Source of the DNA: a virus
Length of the DNA stretch: 42,080 bases
IMG/VR virus record: IMGVR_UViG_3300026118_000024
Coordinates: 1 to 42,080 of that record
Strand: one strand, 5' to 3'
The notes under the pieces were generated by a model, which saw only the letters and a list, made by a program, of their open reading frames with translations, was not told the origin of the DNA and did not search any database. The position numbers and the translations under genes were made by a program. Of the stretch, positions 1 to 42,080 are shown one piece after another; within the stretch, counting starts at the first letter, position 1; each line of letters opens with the position of its first letter.

Positions 1-1490
1 GGCAACGGCGGAGGCGTTACCGCTCCCGGCTGGGCTGGCTGTAGCATCCGTTGAGCAATTCGATTTCGTATAGCGGTTTGTGCAGCGCGCCTTTCAGCTC
101 TAGGTAGCGCATCTGCTGCAATCCATTCAGCGCTTTCTTCCGGTGTAAATTTTCCAACCTCAACAAGATTCCCATCAATACTTCGACCCTGTATGGAGAC
201 AACACCCTGTTCGTTTTGGATAACTAAACTATCCGATGCTAACGGATTGTCCGATTTACCATACTGGCGATTCAGCTGGTCCCACGGATCTGTTACCGCT
301 CCCGGCTGGGCTTCCACCCGGTTTTCCTCAGCGCCCCGTACACGTAGGCGTTCTTGCGCTTCTTGCTCCAGCCTTTGTGCTTGTTGGCTTGGCGCTTCAA
401 TTGTTGTTCGAGCTGCTTGGGCATCTTGAGCCTCTCTTTCTGCTATGGCTTGTTTGATTCTCTCTACGGATGCGCGGCGTGATTGCCGGCGCAGCCGCCC
501 TGGTTCGAGAGCTGTTTCGATTCGTTGCACGGCGGCTCCACCGAGCCTGGCCGAGATGAGGATGCCGCCGGCTGTCGCTCCACCCAACCCGAACCCAGCC
601 AGTGCGGCTAGCCCGGATTCGTTCCAGATCTCGCCAACCGGCTTGTTTGGATCGATGTAAGCTTTCTCGGTGTAACCCTGGGCCAGCTGTTGGGTGAATT
701 CCTCCGGCGCCTCCAATGAAGCGGCCTTGAATACCTGCTTGAAGAGTGACTCAACGCCTTGCTGCTTTAATCCGGTGCGGGTGATGTGTTCGATGAGCCG
801 CTCGGTTCCTCCGAACGCTCTGGTCAATAAGCCGGTTGCCACTGCCACCAATCCAGCTGGTCCTTCTGCCTTCCTGTAAGCCTCCTCCTCTGAGAGGTTA
901 GGATTAAGCTGCATCAGCCGTTCTTTGAATTGCTCAGCAGTTGGGCCATAGGCGGTAACACCTCCTGCGATAGCCGCAGCCGGTAAGCCCAATGGAGCAG
1001 CCAAGAGGGCCGGCGCACTGGCGCCGGCTATTGTTCCGACGGTCCCCGCTATCTGGCCCGGCAATCCTCCACCCAATCGCTCTCCTTCATACTCGGCTTC
1101 CTCAAGTTGTTTTGTGCCCTCTGCGGCCAACCCTTTCCCAGCTTCCTCCAGCAACCTAGCTGGAGCCATGGGATTGGTTGGGCGGGTGCTGACCTGTAAA
1201 CCACCTTCCGGAACAACGAGGCTCCTGGCTAGATTACCAACAGCCTGTTTAGTGATACCAGCCGCGCCCTCTCTGAGTCCAAGTGCACCGCGCAGGAGAG
1301 TTTTGCCCAGGGTGGGCCGATTGCTCTCCATGATATCGGCCAGACGGGCATTGACGAGCTTGCCTTCCTCGATAGCTCGAAGGCGTTCCGACTCCAGCGC
1401 GTTGTAGTCATTAACGATCTGCTCATCGCTAGCCTCGTCAGGCCAAGCGACTACACCGTAGCCCTCACCCAGATTGACGAGGCGGGGCAT
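1..1490 (-). CDS. Large internal virion (DNA-ejection-like) protein, C-terminus beyond the window
   Basis: The frame is open from an ATG at 1490 to the window edge, at least 496 codons; I checked it codon by codon and found no stop. The start directly follows the stop of the upstream gene (TAA then ATG). Residues about 145-180 form a long Ala/Gly/Leu-rich segment, and a second such stretch lies near 290-310 after an acidic, Gln-containing region around 260. A charged, Gln/Glu-rich, probably coiled-coil region follows. Long proteins with amphipathic Ala/Gly segments at the end of a podovirus structural operon are commonly inner-core proteins that are ejected and line the DNA channel. I saw no transglycosylase or protease motif in the visible part. 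The role is inferred from position and composition. Confidence 0.75.
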   Translation of the reverse strand, partial: MPRLVNLGEGYGVVAWPDEASDEQIVNDYNALESERLRAIEEGKLVNARLADIMESNRPTLGKTLLRGALGLREGAAGITKQAVGNLARSLVVPEGGLQVSTRPTNPMAPARLLEEAGKGLAAEGTKQLEEAEYEGERLGGGLPGQIAGTVGTIAGASAPALLAAPLGLPAAAIAGGVTAYGPTAEQFKERLMQLNPNLSEEEAYRKAEGPAGLVAVATGLLTRAFGGTERLIEHITRTGLKQQGVESLFKQVFKAASLEAPEEFTQQLAQGYTEKAYIDPNKPVGEIWNESGLAALAGFGLGGATAGGILISARLGGAAVQRIETALEPGRLRRQSRRASVERIKQAIAEREAQDAQAARTTIEAPSQQAQRLEQEAQERLRVRGAEENRVEAQPGAVTDPWDQLNRQYGKSDNPLASDSLVIQNEQGVVSIQGRSIDGNLVEVGKFTPEESAEWIAADALPRAERRAAQTAIRNRIAQRMLQPAQPGAVTPPPL

Positions 1491-2678
1491 TTATGGGGCA
1501 GCCTGGAGTGGTGCGGTTGGATGTCCAAACCATCGTTGATACCACGGGACAGACGGCGCAGGTGCAGGGGTAGGCGCAGCTGGATTAAGCTGGGGATATG
1601 CTGGCGGAGGAGTAGCAGCGTCACGGATCTGCTGTTGCCGAGCGGCAATGCCGCTTTGCAGTTGGCCGATTGTCGTCACCCCGGGAGCGGCTAGATCTGG
1701 ATTGGGCATAGATGGAACATATCTCCCAGATGGATCTAGGTTCACAAGGCCTGGATTGGCCAGGGCCGTCTTATTCTTTTGGATCGGTGGAACTGTCGAA
1801 CTATTAAGCGCATTAGCCAGAGCTACCGCACTTCTGTAGTTAGCCCGGTCAGCGATGAGCTTCTGTTCAGCCAACTCCTTCTCTCTAGCCGCCTGTCTGC
1901 GGTCGAAGTCGCTGTAGCCGTAAGCACGATTGGCCGCGCTACGTTCGGAACTGGCAAAGCCTTCCCGTTGCAGGGCCCGATCCTTTTCGTTCTCAGCCAG
2001 CCGTTGTGCCTGGTTGGCGTTTGCCTGCCTGGCCTGCTCCTGTGCAATCAGGTACTGCCGGTAGCCTTGATCCTGCTGCTGCTCGTAACCAAGTCGTGCC
2101 GATAGACTGGCGGCTGCCTGCTGCGCTGCGACAGGATTGGTATAGATGAAGTCAGTCTTTGGGATGCCCAAGCTGTAACGGCGAGAGGGAGGAGGAGACA
2201 GTTGCTGACCGTGACCGGCTCCACTCATCATAGCGGCGATTCGATCCAGCCAAGGGGGGGCAGCTAAAGGTGGCGTCGCGATACCGCTTCTCACGCCTTC
2301 GTTCATGACATCGTCGTAGTTAGGTAGGTAGGTGTTTCCTATGTTTCCAGCATTAGGCGGTGGTGCAACTGGTGGTAGCGCAGGCTCTGGTGGAATAGAA
2401 ACTTCCGGGCCAGGCCCATAGTAGTCAGCTGAATGCGGCTGTCGGATCGGCGTAGGATACAAATCATTATAATCAGGGAGGTATGTGTTACCGATATATC
2501 CTGATGGCGCGGGTGGTGCTGGAGGTGGCGCCTCAGACCATCCCAGTCGGACCGGGAATCCAGTGGACTCCGGCGCCATGAGTCTTGGCATTGGGATGGG
2601 CCAGCCTAACCCCGTATATGGATCGGCGGGTGGTGCCACTGGTGACCTATATGGAATCGGCCCGAATGGACTTGGCAT
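1491..2678 (-). CDS. Proline-rich putative internal virion protein
   Basis: This 395-residue protein has a Pro-rich N-terminal half and a charged, Gln/Ala-rich helical region (about residues 190-290), followed by another Pro-rich tail. The motif IGNTYLP followed by an acidic patch occurs twice, near residues 62 and 112, which suggests an internal duplication of a short binding motif. There is no signal peptide and no recognisable enzyme domain. It lies immediately upstream of the large ejection-like protein, with stop and start adjacent, so the two are probably translated together and packaged in the same inner structure. I do not recognise the family; a minor virion protein is the best guess from location. 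Confidence 0.65.
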   Translation of the reverse strand: MPSPFGPIPYRSPVAPPADPYTGLGWPIPMPRLMAPESTGFPVRLGWSEAPPPAPPAPSGYIGNTYLPDYNDLYPTPIRQPHSADYYGPGPEVSIPPEPALPPVAPPPNAGNIGNTYLPNYDDVMNEGVRSGIATPPLAAPPWLDRIAAMMSGAGHGQQLSPPPSRRYSLGIPKTDFIYTNPVAAQQAAASLSARLGYEQQQDQGYRQYLIAQEQARQANANQAQRLAENEKDRALQREGFASSERSAANRAYGYSDFDRRQAAREKELAEQKLIADRANYRSAVALANALNSSTVPPIQKNKTALANPGLVNLDPSGRYVPSMPNPDLAAPGVTTIGQLQSGIAARQQQIRDAATPPPAYPQLNPAAPTPAPAPSVPWYQRWFGHPTAPLQAAP

Positions 2679-2702
2679 AATTATGTTTGGTTGTGCTGGC
2701 TT

Positions 2703-2806
2703 ATCACAGGATTGACTTTTTACGCCGATTCCGTTGCACTACAAGCTAATTGCCCCTGCGATGTTTGAAGCATCCAGGGGCGCGGCACAAATCACAGGAC
2801 TGACTT
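2703..2806. repeat. Pair of 16-base direct repeats before the first HNH gene
   Basis: The 16-base sequence ATCACAGGATTGACTT at 2703-2718 recurs at 2791-2806 with one change (ATCACAGGACTGACTT). The second copy ends on the base before the HNH start codon and includes its AGGA ribosome binding site. The copies are 88 bases apart and bracket a hairpin. They may be paired promoter or operator elements, or a target-site duplication left by insertion of the endonuclease cassette. Confidence 0.5.
2752..2781 (+). promoter_or_regulatory. Stable hairpin 25 bases upstream of the first HNH gene
   Basis: GCCCCTG (2752-2758) pairs with CAGGGGC (2775-2781), and GATG (2760-2763) pairs with CATC (2771-2774). 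This gives an 11-base-pair stem with one bulged C and a 7-base loop. No U-run follows on either strand, so it is not a typical terminator. Its place just before the HNH start recalls the RNA hairpins that control translation of homing endonucleases in T-even phages; that role is inferred. Confidence 0.5.
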
Positions 2807-3310
2807 ATGCAACATGAGTTTACCACTTCCTCTGTCCCAATGCACGCTAATCCCATTCTGGCTAAGCGTCACTGTTCGGCCACGATCGAACATAGATTTT
2901 GGAAACACGTAGAAAAGACCGATGGCTGCTGGAATTGGACTGGGTGTAAAGATTCATTTGGATACGGTCGTATAGTTAAACGCGGTGGATTCCAGACCAT
3001 GAAGCCTCACATTTTGAGCTGGCTTATCCACAATGGAGAAATCCCTGATGGATTATGTGTGTGCCATTCGTGCGATAATCGCGCCTGCTGCAACCCATCA
3101 CATCTCTGGCTTGGAACATCCAGACAGAACACCTGGGATATGATCAATAAAGGGCGATGCCCGTGGTCAGTGCTCAGTCAGGGTGACGTCGATAATATCA
3201 GGACGGTTTACGGGGAAGGCGGAATCACACAGATGCAACTGGCTAGGGTGTTTGGGGTATCTCGGCAGATGATTGGACATATCGTAACCTTTAAGCGTTG
3301 GAAATCATAG
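2807..3310 (+). CDS. Free-standing HNH homing endonuclease with C-terminal HTH
   Basis: The 167-residue protein carries an HNH-type metal and catalytic core at residues 84-101 (CVCHSCDNRACCNPSHLW), with candidate catalytic H87, N96 and H99 and Cys residues that could bind zinc. A helix-turn-helix-like segment follows at about 141-160 (QLARVFGVSRQMIGHIV), typical of the DNA-recognition end of phage HNH endonucleases. The N-terminal FWxxVxKTxGCW motif is shared with the second HNH gene at 4650-5174, so they are paralogues. The gene runs against the surrounding minus-strand operon and overlaps the end of the convergent glycosyltransferase gene by six bases, as expected of a mobile endonuclease gene. 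An ATG at residue 12 is an alternative start; the first ATG has AGGA seven bases upstream. Confidence 0.9.
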   Translation: MQHEFTTSSVPMHANPILAKRHCSATIEHRFWKHVEKTDGCWNWTGCKDSFGYGRIVKRGGFQTMKPHILSWLIHNGEIPDGLCVCHSCDNRACCNPSHLWLGTSRQNTWDMINKGRCPWSVLSQGDVDNIRTVYGEGGITQMQLARVFGVSRQMIGHIVTFKRWKS

Positions 3311-4558
3311 AGGGTTTCCATCCTGATCGTGCTGGGAGAGAAAATCACGTTCCCTGATCAATTTCGACATCCTATTCATGTGCTCTGGTCCTCCGGTAAT
3401 CAGCGCGACCATGAAATAGACTTCGCCACCGCAAGTGCGAAGCACATCGGCTATCTTGCGTAAATGACTTTTCGGCGACCGTTCCCAGGAGACAGAATCC
3501 TGATACATGTTGGTCACCTGTATAATTGCCGGGAACAGTAGGTTTCGATAGGTAACGAAGAACGGCGTGTTGTAGAGGATCAGTGCCTGCAAGAACAAGT
3601 CTATGATCTGTTCCTTGCTCATCGTCGGTCGACCGTCCTGCATTTCGTCTACGAGATCGTCGATCCCATGCACGTATCGGTGATACAGATCGCAAAACTG
3701 CATCGCCTCCTGATTGCCGCAGCAAAGCTCCACGTTCCACTTCCTGGCTAGCTCCATATCCTCCTGGCTCATCGTGTCCTCTATCTTCTTGCCGTCGTAA
3801 ATCACTTGGCGGTTGGCATAGTATTCCTCCTGCAACCTCCAGGCACCACGTCCAAGCTGCGGGTTTAGCAATACCATCTCCCTGGCGGCTGCCATCTTAT
3901 CGCCGTCTTTGATCAGTGGCAATACGCGGTCTGATATGGACCCAAAGTTAAAGTGGAACCACCTCTCTTTGATCTCATCGGAGAACGCTTCACCGCCGAC
4001 AGCGTTATAGAGCAGCCCGCAGACGTCATAGAAATAGGTCAGTCTACCAAATGGGACAGAGATCGGAGCAAATAGGTTCGGCAATGGATTGATGTCATCC
4101 ATTAGATTGAAGCTCTCCTTATACCTGGCGATTGCGCTGGCTAGCGTCAACGGGTTGATGTGCATCAGGCAGGTATGGATACGCGCCCGCGTGATGCACT
4201 GGGTGAATTCGTCCTTCCACTCCGGGATGCGCCAGCCGGCTATAGCAGAATCAGGCTTCAGCTCCTCGATATTTTCGTAATACAAAATATCTGTATCAGA
4301 TATCCAGAATGGTTGCTTCTCGGTGGTGGCCAGCATCTGGATCCATTCGTGGTGAGCATAGTCACAGACCTGTGCGTCGTAGTCGTTGTCCACGCAGATT
4401 TGGGACACCTTGGACTCCTCCACTTGTCCCAATTTATTCATCCACACCACGACGTCAGCAGTGGGAAATCCAACGCGCAGAGTCTTAAAGACAAGAGTTG
4501 TGTAATCGATGAGCTTTGGATTTGGGCAACTGGCCAGGATGTGGACTTTGGTGTTAAT
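3305..4558 (-). CDS. Glycosyltransferase-like protein, probable ATT start
   Basis: The frame encodes a GT-A-like N-terminus. VHILASCPNPKLIDY and a downstream WISDTDILYYEN segment (a DxD-like metal-binding motif) are followed by a helical C-terminal half of unknown role. The first ATG or GTG in frame is the GTG at 4450, but 36 convincing codons lie upstream, including the first beta strand of the fold. The nearest in-frame stop is at 4583-4585, and no ATG, GTG or TTG lies between it and 4450. The best start is ATT at 4556-4558, seven bases after GGAAGGG. From there the protein has 417 residues. It may glycosylate a virion or host-surface molecule, which fits the sugar-nucleotide genes at 31-33 kb. 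It sits alone between two opposing HNH genes, like a cargo gene. Confidence 0.65.
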   Translation of the reverse strand: MNTKVHILASCPNPKLIDYTTLVFKTLRVGFPTADVVVWMNKLGQVEESKVSQICVDNDYDAQVCDYAHHEWIQMLATTEKQPFWISDTDILYYENIEELKPDSAIAGWRIPEWKDEFTQCITRARIHTCLMHINPLTLASAIARYKESFNLMDDINPLPNLFAPISVPFGRLTYFYDVCGLLYNAVGGEAFSDEIKERWFHFNFGSISDRVLPLIKDGDKMAAAREMVLLNPQLGRGAWRLQEEYYANRQVIYDGKKIEDTMSQEDMELARKWNVELCCGNQEAMQFCDLYHRYVHGIDDLVDEMQDGRPTMSKEQIIDLFLQALILYNTPFFVTYRNLLFPAIIQVTNMYQDSVSWERSPKSHLRKIADVLRTCGGEVYFMVALITGGPEHMNRMSKLIRERDFLSQHDQDGNPL

Positions 4559-4593
4559 TCCTTGACCCTTCCGGATGACAGGTTAAAACGGAT

Positions 4594-4622
4594 GCTCCGG
4601 CCCGTTGAAGCGGAACCGGAGC
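4594..4622. promoter_or_regulatory. Hairpin between glycosyltransferase gene and second HNH gene
   Basis: GCTCCGG (4594-4600) pairs perfectly with CCGGAGC (4616-4622), with an inner CCG/CGG pairing. It lies 27 bases before the HNH start on the plus strand and 35 bases before the proposed ATT start on the minus strand. On the minus strand it is followed by CATCCGTTTTAA, a weak terminator-like tail. Its placement matches that of the hairpin before the first HNH gene. Confidence 0.45.
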
Positions 4623-4649
4623 TAACAAATCAAAAACGAATCTTTTGAT

Positions 4650-5174
4650 ATGCCGCCAAATATTACTTCCGACTACCTCGCTGCTCAAGGGCTTAATACT
4701 ACTATCCCAGCCAAGTTCTGGCGGCGTGTGACCAAAACCAACGGCTGTTGGCTCTTTGATGGCGGGAAGCACAACCGACATTGGGCCATTGGTGTCGGCC
4801 GTGGAACCATGGGGGTTCATCGCATAAGCTACATCCTCAATGTGGGGCCAATTCCAGAAGGACATCAGGTCCACCACAATTGTCCAGATGGAGACAGAGG
4901 TGACTGCGTGAATCCAGATCATCTGTGGACTGGGAACCAGAGCTCAAATCTCCGGGATGCAATTTCGAAAGGTCGATGGAAGACACATTTTAACGGCAAA
5001 ACTGGGGAGCTTTGTCCCAACTCTAAACTTACCTGGAAACAAGTGATTGCCATAAGAGCGAACAGGCGTAGTTATCGAGAGCTTGCCATGATATACGGCG
5101 TGTCGAAAGGGACTATTGGATTCATTCGTCGCAACGAGACTTGGAAACCCGAAAATCAACCGATGCACTCGTGA
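4650..5174 (+). CDS. Second HNH homing endonuclease with C-terminal HTH
   Basis: The 174-residue protein has an N-terminal FWRRVTKTNGCW motif, a VHHNCPDGDRGDCVNPDHLW core at about residues 74-93 (HH at 75-76, N88, H91) and a C-terminal HTH-like segment (YRELAMIYGVSKGTIGFI, about 142-159). This is the same domain order as the HNH protein at 2807-3310, so the two are diverged copies. The catalytic His, Asn and His are all present, so it may be active. It is transcribed against the virion operon and lies beyond the 5-prime end of the glycosyltransferase gene. No clear Shine-Dalgarno sequence precedes the ATG. The product would nick or cut DNA at an intron-free allele of a related phage and so spread the cassette. 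Confidence 0.9.
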   Translation: MPPNITSDYLAAQGLNTTIPAKFWRRVTKTNGCWLFDGGKHNRHWAIGVGRGTMGVHRISYILNVGPIPEGHQVHHNCPDGDRGDCVNPDHLWTGNQSSNLRDAISKGRWKTHFNGKTGELCPNSKLTWKQVIAIRANRRSYRELAMIYGVSKGTIGFIRRNETWKPENQPMHS

Positions 5175-5471
5175 CATTGCTGCCAGCGCGCCATCTTTCT
5201 ATGTTAAGGAAGGCAGTGAATTTAGCAGTTGTAGCTGAGTGCTCTATCCCGGCCGGAATAGCGAATCTGCGAAGGCAATCGGCATTGCTCACCCAGCCCT
5301 GTCTTTCGCCAATTCGACCGAACATTCTTCCAAACAGGAAGATGAGCGTAGAGTCAATCGATGGATGACAATGTGACTCGATTGTCTCCATAGATGGGAC
5401 GCACCATAATTCGATTTGGAAATGGCCCCATTTCCAGAGCGTTATGCCGATGCACTTGTCGTGCCTATGGA
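5175..5471. other. Non-coding gap after the second HNH gene
   Basis: No convincing gene is present. A 117-codon minus-strand frame spans the gap but overlaps the HNH gene heavily and has no phage-like features. A hairpin GGAAATGG/CCATTTCC at 5418-5435 lies about 37 bases beyond the stop of the minus-strand gene ending at 5472; it has no U-run and could be a weak 3-prime end signal for that transcript. A stretch at 5229-5290 superficially recalls a tRNA D-arm, but no cloverleaf can be folded. Confidence 0.4.
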
Positions 5472-6281
5472 TCACAATCCGCCACCACCGCCTCCGGCCA
5501 AACCAGCTACTCCGCCCAACGCCTGGCCGATGCCCTGACTGGCCGCACCCAAACGATCCGCCCAGTTCTGCGGTTGCTTGTAGCCTTGGGTGGCAGCAAG
5601 TACGCCTTGGATGGCGCGACTGGCGGCGTCGCTGGCGCCGGTGGCCGAAGAGATGCGTTGATTGATGGCGTTCCAGGGCCGAGCAGCCACCCCTTCATAA
5701 GCAGCAGAAATTTGTGGAGTAAGTCCAGCGGCAGCGGCCTCATTGGATAAGCCTTGGCCGAACGCCTCCCCATAAAGACGAGGGAGGGCCGAATAAGCCT
5801 GTTGGGCGGTGTCATAGTATCTGCCGCTGGCAATGCGGGCGTTGCGCAAACGTTCCGCTGTGGAATCGCTAGCGGCGGGACTGAGGCCCCGGGCCCGTCG
5901 CATGAGGATATCCTGGTTAACGTCGAACCTTGCCAGCGGCGTAATTACATTCGGATCAATGAATCCGAAGGCGGTGTTGCCCACATCCCGCAAGAGCTGT
6001 GTTGGGTCAGCGTTCAGTCTGCGTGCCAGGAGAGTATTTAAGATGTTCTCCTGCTGTCCGGCTAACGCCTGTTGCTTGGGCTGTTGGGCCAAATAACCGC
6101 TGACGGCTTCGCGGGAGAGTGGCTCAATGTCGCCAAGGAGTGACCCTCCAAATTTACCAAGCGGCTTGGCGGTGGGGAGGGCGTATCGATTGAGATAAGC
6201 CTTGGGGGCGGCCCGAGAGCCAAATAGGGAACTGATCGAACTGCCAAGACCGCCTACAATATCTCCAGCACCATTAGCCAT
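5472..6281 (-). CDS. Putative internal virion or ejection protein
   Basis: The protein has 269 residues and is rich in Ala, Gly, Arg and Gln. The N-terminus (GAGDIVGGLGSSISSLFG) is a Gly/Ser-rich hydrophobic stretch of the kind found in small phage core proteins. The middle is mostly helical (about 60-210), and the C-terminus ends in a Gly run. There is no signal peptide. It lies downstream of the nozzle and propeller genes and upstream of the HNH island. On the far side of the island the operon continues with further core-like proteins, which suggests that the island was inserted into an ejection-protein block. The family is not recognised; the role is inferred from location and composition. 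Confidence 0.6.
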   Translation of the reverse strand: MANGAGDIVGGLGSSISSLFGSRAAPKAYLNRYALPTAKPLGKFGGSLLGDIEPLSREAVSGYLAQQPKQQALAGQQENILNTLLARRLNADPTQLLRDVGNTAFGFIDPNVITPLARFDVNQDILMRRARGLSPAASDSTAERLRNARIASGRYYDTAQQAYSALPRLYGEAFGQGLSNEAAAAGLTPQISAAYEGVAARPWNAINQRISSATGASDAASRAIQGVLAATQGYKQPQNWADRLGAASQGIGQALGGVAGLAGGGGGGL

Positions 6282-6324
6282 AAGATGCAGTTCTACAGAT
6301 TAACGCTCGATTTGCAAGGGGCCA

Positions 6325-6531
6325 TTATCCTCCGGTCCCTTCAATCTTGTGGATGAGCCGGTGCAGCGCTTGGATGTCCCGCTCCCGGGCTAAGCGCATG
6401 GCAGAGAACCAGCGCCTGACTCCAGGGAGCCTGAGCATTTCCTCAGGGGGCTCGGGCAGCCGGTCAAACAGCACTTCTGTGATCAGTTCTTGCCTGATCG
6501 ATCTACGCGATAATTCTATTGGGTCTCCCAT
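6325..6531 (-). CDS. Small charged protein of unknown function
   Basis: The product is a 68-residue, Arg/Glu-rich, mostly helical protein with no membrane segment. Its ATG overlaps the stop of the upstream gene (TAATG at 6533-6529), indicating translational coupling with the Cys-rich protein. It sits in the minor-virion part of the operon. A virion linker or chaperone is possible, but nothing in the sequence decides this. Confidence 0.6.
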   Translation of the reverse strand: MGDPIELSRRSIRQELITEVLFDRLPEPPEEMLRLPGVRRWFSAMRLARERDIQALHRLIHKIEGTGG

Positions 6532-7127
6532 TATGGTGAATCCTGTTGGCCCCAGCCTTTAATCATCTTGCTTAGGGCCGAGAACTGGCCGGCGCCACCG
6601 ACGCCAGAAATCCTGAAACGAGTAGAGAGGTAAATGCCACGACGCCAGGTTGGGTAATAAAACGTGCCATCAGGCCTGGTGCGGTCAGCAATGTGCTGAG
6701 CAGCTGATTTGGCAGTCTGACATTCGAATGGCAAGTCGCGGGTTTCCTTCCAGGTGAAACAGTTTGGGGTTGGCGCAAAACCGACGTCGACCTGAAGGTC
6801 TAACGGGCTGGATGAGGGCAGTGGCTCAGCTTCAACGCCCACCATCTTGATCATCTTTTCGTCGTCAGTGCGGTAGTTTTCGGCGCCTTCCTGCATAACG
6901 GTGTCGTAGCCGTCCCTGACGTAGCAGGTCAGGTCACAGGCGTATGGGCCGTAAGGGTCACAGCTTGCGTCCTGGCAACAGGCATTGACCACCAGCCCAC
7001 AGAAGTTACCCGCATCGATAAGCGCACCCAGCTGGCCATCGGACCGGAACCGGATTCGTCCAGCGGCTAGGTCCAGATCGTAGTCCACGCCTGCGACCAA
7101 GTTGAGTTCGACGACGGTGCAGGCCAT
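6531..7127 (-). CDS. Cysteine-rich putative virion protein
   Basis: The 198-residue protein contains about ten Cys residues, most between residues 43 and 70 (NFCGLVVNACCQDASCDPYG) and another group near 120-136. Such clusters suggest metal binding or, outside the cell, disulfides. The N-terminus looks beta-rich. The start lies seven bases after an AGAGGT ribosome binding site and overlaps the stop of the preceding propeller gene. It has no signal peptide. Several neighbouring virion proteins in this window are also unusually Cys-rich. I do not recognise the family. Confidence 0.6.
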   Translation of the reverse strand: MACTVVELNLVAGVDYDLDLAAGRIRFRSDGQLGALIDAGNFCGLVVNACCQDASCDPYGPYACDLTCYVRDGYDTVMQEGAENYRTDDEKMIKMVGVEAEPLPSSSPLDLQVDVGFAPTPNCFTWKETRDLPFECQTAKSAAQHIADRTRPDGTFYYPTWRRGIYLSTRFRISGVGGAGQFSALSKMIKGWGQQDSP

Positions 7128-8458
7128 TAGATTACCTCTTTAAGCCCTTGAGCTCCGTGTTGAACAGCCCAGACTTTGGTTGGTGTGAAAACGACATCAA
7201 CTGGAGAATCAAACCCGGTCTTTGTAGATTCAACTGTGTCGGTGGTTGGGTCGATGATGACCACGGTGTTGGCATTAAAGGTGGGCACATAAATCCGGTC
7301 GTTAATGGACCAGTACCGTATTTTACGAGGAGTGGCCGCCGTGTCCCCCAAGTCTATAGTGGTGTTATTGTCATCGCTGATGCGTACCTTCTGGATTTTA
7401 TACCTCTCGATTGTAGTTCCCTGCCAAAGAGTGAAGTAAAGATGACCAGACCTATAGCAAATACCTTTCGCCATTGGGTCGCTAACTCCACTGATATCAA
7501 CGGTGTCACTCTGCGTAACTCCTGGAGCCGGGGCATGAGCAGTAGCCCCCTGCTGCGTAGATACCCAAATTACGTTGTTGTCTGCATCATACGTAAGCCC
7601 CTGGGAAAATCCTATGTTCCGATTATTGGAAGACGAGTTGTCCCAGGTTTCACCTGCTACATCAAACCGCATTAGATAACAAGCGTTGTTTGACTGTGAT
7701 CTGTCAAACATCAGAAAATAAATATCTCCAGCGACGCTCACCATCTCCCGTGGACCAGATTCGAAGTATTCGTGCGCCACTGTAACGCCTGACGCGAATA
7801 TATTGAACGTCCCATCAACGGCCAGCGTATCCGGATTGAGCTTGAACATCCATTTAACACGGTTTATAGCCGCCGGCTCGTTGCCAGGATCATTCATCCA
7901 TGCTGTCACATAAAGCTTGTCGGTGATTGAGGAGTAAGCGATGTATGAATCGTAGAACCGATTCTCAAAGAACCTGGCGGACGAAATCTTCTCTCCGGTG
8001 GTGGCGTTTAGTTTATAAACGTAACCTCCACTGACGCCATAAATGACATCCCGGCCTGGTTCGTAAACGGCATGGTTAAGTGGCATATCTTCTAGCTCTA
8101 TGTGATAACCGGTTATCGAGTTTATGCCAGAGCAATGCGCCGCCGACAGCGGAAGCCATTGATCCAGCACTAGCGCGCCGCCAGTGAAGCCCTCATCTTG
8201 GCCAGTCTCGGTGGCGAATGGGACATCAGCACAGGCTGGCGGTGCTGTTGCGAGGCGTTCCCGGTAATAGATGTCGTCCTCCAGCTGCTTGAGCGCAAAG
8301 TCCACCGCTGAGGCTGCCACGAAGGTTGCCGGAACAGCGCAATCCTCACAGAAGAAATCCAGGGTTTTACCAGCCAGGATGGCACACAGAGAATTGGGAT
8401 GGACCGGGAAATTGATGTCCTCCTCTGGATTGCGAATGAACAGTAACAGGGTGGCCAT
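7127..8458 (-). CDS. Beta-propeller virion protein, possible receptor-binding or spike protein
   Basis: This 443-residue protein has a Cys-containing N-terminal part (about 1-110) that could dock to the tail. It is followed by repeated beta-propeller blades with YVTN/NHL-like sequences, such as VSGGYVYKLNATTGEKI, DNNVIWVSTQ, NDRIYVPTFNANTVVIIDP and DSPVDVVFTPTKVWAV. At least six such blades can be picked out by eye. Propellers bind sugars or proteins and occur on phage tails. The gene begins three bases after the stop of the nozzle-like gene, so it belongs to the tail block. No catalytic motif is evident. The virion role is inferred from position. Confidence 0.6.
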   Translation of the reverse strand: MATLLLFIRNPEEDINFPVHPNSLCAILAGKTLDFFCEDCAVPATFVAASAVDFALKQLEDDIYYRERLATAPPACADVPFATETGQDEGFTGGALVLDQWLPLSAAHCSGINSITGYHIELEDMPLNHAVYEPGRDVIYGVSGGYVYKLNATTGEKISSARFFENRFYDSYIAYSSITDKLYVTAWMNDPGNEPAAINRVKWMFKLNPDTLAVDGTFNIFASGVTVAHEYFESGPREMVSVAGDIYFLMFDRSQSNNACYLMRFDVAGETWDNSSSNNRNIGFSQGLTYDADNNVIWVSTQQGATAHAPAPGVTQSDTVDISGVSDPMAKGICYRSGHLYFTLWQGTTIERYKIQKVRISDDNNTTIDLGDTAATPRKIRYWSINDRIYVPTFNANTVVIIDPTTDTVESTKTGFDSPVDVVFTPTKVWAVQHGAQGLKEVI

Positions 8459-8461
8459 AAC

Positions 8462-10609
8462 TCAAACGATCGTCACTTCTACTGAGCTAGCCGCAGGCCC
8501 GTCTATCCAGGTTGAAACCGCCAAATTATAGGTGCCATACGGACAATTGGCCTGTGGCGTAAGCTGATACGAAGCGAATGAGGCCCCTCGATAGATGCTG
8601 ATCCACCAGTTACCCGGCGCGCCTGACAGTATGACACCAATGCCACCAAAACCGACTGGGCCAGAACACCAATTCAACCACTGGCACGGAGGGCTTCCGG
8701 CATTCACCAGTGATCCGTCCCAGGCTGGGCAACCGAGCGCTTCCGGCCCCGCCTGATACATTGGCATCAGATCCCGGGCGTAAAGCGTTACGGGCATCTG
8801 GGAACAATCCGTCCCGCAGTCTTCTGGCTCTGGCTCTGGCTCGGGTTCGGGCTCCGCATCCGGATCCGCAGGCTGCTCTATTATCCGATTAGGATCTGGG
8901 CACACGGGCCCGTCCTTGATGCCGGTGGCCACCTTGCTTCCACGTGGACAGATGCCCAGGGTCTCCATCCATTCACCCACCGTGGGCCGCTGGTCCCGGT
9001 GGAAGGTCAAGAAAGCCGTGAAGCCGTGGTCGATGAAGTCAGCGGCGCTGAATTTGAGGTTAAGCCGTAACGTGACGTCCGGACAGATGTTGTCTCCGGT
9101 TGGCCAAGAGAAGAATGCTTCGCGGGTGTTCTCGTTCCAACCGCCTGTGACCAGATTGCAGGCATCGTTGTTGATGCGTTGATAGGTGGCGTCGTCCTCA
9201 GCTATTCCGTTATAGACAAAGCCGGCGGCCCTAGTGATCCACTCCACGTTAATCGGCCGGGTATCGAACTGAGTGAACATGTAAATGTCACTCTCGCCCA
9301 TATAAATGTGGGCGTCGCCAGCGTTTACCAGGGAATACTTGTAGCGCAGAGCGTTGCCACCCCGATAAATCTCCTCGAAGTTAAACACGTCTTCCCCACC
9401 GACCAGGGACACCCGGATGATTGATTTATCGGTGTAAAGGATGAGCCAGTTTCCGATGGGCGCGGCAGCCAGGATAGTCTCTCCAACCGCTGTGGTGGCC
9501 CGGCCGGCAAAACTGGTATCACTTTCGATGAATGAATTGGGATCCTCCAGATCACTCCAAATAATCGTACTGCCGCTGCGCACGCCGGCTTCGGTGATGT
9601 CGAAGAAGATTACGAATCCCTTCCAGGTAACCACTCCGCCAGCTCGGGTAATACCAAGCACTGCCAGGTCTGTGATCGGTTGGAGTGACTGAAGCCCGCA
9701 GCCAGAAGAATCGCTTCCAAGTTGGTAGATAAATGGGGGATCGAAGTTATTGGTGAAAACAAGGTATTCTCCAATGGTAGCGGCCATTCCTCGAACGCTG
9801 TTGCACCCGCACTGTTCGGTCGTGTATCCGGAATTACCCAGTCCATCGGCCAATATCCGCCAATTCCCTGCTGATTGATTGAATTCATAAACTCTGGACA
9901 TGGTTGCGGCCACCAGTTTGCGGCCCTGGGCGGTGACCACTTCGGTTAACATCGTGATAGCTTCCCGGCATCCAGGCCGGCTCCACAGATAATCTCCGCA
10001 ATACTCGTGGTCGTAGGCAAAGAGGGGGTCATAGACGGGCGTCTGCGGCCCGTATGGGTAGCCCGCAACTAGATCCCCTGGATACTCCACCTGGCAGGAT
10101 GTGTACACGTAGGAATCCAGGTAGTTGAACGGGGCGCCCGTCGTCAGGCTGTCGGGCAAATCAGGGCGCTGGATGAACCGATAAGGATACCCCACGTATG
10201 GGTAGAAGATTGTGCACGGGCCATAGAGCATCTCCGGGAAATCCCCGACATAAACCGGAGAAAATGGACCCGATGCTGGAGGATAGGCGAAGGTGGTGGG
10301 CTCCTGATAGACTCCAGTGAAGTAGGCGTAGATGTAGCCATGCAGGCCTCCACCACCCATGACGTGCTCTTCGAAAGAATCGTAGTAGCCCAGCCGGGTC
10401 GTTAACTGGTCGTGAAGGTCCTGGTTGTTGTATGGATCGTCGTCAGCGAACAGGCGACGCCAGCCACCAGACCGATTACGGTTTCGAGTGGAGCGGGTAA
10501 CAGCGTTTTTAACTACGCGCCAATTACCAAAGCCAATCTCATCTGCGCTTGAGAGCGTGTCGAACACGCCCGTCATGGGTCTTAGCTTGATCGTCTTGAA
10601 GTCTGACAT
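8462..10609 (-). CDS. Tail nozzle-like protein
   Basis: The 715-residue protein begins like podovirus nozzle proteins, with a segment setting out an Asn/Arg-rich GNWRVVKNAVTRSTRNR element. It continues with beta-propeller-like strands, including TIIWSDLEDPNSF and GNWLILYTDKSIIRVS, which resemble motifs in P22 gp10/T7 gp12-type proteins. Near residue 580 a run of Pro-Glu dipeptides acts as a linker to a C-terminal domain of about 120 residues rich in Cys, Trp and Gly, perhaps an exposed beta-sandwich. Position after the collar gene and before the propeller gene supports a tail-tip role. The family assignment comes from recall of sequence style, not a search. Confidence 0.6.
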   Translation of the reverse strand: MSDFKTIKLRPMTGVFDTLSSADEIGFGNWRVVKNAVTRSTRNRNRSGGWRRLFADDDPYNNQDLHDQLTTRLGYYDSFEEHVMGGGGLHGYIYAYFTGVYQEPTTFAYPPASGPFSPVYVGDFPEMLYGPCTIFYPYVGYPYRFIQRPDLPDSLTTGAPFNYLDSYVYTSCQVEYPGDLVAGYPYGPQTPVYDPLFAYDHEYCGDYLWSRPGCREAITMLTEVVTAQGRKLVAATMSRVYEFNQSAGNWRILADGLGNSGYTTEQCGCNSVRGMAATIGEYLVFTNNFDPPFIYQLGSDSSGCGLQSLQPITDLAVLGITRAGGVVTWKGFVIFFDITEAGVRSGSTIIWSDLEDPNSFIESDTSFAGRATTAVGETILAAAPIGNWLILYTDKSIIRVSLVGGEDVFNFEEIYRGGNALRYKYSLVNAGDAHIYMGESDIYMFTQFDTRPINVEWITRAAGFVYNGIAEDDATYQRINNDACNLVTGGWNENTREAFFSWPTGDNICPDVTLRLNLKFSAADFIDHGFTAFLTFHRDQRPTVGEWMETLGICPRGSKVATGIKDGPVCPDPNRIIEQPADPDAEPEPEPEPEPEDCGTDCSQMPVTLYARDLMPMYQAGPEALGCPAWDGSLVNAGSPPCQWLNWCSGPVGFGGIGVILSGAPGNWWISIYRGASFASYQLTPQANCPYGTYNLAVSTWIDGPAASSVEVTIV
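8824..8870 (-). repeat. Short tandem repeat encoding a Pro-Glu linker
   Basis: Six-base units of the CTGGCT type recur here and encode alternating Pro and Glu residues in the nozzle-like protein. The array could expand or contract by slippage in whole codons and so change linker length without frameshift. Confidence 0.7.
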
Positions 10610-10620
10610 CGCGGGTCATC

Positions 10621-11277
10621 TTAGATCTTGATAAACGGATAAGCGATAATACATGGGTGAATGACGTTGAAGGGCTCACTGTCACCCGTGGTCTCCATTG
10701 GATCGGCAAAAGCATAATCAAGCGACCCGCTTCGGTTGATGTCGTTGATCTTTCCCACTGCCTGTTGCACCAGGATTTGCTGGCTGTCGGTAGTGTTGTA
10801 ATCGTGGCGATGGGTGGCTAATTCGGCCTCCGTTTGGGTATGGCGCTCTTCGCCCACGTTGACGGTATTGATGTCGCGATTGGATAATCCGGTGCCTTGA
10901 CCGGCGCCAATTGGAGAGCGGCCACGTAAATCGGGTAATCCGAAGGTGGTGCTGCCGTCCCCAACGCCGTAGCGGGTGCCGATGGCGGCGAAGAGATTGG
11001 CGTAGGTCGTGCGGGAGATATCGCTGCCATCGGCCAAGATCCAGCCCGGCCCCATATTTAGGGTAAGTGAGTAAGCAATCATACCCGTTGGGGTGCTAAA
11101 GGTGGCCACCTCCTCCTTAAACGTCTGGCTGATGGATCGGTCGGTATTGAGCATCCAGCCGAACAAATCACAGAGCAGCTGTGGGATGCCCAGGAATTTG
11201 GACATCTTGACGCACAGGTCGGCGTTGGCCGCTGGAACGGCGTCACAGAATTGGGTGGGTGAAACGGGTGATGGCAT
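10621..11277 (-). CDS. Phage tail-collar domain protein
   Basis: Residues about 65-135 match the tail-collar family: GWILADGSDISRTTYANLF, then IGTRYGVGDGSTTFGLPDLRGR. The C-terminus ends in a PFNVIHPCIIAYPFIKI segment, also typical of such proteins. Collar domains form trimeric fibre tips or necks and occur in short tail fibres. The N-terminal 60 residues would attach to another tail protein. There is no signal peptide, unlike the four genes transcribed before it. It starts ten bases after the stop of the lectin-like gene. Confidence 0.85.
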   Translation of the reverse strand: MPSPVSPTQFCDAVPAANADLCVKMSKFLGIPQLLCDLFGWMLNTDRSISQTFKEEVATFSTPTGMIAYSLTLNMGPGWILADGSDISRTTYANLFAAIGTRYGVGDGSTTFGLPDLRGRSPIGAGQGTGLSNRDINTVNVGEERHTQTEAELATHRHDYNTTDSQQILVQQAVGKINDINRSGSLDYAFADPMETTGDSEPFNVIHPCIIAYPFIKI

Positions 11278-11287
11278 TTGGATGATG

Positions 11288-12103
11288 TTATTCGTTTGGC
11301 CAAAATGACATTAACTGGCTTCCGAGCGGATTGCCGCTGCTGCTTTGACCGAATCGTGGGATAGCGTTAGACACGAACTGACCCCAAGGGACACGACTCG
11401 GAATTCGTTGACTAGACTCCATGTCTTGACCATACCGAATATTGCTCCAATCAATGTTTAGCACGCAATGCTGTGGATAGATAACATAAGGCAACCCAGC
11501 TACACGTGTTTTATAAAGCATCTGAATTTGAGTGCTACTAAGATTTGTGCGCCAGGCCATGACCGGGCCTTGTTCACCCATTAAAATCCCACCTCCAACC
11601 ACCTGCGCCGTGGGTCCTGAAAGGCTAAATTCGTGCTGGTTTGGGAGGCTATTACTGTTTCCGTTCCCACTGGTCCACGATCCTGAGATGGGGGCGCCAT
11701 CCAAATACATTTGCATTGATGATCCAGCCGTTCCGTAGGTGAATGTAAGTGCAACGAATCGGAGGCGATTGGTCCAGATAATCGTCGAAGAGGACTGATA
11801 CGTGTGCAGCCCACCAACTTGGTCGGTATAATCGAATTCGAATTTGCTGCCAGAAATGCGCAGCAGATAATTACAGCTGGCAGTGAAGTCCAATCGGCCT
11901 TTGGAAAAGAACACATTCTTTTGTTCCAGCCCAGTACCAGTATCTCGAATTCTGAGCCAAACGGCAATGGTGATGCTGTTGCTCAGCACATTCATTGAGT
12001 TGGTCATGTTCGGACCGCAGAAATAGGTGTTTAGATTACCAGTCCCGAACCAATCAGCTTTGGCAGCAACCACACTCAACAGTAATGCCAGTAGTATTCT
12101 CAT
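11288..12103 (-). CDS. Secreted-looking LamG/concanavalin-like lectin protein
   Basis: This 271-residue protein begins with a clear Sec signal peptide (MRILLALLLSVVAAKA, then DWFG). The mature part resembles a LamG-type jelly roll: SITIAVWLRIRDTG, LRFVALTFTYG, MQMYLDGAPISG and a late GPVMAWRTNLSSTQIQMLY motif that recalls the end of concanavalin-like modules in cell-surface proteins. Such domains bind glycans. The start overlaps the stop of the upstream gene (ATGA at 12103-12100). It is the last of four consecutive genes with N-terminal leaders in the position where tail fibre genes are expected. Confidence 0.7.
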   Translation of the reverse strand: MRILLALLLSVVAAKADWFGTGNLNTYFCGPNMTNSMNVLSNSITIAVWLRIRDTGTGLEQKNVFFSKGRLDFTASCNYLLRISGSKFEFDYTDQVGGLHTYQSSSTIIWTNRLRFVALTFTYGTAGSSMQMYLDGAPISGSWTSGNGNSNSLPNQHEFSLSGPTAQVVGGGILMGEQGPVMAWRTNLSSTQIQMLYKTRVAGLPYVIYPQHCVLNIDWSNIRYGQDMESSQRIPSRVPWGQFVSNAIPRFGQSSSGNPLGSQLMSFWPNE

Positions 12104-12813
12104 GGGAAATTACCAACCTGAACCATCTCGATGCCTACAATGCACCCACTGAATGCGCCGGCATTGGAAACCGCACAGGTCGTATCGGCATTCTTTGCCT
12201 GATATACGATGGTTAGCTCTGTGGCTGGGGTGTTGAAGGCCACATCAACAATCTCTGTCCAGCCAGCTTCCGCAGTATTCGCCGTTCCGTTGAGGTTACC
12301 GCCCACTAGCCCAATGCATAGCGTCCGTTTGCCAAGTGCAGCAAAGGTCGCCGTAATGGTGGTGCCAGCCGAGACGTTTGCGTTAACATTTTGACGCAAT
12401 CCGGTCAGGCCATTGACCCCGGTGATCACTGCCCCGCTCACCTCCACCACAGCCAAGGCCCAGCCGGTCTGAGAGGTGGCGCCAGTATCGGCTGTCAATG
12501 GACCGGCAAAGGCTCCCGACCCGCACTTGGCATACCAAATCGTGAGCCGATGATCCGTTAGATAATTGGTATCGAAAAGCTCCGTCCAGGTTAAGCCATT
12601 GCCAACCAAGTTAGGCTGGTCGGGGGTGGCAGCTTTCGTGTTGATGACGATGGCGATCAGTTCAGTGCCGATCTGTGGCGTATAAGAGCCGGTCGCTTCG
12701 CTGGTATCGTTGGCAGTGTTGGCCGATGAGCCTAGCGCACGAACGGACAGGCCGACCGTAGCCTGTTGGCCGCAACAGCCCAAACAACTTAAGAGTAATA
12801 ATAGCCACTTCAT
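12100..12813 (-). CDS. Secreted-looking beta-sandwich protein (possible lipoprotein)
   Basis: The 237-residue protein has a hydrophobic leader (MKWLLLLLSCLGCCGQQ). One of the Cys residues near 10-14 could serve as a lipobox Cys. The rest is predicted beta-rich, with alternating hydrophobic and Thr/Ser/Asn strands and few charges, and resembles small adhesion or jelly-roll domains (for example GLTWTELFDTNYLTDHRLTIWYA). The start shares one base with the stop of the giant upstream gene (TGATG). Location between the giant repeat protein and the lectin-like protein suggests a common surface structure. The family is not recognised. Confidence 0.6.
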   Translation of the reverse strand: MKWLLLLLSCLGCCGQQATVGLSVRALGSSANTANDTSEATGSYTPQIGTELIAIVINTKAATPDQPNLVGNGLTWTELFDTNYLTDHRLTIWYAKCGSGAFAGPLTADTGATSQTGWALAVVEVSGAVITGVNGLTGLRQNVNANVSAGTTITATFAALGKRTLCIGLVGGNLNGTANTAEAGWTEIVDVAFNTPATELTIVYQAKNADTTCAVSNAGAFSGCIVGIEMVQVGNFP

Positions 12814-15800
12814 CAGTTTGCCCCTATCCCCTCTCGCACCAGATAGGATGCGAATATGTTGGTGTTGAACACTTGCTGGAATGTGAACGTAACCACCTGA
12901 TTGCTGTTAACCAGCACATCGAAATTTCCATTGGTAGATCCTGGAGGCCAATAGATGGTGTTACCAGAGGCGACGGTGCAAAGCAATTGCCATGCATTGG
13001 TTGTTCCATTCCCAAGTCTTCCAGAACCGAAAGCATTTAACGTATGTGTGACGCCATCATTACAGTTGGTTAGCTGGAGGACCAAATTGGTTTTGAGTGC
13101 GTTACTAAACGTCTGCCACTGAGCCAATTTGAAGTCGATATTGTTGGTCCTAAATGCAACGGCGTTGGAGTGGAGAAGGGGAACGGATATGTTATAAAGA
13201 CCATTGGAGCTGATCAGTAGCGCCAATGCGCCATTGGTCTGTCTCCACTCTATCAGGTTAGTCATACTTCCAACGCTGGCAGTCGCAATCGAGGCTGGAC
13301 TGGTCAGGTTGGATGGATAGAGCATAATGTTTGTCAGAAGCACGCCCTCCTTGATCGAGAGCGTAGTATTGGCCCCAAATTGATTGGCGTTTGTGGCCAG
13401 CCCTCCACCGCTAGCTGCTACTGCTCCCCACCCAAGGTTGCCCGACCCATCATTGGTAAGAACAGTTTGGGCGGCTCCCTGAGCACTGGGCCAGGAATAA
13501 GCCACGCGCTTGAGCAGTTTCAGATCGCCAATGCCGTTGACTTCGAACATCGGCGTATTGCTATTCTGCAAGCTCATCAGCGTATGGGTATTGGTAATGC
13601 GCATCGTGCTACCGAAGATGTATCCGGTAGGACTCAGACTGAAATCGGGATCGATTTGGTAAGGCGTTATAATGGTTGCTCCTTCATCCTGAACCAGAAC
13701 ATAGGCATCAAAATTCTTATAATCCACAGCGGTTCCTGCACCTCCTGCTCTGAAGAAATACTCCACGAATCCATTGCCTTCCTTATTAGCGGTCACATTA
13801 AAATCACCGTAGTTTGTGCTGACGTGCATCTCGGCATTTCCGCTATAGCCAACCACGCTGTTGTAGGTTGTCAGTAGGACTGATTTCTCGGGACTATCAA
13901 CCCCGAAGGCCGTATCGTACGCGATATCAATTGCCGCCTGAGGGACAGGTATATAGTTGGTCGAGCCAATCATTATTCCTTGATCGCCAACGACCAGTGC
14001 GCTGGCCCCGCCGTTAAAGACCGCAAACAGCACATTGGTTCCGCCGATCCTTCGAGTGCTGGTCTGAAATAGGAAATTGGTTGCTCGTGCTAGTTCAGCG
14101 GCTGATACAGTGTTAGTTGGATTGAAAATTATATTGGTCGGGTATGCGATTGGGTAAAGGGTTCCAGATTTATTGGTCCATACGATATCCGCAAATGTTA
14201 CAGACCCACCACTGGCTGATACGGCGCCCCAACCTAAATTGCCGGACCCATCATTGGTTAACACCGTTTGCGCCGCTCCCTGCGCATTTGGCCATGAGTA
14301 TGGGATGCGTTTCAGTAGTTTCAGGTCACCGATGCCATTAACCTCAAACATCGGGGTATTACTATTCTGAAGCGACATCAAAGTGTGCGTGTTGGTAATC
14401 CGCATGGTGCTATTAAATAGGTAACTTGTCGGACTCAGGCTGAAGTCGGGGTCAAACTGGAATGGTCTAATAATGGTGCCTCCGGCATCCTGAGCCAGAA
14501 CATACATATCGAAATTAAGCCAAGTTGCATCTTGTCCAATAACTTGAGTGAAATTTATGAACCCAGTGCCATCTCGATCAGCGGTCAATACAGTGTTAGC
14601 AAAATTAGTGCTAACGCTGGTGACTGCCGATGAATTAAATCCAACGGCGCTATTTTGAGATGTTAGGCTGATTGCCTTGCTTGGCGCATCCCCAAGAGAT
14701 GTGTCATAAATGGCATTTATCGCTTGCCCATTGATAGGAGTGCCGTTAGCTGACCCGATGAATATACCAGCATCACCTACGGTAAGTGCGTTGTTTGTTC
14801 CGTTATAGACCCTGAATACTTTGTTGGTTCCACCAGCTCTGGTTTCGGTGCTGCCAAAATAGAAATTAGTCCTAAATCCCGCATTGGTTGGGCTTAGGAT
14901 AGTGTTGGTTGGATAAGCGTTTGGAAGCAATTCACCGACGCGATTGGTCCAAACCAAATCTGATAACGCCACCCCACCACCACCTGTAGAAGCGATGACA
15001 TAGTTACTTCCGTTTGGAGTGATGGTTATGTTAGCCCCAGCCTCAAGCCCGCGAATCTCTCCGGTCACGTTGGTAGCGCCCGCTGCCGTTCCGACACCGA
15101 CCACCAGTGGCTTGATCGTCCCGTTGGAAAGAGTCGGGCTAAACAGGTTGGTGACGGCTCCTGTTCCAGCAAGATTGGTGAGTGTCGCATTGCCAGGTTG
15201 GAATATCTGCTGGAGTTGTTGGGTCACGATGCCTGCTACGAAATTGGTGGCATAGATTAACCCATATCCCGCTGTGACATCGAAGTCTCGGGTCCAGATC
15301 AAGACGTTGGTGGCTGGCACCAGAGAGTCTCGGCTGACATAAACCACTGAGGGCGCATTGCTGTTGATGTTGGCCGCACTTCCGTTGTTGCCGATATACC
15401 AACTAGCCGGGATTTCAGTCGTGTTGGCCCATAGCCTGACAGTGGTCCCGTTGGTGACGTATGTTTTTACCACAATCGTCTGGCCAGCTTGGATGTTGGT
15501 GAATACGTAGTTGGTCTGTGGTCCAGTCGCTGGATTGAATTGGAACCAAGACGAATTGGTACCATCAAATACCACATTGGTACCCAGGAACTGAGGCGCA
15601 GTCCAGACGTTGGTGAAAGAGCCCAAGAATCCAGCACCATAATGAATCGCATTGGTCAGCAACGGTGCATCTTTGATGGTTAACTCCACCGAAGCGCCGA
15701 ATTGGTTCGCATTGGTCGTAAGGCTAGACCCTCCGCTACCAGACGAAGCGATAACGATGTTGCTCCCATTTGGGGTCAAAGTGACGTTAGCTCCCTGCTC

Positions 15801-18800
15801 CAACCCAAAGAATCTGCCCGTATAATTAGTGGCGAAGTTGTTGGCAGACGGGAACACCACCGGTTTCATCGTAGCGTTGCTAAGCGACGCACTGAACACG
15901 TTGGTAATGGCGCCAGTGCCAGAAAGGTTGGTAAGGGTTTGGCTGGCGGGTTGGCGTTGGGTGATCCAATTGGTGACGCTGGCGCTGTTTGTGGCAGCCG
16001 TGACATAATTGGAAACCGAGTTCACCCAGTTGGACACTCCCACCACGTTAGTCGTGCTTGCCGTCTGCGCCCAATCTATCGCGACTAAGATGTTGGAAGC
16101 GTTCATCGTGATGGCCTGACCGCTGCCCTGTTCAATTCCGAAAATCGTCAGCACACCCGACGTATAGCTATTTGTGAGCGGCTTACTTGTCGCGTTCGTC
16201 GTGCTGAGAGAGACCACATTAGTGACGTTCTTTGCTACCGTGCCAACCAGATTAGAAAGAACAGCATTGGCGGGTTGGCGTTGTGTAATCCAGTTGGTAA
16301 CCGAGGCCGAATTGGTAGCTGCCGTGACGTAGTTGGACACGGAATTCACCCAATTAGACACTCCAACGACATTGGTGGTGCTTGCCACCTGTGCCCAATC
16401 GATCCCAACGACAATGTTGGAAGCGTTAACCGTGATAGCTTGGCCACTACCCTGTTCAATGCCAAACATCGTCAGGACGCCTGACGCATAGCTGTTTGTC
16501 AGCGGTTTGCTCGTCGCATTGGTTGTGCTTAAGGACACGAAATTGGCAGTGGACGAGATGACGTAGTTGCTGCCATTGGGCGTGATCGTGATGTTTGCAC
16601 CGGCCTCAATGCCCCTAATCTCGCCAGTGGTATTAGTCGCGCCAGCCGCCGTTCCAAGCCCCACCACCAACGGCTTGATAGTGGCGTTAGAGAGAGTTGG
16701 GCTGAATATGTTCGTGAAGGTTCCGCTGCCCGCACTGGCAGTACCCCAGGTTCCCTTGCCGTTCGCATCAGAGGTGAGCACCTTCCCGGCTCCAGCGCCA
16801 TTGGTCATCAGGATGGTCATGTCCTCCAGCAAATGCAGATTGGTCGTGGAGACCATCACCCGGTTGTTGTTGGTGGTGCCAAGCAGGATGGTTTTATCTA
16901 AGGTGTTCGTCTGAAATGATCCAATGGCTGCGGCCATTATAGCGCCACTTATCTTGTTGGAAACACCACCAGGGATGAAACTAAAGTGGGAACCACCCGC
17001 TCCTGGGTTGCCAATAAAATTAGTGTAGCCACCAGAAATAACTCCATACTGGGCAAAGCCATCAATGTTATTCAGAGAGCCTCCGGCAATGGTGCCGCTG
17101 ATTGCATCGGACACATTACCCCGGCCACCACCAATAGTTCCATACAACGCAGAACTTTGAAGGAAATTGCCAAAACCACCACCAATGGTTCCATAATCCT
17201 CATGTATACTGTTTTGGCTACCACCACCAATCGTGGTTAAACCATCCACCGTTGACTCTCCTGAAATATTGTTTAACCCACCTCCAACCACAGAACCGAT
17301 GCCCCTTGTCTCGTTTCCAGATCCTCCACCAATAGAGCCATAGCGCATGCGAGAAATATTGTCCGCTCCACCAACCATGGAACTCATAAACGCATCAGTG
17401 AGAATCCTATTCCTAAATCCGCCTACAATAACGCAATTGCTTGCGCCTGGGTCCATTTGGTTCTTACTGCCTCCTCCAATTATGTTGCGCCCACTTGCAC
17501 TGGATTCAGCAAATAAGTTCTCAGTACCTCCAACGATTACAGAATAGATGTAATTGGTCGGGATTATGTTTCCGTACCCACTCAACACTGCGCTCATATA
17601 TCCACCAGCAAGGTTGTTGGAACCAAATGACACCGACCCTATGCCAAGGTTTGTCACATCCCAATAATCGCTTCCAATGCCCGTGGATAGCTGACCAACA
17701 CGAAATGACCGACGCGGCGCATACCACTCAAGATTAAGGCGGGCTCCATTGGTGGCAGAGGTGCCGAAATGGATGCGGTTACTATGGACGTAGGGATAGA
17801 TGGTATCGGTGTTGTTGGTCCAGATAAGGTCGGCAAAGGTAAGACCGCCGCCCGAAGCCACTGCGCCCCATCCCAGAATGCCAGAACCATTGTTGGTCAG
17901 AGCTGTGCCGGCCGCACCTTGGGCGCTGGGCCACTGGTAAGGGATCTTCTTGATTAGTCTTAGATCGCCCACACCGTCCACTTCAAGCACCGGGAAATTG
18001 CTGTTTTGGAGCGACAGCAGGGTATGGATGTTGGTGATACGAACGCTGCTGCTGAACAAATAATTGGTCGGGGTAAGTAGTGTGAAGTTGGGGTCCACCT
18101 GGAAGTAGGTCGCCCCATCGACCAGCGCCTGCATCGAGAAGGTGTTAAAATCTTGTGGGTTGATTCCGGCCCCAGCCTGGATGGCAAACCGGCTAAACTT
18201 GGTTCCGCCCTCCTTATTGGCGAACAGGATTATGGCCCCATAATTGGTGTCGACGATCAGGTCGGCGGCGCCGTTGTAGCCCACAGCGCTATTCTGGCTC
18301 ATGGTAAAAATCTCCTGCTGGTTGGTCTCGCCAAGAGCCGTATCGTATATGCCGTAAAGGACTACGCCTGGGAATGGGGTGGGATTACCGCGACCCATAA
18401 ACAGCCCGCCATAGGGGCCGACCGTGACGGCGTTGCTGCCGCCGTTGTAGATAGCGAACAATTTGCTGGTTGCATTTGTCCGGTAAACCCGACTGTCGAA
18501 GTAGTAATTGGTGCCGGTTCCGTTATCAGGGACGTTCACCCGTAACAGCACGTTGGTCGGGAAAGCGACTGGCTTGAGCGTGCCATTGTCGTTGGTCCAT
18601 ATCAGGTCCGAAAATGCCACCGTGCCACCGCTACCAGCCACGGTTCCCCAACCCAAGATGCCGGCGCCATTGTTGGTGAGGGCAGTTCCCGCTGCCCCAT
18701 TGGCCGATGGGAATGTATAATCCACATTCCTGAACACATACCGGGTGATGTTGGTCCCAAGCATCATCTGGTTGTCTGCGGTGATGCGAGTAAGGGCCCC

Positions 18801-19664
18801 AATCCCAACGGCGTTGGTTAATCCACCGGAGATGGCCGTGGCTTGATATCCGATAGCAACCACGTTTGTCAGGTCGTCAATGCCAGTGAGTGCAAATCCT
18901 CCAAGTGCTACATTTCCCTCCAATCGGTCGCTGTTAAACATCGCCTGATTCCCCGCGACCAAGTTGTAATTGCCTCCACCTAGACCACCACTAATGGCCC
19001 TAGATCCAAGAGCAGTATTTCCAATGCCCTCCAGTTTATCCATGGCTCCATATCCAACCGCTGTACCATCATACGAAGTGGTCAAATGGACCATTGATGC
19101 TGCCCCAAGAGCCGTATTCTGATGACCAGTTGTGAATTCGCGAAGGGCGGAATATCCTAACGCCACATTGTCCTCACTAATATCGTTGAACTCCATTGCC
19201 CTATACCCAACCGCCACGTTGTTTAGACCACTAGAATTAGTAGCCAAAGCTCTATGTCCAATGGCCACATTTTCGCCACCACTAGAACGGCTCAATGCGT
19301 CACTACCTATGGCTACGCTATTTACAGCTCCAACATTAGGGGGCAACGCATTGCTCCCAAAGACAGTGTTGGTCCCATCAGCCCGAATCAGTCGGCCAAA
19401 AATTCTGTTGGTCAGGAACTGAATTCGAGATGGGTCAACAATCGTGTAAATTACCCCTACATCATTGGTCCAAACCTGATCTCCGACACCTGACACAAAG
19501 CCATTGGTCAACGCCCTGCCGTCGATGATGATAAAGCCCTGTGGAGGATTGGACGTGATGATGATTCCGTTGGTTCCAAGGAATGATGTATAGGACGGGT
19601 TGGCCCCAAACAGCACGCTAGCAAAACAAAGTAGCGCACAAACAGCTGCGAGTAATCTTCTCAT
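12813..19664 (-). CDS. Giant repetitive fibre or adhesin with signal peptide and YadA-head-like repeats
   Basis: The open frame extends to 19769, but the ATG at 19664 is the better start. It overlaps the upstream stop (ATGA) and gives a perfect Sec leader, MRRLLAAVCALLCFASVLFG. The protein then has 2,283 residues. Residues about 115-305 are trimeric-autotransporter-head-like repeats (SVAIGSDAL, NVAIGHRAL, NVAVGYRAM, NVALGYSAL). About 690-950 is a second beta-roll array of GGG-x-N units. The remainder holds near-identical long blocks (GAAQTVLTNDGSGNLGWGAV, GEIRGIEAGANITITPNGSN and others). Composition is extremely rich in Thr, Asn and Gly. There is no C-terminal outer-membrane barrel and no chaperone domain. 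It is probably a trimeric long tail fibre, but the leader is unexpected for one. Confidence 0.8.
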   Translation of the reverse strand: MRRLLAAVCALLCFASVLFGANPSYTSFLGTNGIIITSNPPQGFIIIDGRALTNGFVSGVGDQVWTNDVGVIYTIVDPSRIQFLTNRIFGRLIRADGTNTVFGSNALPPNVGAVNSVAIGSDALSRSSGGENVAIGHRALATNSSGLNNVAVGYRAMEFNDISEDNVALGYSALREFTTGHQNTALGAASMVHLTTSYDGTAVGYGAMDKLEGIGNTALGSRAISGGLGGGNYNLVAGNQAMFNSDRLEGNVALGGFALTGIDDLTNVVAIGYQATAISGGLTNAVGIGALTRITADNQMMLGTNITRYVFRNVDYTFPSANGAAGTALTNNGAGILGWGTVAGSGGTVAFSDLIWTNDNGTLKPVAFPTNVLLRVNVPDNGTGTNYYFDSRVYRTNATSKLFAIYNGGSNAVTVGPYGGLFMGRGNPTPFPGVVLYGIYDTALGETNQQEIFTMSQNSAVGYNGAADLIVDTNYGAIILFANKEGGTKFSRFAIQAGAGINPQDFNTFSMQALVDGATYFQVDPNFTLLTPTNYLFSSSVRITNIHTLLSLQNSNFPVLEVDGVGDLRLIKKIPYQWPSAQGAAGTALTNNGSGILGWGAVASGGGLTFADLIWTNNTDTIYPYVHSNRIHFGTSATNGARLNLEWYAPRRSFRVGQLSTGIGSDYWDVTNLGIGSVSFGSNNLAGGYMSAVLSGYGNIIPTNYIYSVIVGGTENLFAESSASGRNIIGGGSKNQMDPGASNCVIVGGFRNRILTDAFMSSMVGGADNISRMRYGSIGGGSGNETRGIGSVVGGGLNNISGESTVDGLTTIGGGSQNSIHEDYGTIGGGFGNFLQSSALYGTIGGGRGNVSDAISGTIAGGSLNNIDGFAQYGVISGGYTNFIGNPGAGGSHFSFIPGGVSNKISGAIMAAAIGSFQTNTLDKTILLGTTNNNRVMVSTTNLHLLEDMTILMTNGAGAGKVLTSDANGKGTWGTASAGSGTFTNIFSPTLSNATIKPLVVGLGTAAGATNTTGEIRGIEAGANITITPNGSNYVISSTANFVSLSTTNATSKPLTNSYASGVLTMFGIEQGSGQAITVNASNIVVGIDWAQVASTTNVVGVSNWVNSVSNYVTAATNSASVTNWITQRQPANAVLSNLVGTVAKNVTNVVSLSTTNATSKPLTNSYTSGVLTIFGIEQGSGQAITMNASNILVAIDWAQTASTTNVVGVSNWVNSVSNYVTAATNSASVTNWITQRQPASQTLTNLSGTGAITNVFSASLSNATMKPVVFPSANNFATNYTGRFFGLEQGANVTLTPNGSNIVIASSGSGGSSLTTNANQFGASVELTIKDAPLLTNAIHYGAGFLGSFTNVWTAPQFLGTNVVFDGTNSSWFQFNPATGPQTNYVFTNIQAGQTIVVKTYVTNGTTVRLWANTTEIPASWYIGNNGSAANINSNAPSVVYVSRDSLVPATNVLIWTRDFDVTAGYGLIYATNFVAGIVTQQLQQIFQPGNATLTNLAGTGAVTNLFSPTLSNGTIKPLVVGVGTAAGATNVTGEIRGLEAGANITITPNGSNYVIASTGGGGVALSDLVWTNRVGELLPNAYPTNTILSPTNAGFRTNFYFGSTETRAGGTNKVFRVYNGTNNALTVGDAGIFIGSANGTPINGQAINAIYDTSLGDAPSKAISLTSQNSAVGFNSSAVTSVSTNFANTVLTADRDGTGFINFTQVIGQDATWLNFDMYVLAQDAGGTIIRPFQFDPDFSLSPTSYLFNSTMRITNTHTLMSLQNSNTPMFEVNGIGDLKLLKRIPYSWPNAQGAAQTVLTNDGSGNLGWGAVSASGGSVTFADIVWTNKSGTLYPIAYPTNIIFNPTNTVSAAELARATNFLFQTSTRRIGGTNVLFAVFNGGASALVVGDQGIMIGSTNYIPVPQAAIDIAYDTAFGVDSPEKSVLLTTYNSVVGYSGNAEMHVSTNYGDFNVTANKEGNGFVEYFFRAGGAGTAVDYKNFDAYVLVQDEGATIITPYQIDPDFSLSPTGYIFGSTMRITNTHTLMSLQNSNTPMFEVNGIGDLKLLKRVAYSWPSAQGAAQTVLTNDGSGNLGWGAVAASGGGLATNANQFGANTTLSIKEGVLLTNIMLYPSNLTSPASIATASVGSMTNLIEWRQTNGALALLISSNGLYNISVPLLHSNAVAFRTNNIDFKLAQWQTFSNALKTNLVLQLTNCNDGVTHTLNAFGSGRLGNGTTNAWQLLCTVASGNTIYWPPGSTNGNFDVLVNSNQVVTFTFQQVFNTNIFASYLVREGIGAN
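13425..14500 (-). repeat. Two near-identical coding blocks with synonymous divergence (third, weaker copy near 17,865-18,150)
   Basis: Blocks beginning near 13,425 and near 14,225 encode almost the same segment (for example MSLQNSNTPMFEVNGIGDL) but differ at many third positions. In an 80-base stretch compared by eye, essentially all differences are silent, including an AGC-to-TCG serine switch. A more diverged copy lies near 17,865-18,150. Confidence 0.75.
15945..16539 (-). repeat. Tandem 324-base coding repeat in the giant fibre gene
   Basis: A unit starting at 15,945 is repeated from 16,269, a period of 324 bases (108 residues). Both encode the segments NVVGVSNWVNSVSNYV and TNWITQRQPA. 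As in the other block pair, protein identity is much higher than DNA identity. Confidence 0.8.
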
Positions 19665-21172
19665 CTTCGTAGTGGTATTTTCAAAGCTCTTACCTTTTGG
19701 GCGAGCACTGCCGGCCCTTCTGGGGCTTGGGCGCCTCGCAGGGTGTGTGGGTAAGTGTAGGGTGCCCAACCAGTCTTGGTGGCATTAGTGAAATCTCGGC
19801 CTTCGATACAATAGGTGCTCATGGCCGGGCCACCACCGCACCCGTCAGGGGCATAATCGACATTAGCAATGGCCATGGCGGCACTGTTTTGCCAGTAATA
19901 GAGCGGGTCGTTGAACATCGAACTGCCATTATGGCTTTGGCCAATCTGTTGAGGCTGTGGCCAGCCACTGTTCCAACAGCAATCGTTTGCGCATGAACGG
20001 CGTAACGCCTGGATCTGCTGTTTCATCTCAGTCTTGTTCCCCCATTGGCCGGAGGTAATGTCCTCGATAGAATTGCTACAGACGATACCGGTACCGCCTC
20101 GGATGAAGAACAGGTAGTCCAGTGGGTAGCTGTCCACGCCGAGGTTATCGAACAAAGTGGTATTCTTATAGAACTGGAAGTGGCGCAGGCCAGTGCCAGT
20201 ATCCCGGCCGTGACTGGTCCCACCGCTATTGTCCATCAGGGAATGGCGGATAACGGTGCGGGCCATCTCATCGACGTCAAAGCTTTGCAGCGACGTCCCC
20301 ACCCACACGCTGTCTTCGATGTAGAGGTTGCCAGTGCCATCGGTATCGTTTTGGCCAAGCGTGTCGGCTGTGGTCCAGGAAGTCGTCAGGCTAGCCGGCT
20401 TATGCTGCATCATGGAGCAGTCTGGCGCGGCGTTGTTGTCGCCTTCGCCACCGTAGAAAGTGCTGTCCCAGTAATTGCTCCAGATGACCCCACGGTTGGT
20501 TTCCACCCGCAACGCTATGTCGTTCTCAGTGCCAGTAATGCGGTTGTCATGCCACAGGATGGGTTTTCCACCGGAAGTATTGTTCCACTTAATCATGGCG
20601 CCACTGGTCTGGAACACTCCACCGATGAAATGTAACTGGCTTACCTCAACGTTGTGGGTGGTGTCTTCGGTAATGCTTAAGCCAGTGGAAGTTCCGGTGT
20701 TAAACGTCACTGAGCTAGTGCCAGCATGGACAAAGACCCAGGCTGCTTTCGTCGTAGTGCCATTGGCAATGGTGACATTGATGACCAAGGTAGAACCTGA
20801 ATAGCTATCCACGGTGCCGAACATGCTTAAGGGCGCGCCATTGGCGACGTAGTAGGCACCAATTTCATCTCCAACGGTCCACTTGAGCCCAGTCTGAGTG
20901 GTGAAAGTTTTGAGTCCGATGTCGATGAGAACGCTGGACCGGCTCCAGCCTGATATCCAGCCACCATCCACCCCCTTCAGATGGATGCCTTTGCCAGAAA
21001 TGGTGACTGTGGTGTCCCAGTCAAAGTTGCCGACCGGAATAGTGACAGTGTCCCCATCGGAGGCAGAATCAATCTTGGCCTGCACATCGGTGTCCGAACC
21101 GTCCGACACGAATGTGGCGGCCTGCGACATAATCGCCAGCAACATGAAGAGGATGGCCAGCAGCGCTCTCAT
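19661..21172 (-). CDS. Secreted-looking right-handed beta-helix protein
   Basis: The frame opens at 21199, but the ATG at 21172 overlaps the upstream stop (ATGA at 21172-21169) and begins a typical Sec leader (MRALLAILFMLLAIMSQA). The 503-residue product continues with FVSDGSDTDVQAKIDSASDG and GDTVTIPVG, the opening turns of a pectate-lyase-like parallel beta-helix. Later coils contain VIRHSLMDNSGG and similar. This fold is common in phage tailspikes that bind or cleave polysaccharide. No lyase active site is recognised. The C-terminal part is Cys-rich (SCANDCCWNSGW). It is the first of four consecutive genes with leaders and directly follows the adaptor-like gene. Confidence 0.75.
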   Translation of the reverse strand: MRALLAILFMLLAIMSQAATFVSDGSDTDVQAKIDSASDGDTVTIPVGNFDWDTTVTISGKGIHLKGVDGGWISGWSRSSVLIDIGLKTFTTQTGLKWTVGDEIGAYYVANGAPLSMFGTVDSYSGSTLVINVTIANGTTTKAAWVFVHAGTSSVTFNTGTSTGLSITEDTTHNVEVSQLHFIGGVFQTSGAMIKWNNTSGGKPILWHDNRITGTENDIALRVETNRGVIWSNYWDSTFYGGEGDNNAAPDCSMMQHKPASLTTSWTTADTLGQNDTDGTGNLYIEDSVWVGTSLQSFDVDEMARTVIRHSLMDNSGGTSHGRDTGTGLRHFQFYKNTTLFDNLGVDSYPLDYLFFIRGGTGIVCSNSIEDITSGQWGNKTEMKQQIQALRRSCANDCCWNSGWPQPQQIGQSHNGSSMFNDPLYYWQNSAAMAIANVDYAPDGCGGGPAMSTYCIEGRDFTNATKTGWAPYTYPHTLRGAQAPEGPAVLAQKVRALKIPLRR

Positions 21173-22185
21173 ACCCAGGTCTGACTTGGAATGTCCCACT
21201 GCTGGATGGAGCCTCCGCCCGTAGGATAAAAGACAGCCGCTTGGGTGGGGTCATCCGGGGTAGTTGGTGGTGTCGCGCCCGTATAGACCTGGATGATGCC
21301 TCCACCAGAGATACTGTAGATATAATCGCCAACCCCCAGACCGGCCCCCACCCCATACAGTCCGTAAGCCGGCGCGAAGGCTGACATCAGCTGCTCGATG
21401 GCCGAAGTGCAGTCCCGCTCCAGTTCAGTGTCTTGCTCGTCGTGATAGCGGTATTTGAGCATGCGCAGGTTGACCGCATAGAGCGAGTAATACTCGGTCA
21501 TGGAGACTGAGTTGCGCTCCTTGAGGGCAATCTTGTGCTCGACATAATTGACCACCGCTTCACGCAGTTGTTGGTCAACTGGAACTAGATCAATGTTCTC
21601 CCATTTGCGCCGAATCCCCTGCCATTGCATGAACAGGCTGTAGCCACAGGGGAATCGAGGGGCAGCGTAAACGCGGTAATCTGGTCCAACTGCAAATATT
21701 CGATTGTCGTCGTCCAGACTGGTGAATCGGCAGGTGTCCTCGGTTCCATTGAGATAAGGGGGATTACAGGCGACTTCTCCCAAGATGACGTAGTTGCAAT
21801 AGGGAGTATCATAAATATGGGTCGGCGGCGGGGTGAACGTGCATTGGACACAGCGCTGCCGCTCCAGCCAACAATCCAAGGCAGAGGTGCTGACCCGTTT
21901 GTAGTAGTACTTCTTGCACTCCCGACCTGGGGTATAGGCGAAGAGTTGGGTAATTTTACCCACCGGCCCGGTGAAGATGCTAGCCGAACAGAACTCTTCC
22001 ACGTCTTCCTTGGTATAGGCATTGACGTTGAAGTTCCTAAACCAAGGGATGAGGGTCTGGATATCGGCCAGGGCGTTACCGACTTGATCGCGAAAGAACG
22101 GAGTCAACTCCTCGCCCAAATCTTCGGGAGCCACCAGCCGTTGGACGGTGGACAAGAAGAGCGCGAAAGGTTGGTACTCGATCAT
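21169..22185 (-). CDS. Head-tail adaptor-like protein with Gly-rich C-terminal extension
   Basis: The protein has 338 residues. It follows capsid, as podovirus adaptor genes do, and has a helical core (EAVVNYVEHKIALKERN, then SLYAVNLRMLKYRYHDEQD) similar in style to tail adaptor proteins that sit below the portal. The middle is rich in Cys and aromatic residues. The last 70 residues are Gly/Thr/Pro-rich with PTGGGSIQQWDIPSQTWV, perhaps a separate beta domain that contacts the appendages encoded next. The start has AAGGA six bases upstream and overlaps the stop of the preceding gene; the 3-prime end overlaps the beta-helix gene start. The function is inferred from order and secondary-structure pattern. 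Confidence 0.55.
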   Translation of the reverse strand: MIEYQPFALFLSTVQRLVAPEDLGEELTPFFRDQVGNALADIQTLIPWFRNFNVNAYTKEDVEEFCSASIFTGPVGKITQLFAYTPGRECKKYYYKRVSTSALDCWLERQRCVQCTFTPPPTHIYDTPYCNYVILGEVACNPPYLNGTEDTCRFTSLDDDNRIFAVGPDYRVYAAPRFPCGYSLFMQWQGIRRKWENIDLVPVDQQLREAVVNYVEHKIALKERNSVSMTEYYSLYAVNLRMLKYRYHDEQDTELERDCTSAIEQLMSAFAPAYGLYGVGAGLGVGDYIYSISGGGIIQVYTGATPPTTPDDPTQAAVFYPTGGGSIQQWDIPSQTWV

Positions 22186-22670
22186 TGGACATCCTTAGCC
22201 TTGGCAGTCGGGGGCTTGGAGATGGGCCCGAAAGATTCCGGGGTAGGAACCTCGATTGGGTCTGGCAGCGCCGGGATAGGGCCAGGCGCATTGCCGCTAA
22301 CTGGTAAGCCGTGTCGGTTGTGAGGGTTGGCGGTGGGCTGTTGTGGCCTGGCAAACTGACTAACTTTACCGGCGCCCTCCACAGCACGCAGACCGGCCAA
22401 TTGCATTGCTGACAACTCTTGTCTCTGCTGCTTTGGCCTCAAGCTGCCGTTTGATAATTGTCCGTTGCTCTTTTTTTTTACCTCCACCTCGAACTGTTCC
22501 TGGGTAATAGTCATCACCCCACCTACACCACGGGCGACGCACTTATCTAATTCGGCTATGAGCGCGGCATCTTCAGTTTCAAGTACATCAAAGACCAGCG
22601 GATGGCCCGCTACATAGACCGGTGACTCTGGGATCTCTTTGGAATAGAACTTGCGCATTGCTAGACCCAT
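22182..22670 (-). CDS. Small protein between capsid and adaptor genes
   Basis: The open frame reaches 22820, but its first 50 codons lie inside the capsid gene and across a strong hairpin. The ATG at 22670 (MGLAMRKFYSK) or at 22658 is the likely start, giving 162 or 158 residues. The N-terminal 70 residues form a compact region (ESPVYVAGHPLVFDVLETED), followed by a Lys/Gln-rich helix and a disordered Pro-rich tail. Its 3-prime end overlaps the adaptor-like start by four bases. Position suggests a capsid decoration or completion protein, but no family is recognised. Confidence 0.6.
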   Translation of the reverse strand: MGLAMRKFYSKEIPESPVYVAGHPLVFDVLETEDAALIAELDKCVARGVGGVMTITQEQFEVEVKKKSNGQLSNGSLRPKQQRQELSAMQLAGLRAVEGAGKVSQFARPQQPTANPHNRHGLPVSGNAPGPIPALPDPIEVPTPESFGPISKPPTAKAKDVQ

Positions 22671-22680
22671 AAAAGAATCA

Positions 22681-22708
22681 CCCCGGGGTTGCAAGGACAA
22701 CCCCGGGG
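22681..22708 (-). terminator. Strong hairpin just after the capsid gene (leaky terminator or processing signal)
   Basis: CCCCGGGGTTG (22681-22691) is perfectly complementary to CAACCCCGGGG (22698-22708), an 11-base-pair GC-rich stem with a 6-base loop. On the minus strand it begins 27 bases after the capsid stop and is followed by TGATTCTTTT, a short interrupted U-tract, then the next start codon. It would fit partial termination or 3-prime end protection that keeps capsid mRNA in excess over downstream genes. Confidence 0.7.
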
Positions 22709-22734
22709 CAACCCAATGAACCCAAACGGACAAC

Positions 22735-24456
22735 CTAGACTTGATACAAATCAGTATATGGGCTCTGGCCAGCGTCACCCTTGGGAATTCGAGTAATGTC
22801 GAAGTTCTCAACAATCGCACTGGTAGCGGTGCACTCTACGACGGCGGTCCATGTGAGTGAGTTAAGGCTAATCTCCTGGGTTGGATTCTCCATCACGCAG
22901 GCGTAGTCCTGGTCGATAGCCGCCAACTTCTCGATGTCTCCAGTAGTATGCTTCTTGGAGTTGCTAGTGATGATCCCCGGATAGATGGAGGTAAAGTCCA
23001 AGATCCAGAGGAACCGGCCGGCGGAACCTACATTTTCCAACTGCATCGCGGTAGCGAAGTCGTCGAAGAAGTTGTTGGTTACGATCCGGATAGTGACCTG
23101 CGGATATTGGAGCCGATACTCGTCATAGTTAAACCCGAGTTGGCCCATCTTGCCGCTCATAACCTGCTTGGTATCGATCATGAACCGAGCCAGACCGTCT
23201 GAGCGGGTGTCATAGTATTCGATCATACCGCGCTGGAACTGGCTGGCAGTGAATGAATCGGTGAAGATCTCGATAACATCGTTGGGGATACCCTGGTCGC
23301 CACGGGCGCGCCAGATTGGGTAGATCAAGTTTTCGAACAGCTCGACCAAGTTGAGCTGCTGATTCTGCAAATCAAAGACCTGCCCGCATTCTGCCAATTG
23401 CTCATAGACTCCGACCGCATTAGCTTTGCGACCGACGCAGCGACCTTCTCCTGGAAGGTAAAGGCCCTGGGTGGCATTGCTCCAGGTCGTGACTTCGGCC
23501 AGTGACCGATAGCTGCCGAGGGTTTGGTTAGTGGAGATGCGTTTGTTCCAGAAGAATTTGTTGATCCATTCCCGCTGGAAGATGTCGCCCAACTGCTTAT
23601 TGCGCTGGGTAGCGTCGACATCGCCGAAGAGCTTAAAGTATTCGTTGCCCTGTTGGAGCCGCTTGAAGTAGGCCTCATAGAGCTGATCGGTGCACATGGT
23701 GTAACGATCGGTCTCAAACCAGAACGGCACGTGCTTACGATCGTTTAGGGCAGGCCGGTTGTAGCACCAGCGCTCCACGTCCTGGACATTGGCTGATCCG
23801 CGAACCACCACACCCGCCGAGAGAGGCGAGCCGCCGGTGAACCCGGTGAAAGCTGACTTAGCCACCCAGCCCAAGGTATCGTTCTGGCCGGTTGCCGTGA
23901 TCATGATGGTGGCTGCTCCACCAAAGGTGCTGACCTGGGATGCCACGACCAGGAATGAGCCGCGCAAGGCAGTGCCGGCCGCTGACCTGGCATTGACATA
24001 GATGTTCATGCCCGGCACGAACCACTCGGTCGTCAGCGGGATGGAAGCCCTGGAATTAACATGGAGGGTGTAGTTGTTGCCACCGCTATTGAACAGATTC
24101 TTTAAGCTCCAATACTCCGCGTTGATGACAGAATGTTGGTGGGCCAGGATGAAGGGGGCTATCTCGGAGTTGCCAGGGCCCAGCGGGGTCACGATCTTCT
24201 TATTGCCCATCATCCGCTTGTTGGACATCAGGAAGTCGTAGAGTCCATTGGTGCGGGCGCCGCAGGCCTTGATTTCAAACTGGGTGGCCAACAGAGCGCG
24301 CATGTCGCGGAAATGGCCGGACCCATCGGTGAAGATGTTGGTTAGCTCATCGCTCTCTGCGGTAATGATGTCGCACAGGGTTACGGCACCGCAGGCGGCG
24401 ATGTTGTTGCCGATAGCCGGCAGACATTTTTCGAAGATATTAGCGCTGATAGCCAT
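22735..24456 (-). CDS. Major capsid protein
   Basis: The 573-residue protein lies in the order portal, scaffold, capsid, adaptor. It is neutral, rich in Asn, Phe and Thr, without leader, low-complexity or coiled regions, as expected of a capsid subunit. An N-terminal helix region (AISANIFEKCLPAIGNNIA) precedes mixed alpha/beta sequence. A central segment (about 130-215) rich in Gly, Ala and Thr may be an inserted domain. It is longer than a bare HK97-fold protein (about 300-400), so an insertion or N-terminal arm is likely. There is no Shine-Dalgarno sequence before the ATG; the start abuts a hairpin. The assignment rests mainly on gene order and size. Confidence 0.75.
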   Translation of the reverse strand: MAISANIFEKCLPAIGNNIAACGAVTLCDIITAESDELTNIFTDGSGHFRDMRALLATQFEIKACGARTNGLYDFLMSNKRMMGNKKIVTPLGPGNSEIAPFILAHQHSVINAEYWSLKNLFNSGGNNYTLHVNSRASIPLTTEWFVPGMNIYVNARSAAGTALRGSFLVVASQVSTFGGAATIMITATGQNDTLGWVAKSAFTGFTGGSPLSAGVVVRGSANVQDVERWCYNRPALNDRKHVPFWFETDRYTMCTDQLYEAYFKRLQQGNEYFKLFGDVDATQRNKQLGDIFQREWINKFFWNKRISTNQTLGSYRSLAEVTTWSNATQGLYLPGEGRCVGRKANAVGVYEQLAECGQVFDLQNQQLNLVELFENLIYPIWRARGDQGIPNDVIEIFTDSFTASQFQRGMIEYYDTRSDGLARFMIDTKQVMSGKMGQLGFNYDEYRLQYPQVTIRIVTNNFFDDFATAMQLENVGSAGRFLWILDFTSIYPGIITSNSKKHTTGDIEKLAAIDQDYACVMENPTQEISLNSLTWTAVVECTATSAIVENFDITRIPKGDAGQSPYTDLYQV

Positions 24457-24457
24457 T

Positions 24458-24510
24458 ATTCAAAGCGCCTAGCTGCGGCTTAATTACCTAGCAACTAAAG
24501 GCGTCTGAAT
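24458..24510 (-). promoter_or_regulatory. Imperfect inverted repeat immediately before the capsid start
   Basis: ATTCAAAGCGCCT (24458-24470) and AGGCGTCTGAAT (24499-24510) form a long imperfect stem that fills the gap between the scaffold stop and the capsid start. The lower arm ends two bases from the capsid ATG, where a ribosome binding site is expected but absent. It may control capsid translation or act as a weak terminator for the scaffold message. Confidence 0.45.
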
Positions 24511-24513
24511 AAG

Positions 24514-26043
24514 CTATCGTCCCCAGAGGGTATCAGCTATCGCGTCGGTCAATTTAGCGCCCTTTGTTTTTGGCTCGCCAGTGGATGCATCAATCTTAGC
24601 TCCACCACCTACCGTAGGTGATGGTGGTTTAGCAGGTGGTGGCGGGGGCGACGAGGGCGGAGCAGCAGCGCCATTTTTAGCATCCGGACTTTCTGTTTTC
24701 GGAACAAAACCCAAGGATTTAGCGATCTTGATCTGTTCGTCACGTTCTTTCTTCACGTGTTCGGTGATGGCCGGAGCGATTTCATCGACAATTCCTTTCA
24801 AGATATGTTCAGTGGAAAGGAACCAATGCCTGGCTTGACCTGCCGGATTCATGCGCAAATAATCGGCCCGGCGGGCGAAGAGCCGGCCATGCTCATCGCG
24901 CTTACCCATCGATCTAGTTTCCCCTTCATGAACGACAGCAGCCCACTGTTGGTGAGCGGGGTTTTGCATGTCGACCTTGATCCGGCCCTTAGGATCGTCA
25001 ATCTGGACGATGGCTTCGACCAAGGGCTGCAAACCACCAAGCACCTGCATAAGGACTTTGGCTGTGATGGGGTCTTGCTCTTCGAGCTTATCTATGCCCC
25101 CGCTGGAAATAACATCGTGGACATTGAGCGCCTTGGCTAATTGGCCGGCCGTCTGGGAGTAGCGGCGGTCTACTTCGCCAGTTAATTCAAGTCGGGCATT
25201 GGCTTCCTTGATGGTAGCTAACTCTGCGTCGTAGCGCTTCTGGATTTTCTCCTCGATGGCGGCCTCGCGCATGCGGGCGACAGCGTCATCAAACTCGATT
25301 GGGCTCCAGGGCTCTTCGATAGAGTCGTAAAAGGCGTTATGCTCTTCGTCTTCCGGATCAAACGCTTTACCTGGGTTAGCCGATTCCCAGCGGCTGGCAT
25401 AGGATTCGGCCCGCCGGGTCTGATCTAAGATGAGCCTGGGGGCATCCTTGTAATGAGGATTGGAGGCCGCCAGGAACTTAGCTACCTCATACTTCTGTCG
25501 GTCAGATGGTTTAAGAGCTTCGCCTGGGTCTGGCTCAGGCTTGGGCGGTGGCTGGAAGGATGGCTGAAGCGCTTGCACGGCAGCAGTAGCTGCTGCTGCT
25601 GCCGCTTGACCAATGTCGCGAGCGTGCTCATCCGGATCGGTAGGCTTGCGCTTGGAGATGACAGTAGGCTCAGGCTTTGGAGCGGGCGGTGGAGCTTTGG
25701 GCGGCTCGGGCGGTGGAGGCTCAGGCTCTACCTTGGGTTCTTCCTTCTTGGCGTCGGGCTTCTTGCCCTTAAATTTAAGCGCATCAGCGATTAGATCCCC
25801 TAGCTTCTCCTGCTTTTTAGCCTTGTCTTCGGCGTTATCTCCGGGCGGCTCCTTGCCTGGCTCTTCTTCTTTGGGCGCTTTACGTTCCTTACGCTTGGCA
25901 ATTAGGAGCGCCAGCTGATGATTAGGATCATCCTCCGGGCCCGGCGTAGGGGGCGGAGTAGGTAACGGTAAATCGGTTGGTGGTGCAGTAGGTGGAGCAT
26001 CTGCTGTAGTTTGGGCGGGTACTACCTGGGTATCATCGGGCAT
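24514..26043 (-). CDS. Capsid scaffolding protein
   Basis: The 509-residue protein has a Pro-rich, Lys/Glu-rich, disordered N-terminal third (repeated PPP and EPEPPPPEPPKAP-type segments) and a long charged helical region with little hydrophobic core (about 180-420). It ends with another Pro/Lys tail. This is the usual composition of podovirus scaffolds, and the position between portal and capsid is canonical. No protease triad was seen, so a separate maturation protease is not supported. The ATG lacks a recognisable Shine-Dalgarno site. The 136 bases upstream hold no gene. Confidence 0.75.
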   Translation of the reverse strand: MPDDTQVVPAQTTADAPPTAPPTDLPLPTPPPTPGPEDDPNHQLALLIAKRKERKAPKEEEPGKEPPGDNAEDKAKKQEKLGDLIADALKFKGKKPDAKKEEPKVEPEPPPPEPPKAPPPAPKPEPTVISKRKPTDPDEHARDIGQAAAAAATAAVQALQPSFQPPPKPEPDPGEALKPSDRQKYEVAKFLAASNPHYKDAPRLILDQTRRAESYASRWESANPGKAFDPEDEEHNAFYDSIEEPWSPIEFDDAVARMREAAIEEKIQKRYDAELATIKEANARLELTGEVDRRYSQTAGQLAKALNVHDVISSGGIDKLEEQDPITAKVLMQVLGGLQPLVEAIVQIDDPKGRIKVDMQNPAHQQWAAVVHEGETRSMGKRDEHGRLFARRADYLRMNPAGQARHWFLSTEHILKGIVDEIAPAITEHVKKERDEQIKIAKSLGFVPKTESPDAKNGAAAPPSSPPPPPAKPPSPTVGGGAKIDASTGEPKTKGAKLTDAIADTLWGR

Positions 26044-26179
26044 GGCCAGTGTGTTAAGTTAAAGCCTCCGCCGGGCCCAAAGTCCTGCCCCTTTTTGTAT
26101 TTTGGAGGTTGAACTCAAGGCTATTTGTAAAAGCAGAAGGCAATTTTTGATGAACAGCTTTAACATCTTGCATAACGTT

Positions 26180-26482
26180 TTAGCGCTTACATTCCAGGCT
26201 AACTAAGAACCACTGATCCTCTTTTGCCTCAATATCGTCAAGCACATCTAACAGGGCGTTGATGTACTCGGCGCGTTGGCGGTGGTGCTTAGCTTGGCTC
26301 GATGCTATCTCACTCCCCGACTCATACAACCCTTTATTGGCCGCTGTAACTTGTTCTTTGATGCAGTGGGAAGCCAATAACCGCTTTAATAGGGAATAGC
26401 CAGTAGAGGAGAAGAGGGCCTCCAACTCGGCCTTCTGGCTATGATCGCAGGGGATTGAGGTGACTACGATCGGTTCGGCCAT
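26180..26482 (-). CDS. Small helical protein of unknown function
   Basis: The 100-residue product is soluble and mostly helical, with two Cys and several His residues (FSSTGYSLLKRLLASHCIKE, QAKHHRQRAEYINALLDVL). It starts directly after the stop of the holin-like gene (TAA-ATG). It may be a head-completion or lysis-timing protein, but I do not recognise it. Codon use and tight packing with neighbours support that it is a real gene. Confidence 0.6.
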   Translation of the reverse strand: MAEPIVVTSIPCDHSQKAELEALFSSTGYSLLKRLLASHCIKEQVTAANKGLYESGSEIASSQAKHHRQRAEYINALLDVLDDIEAKEDQWFLVSLECKR

Positions 26483-26737
26483 TTACTTGATCTTAGCTGC
26501 ATCATCACGCTCTTGTTGCCGACCCGTTTCCACTCCCTGTTTGCGCTCCAGTAGGAGCCATTGATCTAACCGCGAGTTAATGGCTAGGTGCACCTCTTTA
26601 ACACCAGCGACAGCGGACCTGGCGAAGAAGGCAGCAATTGCCGCCAAGACAGGGCCCAGTGCGTTTAAGATTAAGGTAATTACTTCGATGCTGGTGGACT
26701 TCTGTTGCACGATCGCAGTCACTATATTTGTATCCAT
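26483..26737 (-). CDS. Holin-like single-span membrane protein
   Basis: The 84-residue protein has a short polar N-terminus, one hydrophobic segment at about residues 17-45 (ITLILNALGPVLAAIAAFFA lies within it), and a charged C-terminal helix with VKEVHLAINSRLDQW followed by Arg/Lys/Glu-rich sequence. Small phage membrane proteins with this pattern, in which a membrane span is followed by a NSRLD-type helix, are widespread and usually called holin-like. The gene lies between portal and scaffold, not in a lysis cassette. No endolysin is visible in the window. The role therefore remains uncertain. Confidence 0.55.
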   Translation of the reverse strand: MDTNIVTAIVQQKSTSIEVITLILNALGPVLAAIAAFFARSAVAGVKEVHLAINSRLDQWLLLERKQGVETGRQQERDDAAKIK

Positions 26738-26740
26738 AGT

Positions 26741-29218
26741 TCATACCATCAGAGGACCGGCAGGCACGGGCGGCACCATCGGCGGAGGCGCAGGCTGGGC
26801 TAACATTCCCATCCCGGCTTGAGCCGCGTCGATGACTTGGGTTAACTGATCGATGGCCTGACCAAGCTCTTCGATCTTGGCCTGTTGCGCTTGCAACGCC
26901 TGGGCGGTTTGTTGACCGGCGGCCTCCGCTTGTTGGGCCACCTGTTGCACTTGTTGTCCAATGACCTGGGCCACTTGCCCGGCGGCCTGTTGGGCAGCCT
27001 GCTCGGCTTGTTGGCCGGCGATTTGGAGAGTCTCCTGTTGTTTGGAGGCGACCAGTTGCTGGATCTGGCCGGCGAACTCTTTGAGCATTCCCTGGACTTG
27101 GCTAGCCTGTTCTTCTTGGCCAGCGTTTAGATCCACCTGCTTACCCTTCAACTTGAATTCTTTGGGTAAGCCGGTCGTGGTGATGATCTGATTGAGTAAC
27201 TCGACTAACTGCATTGGACCGATAGCCTGGATGAGCACAGGATTATTGGCGACAGCCAAGAAGATCTTACTCATCGCGTCGGCGATAGCCGGATTATCAA
27301 TGCGGTCGCTGGCATCTCGCGTTGAGGCGAATGACTCCAATTTGAGCGCTGACTTCTTGCCTTTAACCGAACGCATGGCATCGGGATTTTCCGGATCGTA
27401 AGTGGTATCGTCCTGGATCGTAAAACCGACCGAATCCAACAACTTCTTAAACTCCGCATCGGTAGCGGCCAGTGACGAGCTGATGCCTACTGTCACCTCA
27501 TCATCGGCATGGGCCATGGTAGCGTCGTAGATGGCGACCTTCTTGGCGTAATCGCCATCATCGATGAATGAGCCTGTAAAGGTGACGCGGGTAGAAGTGT
27601 TTTGGGAGATGACGCGGGTTTCTTCAGCGGTCTGTTCGTGTTGAGCCGCCTGCCCAATCTCTTGGGGCGAGAGCTGCATGACCCGGTCCAACATGGACAG
27701 CACCCCAGAGATAAGCGTAGCCACTTCGCCTGTCTGATGGTGGCTGAATGGCGGCACGTAGAACGCCTCCCGTTGGTCGACCTTCATGCGCAAGGTCTCA
27801 GTGCCGGAATAGGGGATAAAGAGCCGGCCGTTATACATCTTCTGGCCCAGGTTCTGGAGCCGCTTCAAATATTCAGCGGGGATCTTATCCTTATCGTAGA
27901 AGACCGGGTTGATGAGGTTTTCTTTGACGGCCAGGATCCATTGGGACAACAGATTCCCGACATGATCCTGGAAGGGCATGATCTCTAGCGCCAGTGATCG
28001 GAAACGGGAACGGTTGAAGTCCGCGTCGTAGGCATAGGTGGGGAGCCGATCAAAGGCCAACGGCTCAGCCCAAATAACAGCGGTATCGCTGGCGTAAACG
28101 AACCTAAACCAGACAGGATATTTGTAATCACCCAGCCCGTAGTCAGCCGGGATAATGCGCTGGAAATGTTGGGTGAGCAGCGTGGCGGCGTTGAAATCGC
28201 CCTGCCCATAGGTTGAGGCCGCCTCATGCTGTCGGTCCAGTGGGCCCACCCCGCCGCCGGCACTGTTAACATTGGGGAATTTTAAGGTGCAGGGGAAGAC
28301 GTGATCCAGGAAGTCACTGACGCCGATATCAAACCAGGACAGGGCGCCAAAGCCGATGGCGTCCTTGTTCCAATAGAGCTCGTTATCGTGGATGTCTTTG
28401 TAGCGGCACAACTCCCAGTAGCCGGCATATTCACAGCCGGAGTTGGAATTAAGCGAGGAGAGCCGATGATAGAGATCGTAATAGATGCGGGAAGGATGGG
28501 GCATGTTGAAGCGCAGCCCTTCGCGCACGATCTGTTCATCCCCGCTTTCGTCCAGCTGCTTCTCGACAAACCACGCCTCCCTGGGGAAGTTTATGCAGAA
28601 TCCGTAGAGGAGGGTTTGCAGGATAGTCTGCCTCAGATCTGACTTATAATCAAACTGCGTGGCCATCCGCTGCACGATCTGGGTCAACACCTCGCAACGA
28701 AACCGGTTCTCTTTGGTGTATTGAACCGGCTCATATTTGTAGAGCGGATTAAGGTTTCGGTCATTGAATAGTTTGGCCCAGCGAATGGTGATATAGGCCA
28801 TGCACACAGGCACAAACACCTGGAAAAATACCGGCAGATTAACAGCCTTGAGCGGCCTGCCGTTGGCCCCGCAACAGACTTTGCCGTCCGCATCTAAGAT
28901 ATCCGGGAGCAGATGAGATAAGCCCCAGGAATTAACGGTCTCCAACACCTTATTGTCATCGGGCTGGCTAGACATGAGCCCGCGCAGCTGGGTGTAGGAG
29001 ACCTGGTAGAAAGGTTGGTCATAACTCCAATCCATCGCTTTATAGAGGCGATAGTCGGTGCGGTTACGGTTAATGCCATCTCGGATAACGTCCCGGATCG
29101 CTTCGACGAGCTTCTTGACCTGAGGACGCTTCTCTAAGGACTTGTGATCGAACGCTGCCTTTAAGCTGTCTGGGTCAAGCTTGTGCTTGGAAATTAGCCG
29201 CTGAATAGGAACAGACAC
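26741..29218 (-). CDS. Portal protein
   Basis: The 825-residue protein starts at a GTG (29218) one base after the upstream stop. It is the first large gene of the virion operon, next to the terminase and before scaffold and capsid, and its length fits large podovirus portals with a barrel. Residues about 120-470 are mixed alpha/beta with many aromatic residues; about 470-560 contains the long helix region expected for the stem (SPQEIGQAAQHEQTAEET). The last 140 residues are an extreme Gln/Ala-rich coiled coil (QQAEQAAQQAAGQVAQVIG) ending in a Pro-rich tail, consistent with a barrel projecting into the capsid. The assignment rests on order, size and this C-terminal pattern. Confidence 0.8.
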   Translation of the reverse strand: MSVPIQRLISKHKLDPDSLKAAFDHKSLEKRPQVKKLVEAIRDVIRDGINRNRTDYRLYKAMDWSYDQPFYQVSYTQLRGLMSSQPDDNKVLETVNSWGLSHLLPDILDADGKVCCGANGRPLKAVNLPVFFQVFVPVCMAYITIRWAKLFNDRNLNPLYKYEPVQYTKENRFRCEVLTQIVQRMATQFDYKSDLRQTILQTLLYGFCINFPREAWFVEKQLDESGDEQIVREGLRFNMPHPSRIYYDLYHRLSSLNSNSGCEYAGYWELCRYKDIHDNELYWNKDAIGFGALSWFDIGVSDFLDHVFPCTLKFPNVNSAGGGVGPLDRQHEAASTYGQGDFNAATLLTQHFQRIIPADYGLGDYKYPVWFRFVYASDTAVIWAEPLAFDRLPTYAYDADFNRSRFRSLALEIMPFQDHVGNLLSQWILAVKENLINPVFYDKDKIPAEYLKRLQNLGQKMYNGRLFIPYSGTETLRMKVDQREAFYVPPFSHHQTGEVATLISGVLSMLDRVMQLSPQEIGQAAQHEQTAEETRVISQNTSTRVTFTGSFIDDGDYAKKVAIYDATMAHADDEVTVGISSSLAATDAEFKKLLDSVGFTIQDDTTYDPENPDAMRSVKGKKSALKLESFASTRDASDRIDNPAIADAMSKIFLAVANNPVLIQAIGPMQLVELLNQIITTTGLPKEFKLKGKQVDLNAGQEEQASQVQGMLKEFAGQIQQLVASKQQETLQIAGQQAEQAAQQAAGQVAQVIGQQVQQVAQQAEAAGQQTAQALQAQQAKIEELGQAIDQLTQVIDAAQAGMGMLAQPAPPPMVPPVPAGPLMV

Positions 29219-29219
29219 G

Positions 29220-29462
29220 TTAGTAAGCTGGCTCAGCCACCGGTTTGGCAGTTGGTGGGGCCGCCGGTTCCTCTACGGGCGCTGGCTCCGACTCTTCCCC
29301 TGCCGACTCATCGGTCACCTCCAATGCTTGAGCGACGTTACGATTTTCGCCTGCCCCGGTCTTTAATCTGATACTGACAGTGTATTCGGTATTATCGGCC
29401 CAGCCATCGATCAGCGCTTTGGTGTCTGGTTCTGTCATGTCAAATATGACTTGAGTAGGCAT
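29220..29462 (-). CDS. Small acidic protein upstream of portal
   Basis: The frame is open to 29507, beyond the terminase start on the other strand. An ATG at 29462 (MPTQVIFDMTEPDTK) gives an 80-residue protein that clears the terminase gene; an ATG at 29486 gives 88 residues. The product has a compact beta-containing half (DNTEYTVSIRLKTG) and an acidic Pro/Glu tail. Its stop is one base from the portal GTG start, so the two are coupled. It is the first gene of the minus-strand operon. The function is unknown. Confidence 0.55.
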   Translation of the reverse strand: MPTQVIFDMTEPDTKALIDGWADNTEYTVSIRLKTGAGENRNVAQALEVTDESAGEESEPAPVEEPAAPPTAKPVAEPAY

Positions 29463-29487
29463 AGTAAGAGCAAGACAACCATTAGCC

Positions 29488-31026
29488 ATGATTAAAGTAA
29501 ATGACAAAGGTTTTATCTACGAGCCAGGCGTGTGGCTGCCGTCGATGAACCTTAAGCAGTTAGAAATCTTCAACAACTATCACCGTTACCTGTTGGTACA
29601 CGGTCCACGTAAGAGCGGTAAAACCTTTGGGATCTTGCACAAGATTTTGCGGCACGCCTTTGACGTCAATGGCGCCATGATTGGCATCGTCACTAAGACC
29701 ATCAAGAACGCCAAGAGCGCGGGCGTGTGGGTGTTGCTGGGTAAGATGTTAGTTGAATGGGAGAAGGGCTGTTACGGCTTCAAGGTCACCGAGGGACCCA
29801 AGACGACCGGTGACTCCAAGATGAGCTTTGTGCGTATCCGCAATCGGCACGGATCGATCTCAGAGATCCAATGCCATTCCTTGGAACATTCCTCTGAAGT
29901 AGAGGCCAAGTTCAAAGGGCCGGCTTACTCCATGTTTTGGTTAAGTGAGTTCGACCAGTATTGCGATGATCATGCATTTAACATTTTCTGCGACGCGCTG
30001 CGCATGAGCCCGCAGGTGAGGTATGAGGAGCATCAGATCATCTGCGATTGTAACCCACCCGATAGCGGCACCAACAATTGGATCCACGACAAATGGTTTA
30101 AGTTTAAGGATAAACCAACGGAGGACGGTGAAGACGAATATTTCCGCGCCTGCCTGCACCGGATCTTAGTCATGATCGATGACAATCCTCAGCTTGATCC
30201 ACGGGAACGCAAGGAACTGGAGAGCCGCTACAGCAAACGTAAAAGTTTACGAGCCCGCTTCATCCTTGGTCTGTGGGAACAAGACATCACTGATGGCCAT
30301 TTCTCCGATGTATGGGATGAGGCGACACATGTGGTGGGGAAGGCCGATTGTCTGCCAGAGGATCGAGAAGTGATCGTGCCAACCAGCAACTGCACGGTGC
30401 TATTGGGTGGCTGGGATATGGGCGAAAGCAAAAACCACAGCTTCCACGTGATCGAGAAGATTATCACTGAAGACCCGGAGACTAAACGCAAGGTGGTGAG
30501 CTTTTCGATCGTCGATGAGTTAGTGGTGATTCGAACGTTCATCTCTATCCGCCAATTCGTGGAGGCGGTCATGGATAAGATCACGCACTGGAACGATTAT
30601 CATAAGAAGACTCACAAGATTGAGCTTAAATGGCGGCACTGGTCAGACACTAGCGCCTTCCGCGAACGGTCGGCAGCGGAGACGTCTGAGGCGGGCATCG
30701 CCTATGAGGCCAGTGACGGACAAATTGTATTGGAGCCAGCACCCAAATATCGAAACTCCAACCGGGACAAAGTGAAGTTAATCTGGGAATTGCTTTATCA
30801 GAAACGCTTGCACGTATCGGCGCAGTTGTTTAAGACCCGGGCTATGTTCGCCAATTTACGGAGCGGCACAGAAGCCGAATACATCAAGGAAGACGATCAT
30901 AAACATCCATTCGATTCCCTCTCTTATCCCATCATCGCGGAGGCGCCGATGGACATGTTGCGCACTACCCAGATCAACGCCGTTAAAAAACAATCCTCGC
31001 CGGGCCTAGTCCTGGCTAGCTTCTAA
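29488..31026 (+). CDS. terL: Terminase large subunit
   Basis: The 512-residue ATPase-nuclease powers DNA packaging through the portal. Walker A is GPRKSGKT at residues 39-46, Walker B MFWLSEFD at 149-156, and a CDCNPPDSGTNNWIHDKWF coupling segment follows near 187-205. The RNase-H-like nuclease shows GGWDMGES (D310), HWSDTSAF (D387) and DDHKHPFDSLSY (D470, D476), supplying the acidic residues that bind metal. Length is normal for the family. It is on the plus strand, divergent from portal with hardly any spacer, and its stop overlaps the next start (TAATG). No small terminase was recognised in the window. No Shine-Dalgarno site precedes the ATG. Confidence 0.95.
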   Translation: MIKVNDKGFIYEPGVWLPSMNLKQLEIFNNYHRYLLVHGPRKSGKTFGILHKILRHAFDVNGAMIGIVTKTIKNAKSAGVWVLLGKMLVEWEKGCYGFKVTEGPKTTGDSKMSFVRIRNRHGSISEIQCHSLEHSSEVEAKFKGPAYSMFWLSEFDQYCDDHAFNIFCDALRMSPQVRYEEHQIICDCNPPDSGTNNWIHDKWFKFKDKPTEDGEDEYFRACLHRILVMIDDNPQLDPRERKELESRYSKRKSLRARFILGLWEQDITDGHFSDVWDEATHVVGKADCLPEDREVIVPTSNCTVLLGGWDMGESKNHSFHVIEKIITEDPETKRKVVSFSIVDELVVIRTFISIRQFVEAVMDKITHWNDYHKKTHKIELKWRHWSDTSAFRERSAAETSEAGIAYEASDGQIVLEPAPKYRNSNRDKVKLIWELLYQKRLHVSAQLFKTRAMFANLRSGTEAEYIKEDDHKHPFDSLSYPIIAEAPMDMLRTTQINAVKKQSSPGLVLASF

Positions 31027-31958
31027 TGAACCTACTTTGTACCGGCGGCATGGGGTTCATTGGATCTCATTTTATCCGACACGCCATCAAAGAAGCGGAG
31101 CTTGTGCTCAATCTGGATCGGCTGACCTACGCAGCCAACCCTGATAATCTGAAGGACATCGCGGAGAACCCGAATTATCAATTCGTGCACATGGACGTCA
31201 ACGATCCGATGCTGCCCGATCTACTCACTCACCACCACATCACTCACGTTGTGCACTTGGCTGCTGAGAGTCACGTAGATCGATCGATTCACAACCCGGA
31301 TATCTTTGTCAGCTCCAACATCAACGGGACCCATAACCTGCTCAAGGCGATGATGACAGCCAAAGTTGGGAGGCTGCTCTACGTGTCGACTGATGAAGTG
31401 TATGGGTCGGTGACGCATGGATTTAGTAATGAGACTGCTCCACTGCGTCCATCCTCTCCGTACTCGGCCAGCAAGGCGGCTGGGGAGATGTTAGTGATGG
31501 CTTATCGGCGTACGTATGGGCTAGATGCAGTCATAACCCGCTCATCAAATAATTACGGCACCCATCAATATCCAGAGAAGCTGATCCCGGTCGTGATTCG
31601 CTCCATTAAGATGGCCAAACGCATCCCCGTTTACGGGAAAGGCAGCAATGTACGGGATTGGATGCATGTTAGTGACCATGTCCGGGCTCTTTGGGCGGCT
31701 TTAGTGCATGGCCGGGCAGGCAGTGTCTATAACATCAGCACGATGAAACTTTGCGCCAACATCGACCTGATTTACGGGTTATGTGACCTGATTGACCCAG
31801 TTAACCGGGCTTTGGTGCACTTTGTGAAGGATAGGGAAGGGCATGACACCCGTTACGCGCCTGATTCGACCAAGATCCGGGAGGAACTGGGCTGGTGCCC
31901 GCTTGAATCGATGGCTTCTGGACTTCCTGAAGTCATTAAGTGGTATATGAGCCGGTGA
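31026..31958 (+). CDS. dTDP-glucose 4,6-dehydratase-like sugar-nucleotide enzyme
   Basis: The 310-residue short-chain dehydrogenase has the NAD-binding TGGMGFIGS at residues 6-14 and the catalytic STDEVYG at 121-127; the Thr-Asp-Glu set marks 4,6-dehydratases rather than simple epimerases. It also has YSASK (Y146, K150), then RSSNNYGTHQYPEKLIP, which is characteristic of RmlB. It is slightly shorter than bacterial RmlB (about 350). The family converts a nucleotide-glucose to the 4-keto-6-deoxy sugar. The start overlaps the terminase stop (TAATG), so it is translationally coupled to packaging, an odd partner. With the next gene it would make a 6-deoxyhexose nucleotide, perhaps for the glycosyltransferase at 3305-4558. 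The exact sugar is unknown. Confidence 0.85.
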   Translation: MNLLCTGGMGFIGSHFIRHAIKEAELVLNLDRLTYAANPDNLKDIAENPNYQFVHMDVNDPMLPDLLTHHHITHVVHLAAESHVDRSIHNPDIFVSSNINGTHNLLKAMMTAKVGRLLYVSTDEVYGSVTHGFSNETAPLRPSSPYSASKAAGEMLVMAYRRTYGLDAVITRSSNNYGTHQYPEKLIPVVIRSIKMAKRIPVYGKGSNVRDWMHVSDHVRALWAALVHGRAGSVYNISTMKLCANIDLIYGLCDLIDPVNRALVHFVKDREGHDTRYAPDSTKIREELGWCPLESMASGLPEVIKWYMSR

Positions 31959-32887
31959 AAATCATTGTTTTGGGTACTGGCTACGTGGCCAGCGGCTATT
32001 TAGCAGCAGCCCACTCGCTGGGCTTGCGTCCAATCGTCCTTTCGCGTGATTGGAGCGACTACACCCGCGAAAGCAACCTCGATTGGGTCTTCGAAGGGGT
32101 TAAACCACAGCTGGTCATCAACGCGGCGGGCTATACGGGCCGGTCGGTGGACGATTGTGAGCGAAATAAGGAGGAATGTTACGCCGCCAACGTCACAGCA
32201 GTCCGGTTATTGGGTAAAATCTGTAAGAAATGGGATGTTTCCCTCATCCACGTGTCCAGCGGCTGCGTTTTTACCGGGCCCGGAGTCTTCACAGAGGAGG
32301 ATGAGCCCAATAATTACGGGCAATTCTATGCTCAGACCAAGATTGCAGCTGAAAATGAGCTGCACGACAGCGGTTGCAGGGCTTGGATCTACCGGATTCG
32401 GATGCCTTTTGATACCCGCAACCATCCGCGCAACTGGCTCTTCAAGCTTTTGCATCACAGGATGATTTTGGATGGCCTCAACAGTGTCACGTACCTCCAT
32501 GAATTTGCCATGCGTTCCCTGGAAATGGTCAAAGAACACAAAGGGCCACCGGGCATTTATCACGCCACCAATCGGGGAGCGTTACGGACGGTCGATGTGG
32601 TGGATTTGCTAATCCAGGCTGGGCTGCGGGATACTCCAGCGTTTTTGTGGGACAAGGAGGAGTTCGAAAAAGAGCACGTCCATCGCAGTGAAGCGGTGTT
32701 AGACAGCAGCAAATTCGAAGAGGCGTTCCGCACTCCATTCGGTGGGGCGCTAGGCTGGGTGCGTTGGGCCATCACCAACTGGCGTTGGAGCCAGCAGTAT
32801 GGGGATAATCCGCCTCAGTTTCGATTCGCCACGCAGAACTCTGAGCCTATCGAGAGATGGGTCCCCTGGCCGACTTCGCCTCGTTAA
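31955..32887 (+). CDS. RmlD-like NAD(P)-dependent sugar-nucleotide reductase
   Basis: The frame opens at 31940, but GTG at 31955 overlaps the upstream stop (GTGA) and places the Rossmann motif correctly (KIIVLGTGYVASGY). The 310-residue protein has INAAGYTGRSVDDCE, IHVSSGCVFTG and the catalytic YAQTK (Y125, K129), as in dTDP-4-dehydrorhamnose reductases and related extended short-chain dehydrogenases. It would reduce the 4-keto product of the preceding enzyme. The last 60 residues are Trp-rich (LGWVRWAITNWRWSQQY) and may bind a partner. It ends convergently with a minus-strand small gene, overlapping by 41 bases. No RmlA or RmlC is present, so precursors must come from the host. Confidence 0.8.
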   Translation: MKIIVLGTGYVASGYLAAAHSLGLRPIVLSRDWSDYTRESNLDWVFEGVKPQLVINAAGYTGRSVDDCERNKEECYAANVTAVRLLGKICKKWDVSLIHVSSGCVFTGPGVFTEEDEPNNYGQFYAQTKIAAENELHDSGCRAWIYRIRMPFDTRNHPRNWLFKLLHHRMILDGLNSVTYLHEFAMRSLEMVKEHKGPPGIYHATNRGALRTVDVVDLLIQAGLRDTPAFLWDKEEFEKEHVHRSEAVLDSSKFEEAFRTPFGGALGWVRWAITNWRWSQQYGDNPPQFRFATQNSEPIERWVPWPTSPR

Positions 32888-33044
32888 TGTAATCGTCGTA
32901 GGATTTACCTAACCTGGCTCGCAGCGCTTCCCAATCGGCTGCGGAGGGGTCGCCACGTTGGAGCAGGAGCCGAATCTCTTGGGTCAGTTGCGGGGCTAAA
33001 GCCAGAGCGGCTTGAATAATGGTGATGATGAGGGCGGGATTCAT
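32847..33044 (-). CDS. Small amphipathic protein downstream of a lipoprotein gene
   Basis: The 65-residue product starts with a hydrophobic helix (NPALIITIIQAALALAPQL) and continues with a charged helix. The helix is marginal as a membrane span because it has Pro and Gln but few strong hydrophobics at its end. Its start overlaps the stop of the putative lipoprotein gene (ATGA at 33044-33041). The pair may act at the envelope during lysis; this is inferred from their small size and membrane features only. Its 3-prime end overlaps the convergent RmlD-like gene. Confidence 0.55.
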   Translation of the reverse strand: MNPALIITIIQAALALAPQLTQEIRLLLQRGDPSAADWEALRARLGKSYDDYINEAKSARGPISR

Positions 33045-33406
33045 TTAGTAAACAGACGGATGATCGCCACCAAGTTGGATTGAGCTGAACTTGCCACATC
33101 GATGGCCACATCGAAGGCAGCGGTGTTGTTGGCGGTGGTGGCGATTTTGCCCGCATCGATAACGGCGTTCATGGCGGTGCGGTACCGGTTATAAGCCAGT
33201 CGCACTTGTGCTTCCCGATCGGCCGTGGCTTTGCCGGCTGCCACGTAAACAGCCCAGACCCGCATGGCGGAGTCGGCCGTGATGACGGTTGAGCCCACAC
33301 TTTTGTAGGTGGTGGCCTTCCAGGAGGAACAGGAAACCAGTGGGGTACTAATGAGCAGGGCACAAAGGAACCATCCCACCCAAAGTGGAGGCAATTTTCG
33401 GCGCAT
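33041..33406 (-). CDS. Putative small lipoprotein
   Basis: The 121-residue protein has an N-terminal leader with basic residues, a hydrophobic core (WFLCALLIS) and a lipobox-like TPLVSC ending at Cys26. The mature part is helical, Ala-rich and polar, without recognisable domain (AMRVWAVYVAAGKATADRE, ASSAQSNLVAIIRLF). Small outer-membrane lipoproteins in phages are often spanin subunits or superinfection-exclusion proteins. It overlaps the start of the next gene by four bases. A hairpin lies about a dozen bases before its start. Confidence 0.6.
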   Translation of the reverse strand: MRRKLPPLWVGWFLCALLISTPLVSCSSWKATTYKSVGSTVITADSAMRVWAVYVAAGKATADREAQVRLAYNRYRTAMNAVIDAGKIATTANNTAAFDVAIDVASSAQSNLVAIIRLFTK

Positions 33407-33790
33407 GTAGCGACCATCCGTAAATTTTCGGATTTACGCAAGCCTGTTGATCGGGCATCATCACACTAGCAGCCTGAGTTACGGTCCCGCGTGGTCGTAA
33501 GCCGTGAGTGCGAAAAGTGGCGTTGCGTAGCAGTCCCTCCCGGTGGCGCCCAGCCCATCGAGGCCGCCACTAAAACCACGGCCGCTGGGCAACTATTGAA
33601 AACGAAAGACAAACGGAAACGCACCTGGAACTACTACGGGCCCATCAGGACTTGGCCGGTTGGTTCGTGGAACAAGCGAAAGCGCCGTAGAGTGTTGCAT
33701 CGAGAGGTATCCTAGTCCATAAACAGCCATGAACTATACACCAGACCCTCGCGCCACTCTCAACGTCACTCCGTCACGTCGGTTTAACTG
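33407..33790. other. Intergenic region with hairpin 33419-33438
   Basis: This 384-base region separates divergent genes. CGTAAAT (33419-33425) and ATTTACG (33432-33438) form a 7-base-pair hairpin just upstream of the lipoprotein start, a possible operator or early transcript structure. A 74-codon plus-strand frame from GTG at 33491 encodes a very basic, Trp-containing peptide but has no ribosome binding site that convinces me. Promoters for both directions should lie here, but I could not single out strong -35/-10 pairs. Confidence 0.4.
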
Positions 33791-33796
33791 TTGTCC

Positions 33797-34240
33797 GTGA
33801 TATTAGCTGCCATCGGCAGTCGCAGCTTTGCCGATTACACGCTGCTCTGTGAGATTCTCGACAGTTACATGCCGGTGAGTCTGCTTATTAGCGGTGGGGC
33901 CAAAGGTGCCGACTATCTGGCCCACCGCTGGGCTGCCTCCAGAGAAGTGCCGGTGGCCATTTATCGGGCTGATTGGCACAACAACGGCAAACAGGCCGGA
34001 CTATTACGCAACGCCGTCATCGTGGAGAAAGCCGACCAGGTCGTGGCTTTCTGGGATGGCCTGTCCCGAGGCACCGCCGATACAATCAGCCGCGCCAAGA
34101 AAACCGGTAAACCTTTGCAGATCGTGCCCTTTGGTTATCTATTAAAACAACAGGCTTATGAACGACGACGAAAAGAAGAAACGGCAGCAAGAGGAGGAGG
34201 AAGAAGCCGAACGCAAACGGCGCCAAGAAGAGACGGCTAG
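33797..34240 (+). CDS. SLOG-superfamily protein (YspA/DUF2493-like)
   Basis: Two starts are possible, TTG 33791 or GTG 33797; the second gives 147 residues. Numbered from the TTG, the Rossmann-like SLOG core has GSRSF at 9-13, LISGGAKGADYLA at 32-44, LLRN at 71-74 and VVAFWDGLSRGT at 84-95, which are the nucleotide-binding loops of the family. SLOG proteins bind nucleotides or NAD-like ligands, and some act in defence signalling; phage copies are common but mostly uncharacterised. The C-terminal 35 residues are basic and overlap a different-frame small gene, so they may be constrained by that gene rather than functional. It heads a plus-strand run of small genes. Confidence 0.8.
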   Translation: MILAAIGSRSFADYTLLCEILDSYMPVSLLISGGAKGADYLAHRWAASREVPVAIYRADWHNNGKQAGLLRNAVIVEKADQVVAFWDGLSRGTADTISRAKKTGKPLQIVPFGYLLKQQAYERRRKEETAARGGGRSRTQTAPRRDG

Positions 34241-34274
34241 GCTCCTCCTGTTAATCTCTACGCTGAACAACTGA
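34158..34274 (+). CDS. Tiny charged coiled-coil peptide overlapping the SLOG gene
   Basis: An ATG at 34158 opens a 38-residue frame within the 3-prime end of the SLOG gene. The product is a Lys/Glu/Arg helix (MNDDEKKKRQQEEEEE and so on) ending in a short hydrophobic tail, LLLLISTLNN. The heptad-like charge pattern suggests a real peptide, since the alternative-frame SLOG tail over the same bases is low-complexity Arg/Gly/Thr. No clear ribosome binding site is seen, but it could be coupled to SLOG translation. Confidence 0.45.
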   Translation: MNDDEKKKRQQEEEEEAERKRRQEETARLLLLISTLNN

Positions 34275-34299
34275 CCCTTAGCAAGGCTTTGAGCGCGGC

Positions 34300-34431
34300 A
34301 TGGTGTGGCGGGAGATCCGCCAACGGGTATTCGCCTACCTATCGGCTCCGGACCTAATGAAACACCGCGCTCAATTCAACACAGCCCATGACAAACTTCC
34401 TCGCCGCGATCATCGTTACGCTAGTGACTAA
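34300..34431 (+). CDS. Small basic protein of unknown function
   Basis: A 43-residue frame from ATG 34300 encodes a basic, His/Arg-rich peptide (VWREIRQRVFAYLSAPDLM is its first helix). It fills the space between the tiny coiled-coil peptide and the next gene and overlaps that gene by 44 bases. Support is only tight packing and a plausible helical pattern. Confidence 0.35.
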   Translation: MVWREIRQRVFAYLSAPDLMKHRAQFNTAHDKLPRRDHRYASD

Positions 34432-34798
34432 CGTGGTGGAGAGCAGCAACGAATCGGGCTGCTCAACATGCGCTCAGTTGCGTCGTAATCCTTACCTTTT
34501 AATCTATCACCAAACTCACCCCTCGATAGATGGGGCTCCATTCAGGCCTGCTACGGAGCGGTATGAGATCATCACAGTCACACGAAACAGGCGCCTGGTG
34601 GCCAAAGAGCAGGACATCGATATACTGTTAAGCGCAGACGAGGTGTCCAGCGTGACCAAGATTAAACGGCTGGAAAGCAAATGGGTCGATTATGCGATTA
34701 GGACCAACTCTCCGGTCGTGATGACCAACCTCACGTGGACCAACATAACCAACCTCACCAATCTGTGGATCTTAACCAACGTCTGGATCTACAAATAG
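34388..34798 (+). CDS. Putative exported or membrane-anchored small protein
   Basis: The 136-residue protein has a hydrophobic N-terminal segment (TNFLAAIIVTLVTNVVES) that could be a signal peptide or anchor. After it comes a polar domain with two Cys (GCSTC) and, at the end, a Thr/Asn/Trp-rich stretch (TNLTWTNITNLTNLW) like the composition of the giant fibre. It may be an envelope-acting lysis or exclusion protein. It ends close to the convergent replication operon. No family is recognised. Confidence 0.55.
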   Translation: MTNFLAAIIVTLVTNVVESSNESGCSTCAQLRRNPYLLIYHQTHPSIDGAPFRPATERYEIITVTRNRRLVAKEQDIDILLSADEVSSVTKIKRLESKWVDYAIRTNSPVVMTNLTWTNITNLTNLWILTNVWIYK

Positions 34799-34824
34799 CG
34801 GACGGCCTCTATCAGGTCACTACT

Positions 34825-35385
34825 TCAACCATCTGCGCGGGCTTCTGCATCCAGCAAGGGCGGTTGATAGTTTGTGCTCCAATCTTGCGGAAGCGGATCA
34901 CATTTTGGGCTAGGCAACGGTTTTGTAGGAGAATCTCCCCGGCGGATACAGGCCAGCATCCGGGCCAAGTTACGGCGGTTAGCTTCTAGCTCATCACGGT
35001 TAGTGTGTGGATAGAGATCCCGCACTGGAGCGATGGCGCCCCGGCGCACCCCTTCCGACAATCCCGCTGCCCAACCACTATTCTTGTGAGGACGAGGCCG
35101 CTTGTTTTTACCATATTTAGCGTTGTCCCTAAATGCGGCTGCCTCCGCCTTGTCCAAAAACGCCAGCCAATCTTCCTCCACCCAGGCCGGACTGCTCTTG
35201 ACTGAAACTGGCCAGGCCGGGTCCAGCCGTTCCACCGGCTCAGACGCTTCATCGGGTGGTAGCCGGCCCCATTGGTTGGCCGCTGTGTGCCACCAAAACC
35301 GATGATAATCAGGATCCCCCCGCAGATACTGGCGCCGCCTATAAACCCACTCAATCGAATTGGGATGTTTACCCCGCCCACTCAT
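34825..35385 (-). CDS. Unknown protein at the end of the replication operon
   Basis: The open frame reaches 35406, but ATG at 35385 overlaps the stop of the helicase-loader gene (ATGA), giving 186 residues. The protein is rich in Trp, Arg and Pro. Its N-terminal IEWVYRRRQYLRGDPDYHRF and a central EEDWLAFLDKAEAAAFRDN helix suggest a nucleic-acid-binding protein. It has no recognised catalytic motif. As the last gene of the nuclease, initiator and loader operon it may be a replication accessory factor. Confidence 0.6.
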   Translation of the reverse strand: MSGRGKHPNSIEWVYRRRQYLRGDPDYHRFWWHTAANQWGRLPPDEASEPVERLDPAWPVSVKSSPAWVEEDWLAFLDKAEAAAFRDNAKYGKNKRPRPHKNSGWAAGLSEGVRRGAIAPVRDLYPHTNRDELEANRRNLARMLACIRRGDSPTKPLPSPKCDPLPQDWSTNYQPPLLDAEARADG

Positions 35386-35975
35386 GCGAATGGCCTCCAA
35401 TTGCATTCGATAATCCCCCCTGTCTGCTGGAGCCGGCTAAGCAGCGAATCACCCGTGCGTTTCAGCTGCTCCGTCGTCGCGTTAGTGATGAGAAGCGTGT
35501 CCGTCATATCCCCATACCGGCTGTTAATCAGCTCATACAGAAGCTGTTCCTCCCATTCTGTGCCTCTGGCTTTGGAGATCTCATCGATGACCAACAGCGG
35601 AAAATTCCGGTAAAACTTCATGATGTCCCCCTCCGATTTGTCGCTATCCCGTCGATATGTCGCCTTTATCGCCATCAAAAACCGCGTCAACGTCGTATAC
35701 CGAGCCGGCTTATCCCGGTCCGCCATCGTCCGAATCAGTTCCACCCCCATCTGCGTCTTGCCAATCGCCCTGTCCCCAGTCAGCAAGACAAGGAAGCCAG
35801 TGCCAATCCTAGCCTTTAGGGCCGCCAGACCCCTGTCCCACTCCGGAAAACCCCGCAGCGTGGCAGCCAGGTGCCTTAGCGGGGCGCCTGAGCCCTTCAT
35901 GTGGGCGTCCGGTCTTAACCGATTGAACATGTCCAGCTCTTCAGGCCTCAGGCTGTCTTGGGGGGATGGGTTCAT
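35382..35975 (-). CDS. DnaC-like helicase loader ATPase
   Basis: The frame opens at a TTG (36014), but ATG 35975 is preferred, giving 197 residues. Walker A is GDRAIGKT at 67-74, Walker B LLVIDE at 127-132, sensor 1 LLITNAT near 161-167 and the arginine finger SLLSRL at 178-182. This is the DnaC/IstB/DnaI AAA+ pattern. The N-terminal 45 residues would bind the replicative helicase. Such loaders place DnaB on DNA melted by an initiator; no phage DnaB is visible here, so the host helicase is probably used. It overlaps the initiator gene by 35 bases and the next gene by four. Confidence 0.85.
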   Translation of the reverse strand: MNPSPQDSLRPEELDMFNRLRPDAHMKGSGAPLRHLAATLRGFPEWDRGLAALKARIGTGFLVLLTGDRAIGKTQMGVELIRTMADRDKPARYTTLTRFLMAIKATYRRDSDKSEGDIMKFYRNFPLLVIDEISKARGTEWEEQLLYELINSRYGDMTDTLLITNATTEQLKRTGDSLLSRLQQTGGIIECNWRPFA

Positions 35976-36765
35976 AAGGTTTCTTTGGTTGGCCTTTCTT
36001 GGCAAATTCTTCAAACGTGATCAACGGCAATTCTAATCCCTCCCGCCTCTCTACAAAATGGCTCCCACTAGCCGCAGCTGGAGCATTCACCGGTTCATCC
36101 TTGGCCGCATAGTAATTATCGAACTTTTCCTTCCCAAATAACGTCGCTGGCCTCAAATACTTATCCATGTCCGTGCCCTTCCACCGCGCACACTGCCGTT
36201 CCACCATCAACAGCGCCCCCTCCCGACTGACGCCAGGCTCCTTAAGCCGTGCCGAGATGGTCGATAGATGGACATCAACAAGTCGATAGTTGCGCCCAGT
36301 TAAGCGGTTTATGGCATTCAATACCTCCACGGTGGCTGGGTGATATTTCCCAACCGGCACCTCCGGCGGCTCCTCCCCCTTCTCCTTGGCCCTTTTCCTG
36401 GCCGTATGCCGCGCCACCCTCGCCGCTGTGTCCGCCCGCGTCCGTAACTTGTCATACTCAGCCCAATTCACGATCCTCCACCCCCAGTCCCGATGATCAT
36501 CCAATCTCACTATCCGCCGCCCTTCGAATTCTGCATTCCTGCTCGACGGATCCGGCGCCTCTAGCTTCTCAATCGCCCTGTTCAAATTCTCCAGCGGCAT
36601 GTTGAACTTCCGCGCTAATGCACTCCGCGTTATGTCCACTATCCCACCATGCTCCCCTATCGTGCATACCTTCAGGAAATCCTCGAAAACATGCCTAGCC
36701 TCAAAATCCTCCGCAATCGACGAATCCAGGATCTGCGTGAACACCCGGGCGTATAGCTGACTCAT
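35941..36765 (-). CDS. DnaD-like phage replication initiator
   Basis: ATG 36765 overlaps the stop of the GIY-YIG gene (ATGA) and gives 274 residues. The N-terminal 100 residues look like a winged helix (ITRSALARKFNMPLENLNRAIEKL). A Lys/Arg-rich linker follows (about 112-135). The C-terminal VEVLNAINRLTGRNYRL and DMDKYLRPATLFGKEKFDNYY match the conserved phage replication domain found with DnaD-type proteins. This domain set binds origin DNA and recruits the helicase loader, encoded next. The tail is Pro-rich. The origin may lie inside this gene or in the 37.1-37.5 kb gap; clear iterons were not seen. Confidence 0.8.
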   Translation of the reverse strand: MSQLYARVFTQILDSSIAEDFEARHVFEDFLKVCTIGEHGGIVDITRSALARKFNMPLENLNRAIEKLEAPDPSSRNAEFEGRRIVRLDDHRDWGWRIVNWAEYDKLRTRADTAARVARHTARKRAKEKGEEPPEVPVGKYHPATVEVLNAINRLTGRNYRLVDVHLSTISARLKEPGVSREGALLMVERQCARWKGTDMDKYLRPATLFGKEKFDNYYAAKDEPVNAPAAASGSHFVERREGLELPLITFEEFAKKGQPKKPYEPIPPRQPEA

Positions 36766-37130
36766 TTGCAATAGTTCGGGTTGAAGGCCTTGTTGAAAAT
36801 CGGGGCGTATTTCCTGATAAGCATGCGCTCAAGCCTAACGTAATGCTCTGTGCGCCAAACGTATAAAAGACACCCCAGGTGCGCGGCCGGCATGTCCACA
36901 TACCATTCTATACAGCCTCCTAACTTCCAACCCTTACCTCGCCCATCATGCTGATCCACATAACGTTGCATGATTCTGTCCAGAAGCCGCTTCGATGCCC
37001 CTATGTACAGCCACTCGAACTCGTCGCTGTAACAGCCGTAACATCCAGGAACATTCCGGATGCCGCTCCACAATAGCTCGTTCCGATTCTCGTAGGCTGG
37101 TAGCTCTAGCTTGATCTGTGGCTGAAACAT
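36762..37130 (-). CDS. GIY-YIG nuclease
   Basis: The open frame extends to a TTG at 37166, but ATG 37130 begins the plausible 122-residue protein. PGCYGCYSDEFEW carries the GIY-like element, LYIGAS at 41-46 the YIG element, R52 the conserved Arg, E101 the metal-binding Glu and YAPIFN the final Asn region. The canonical first Tyr-containing motif is altered (GCY), which may change activity. It could be a mobile endonuclease, but it is co-directional and coupled (ATGA) with the replication initiator, so it may act in replication or host DNA breakdown. Confidence 0.8.
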   Translation of the reverse strand: MFQPQIKLELPAYENRNELLWSGIRNVPGCYGCYSDEFEWLYIGASKRLLDRIMQRYVDQHDGRGKGWKLGGCIEWYVDMPAAHLGCLLYVWRTEHYVRLERMLIRKYAPIFNKAFNPNYCK

Positions 37131-37550
37131 CTCGCTCAGAATGACCCCGCCCACTTGCTCAGTCAAGCATTTCGATAACGGTTGCTAACGCTCACTAACG
37201 CAAGCTCACGAAACCCTAACACGCTACAGTGGGTCTGATTCTGGGTCTGGATCTGTGTCTTAGGATAGGGATTGTTAAGGGAAAGGAGCAATCCAGCCAG
37301 TCCAGGCCAGAGCCAGTCACAGACTGGGTCTAATGGTGGAAAAGCCACTCCTGCGGACAGCTCCCAACCCATCCTGGTTACATACAATTTGGCCAGAGTA
37401 GAGAAGGCGATCCTATACATGGTTCCGCGACCCCCCGGCGGGCCCCCGGCTCCCCCCACTGGGTCGGCATGCGAACTGCTCAGGCTCAACGGTTTGCGCA
37501 AGCTATCGGTTGGCCAGTCGATTGCAGGCTAGTGGTGTGCTCTGCCGTTT
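37131..37550. other. Intergenic region upstream of the structured RNA
   Basis: No convincing gene is present. A 112-codon minus-strand frame (37163-37501) has Gly/Pro-rich and repetitive Thr/Gln/Asn sequence with no phage-like pattern, and an opposing frame is just as open. The region includes a GC-rich patch near 37425-37460 and a simple pattern of TCTGGGTCTGG units near 37232-37256. It separates the leftward replication operon from the rightward RNA locus, so divergent promoters and possibly the origin are expected here. Confidence 0.4.
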
Positions 37551-37839
37551 CCCTAGCGAAGGGATTTCCCGCTGTAGCTGGCGGCAGACCAGCGAAACTA
37601 GGTATAACTAAAAAGCATACCTGAACGAAAGCGGAGACTCTGAAACGGGCACGATTTATGCTTACACAGCTTAAGCCATACCAATCGACTATACCTAGTT
37701 TGTATACTGCCCAGTAGGAGGGGGATTAGACACAGCTTGTCCTAGCGTGTGTAGATCCTACACTATCTCATTTCACCCCCGTAAACACAGGGTATCTTCG
37801 CTATTGACTGTTGAGGTAGACTCAACGACAATGCCTGTC

Positions 37840-37906
37840 GACGGTGAGTTCAGTCTCTGCCAGCCTCTGGCATCCTGGACTCGGGGAATAGGCTCCTATG
37901 ACCGTC
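37840..37906 (+). other. Three-tier nested hairpin inside the structured RNA
   Basis: GACGGT (37840-37845) pairs with ACCGTC (37901-37906). Inside it GAGTTCAG (37846-37853) pairs with CTGGACTC (37875-37882, one G-U), and inside that TGCCAG (37858-37863) pairs with CTGGCA (37867-37872). Twenty base pairs in a 67-base segment is far more than expected by chance and anchors the RNA interpretation. Confidence 0.75.
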
Positions 37907-38261
37907 AGCGACCTTTGACAAACTTCAATGCTGGAAACAACGCGAGCATAAACCTCGCCTCACCTTTAGATTGCCTACCATAGCAATCGGGATGATAGAA
38001 CCAGATCGGACTTCGGCCCTTTCAGCGGCCAGCCTCCGCTCAGTCGATTCACGTCGGGACTGCGAAAGCTTCAACACCCAGGTGAAACGGCGCACACGCG
38101 AAACGAGACACTCTGGCGACACTTCCCCAGCGGAACATCGGTGAAGCATCACGGTTTGCCCGGTGAAGCTTAACGGCCTGCAAAAGGCCTGTATTCACAC
38201 TTGGTTAAAGGAACGGGAGGAACGTTCCTGCGAGCGAATAGACTCAGCATGTCAAATAGCA

Positions 38262-39029
38262 GTGTGCTCCTTTGTCCTTCTGGACAAGGCACTTGCGGAG
38301 AACACTCCTTAGTGCAAGGCACTTGATCTAGCTTTAGCAGGCTAGGTTTCCGGTCAAACCGTGTTTGACTGGGGGATGGGGATCGGAATAGGCACGTGAA
38401 GCGAGGCGAATTGCCTTAAGCTTTCCACGTGATAGATCCCGTGTTCTAGGCTGGGCCGTGACAGTGGGGACAAAAGGGAAACATGAAAATCAGTACCAAA
38501 CGGATCGTTGTCTTCCATGCCAAGATCGCGACCATGATCAAGGCTGCCGGGTATGACGTTCAGCAAGCGGAGCTGGCTTGCCAGTCCGCTGCCAATGACG
38601 TGCAAGGCAAGGAGAAGGATCCGAAGCTTGGTGACGTGAAAAAGAAGGCGCAGGGGAAGGAAGTGGGCTGGCGCGAGCAGACCACGGTGGAGTTTTCGGG
38701 GAAAACCTGTACTCCGCTGGACTTCCTTTCCTGGCATGACGCGCAACAGCGCGTATTCACGGATCACGGCGAGCCGAAGGGGGATCTGTCCATCGGTCTC
38801 ATGCCTGACATCTTGGTCTTTTGGTTGGACGGGATGAAAACCCGGAAGGCCAGCAAGGCGGAGAAGGACAAGGCGGAGGCTCAGGTTGCCTTGCAGGCGA
38901 CGCGGGAGCAGTTGGCAGCGAATGGTCCGAAACGGGCCAACAAACCCGCCGGTGAGCCTGCCAAGGCCTAAGGCTAGGCTTATACGCACTGTCCCTCCGT
39001 AGGTTATACGGGGGGACAAAGGAGCACAC
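38262..39029 (+). repeat. Perfect 16-base inverted repeat bracketing the internal gene
   Basis: GTGTGCTCCTTTGTCC at 38262-38277 is the exact complement of GGACAAAGGAGCACAC at 39014-39029; two G-U pairs and a G-C extend it to 19 (38262-38280 with 39011-39029). The arms enclose the 162-residue reading frame. Each arm can also fold locally: TTGTCC/GGACAA at 38272-38287, and the 10-base-pair hairpin 38991-39017. Confidence 0.85.
38483..38971 (+). CDS. Lys-rich protein encoded inside the structured RNA
   Basis: The 162-residue frame starts at ATG 38483, six bases after AAGGG. The product is basic and mostly helical: STKRIVVFHAKIATMIKAAG, then a Lys/Glu-rich linker, a compact middle with PLDFLSWHDAQQRVF and a Met/Pro/Trp segment (GLMPDILVFWLDGMK), and an Ala/Lys-rich tail. 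The composition suits RNA or DNA binding. A longer frame exists on the opposite strand (38354-39052), but it reads through flanking hairpins and looks like a shadow. Placement between two paired RNA halves suggests that the gene is an insert in a loop of the RNA, or that the RNA is its regulatory or partner element. I do not recognise the family. Confidence 0.6.
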   Translation: MKISTKRIVVFHAKIATMIKAAGYDVQQAELACQSAANDVQGKEKDPKLGDVKKKAQGKEVGWREQTTVEFSGKTCTPLDFLSWHDAQQRVFTDHGEPKGDLSIGLMPDILVFWLDGMKTRKASKAEKDKAEAQVALQATREQLAANGPKRANKPAGEPAKA

Positions 39030-39206
39030 AGCGAAAAGACAAAACTACACAACGGAGAAAGCTTGCCTCTTACCCTGTTAAACTCAGGGAATTCAATCGT
39101 GATAGGGCAAGGGAGTACACGAAAACAGCGCGGTCACGGCCCAGACAAACGGGCGCGCATAATCGGTTACGGGTTGTGTGGTAGGCAGGACAACCGCCTG
39201 TAGTAT

Positions 39207-39351
39207 CTGACGGTTGGATTGTACGGCCCCTAAGAATGAGATACCGTGGGGGAATACAGAGGATTGATAGACTTAGGCAGGATCAAGGAGTCGTCACGGG
39301 TGAAAGCCCAGATACTGGCTCCCTGTTACCGCTGACGGTTGGCTTGAACGG
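39207..39351 (+). repeat. Twice-repeated 20-base motif in the right half of the structured RNA
   Basis: CTGACGGTTGGATTGTACGG at 39207-39226 recurs as CTGACGGTTGGCTTGAACGG at 39332-39351, 18 of 20 identical, 125 bases apart. No coding frame explains the similarity. It could be a repeated structural module or protein-binding site. Confidence 0.7.
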
Positions 39352-39723
39352 TCGTTAGCCGCGACCTACGTAGGGCCCCAGCCGCCTTAGGGCGAGCTCA
39401 CGTTGGCTAAGATGACTGCTTTTGGAGGCTTCGCAGAGGGGCCTAGCTATGAATTTTTCGGTGTCCTATCAGCGTTGAAAGGCTGGTGGGTTTTGCCAGG
39501 ACAGACGGGGCTCGCAGTCCAGGGAGCGACGGAGCTAGCGTCAAGGATGGGCTGGCATGGAAAGCGGAGAGCATATCAATCAGGCACGCTGCCCGGCGAC
39601 GGGGCTAAGAAGTCATGCCGACAGGATGACACGAGTAGATCGCCAAGAGGAGAGTATACTACCCTAGCAATGGTGAAGGGTCACAACGGGTGGACTGTGA
39701 ATAGGTCGAATTAGCAGTACAGC

Positions 39724-39773
39724 GGGGCATGCGCTTTGCCACACCGACAATTGCGCATGCCCCTTTTAATTTC
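39724..39773 (+). terminator. Intrinsic terminator of the structured RNA
   Basis: GGGGCATGCGC (39724-39734) pairs perfectly with GCGCATGCCCC (39753-39763) and is followed at once by TTTTAATTTC. The loop is 18 bases. This is a canonical Rho-independent terminator on the plus strand and marks the RNA 3-prime end near 39770. Confidence 0.88.
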
Positions 39774-39857
39774 TTAGGCGGTGATAGTGGTAAGATGCTG
39801 GTCCCCCCCTCCATTCGAGCCAGTGTCAGCCGCTATTCACCGCCTTTTGTTTTTCCA

Positions 39858-40088
39858 ATGAACGAACAATACCGGCGGCGCTTGGAATCGGGCAGTGAAC
39901 AGATACGCATGGCTAAGATTAAGACGGGACGGGCTATCGCGGCCCAGTTAACGGAGGTACGTGATCAATTGACGGTAGCCAAGATGCTAGGCATCAGCCG
40001 GCAGAGCGTAGATTTTGTGGAGGCAGGCGCACTGAGTAAGATCAGGGCCCGTCTCCTCAATACACAAACCACAAACCAAAGGGAATAG
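39858..40088 (+). CDS. Small HTH DNA-binding protein
   Basis: The open frame begins at 39729 inside the terminator, so the ATG at 39858 is the likely start, giving 76 residues. The second half has a helix-turn-helix pattern (LTEVRDQLTVAKMLGISRQS, continuing VDFVEAGAL) resembling region 4 of sigma factors or small phage repressors. It is the first gene after the RNA terminator and leads the plus-strand block of small genes, so it may regulate them. No clear ribosome binding site is seen. Confidence 0.6.
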   Translation: MNEQYRRRLESGSEQIRMAKIKTGRAIAAQLTEVRDQLTVAKMLGISRQSVDFVEAGALSKIRARLLNTQTTNQRE

Positions 40089-40089
40089 C

Positions 40090-40287
40090 ATGAAAACAGT
40101 CCACGGCAGTCCGTTTAAGATGGACTGGAAGGACCTAGCAGAGGTGAAGCGGTATGCCGATGCGCTGGGCAAAGGGTGCGTCGTGTTCAAGCATCCGGAC
40201 CGGGATAACTACAACATCACGTTTCGGACGATGTTCGATCGCAGGCGCTACGCTGATCAGGGCTGTGTGATCGTGCACGAGCCATAG
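40090..40287 (+). CDS. Small protein of unknown function
   Basis: The 65-residue protein begins one base after the previous stop, with AAAGGGA nine bases upstream. It looks like a small alpha/beta fold: a helix DLAEVKRYADALGKG, then strands CVVFKHP and YNITFRTMF. It contains two Cys. No family is recognised; packing and the ribosome binding site support the gene. Confidence 0.65.
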   Translation: MKTVHGSPFKMDWKDLAEVKRYADALGKGCVVFKHPDRDNYNITFRTMFDRRRYADQGCVIVHEP

Positions 40288-40290
40288 GTT

Positions 40291-40491
40291 ATGACGCGAC
40301 GCGAATTCGCCATCAATGTTATGCGCAAAGGTGGCTCCAGTGAGGAGACGATCCAAAAGACACTGGAGATCTTTATCAGCATCTCACCGCAATCCAGCAT
40401 AGTATTTTTCGACACTGAGATGACTGATGAGCGCGAGAAAGAATTGGTGCGGCGCATGTTCGCGCTGCCCTTTAACCCAGAGAAGAACTAA
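40291..40491 (+). CDS. Small protein of unknown function
   Basis: The 66-residue product begins MTRREFAINVMRKGG, followed by a helix and a strand-like IVFFDTEM segment and a charged end. The opening Arg-Arg is not followed by a hydrophobic leader, so it is not a Tat signal. The stop overlaps the next start (TAATG at 40489-40493). Confidence 0.6.
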   Translation: MTRREFAINVMRKGGSSEETIQKTLEIFISISPQSSIVFFDTEMTDEREKELVRRMFALPFNPEKN

Positions 40492-40697
40492 TGAAACGCG
40501 AAGCACGCTACGTCGTGATCAAGTTTATCGACGGGGATAGGTCGTCGATTGACGTGTGGCAGGTGCGGCTGAAGGTGGACAACCAAAGTTTCAACGTAGG
40601 CCCGGACTACGACACCAAAGCAGAAGCGGTATGGCTGAGGCGCCGGTTAATCGAGGCATTGCACACGATGGTGGGTGAGATAACAGGAAAGGAATAA
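40491..40697 (+). CDS. Small protein of unknown function
   Basis: The 68-residue product has a beta-hairpin-like first half (ARYVVIKFIDGDRSSIDVWQ) and a helical second half (AEAVWLRRRLIEALHTMVG). It is coupled to both neighbours: its start overlaps the previous stop, and its own stop abuts the next ATG. No family is recognised. Confidence 0.6.
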   Translation: MKREARYVVIKFIDGDRSSIDVWQVRLKVDNQSFNVGPDYDTKAEAVWLRRRLIEALHTMVGEITGKE

Positions 40698-40991
40698 ATG
40701 AACCGAAGATCATTCATAACCAAGACGGCGCTAGCTACGGCGGCGGCGCCATTACTGCCTGGGGCGCTGGCGAAGGTGCCTGAGCCAGTGCCAGTGGTAC
40801 CAGTGCGGACGGGCTGGCGCTGTGAGTGGAGACGCGGGGTCGACAGGTTCAATGTCATTGAGACCCAGTCCACGGCGGAGGTGCTGCAATTCTTAAATGA
40901 GCATCCGCTGGGCGTGATGAAGATGTGGTACAACGATAGGCTGGTATACGATCGCCAAAGTTGGAGGGTATTGAAGGAGGACAATGATTAA
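40698..40991 (+). CDS. Small protein with twin-arginine (Tat) leader
   Basis: The 97-residue protein opens NRRSFITKTALATAAAPLLPG, a good Tat signal: Arg-Arg followed by Ser-Phe-Ile, a mild hydrophobic core and an ALA cleavage-like site near residue 25. The mature 70 residues contain TGWRCEWRRGVDRF and a helix-strand end. AGGAAAGGA lies four bases before the ATG. The protein at 41217-41501 has the same architecture (Tat leader, W-R-x-x-W motif, small domain), so they are paralogues. A phage protein exported folded through Tat is unusual. It may act in the periplasm on lysis, exclusion or envelope modification. Confidence 0.7.
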   Translation: MNRRSFITKTALATAAAPLLPGALAKVPEPVPVVPVRTGWRCEWRRGVDRFNVIETQSTAEVLQFLNEHPLGVMKMWYNDRLVYDRQSWRVLKEDND

Positions 40992-41220
40992 ACTCATCGT
41001 TAAGGCAGAAGAAATCCCCAGGCCGGATGGGAAGGGTAAGGATTTCTCCGTTGAACTGTACTGCGAGCCGGCCCAGCTAGAGCCGCACGTGACATCGATG
41101 GAGACTAAGTTTATCAGCATAATCAAGCAGGCGGTGGTGGAGTCGATGCGTGAGCTTGGCCAACAGACGGTGGCGGATGGCAATGCACGTAGCTTTTACG
41201 AAAGAGAGGATGAAGCATGA
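40984..41220 (+). CDS. Small acidic protein of unknown function
   Basis: The 78-residue product overlaps the end of the preceding gene by eight bases and has GGAGG five bases before its ATG. It has a beta-rich start (MIKLIVKAEEIP) and a long helix (ETKFISIIKQAVVESMREL). It lies between the two Tat-leader genes, which suggests a shared function, but it has no leader itself. Confidence 0.65.
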   Translation: MIKLIVKAEEIPRPDGKGKDFSVELYCEPAQLEPHVTSMETKFISIIKQAVVESMRELGQQTVADGNARSFYEREDEA

Positions 41221-41501
41221 ACAGACGCGATGCGATCAAAGCCACGCTTGGTGCGCTGGCTTTCCCCTATGAGGTGCTAACGGGCGGGCCAGACACCGAC
41301 CTGCCAGTGCTAAGCCAGTGGTTGCAGTCCCCGTCAACAACCGACAGGTGGCGGGTGGATTGGGAGCTGAACACGAATTGGCTAGCTCCCAATGCGTATG
41401 CCGTCAATCCACTGCGTGGCAGCGCCACGTTCAAGAATTTCAAAGACGCCTACGAGTTTGGGGTTGGACTGTTATCGGTCTTTCCCCGTGCCCCTGTATA
41501 G
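41217..41501 (+). CDS. Second small protein with Tat-like leader
   Basis: The 94-residue protein begins MNRRDAIKATLGALAFP, a leader of the NRRDAIK type common in Planctomycetes and Verrucomicrobia. The hydrophobic core is short. The mature part has RWRVDWELN, matching the WRCEW motif of the protein at 40698-40991, and ends with a helix and a hydrophobic segment. Its ATG overlaps the previous stop (ATGA), and GAGAGGA lies upstream. The two Tat-leader proteins probably arose by duplication. Confidence 0.65.
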   Translation: MNRRDAIKATLGALAFPYEVLTGGPDTDLPVLSQWLQSPSTTDRWRVDWELNTNWLAPNAYAVNPLRGSATFKNFKDAYEFGVGLLSVFPRAPV

Positions 41502-41521
41502 CATGGCTCGGCGGGCGGGCC

Positions 41522-41593
41522 ATGGCTAGCGGTTCCTATTCCCACCGTAAGGGGCACGGTTACTATTTCGGTTACACTGATGAGAGGAGGTGA
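41522..41593 (+). CDS. Possible 23-residue leader peptide
   Basis: ATG 41522 opens a 23-codon frame rich in Tyr, Gly and His (ASGSYSHRKGHGYYFGYTD) whose stop overlaps the Shine-Dalgarno region of the next gene. It could be a leader peptide that couples translation, or chance. Confidence 0.25.
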   Translation: MASGSYSHRKGHGYYFGYTDERR

Positions 41594-41599
41594 ATGACT

Positions 41600-41980
41600 A
41601 TGGGAATGGACGTATACGGAAAGAGCGGCAATTACTTCCGGGCCAATGTATGGTCGTGGCGCCCGATTCACGTGCTGTGCTACGACCTGAACCAGAAGTA
41701 TGCACTCAACCTAGACCTATCCGGATGGTCGATGAACGACGGAGCTGGCTTACACAATCAGGCCGACTGCGATGCACTGGCTGATGCCATTGAGGCGCAT
41801 GTTGCGGACGGGCCAGAGGAATACACCGCTGATTGCGGCATGTATTGCGACGCGCAGACCGGGCGGTTTGTGCCAGCGGGAACTGAGGGGGCCAAGACGG
41901 CGCACTACACAGACAAAGAGCACGTGTTGGAGTTTGCTAAGTTCCTACGGGAATGCGGCGGCAGTTTTGAGATCTGTTAA
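41600..41980 (+). CDS. Conserved-looking small protein beginning MGMDVYGK
   Basis: The ATG at 41600 is nine bases after AGGAGG and is preferred to the ATG at 41594, which is too close. The 126-residue protein opens MGMDVYGKSGNYFRANVWSWRPIH, which I recall as the start of a widespread phage and bacterial family of unknown function (this is memory, not a search). Three Cys lie in the C-terminal half (ADCGMYCDAQTG) and one at the end, perhaps a metal site. A C-terminal helix DKEHVLEFAKFLRECGG is present. Confidence 0.7.
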   Translation: MGMDVYGKSGNYFRANVWSWRPIHVLCYDLNQKYALNLDLSGWSMNDGAGLHNQADCDALADAIEAHVADGPEEYTADCGMYCDAQTGRFVPAGTEGAKTAHYTDKEHVLEFAKFLRECGGSFEIC

Positions 41981-41997
41981 CAACCCTTTTCTGTCCG

Positions 41998-42080
41998 GTG
42001 CTGTGCGCCGATCAGCCGAAACGCATCTGCATCTCCTATGGCAAATCATCCGTGCGCAAGGAAATCGTGGCCCTGATGCG
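41998..42080 (+). CDS. Possible start of a gene running off the right edge
   Basis: From a GTG at 41998 the frame stays open to the window edge and encodes a segment with PKRICISYGKSSVRKEIV, which looks like a basic nucleic-acid-binding protein. The nearest in-frame stop is at 41968-41970. No good ribosome binding site is seen, so the start and the gene itself are uncertain. Confidence 0.3.
   Translation, partial: MLCADQPKRICISYGKSSVRKEIVALM

Follow-up and report, generated by a model that had tools for sequence, protein, structure and literature searches.

Four consecutive genes in the tail operon of an uncultured phage encode a beta-helix-type protein, a repeat fibre of 2,283 residues, a small beta-rich protein and a LamG lectin, each with its own predicted Sec-type leader, and the cassette recurs in a second, otherwise unrelated lineage. 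The explanation that we tentatively prefer, at a probability a little short of even, is that the four genes form a mobile adhesion kit, encoded in the late operon and exported by Sec, which would take the attachment role of a leaderless cytoplasmic fibre and decorate virions outside the inner membrane. To our knowledge, the virions of tailed phages are taken to assemble wholly in the cytoplasm.

Genome context and organization of the cassette

The window, that is, the whole stretch of 42,080 nucleotides that was analysed, is an IMG/VR virus record, nearly all of which was found reversed inside an 80.5-kb contig, G001. The window segment at approximately 39950-42080 spans both G001 ends, with the last genes located at G001 78.4-79.8 kb and the others at 1-40 kb. 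As the last ~2 kb of the window sits at the opposite end of G001, this contig probably represents an almost complete genome of ~80 kb in circularly permuted form. The window encodes a terminase, portal-like and capsid-like proteins and a tail module. The terminase, the collar protein and a 715-aa protein were labelled using PHROG/Pfam, and the portal-like and capsid-like proteins were labelled by gene order. No isolate-phage match was obtained for the terminase or the capsid-like protein using tblastn. In addition, sugar enzymes of the GDP-mannose-dehydratase and RmlD types (31026-32887, plus strand) directly adjoin the terminase gene, and an apparent glycosyltransferase/methyltransferase island, judged by eye, is present at G001 ~49-57 kb. 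Two HNH_3 endonuclease genes (2807-3310 and 4650-5174, plus strand) lie on the strand opposite to the neighbouring structural genes. Leaders resembling twin-arginine signals were observed on two short proteins, MNRRSFITKTALATAAAPLLPGALA at 40698-40991 and MNRRDAIKATLGALAFP at 41217-41501 (both plus strand), neither of which has a Pfam match.

The cassette forms part of the tail operon on the minus strand, with structural genes on either side, and is flanked by two tail genes. Upstream is a structural-module gene of 338 aa (21169..22185, minus strand), and downstream are the tail collar protein (10621..11277, minus strand; Pfam Collar, E 8e-19; PHROG tail proteins) and a 715-aa virion structural protein (8462..10609, minus strand; PHROG 3287, E 1.3e-19; synteny in relatives), all of which have no leader. 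Of the four cassette genes, all on the minus strand, the first encodes the beta-helix-type protein of 503 aa (19661..21172; predicted Sec leader at residues 1-18), which is ATGA-coupled to the 338-aa gene. This is followed by the repeat fibre of 2,283 aa (12813..19664; leader at ~1-21; ATGA overlap), the small beta-rich protein of 237 aa (12100..12813; TGATG-coupled), with a leader of the Sec SPI or possibly the lipoprotein type, and the LamG (concanavalin-like) lectin of 271 aa (11288..12103; leader at ~1-16; ATGA-coupled). The four open reading frames, their coordinates and their overlaps agree with the first-pass annotation, which had noted three ATGA overlaps, here those of the beta-helix, repeat and lectin genes, and one TGATG overlap, here that of the small gene (one base). 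The coupled starts fix the N-termini and, as they lie within the structural operon, indicate that the cassette is expressed together with the structural genes. Given their position and repeats, the four products may be labelled putative tail appendages.

The lectin matched Pfam Laminin_G_3 (E 1.7e-7), and the beta-helix protein gave a weak partial match to NCBIfam beta_helix_1 (E 3.4e-4, below the cut-off). The 2,283-aa fibre consists of the leader, a conserved mature N-terminus ANPSYTSFLGTNGIIITSNPP, YadA-like head repeats (residues ~98-303) and then shaft modules. Its head region has no Pfam match and resembles the tail fibres and spikes of isolate phages at 31-37% identity, while the other parts of the cassette matched nothing in PHROGs or INPHARED. 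The isolate phages searched had no copy of the beta-helix, the small protein, the lectin or a second beta-helix, and the small protein was found only in near-identical copies, with no divergent homologue. AlphaFold2 models of the beta-helix (pLDDT 29.5) and the lectin (pLDDT 45.3) were too poor for fold searches. The cassette domains, namely, LamG, beta-helix, YadA-like heads and an SGNH domain in the related contig L052, are probably attachment or polysaccharide-handling modules, for which the domain evidence is modest. Cysteine reaches ~4.6% in several leaderless structural proteins (6531-7127 and 21169-22185, minus strand), and cysteine content, considered as a cassette marker, failed to separate the cassette from other structural proteins.

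Predicted leaders of the four proteins

Leaders were evaluated with a rule-based signal-peptide test, which considers a basic n-region, a hydrophobic h-region and small residues near the cleavage site. With cleavage sites marked according to the analyst's reading, the N-termini are MRALLAILFMLLAIMSQA followed by ATF for the beta-helix, MRRLLAAVCALLCFASVLFG followed by ANP for the 2,283-aa fibre, MKWLLLLLSCLGCCGQQA followed by TVG for the small protein and MRILLALLLSVVAAKA followed by DWF for the lectin. All four proteins were called at their coupled starts, and the Sec-type leader proposed earlier for each of them is thus borne out, most weakly in the small protein. The latter has the lowest leader score of the four (2.68), could be a lipoprotein (LSC/LGC), and its leader rests on one sequence. 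Across G001, the rule called 4/4 cassette genes versus 6/81 other genes (hypergeometric ~1e-4), and among these six are several that encode small putative lipoproteins or secreted proteins of the FN3-like type.

Misassigned starts, or N-termini that are hydrophobic by chance, could in principle produce such calls, as the rule also called 29 of 499 shadow open reading frames (5.8%) and the small protein is weak. However, the coupled starts fix the N-termini, four calls out of four are expected by chance at ~1e-5, and the homologues described below agree, so that this explanation is highly improbable.

The insertion site in related contigs

The site of the cassette was compared among 14 related contigs. 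In 11 of these (L003, L007, L008, L009, G004/L011, L053, L054, L055, L056, L057 and L058), the 338-aa gene is directly followed by the collar gene, with no cassette. Judged from this site, the four-gene block is an inserted cassette. Genes with leaders occupy the same site in the window, where there are four, in L014, where a leader gene lies behind a repeat fibre, and in L052, where the single leader gene encodes an SGNH hydrolase with intact GDS, GYND and DGLH motifs. L006 carries a leaderless fibre-like gene at the cassette site together with a leaderless fibre.

A leaderless fibre of 1,200-1,560 aa is found further downstream in the cassette-free G004, L057 and L058. G001 and L052, which have a leader cassette and in which both sites were readable, are without this downstream fibre, and L007 has neither the cassette nor the leaderless fibre. 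Moreover, the leader-bearing and leaderless fibres shared no modules in blastp comparisons. The fibres of L057, L058 and L006 start without a leader, in contrast to the cassette fibre. The distribution suggests that one fibre system replaces the other, the comparison being one of two genomes with three and L007 having neither. The N-terminus of the G004 leaderless fibre, MKVYDSQGRLKTQVTTVVVGASA, was called by the rule, and this call was judged a false positive, as its close relative L057 has no leader.

The C-terminal ~41 aa of the 338-aa protein (21169-21295) also occur in a small gene of the second lineage. This segment was considered as a docking tag for the cassette and rejected because it is present in G004, which is cassette-free.

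Recurrence in a second lineage

The cassette was found again in seven distinct contigs of lineage 2 (G006, L029, L063, L065, L073/74, L075/76 and L078). When G001 was compared with five lineage-2 loci, only the beta-helix, fibre, lectin, 41-aa end of the 338-aa protein, HNH proteins and one 153-aa protein were shared. The four-gene cassette is probably horizontally mobile. The 2,283-aa fibre is itself a mosaic, in which the leader and the first 57 residues correspond to lineage-2 fibre 2 and a large share of the shaft to lineage-2 fibre 1, the latter at 79-85%.

In the case of lineage-2 fibre 1, a conserved 66-residue N-domain (82%) is followed by a hydrophobic stretch that varies (53%), then by QPAPP preceded by an invariant A, and by the conserved mature part (89%). 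The N-domain was seen at L063:7018-7260, at L065:6436-6680 and in five further contigs. The pattern is that of a predicted cleavable signal with an N-extension, and in layout it may be compared with the extended signal peptides that autotransporters carry (PMC2805444). In the same exported-fibre cluster, a leader-bearing protein resembling an outer-membrane barrel is encoded at L063:16046-16726 and L065:17183-17860, for which the L063 copy matched Pfam OMP_b-brl at E 0.0044, below the cut-off. FN3 proteins with leaders occur in the same region. A protein of 153/150 aa (G001:61931-62392 and L063:16739-17191) is 83% identical across the lineages and adjoins leader genes in both.

Evolution of the predicted leaders

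Every divergent homologue has a leader, namely, 8/8 for the fibre, 6/6 for the lectin and 6/6 for the beta-helix (L029, G006, L073, L075 and L078), with the window included in each count. A basic n-region and a hydrophobic core are kept across all of them. In the beta-helix, dN was 0.53-0.56 in the leader versus 0.03-0.045 in the mature protein, with dS of ~0.8-1.4 in both; the leader thus changes its amino acids 12-18 times faster than the mature protein and yet remains a leader. Similarly, the fibre leader has a mean identity of 54% versus 75% in the following 32 residues, and the lectin leader is likewise kept as a leader while changing faster than the mature part. Cleavable signal peptides evolve rapidly and still remain leaders, whereas N-termini that dock into virions do not. 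The predicted leaders are real and are conserved as leaders, and purifying selection on their properties is suggested. The check for homologues starting downstream of the leader, which had been named in the first-pass annotation, was also run, and no such homologue was found.

As the leaders are conserved but fast-evolving in divergent homologues, and as further leader-bearing proteins occur in lineage 2, the prediction that they are genuine export signals is supported. Three options had been proposed originally, and the two that involve export, that is, fibres joining the virion outside the inner membrane or adhesins on the host surface, are the ones supported. The third option, in which the leaders would be retained as membrane-active tips, is disfavoured, since conservation is lowest in the leader and the residues past the predicted cleavage site are well conserved. 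In this reading, ordinary fibres assembled in the cytoplasm would keep uncleaved hydrophobic N-termini as such tips or as hydrophobic pegs into the tail. The position and repeat architecture of the proteins are indeed fibre-like, and docking or insertion by a hydrophobic N-terminus is conceivable. However, a basic n-region and a hydrophobic core are kept in all homologues, separate leaders on several proteins are not what a single peg or tip would lead one to expect, and the hydrophobic segment of lineage-2 fibre 1 follows the conserved 66-residue domain and so would not form a tip there. Retained tips or pegs are therefore considered improbable.

The leaders could also be inert leftovers, functionless in the phage, of secreted host adhesins that were captured recently, as secreted proteins of bacteria often contain LamG, FN3 and beta-helix modules. 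Such an origin is very unlikely, because the leaders have been kept over large divergence in two phage lineages and the mature beta-helix is constrained (dN/dS ~0.04-0.06). Moreover, a scan of GTDB genome contigs found no bacterial or prophage relatives of the fibre N-terminus. A scan with the capsid-like protein gave the same result.

Possible roles of the exported proteins

Among known systems, YadA-like fibres and spikes of isolate phages (SPO1 gp2.52, Pelagibacter phage HTVC111P and Roseobacter phage CRP-1) resemble the window fibre in their head repeats and tail-gene context. They differ in that no leader was present in the five N-termini inspected, while each cassette protein has its own predicted export signal. 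Trimeric autotransporter adhesins (type Vc) share the order of a leader followed by YadA-like head repeats; however, the window fibre has no recognised C-terminal translocator, with no Pfam or NCBIfam match to a YadA-type C-terminal membrane anchor, and lies in a phage operon. Virion proteins made with cleavable Sec leaders are known from filamentous phages, namely, the coat proteins pIII and pVIII, but these belong to an unrelated virus type that is assembled in the inner membrane, with no lysis. Among phage proteins, signal peptides are usually found in SAR endolysins and spanins, which are likewise Sec-routed but are lysis proteins rather than fibres or lectins (PMC10194101). In podophages, they have been described for lysis proteins and, in one paper, an internal virion protein, and not for fibres (PMC3765740, PMC10194101, PMC12989515). 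In the literature searched, neither Sec leaders on tail fibres nor leader-bearing fibre cassettes were reported, which is not proof of absence.

An exported product may also remain with the host. The four could be host-surface or extracellular proteins of the moron type, exported in infection or lysogeny to coat or modify the envelope, through superinfection exclusion, adhesion or polysaccharide binding, and never part of the virion; this is a serious but doubtful possibility. Lambda Lom provides a precedent, as this exported protein has a signal peptide and its gene lies in the tail-fibre region, flanked by those for the tail spike and the tail fibre (PMC12309495). The leader-bearing FN3 and barrel-like proteins of the lineage-2 cluster, the latter with a weak match, fit a host-surface role equally well. 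Furthermore, the window phage encodes nucleotide-sugar enzymes, and lysogeny of G001 is possible because of a partial tyrosine-integrase match in the protein at G001:57902-58987. However, Lom is an outer-membrane barrel, whereas the window cassette consists of fibre, lectin, beta-helix and beta-rich proteins, in none of which Pfam and NCBIfam detected an outer-membrane beta-barrel or anchor domain. Their genes are also coupled into the structural operon, and without these four proteins the window phage would have no recognisable long fibre. In the ten records searched, which may be fragments, no tyrosine-integrase match was obtained in nine and no serine-recombinase match in any.

An attachment kit that leaves the cytoplasm is favoured, given the coupling of the genes to the structural operon and the apparent replacement of a leaderless fibre. 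In such a kit, the long repeat fibre, LamG lectin, beta-helix and small beta-rich protein would serve in adhesion and polysaccharide binding. Their leaders would be cleaved by signal peptidase, and the proteins would fold in the periplasm late in infection. Most likely, the kit would then meet and decorate virions outside the inner membrane, at lysis or later. Docking or oligomerisation may fall to the conserved stretch that follows the cleavage site, and reach and specificity to the variable modules further downstream. That in some tailed phages the entire attachment apparatus is exported by Sec, folds in the periplasm and is added to DNA-filled particles outside the inner membrane, with the mobile cassette replacing cytoplasmic fibres and virion assembly divided between two compartments, is possible, although clearly below even probability.

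Implications

A leader cassette shared by two lineages would mean either that virions mature outside the cytoplasm or that a phage-made adhesion kit for the cell surface or for release is encoded in the tail operon. Either meaning alters both the annotation of receptor-binding proteins in uncultured phages and the search for them. Phages sharing this cassette may assemble or deploy their attachment structures beyond the inner membrane.

Follow-up and report, generated by a model that had tools for sequence, protein, structure and literature searches.

A folded RNA of roughly 2.3 kb, with a protein gene enclosed within it, is carried by a group of uncultured bacterial viruses from soil. Judged from comparisons between the viral sequences, this is a real and new class of RNA, and an unusually large one. 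In the DNA examined here, an IMG/VR virus record of 42,080 bases (hereafter, the window), the structured RNA occupies positions 37,421-39,767 of the + strand, about 2.35 kb. The architecture that we can demonstrate directly consists of two domains, the 5′ one variable and the 3′ one conserved, joined by a 20-bp helix, with the gene closed into the loop. That such an RNA exists is near certain; its function is inferred, and there are no transcript or protein data. Its parts, in window coordinates, are the following.

37391-37420, + strand: conserved box GGCCAGAGTAGAGAAGG + CCTATACAT, the presumed promoter or start signal (role inferred)
37421-38261, + strand: 5′ structured domain, variable and modular, with a G+C-rich C-tract element at its start (consensus folding; frameshifting indels, no codon phase)
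38262-38282, + strand: strand Y, the 5′ side of the long-range helix around the ORF; pairs with 39009-39029
38283-38482, + strand: structured ORF leader inside the loop closed by Y:X′Z (lowest z of the 5′ half)
38483-38971, + strand: embedded protein gene, 162 aa, pI 9.3, of unknown family (homologues; third-position bias; no frameshift)
38991-39017, + strand: hairpin X:X′, which starts 19 nt past the stop codon; X′ (39007-39017) is also part of the long-range helix
39009-39029, + strand: strand X′Z, the 3′ strand of the long-range helix (pairing with Y)
39030-39720, + strand: 3′ structured domain, the better conserved half (77% identical to locus L008; consensus folding in two separate clusters)
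39694-39718, + strand: P4 hairpin of 7 bp with a conserved UAUGUCGAA-type loop (UAGGUCGAA in the window); 7/7 pairs double-changed
39724-39767, + strand: Rho-independent-type terminator GGGGCATGCGC...GCGCATGCCCC TTTT (from sequence)

Carriers, extent and ends of the RNA

A search with the ORF product (P0001) returned three near-identical contigs, and further relatives of the phage were recovered via terminase searches. The ORF and the flanking structure were both found in the loci L004, L008, L009, L014, L018, L016 and L056 (the same as L054). The RNA and its gene occupy the same genome position in six more divergent viruses, to which one partial and one decayed copy can be added; the copy in L013 is truncated by the contig end. 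In all loci the RNA lies downstream of a replication initiator gene that is divergently oriented, and the fold is retained among relatives even where the letters have fully changed. The decayed copy, at about 10000-12560 in L049 (= L050), still has the box upstream, strand Y and some of the 5′ half, which is split by inserted sequence; its ORF is broken after 17 codons and its 3′ half is absent. Going by this loss of the ORF and the 3′ half, the system is dispensable at least there.

Beyond this group the searches were negative. DNA and protein searches of phage GenBank, covering 50,697 phage records, gave no relative, nor did a search of bacterial GTDB genomes with the ORF alignment. A terminase alignment run against bacterial genomes turned up one phage-like contig, with a terminase identity of 41%, in which an HMM search found no relative of the ORF. 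Scans with DNA patterns (GGRRRCAAAGGAGCACAC, the AGTAGAGAA box and AAAGCGGRAG..CACGCTG) returned known members and chance matches only.

Positions 28483-42080 of the window are ~100% identical to L002/L003, contigs of 80.5 kb and 17.4 kb from two other samples. Since the virus is thus also present in an 80.5-kb contig, the 42-kb window may be part of a larger genome. The replication initiator and helicase loader genes adjoin the RNA. Another adjoining gene (36762-37166, − strand) has a product that looks by eye like a GIY-YIG nuclease (EWLYIGAS) and has no Pfam match, and in L009 an HNH-like ORF comes after the RNA, at about 18700. Directly 3′ of the terminase gene, at 31026-32887 of the window, lie two genes for nucleotide-sugar epimerases/reductases, of the GDP_Man_Dehyd and RmlD families; the second of them is present in many relatives.

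An earlier note on this DNA, made by eye, had placed an RNA at 37551-39773, ending in a terminator, next to replication genes and larger than most known classes. The location is as described, and the size, roughly 2.3 kb, is above that of the known giant phage RNAs checked. A large RNA does lie between those bounds, but its start is probably nearer 37,421, just past the conserved AGTAGAGAA box, than 37,551, and its 3′ end is at about 39,767. The terminator was also correctly recognised, as a hairpin and T-run at 39,724-39,767 with equivalents in L008, L014, L018 and L056; an automatic scan had not listed it because its loop is above the 8-base limit of that scan.

The presumed start signal is well conserved. 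The motif AGTAGAGAA.G is invariant in 8 loci and lies 0.9-1.1 kb upstream of the ORF in every intact copy. About six to eight bases past the box most loci have a TAT-rich stretch, which is GC-rich in L016, and the box does not match the sigma-70 consensus. With the box taken as the start, the RNA measures 2.0-2.9 kb across loci (L016 reaches the contig end).

At the other end, every pair in the stem of the P4 hairpin varies with compensation. The stem is ACUG/CAGU in the window, UCUGCA/UGCAGA in L009, GCUGGCA/UGCCAGC in L056, CGCA(c)GUC/GACUGCG in L014 and CGCA(c)GGG/CCCUGCG in L018. The covariation score is 1.295, versus 0.264 in shuffles, and 92.9% of cells are paired, versus 43% in shuffles; for this count one bulged base was taken out of four sequences. 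Directly after P4 comes a G+C-rich hairpin with a T-run in the window, L008, L014, L018 and L056, the stem sequences of which are unrelated. A possible second long-range pairing, of the 5′ domain with the P4 region (38149-38162 with 39687-39700), can be drawn in the window and was not seen in other loci.

Helices and domains around an embedded gene

The two halves of the RNA are held together by the long-range helix. When the loci were searched without bias for the best helix between positions separated by 300-1600 nt, Y:X′Z ranked first in all eight intact ones. All 139 cells of its 20 bp are paired across 7 distinct sequences, and 10 of the 20 pairs show compensatory double changes. In 500 shuffles the covariation score was never matched, and slid registers are only 48-67% paired. 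The letters themselves differ greatly, as the strands of the window (GTGTGCTCCTTTGTCC), L014 (GTGGGCTCTTCTCTTCCCC) and L056 (GCGCTTTCAATTCCTTCCCC) illustrate. That said, the register was set by hand and L014 was given one N per strand. Seventeen of the 139 cells are G-U and none is A-C. As a G-U pair would be an A-C mismatch on the other strand, this argues that the + strand RNA is under selection, and neither the DNA nor the other strand, which is consistent with the direction of the ORF and the terminator. The arms of the helix are about 750 nt apart with the coding gene between them. A covarying helix that joins both halves across the ORF makes this one RNA, and so excludes the two adjacent RNAs that the earlier note had considered.

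Part of the same helix has a second partner. The lower 8 bp of the X:X′ hairpin are paired in 55/55 cells of the same 7 sequences, with five double-changed pairs, and X:X′ and Y:X′Z are mutually exclusive over about 7-8 bp. Their energies lie within a few kcal/mol of each other in all seven sequences, and the predicted minimum is a mixed, branch-migrated junction of X, X′ and Y. This three-strand arrangement, a strand-exchange junction with both alternative pairings conserved, is observed directly. Its role as a switch is our inference; the two pairings could instead be coaxial parts of one junction. A possible second strand exchange can be made out in the window at 37595-37606, 37617-37622 and 37690-37701. 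The sequence AAACUAGGUAUA also has two pairing options, AUACCU locally or UAUACCUAGUUU distally.

The gene in the loop is clearly coding. Its products in 8 other loci are 23-97% identical to P0001, and all nine are basic (pI 9.0-9.6). The ORF has no frameshifting indel and, between the window and L008, a third-position excess of 86/163 versus 46 and 35. Among relatives the flanks have many indels that are not divisible by three, and substitution rates there are equal in the three phases. These patterns of indels and phase imply that the ORF is coding and the flanks are not. We found no match for the ORF products in Pfam, PHROG or PDB; the AlphaFold2 model of the 162-aa protein is poor (pLDDT 62.7), and Foldseek found no fold match with it. 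We infer that the protein binds RNA on the basis of its charge and genetic linkage alone, without protein data. As far as sequence comparison can tell, structure and gene are both under selection.

Folding of single sequences is a less powerful guide. Compared with dinucleotide shuffles, the 5′ half (37,541-38,482) has a z-score of -6.3 and the 3′ half (38,972-39,770) one of -2.1; in 150-nt windows the mean z is -1.0 (5′) and -0.65 (3′), versus -0.16 elsewhere in the window. The lowest scores of the 5′ half, -3.1 and -4.2, fall in the leader region at 38226-38450, and the leader motifs CACTTGATCT and CGGAATAG are common to the window, L008 and L009. With raw thermodynamics only moderately unusual, stems picked out by eye are weak evidence on their own, and the comparative tests are decisive. 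For these, consensus folding was compared with column shuffles in cluster-wise alignments, with terminase as a coding control. The 3′ half gave z-scores of -6.9 (window/L008) and -5.7 (L014/L018), and parts of the 5′ domain gave -5.4 (window/L004), -4.9 (L056/L049), -3.9 (L014/L018/L013) and -2.7 (L004/L009), while the terminase control gave +1.3. The ORF itself scored -3.2, which may reflect a structured ORF or an effect of the simpler shuffle. A MAFFT alignment of the 3′ domain places L009 wrongly in P1.

The two domains differ in conservation. The 3′ half can be aligned to L008 and L009 at 70-77% identity, whereas the 5′ half mostly cannot. Outside the 5′ domain, L004 and the window are about 98% identical; within that domain a module of 160 nt (L004, about 9465-9628) has been swapped and is 75% similar to L009, implying that RNA domains are exchanged between phages. 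A 26-nt stretch of the window that includes the hairpin AGGTATAACTAAAAAGCATACCT recurs in L016 (10423-10448) at 96% identity, in different surroundings. Extra small ORFs occur at different points of the RNA in L008 (20180-20395), L009 (17291-17482 and 17619-17828) and L016 (11890-12069); the product of the first in L009 has the look of a zinc ribbon by eye (CASC, CPRC).

The earlier note rested on stems flanking a single reading frame and had judged the flanks to hold no protein gene. The stems are present, with comparative folding and covariation as the decisive tests of them, the frame inside the RNA is coding by its third-position bias and absence of frameshifts, and the frameshifting indels and lack of phase bias agree that the flanks are not. 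A lack of covarying base pairs in homologues would have refuted the proposal; such pairs are found in the long-range helix (10/20), in X:X′ (five) and in P4 (7/7).

Known RNA classes and rival explanations

Rfam covariance models gave no match to window positions 37150-39900 at the gathering threshold nor at E<=5, and none to seven related loci at the gathering threshold nor at E<=1. Membership of GOLLD, ROOL, OLE or HEARO was rejected, there being no covariance-model match in the window or the related loci. Weak Rfam matches to c4-a1b1 and M23, on the minus strand and under the gathering scores, were treated as chance. A tRNA and tmRNA search of the window found none. In the literature we found no description of such an RNA, although subscription journals and preprints lay mostly outside our coverage. 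The earlier note had hesitated between a new class and a distant relative of GOLLD, ROOL, HEARO, OLE or introns. The covariance-model searches lend no support to a relationship, and a new class is upheld, as a single large structured phage RNA with an ORF that is absent from Rfam.

Comparison with these classes is still instructive. GOLLD has a variable 5′ region, a conserved 3′ region and a linker inside the cage, sometimes with tRNAs, and ROOL has two regions around a linker (PMC12286853). Like GOLLD, the RNA described here is a large ornate phage RNA, and it meets the layout of variable 5′ region, linker (the ORF) and conserved 3′ region. It differs in its size (2.0-2.9 kb versus about 0.8 kb), in having as its linker a conserved protein gene that a covarying helix of 20 bp closes off, and in lacking nearby tRNA genes and a covariance-model match. 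With ROOL it shares a large ornate form and two regions around a linker, but it is several times larger, holds a protein gene and has no model match. HEARO (HNH endonuclease-associated RNA and ORF) is likewise a structured RNA genetically linked to an ORF, the protein of which needs the RNA; here, however, the ORF lies inside the RNA and does not encode an HNH/IscB/IsrB nuclease, and the HEARO model does not match. Group II introns carry an ORF in a peripheral loop and its protein binds the RNA, so that a basic protein encoded in the loop of a structured RNA makes them a working analogy; the RNA of the window has no domain V or intron model match, exons, reverse transcriptase or maturase, and has its own terminator. 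OLE too is large and ornate and has small proteins as dedicated partners, the genes of which are not known to be embedded in the RNA, and its model match is absent. By analogy, our RNA may work like a group II intron ribonucleoprotein or like GOLLD, while membership in either fails.

Four other explanations have to be weighed. The whole could be an mRNA with structured untranslated regions of great length, 5′ and 3′, that only control the 162-aa protein in cis, through its translation or stability, with no separate RNA function. The ORF is under clear protein selection and is the sole feature bracketed by the long-range helix, and X:X′ begins 19 nt past the stop codon, all of which would suit such control. 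Nevertheless, 1.06 kb plus 0.8 kb of conserved structure goes far beyond the needs of a translation switch, the structure that is conserved best (the 3′ domain and P4) lies hundreds of nucleotides 3′ of the ORF, and L008, L009 and L016 carry their extra small ORFs at different points yet keep the helices. We regard cis-regulation alone as unlikely, if well worth keeping in mind. The same extra ORFs resemble variable linker content, as might be expected if the 5′ and 3′ domains formed an oligomeric shell like those of GOLLD, a 14-mer cage, and ROOL, with the linker (the protein gene) inside and the RNA's own mRNA or protein enclosed. Such a cage is suggested only by the layout, which is as in GOLLD, where the linker is inside the cage and can carry tRNAs (PMC12286853). 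As the RNA resembles neither GOLLD nor ROOL in sequence or by covariance model, and the window has no tRNA genes, we consider the cage improbable.

Much less credence can be given to the remaining two. The adjoining replication initiator and helicase loader genes might point to a DNA-level element, such as an origin, packaging or recombination site, with palindromes that act in the DNA. This is very improbable given that the G-U cells of the long-range helix, and the lack of A-C cells, point to the + strand RNA; moreover, the arms stand far apart around a coding gene, and P4 ends at the terminator. A self-splicing intron with an internal ORF, or a mobile ribozyme of a related kind, would also place structured RNA around an ORF, and the 5′ GUGUGC at 37535-37540 looks by eye like a group II start. 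We find this hardly credible: no group I, group II or other intron model matches the window or six relatives, the ORF has no match to reverse transcriptase, maturase or homing endonuclease families, and there is no exon gene on either side of an RNA that has its own terminator and a fixed genome position in all loci.

Proposed mechanism and significance

Our preferred explanation is that the phage makes one + strand transcript of about 2.35 kb with two roles, as an ornate structural RNA, or scaffold, and as the mRNA for the basic protein that partners it. We hold it tentatively, with slightly more doubt than conviction. Under this dual-role explanation, transcription would start at the AGTAGAGAA box, and the local X:X′ hairpin would form first, during transcription and translation of the gene. 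Strand Z could then serve as a toehold for Y, which would displace X by branch migration, and the 5′ and 3′ domains would be zipped together once the gene had been transcribed and read. The mRNA and the assembled scaffold would be alternative or successive states of the molecule. The basic protein is presumed to bind its own encoding RNA in cis, and the product would be a phage ribonucleoprotein used early in infection.

A bolder version, which we think rather unlikely as it stands, is that this new natural class of giant structural RNA and mRNA uses the three-strand junction to couple translation to closure of the scaffold, and that it builds, from RNA alone or with protein, a compartment enclosing the message or the protein that it encodes.

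The giant phage RNAs GOLLD and ROOL are widespread and cage-forming, and to our knowledge they have no known function. The RNA of the window is about three times larger and gives what they lack: a candidate partner protein to which it is genetically linked, and a switch that can be tested. It is a direct experimental handle on the role of giant phage RNAs during infection, and it suggests that an mRNA and a large structural RNA can combine in one natural molecule outside introns.
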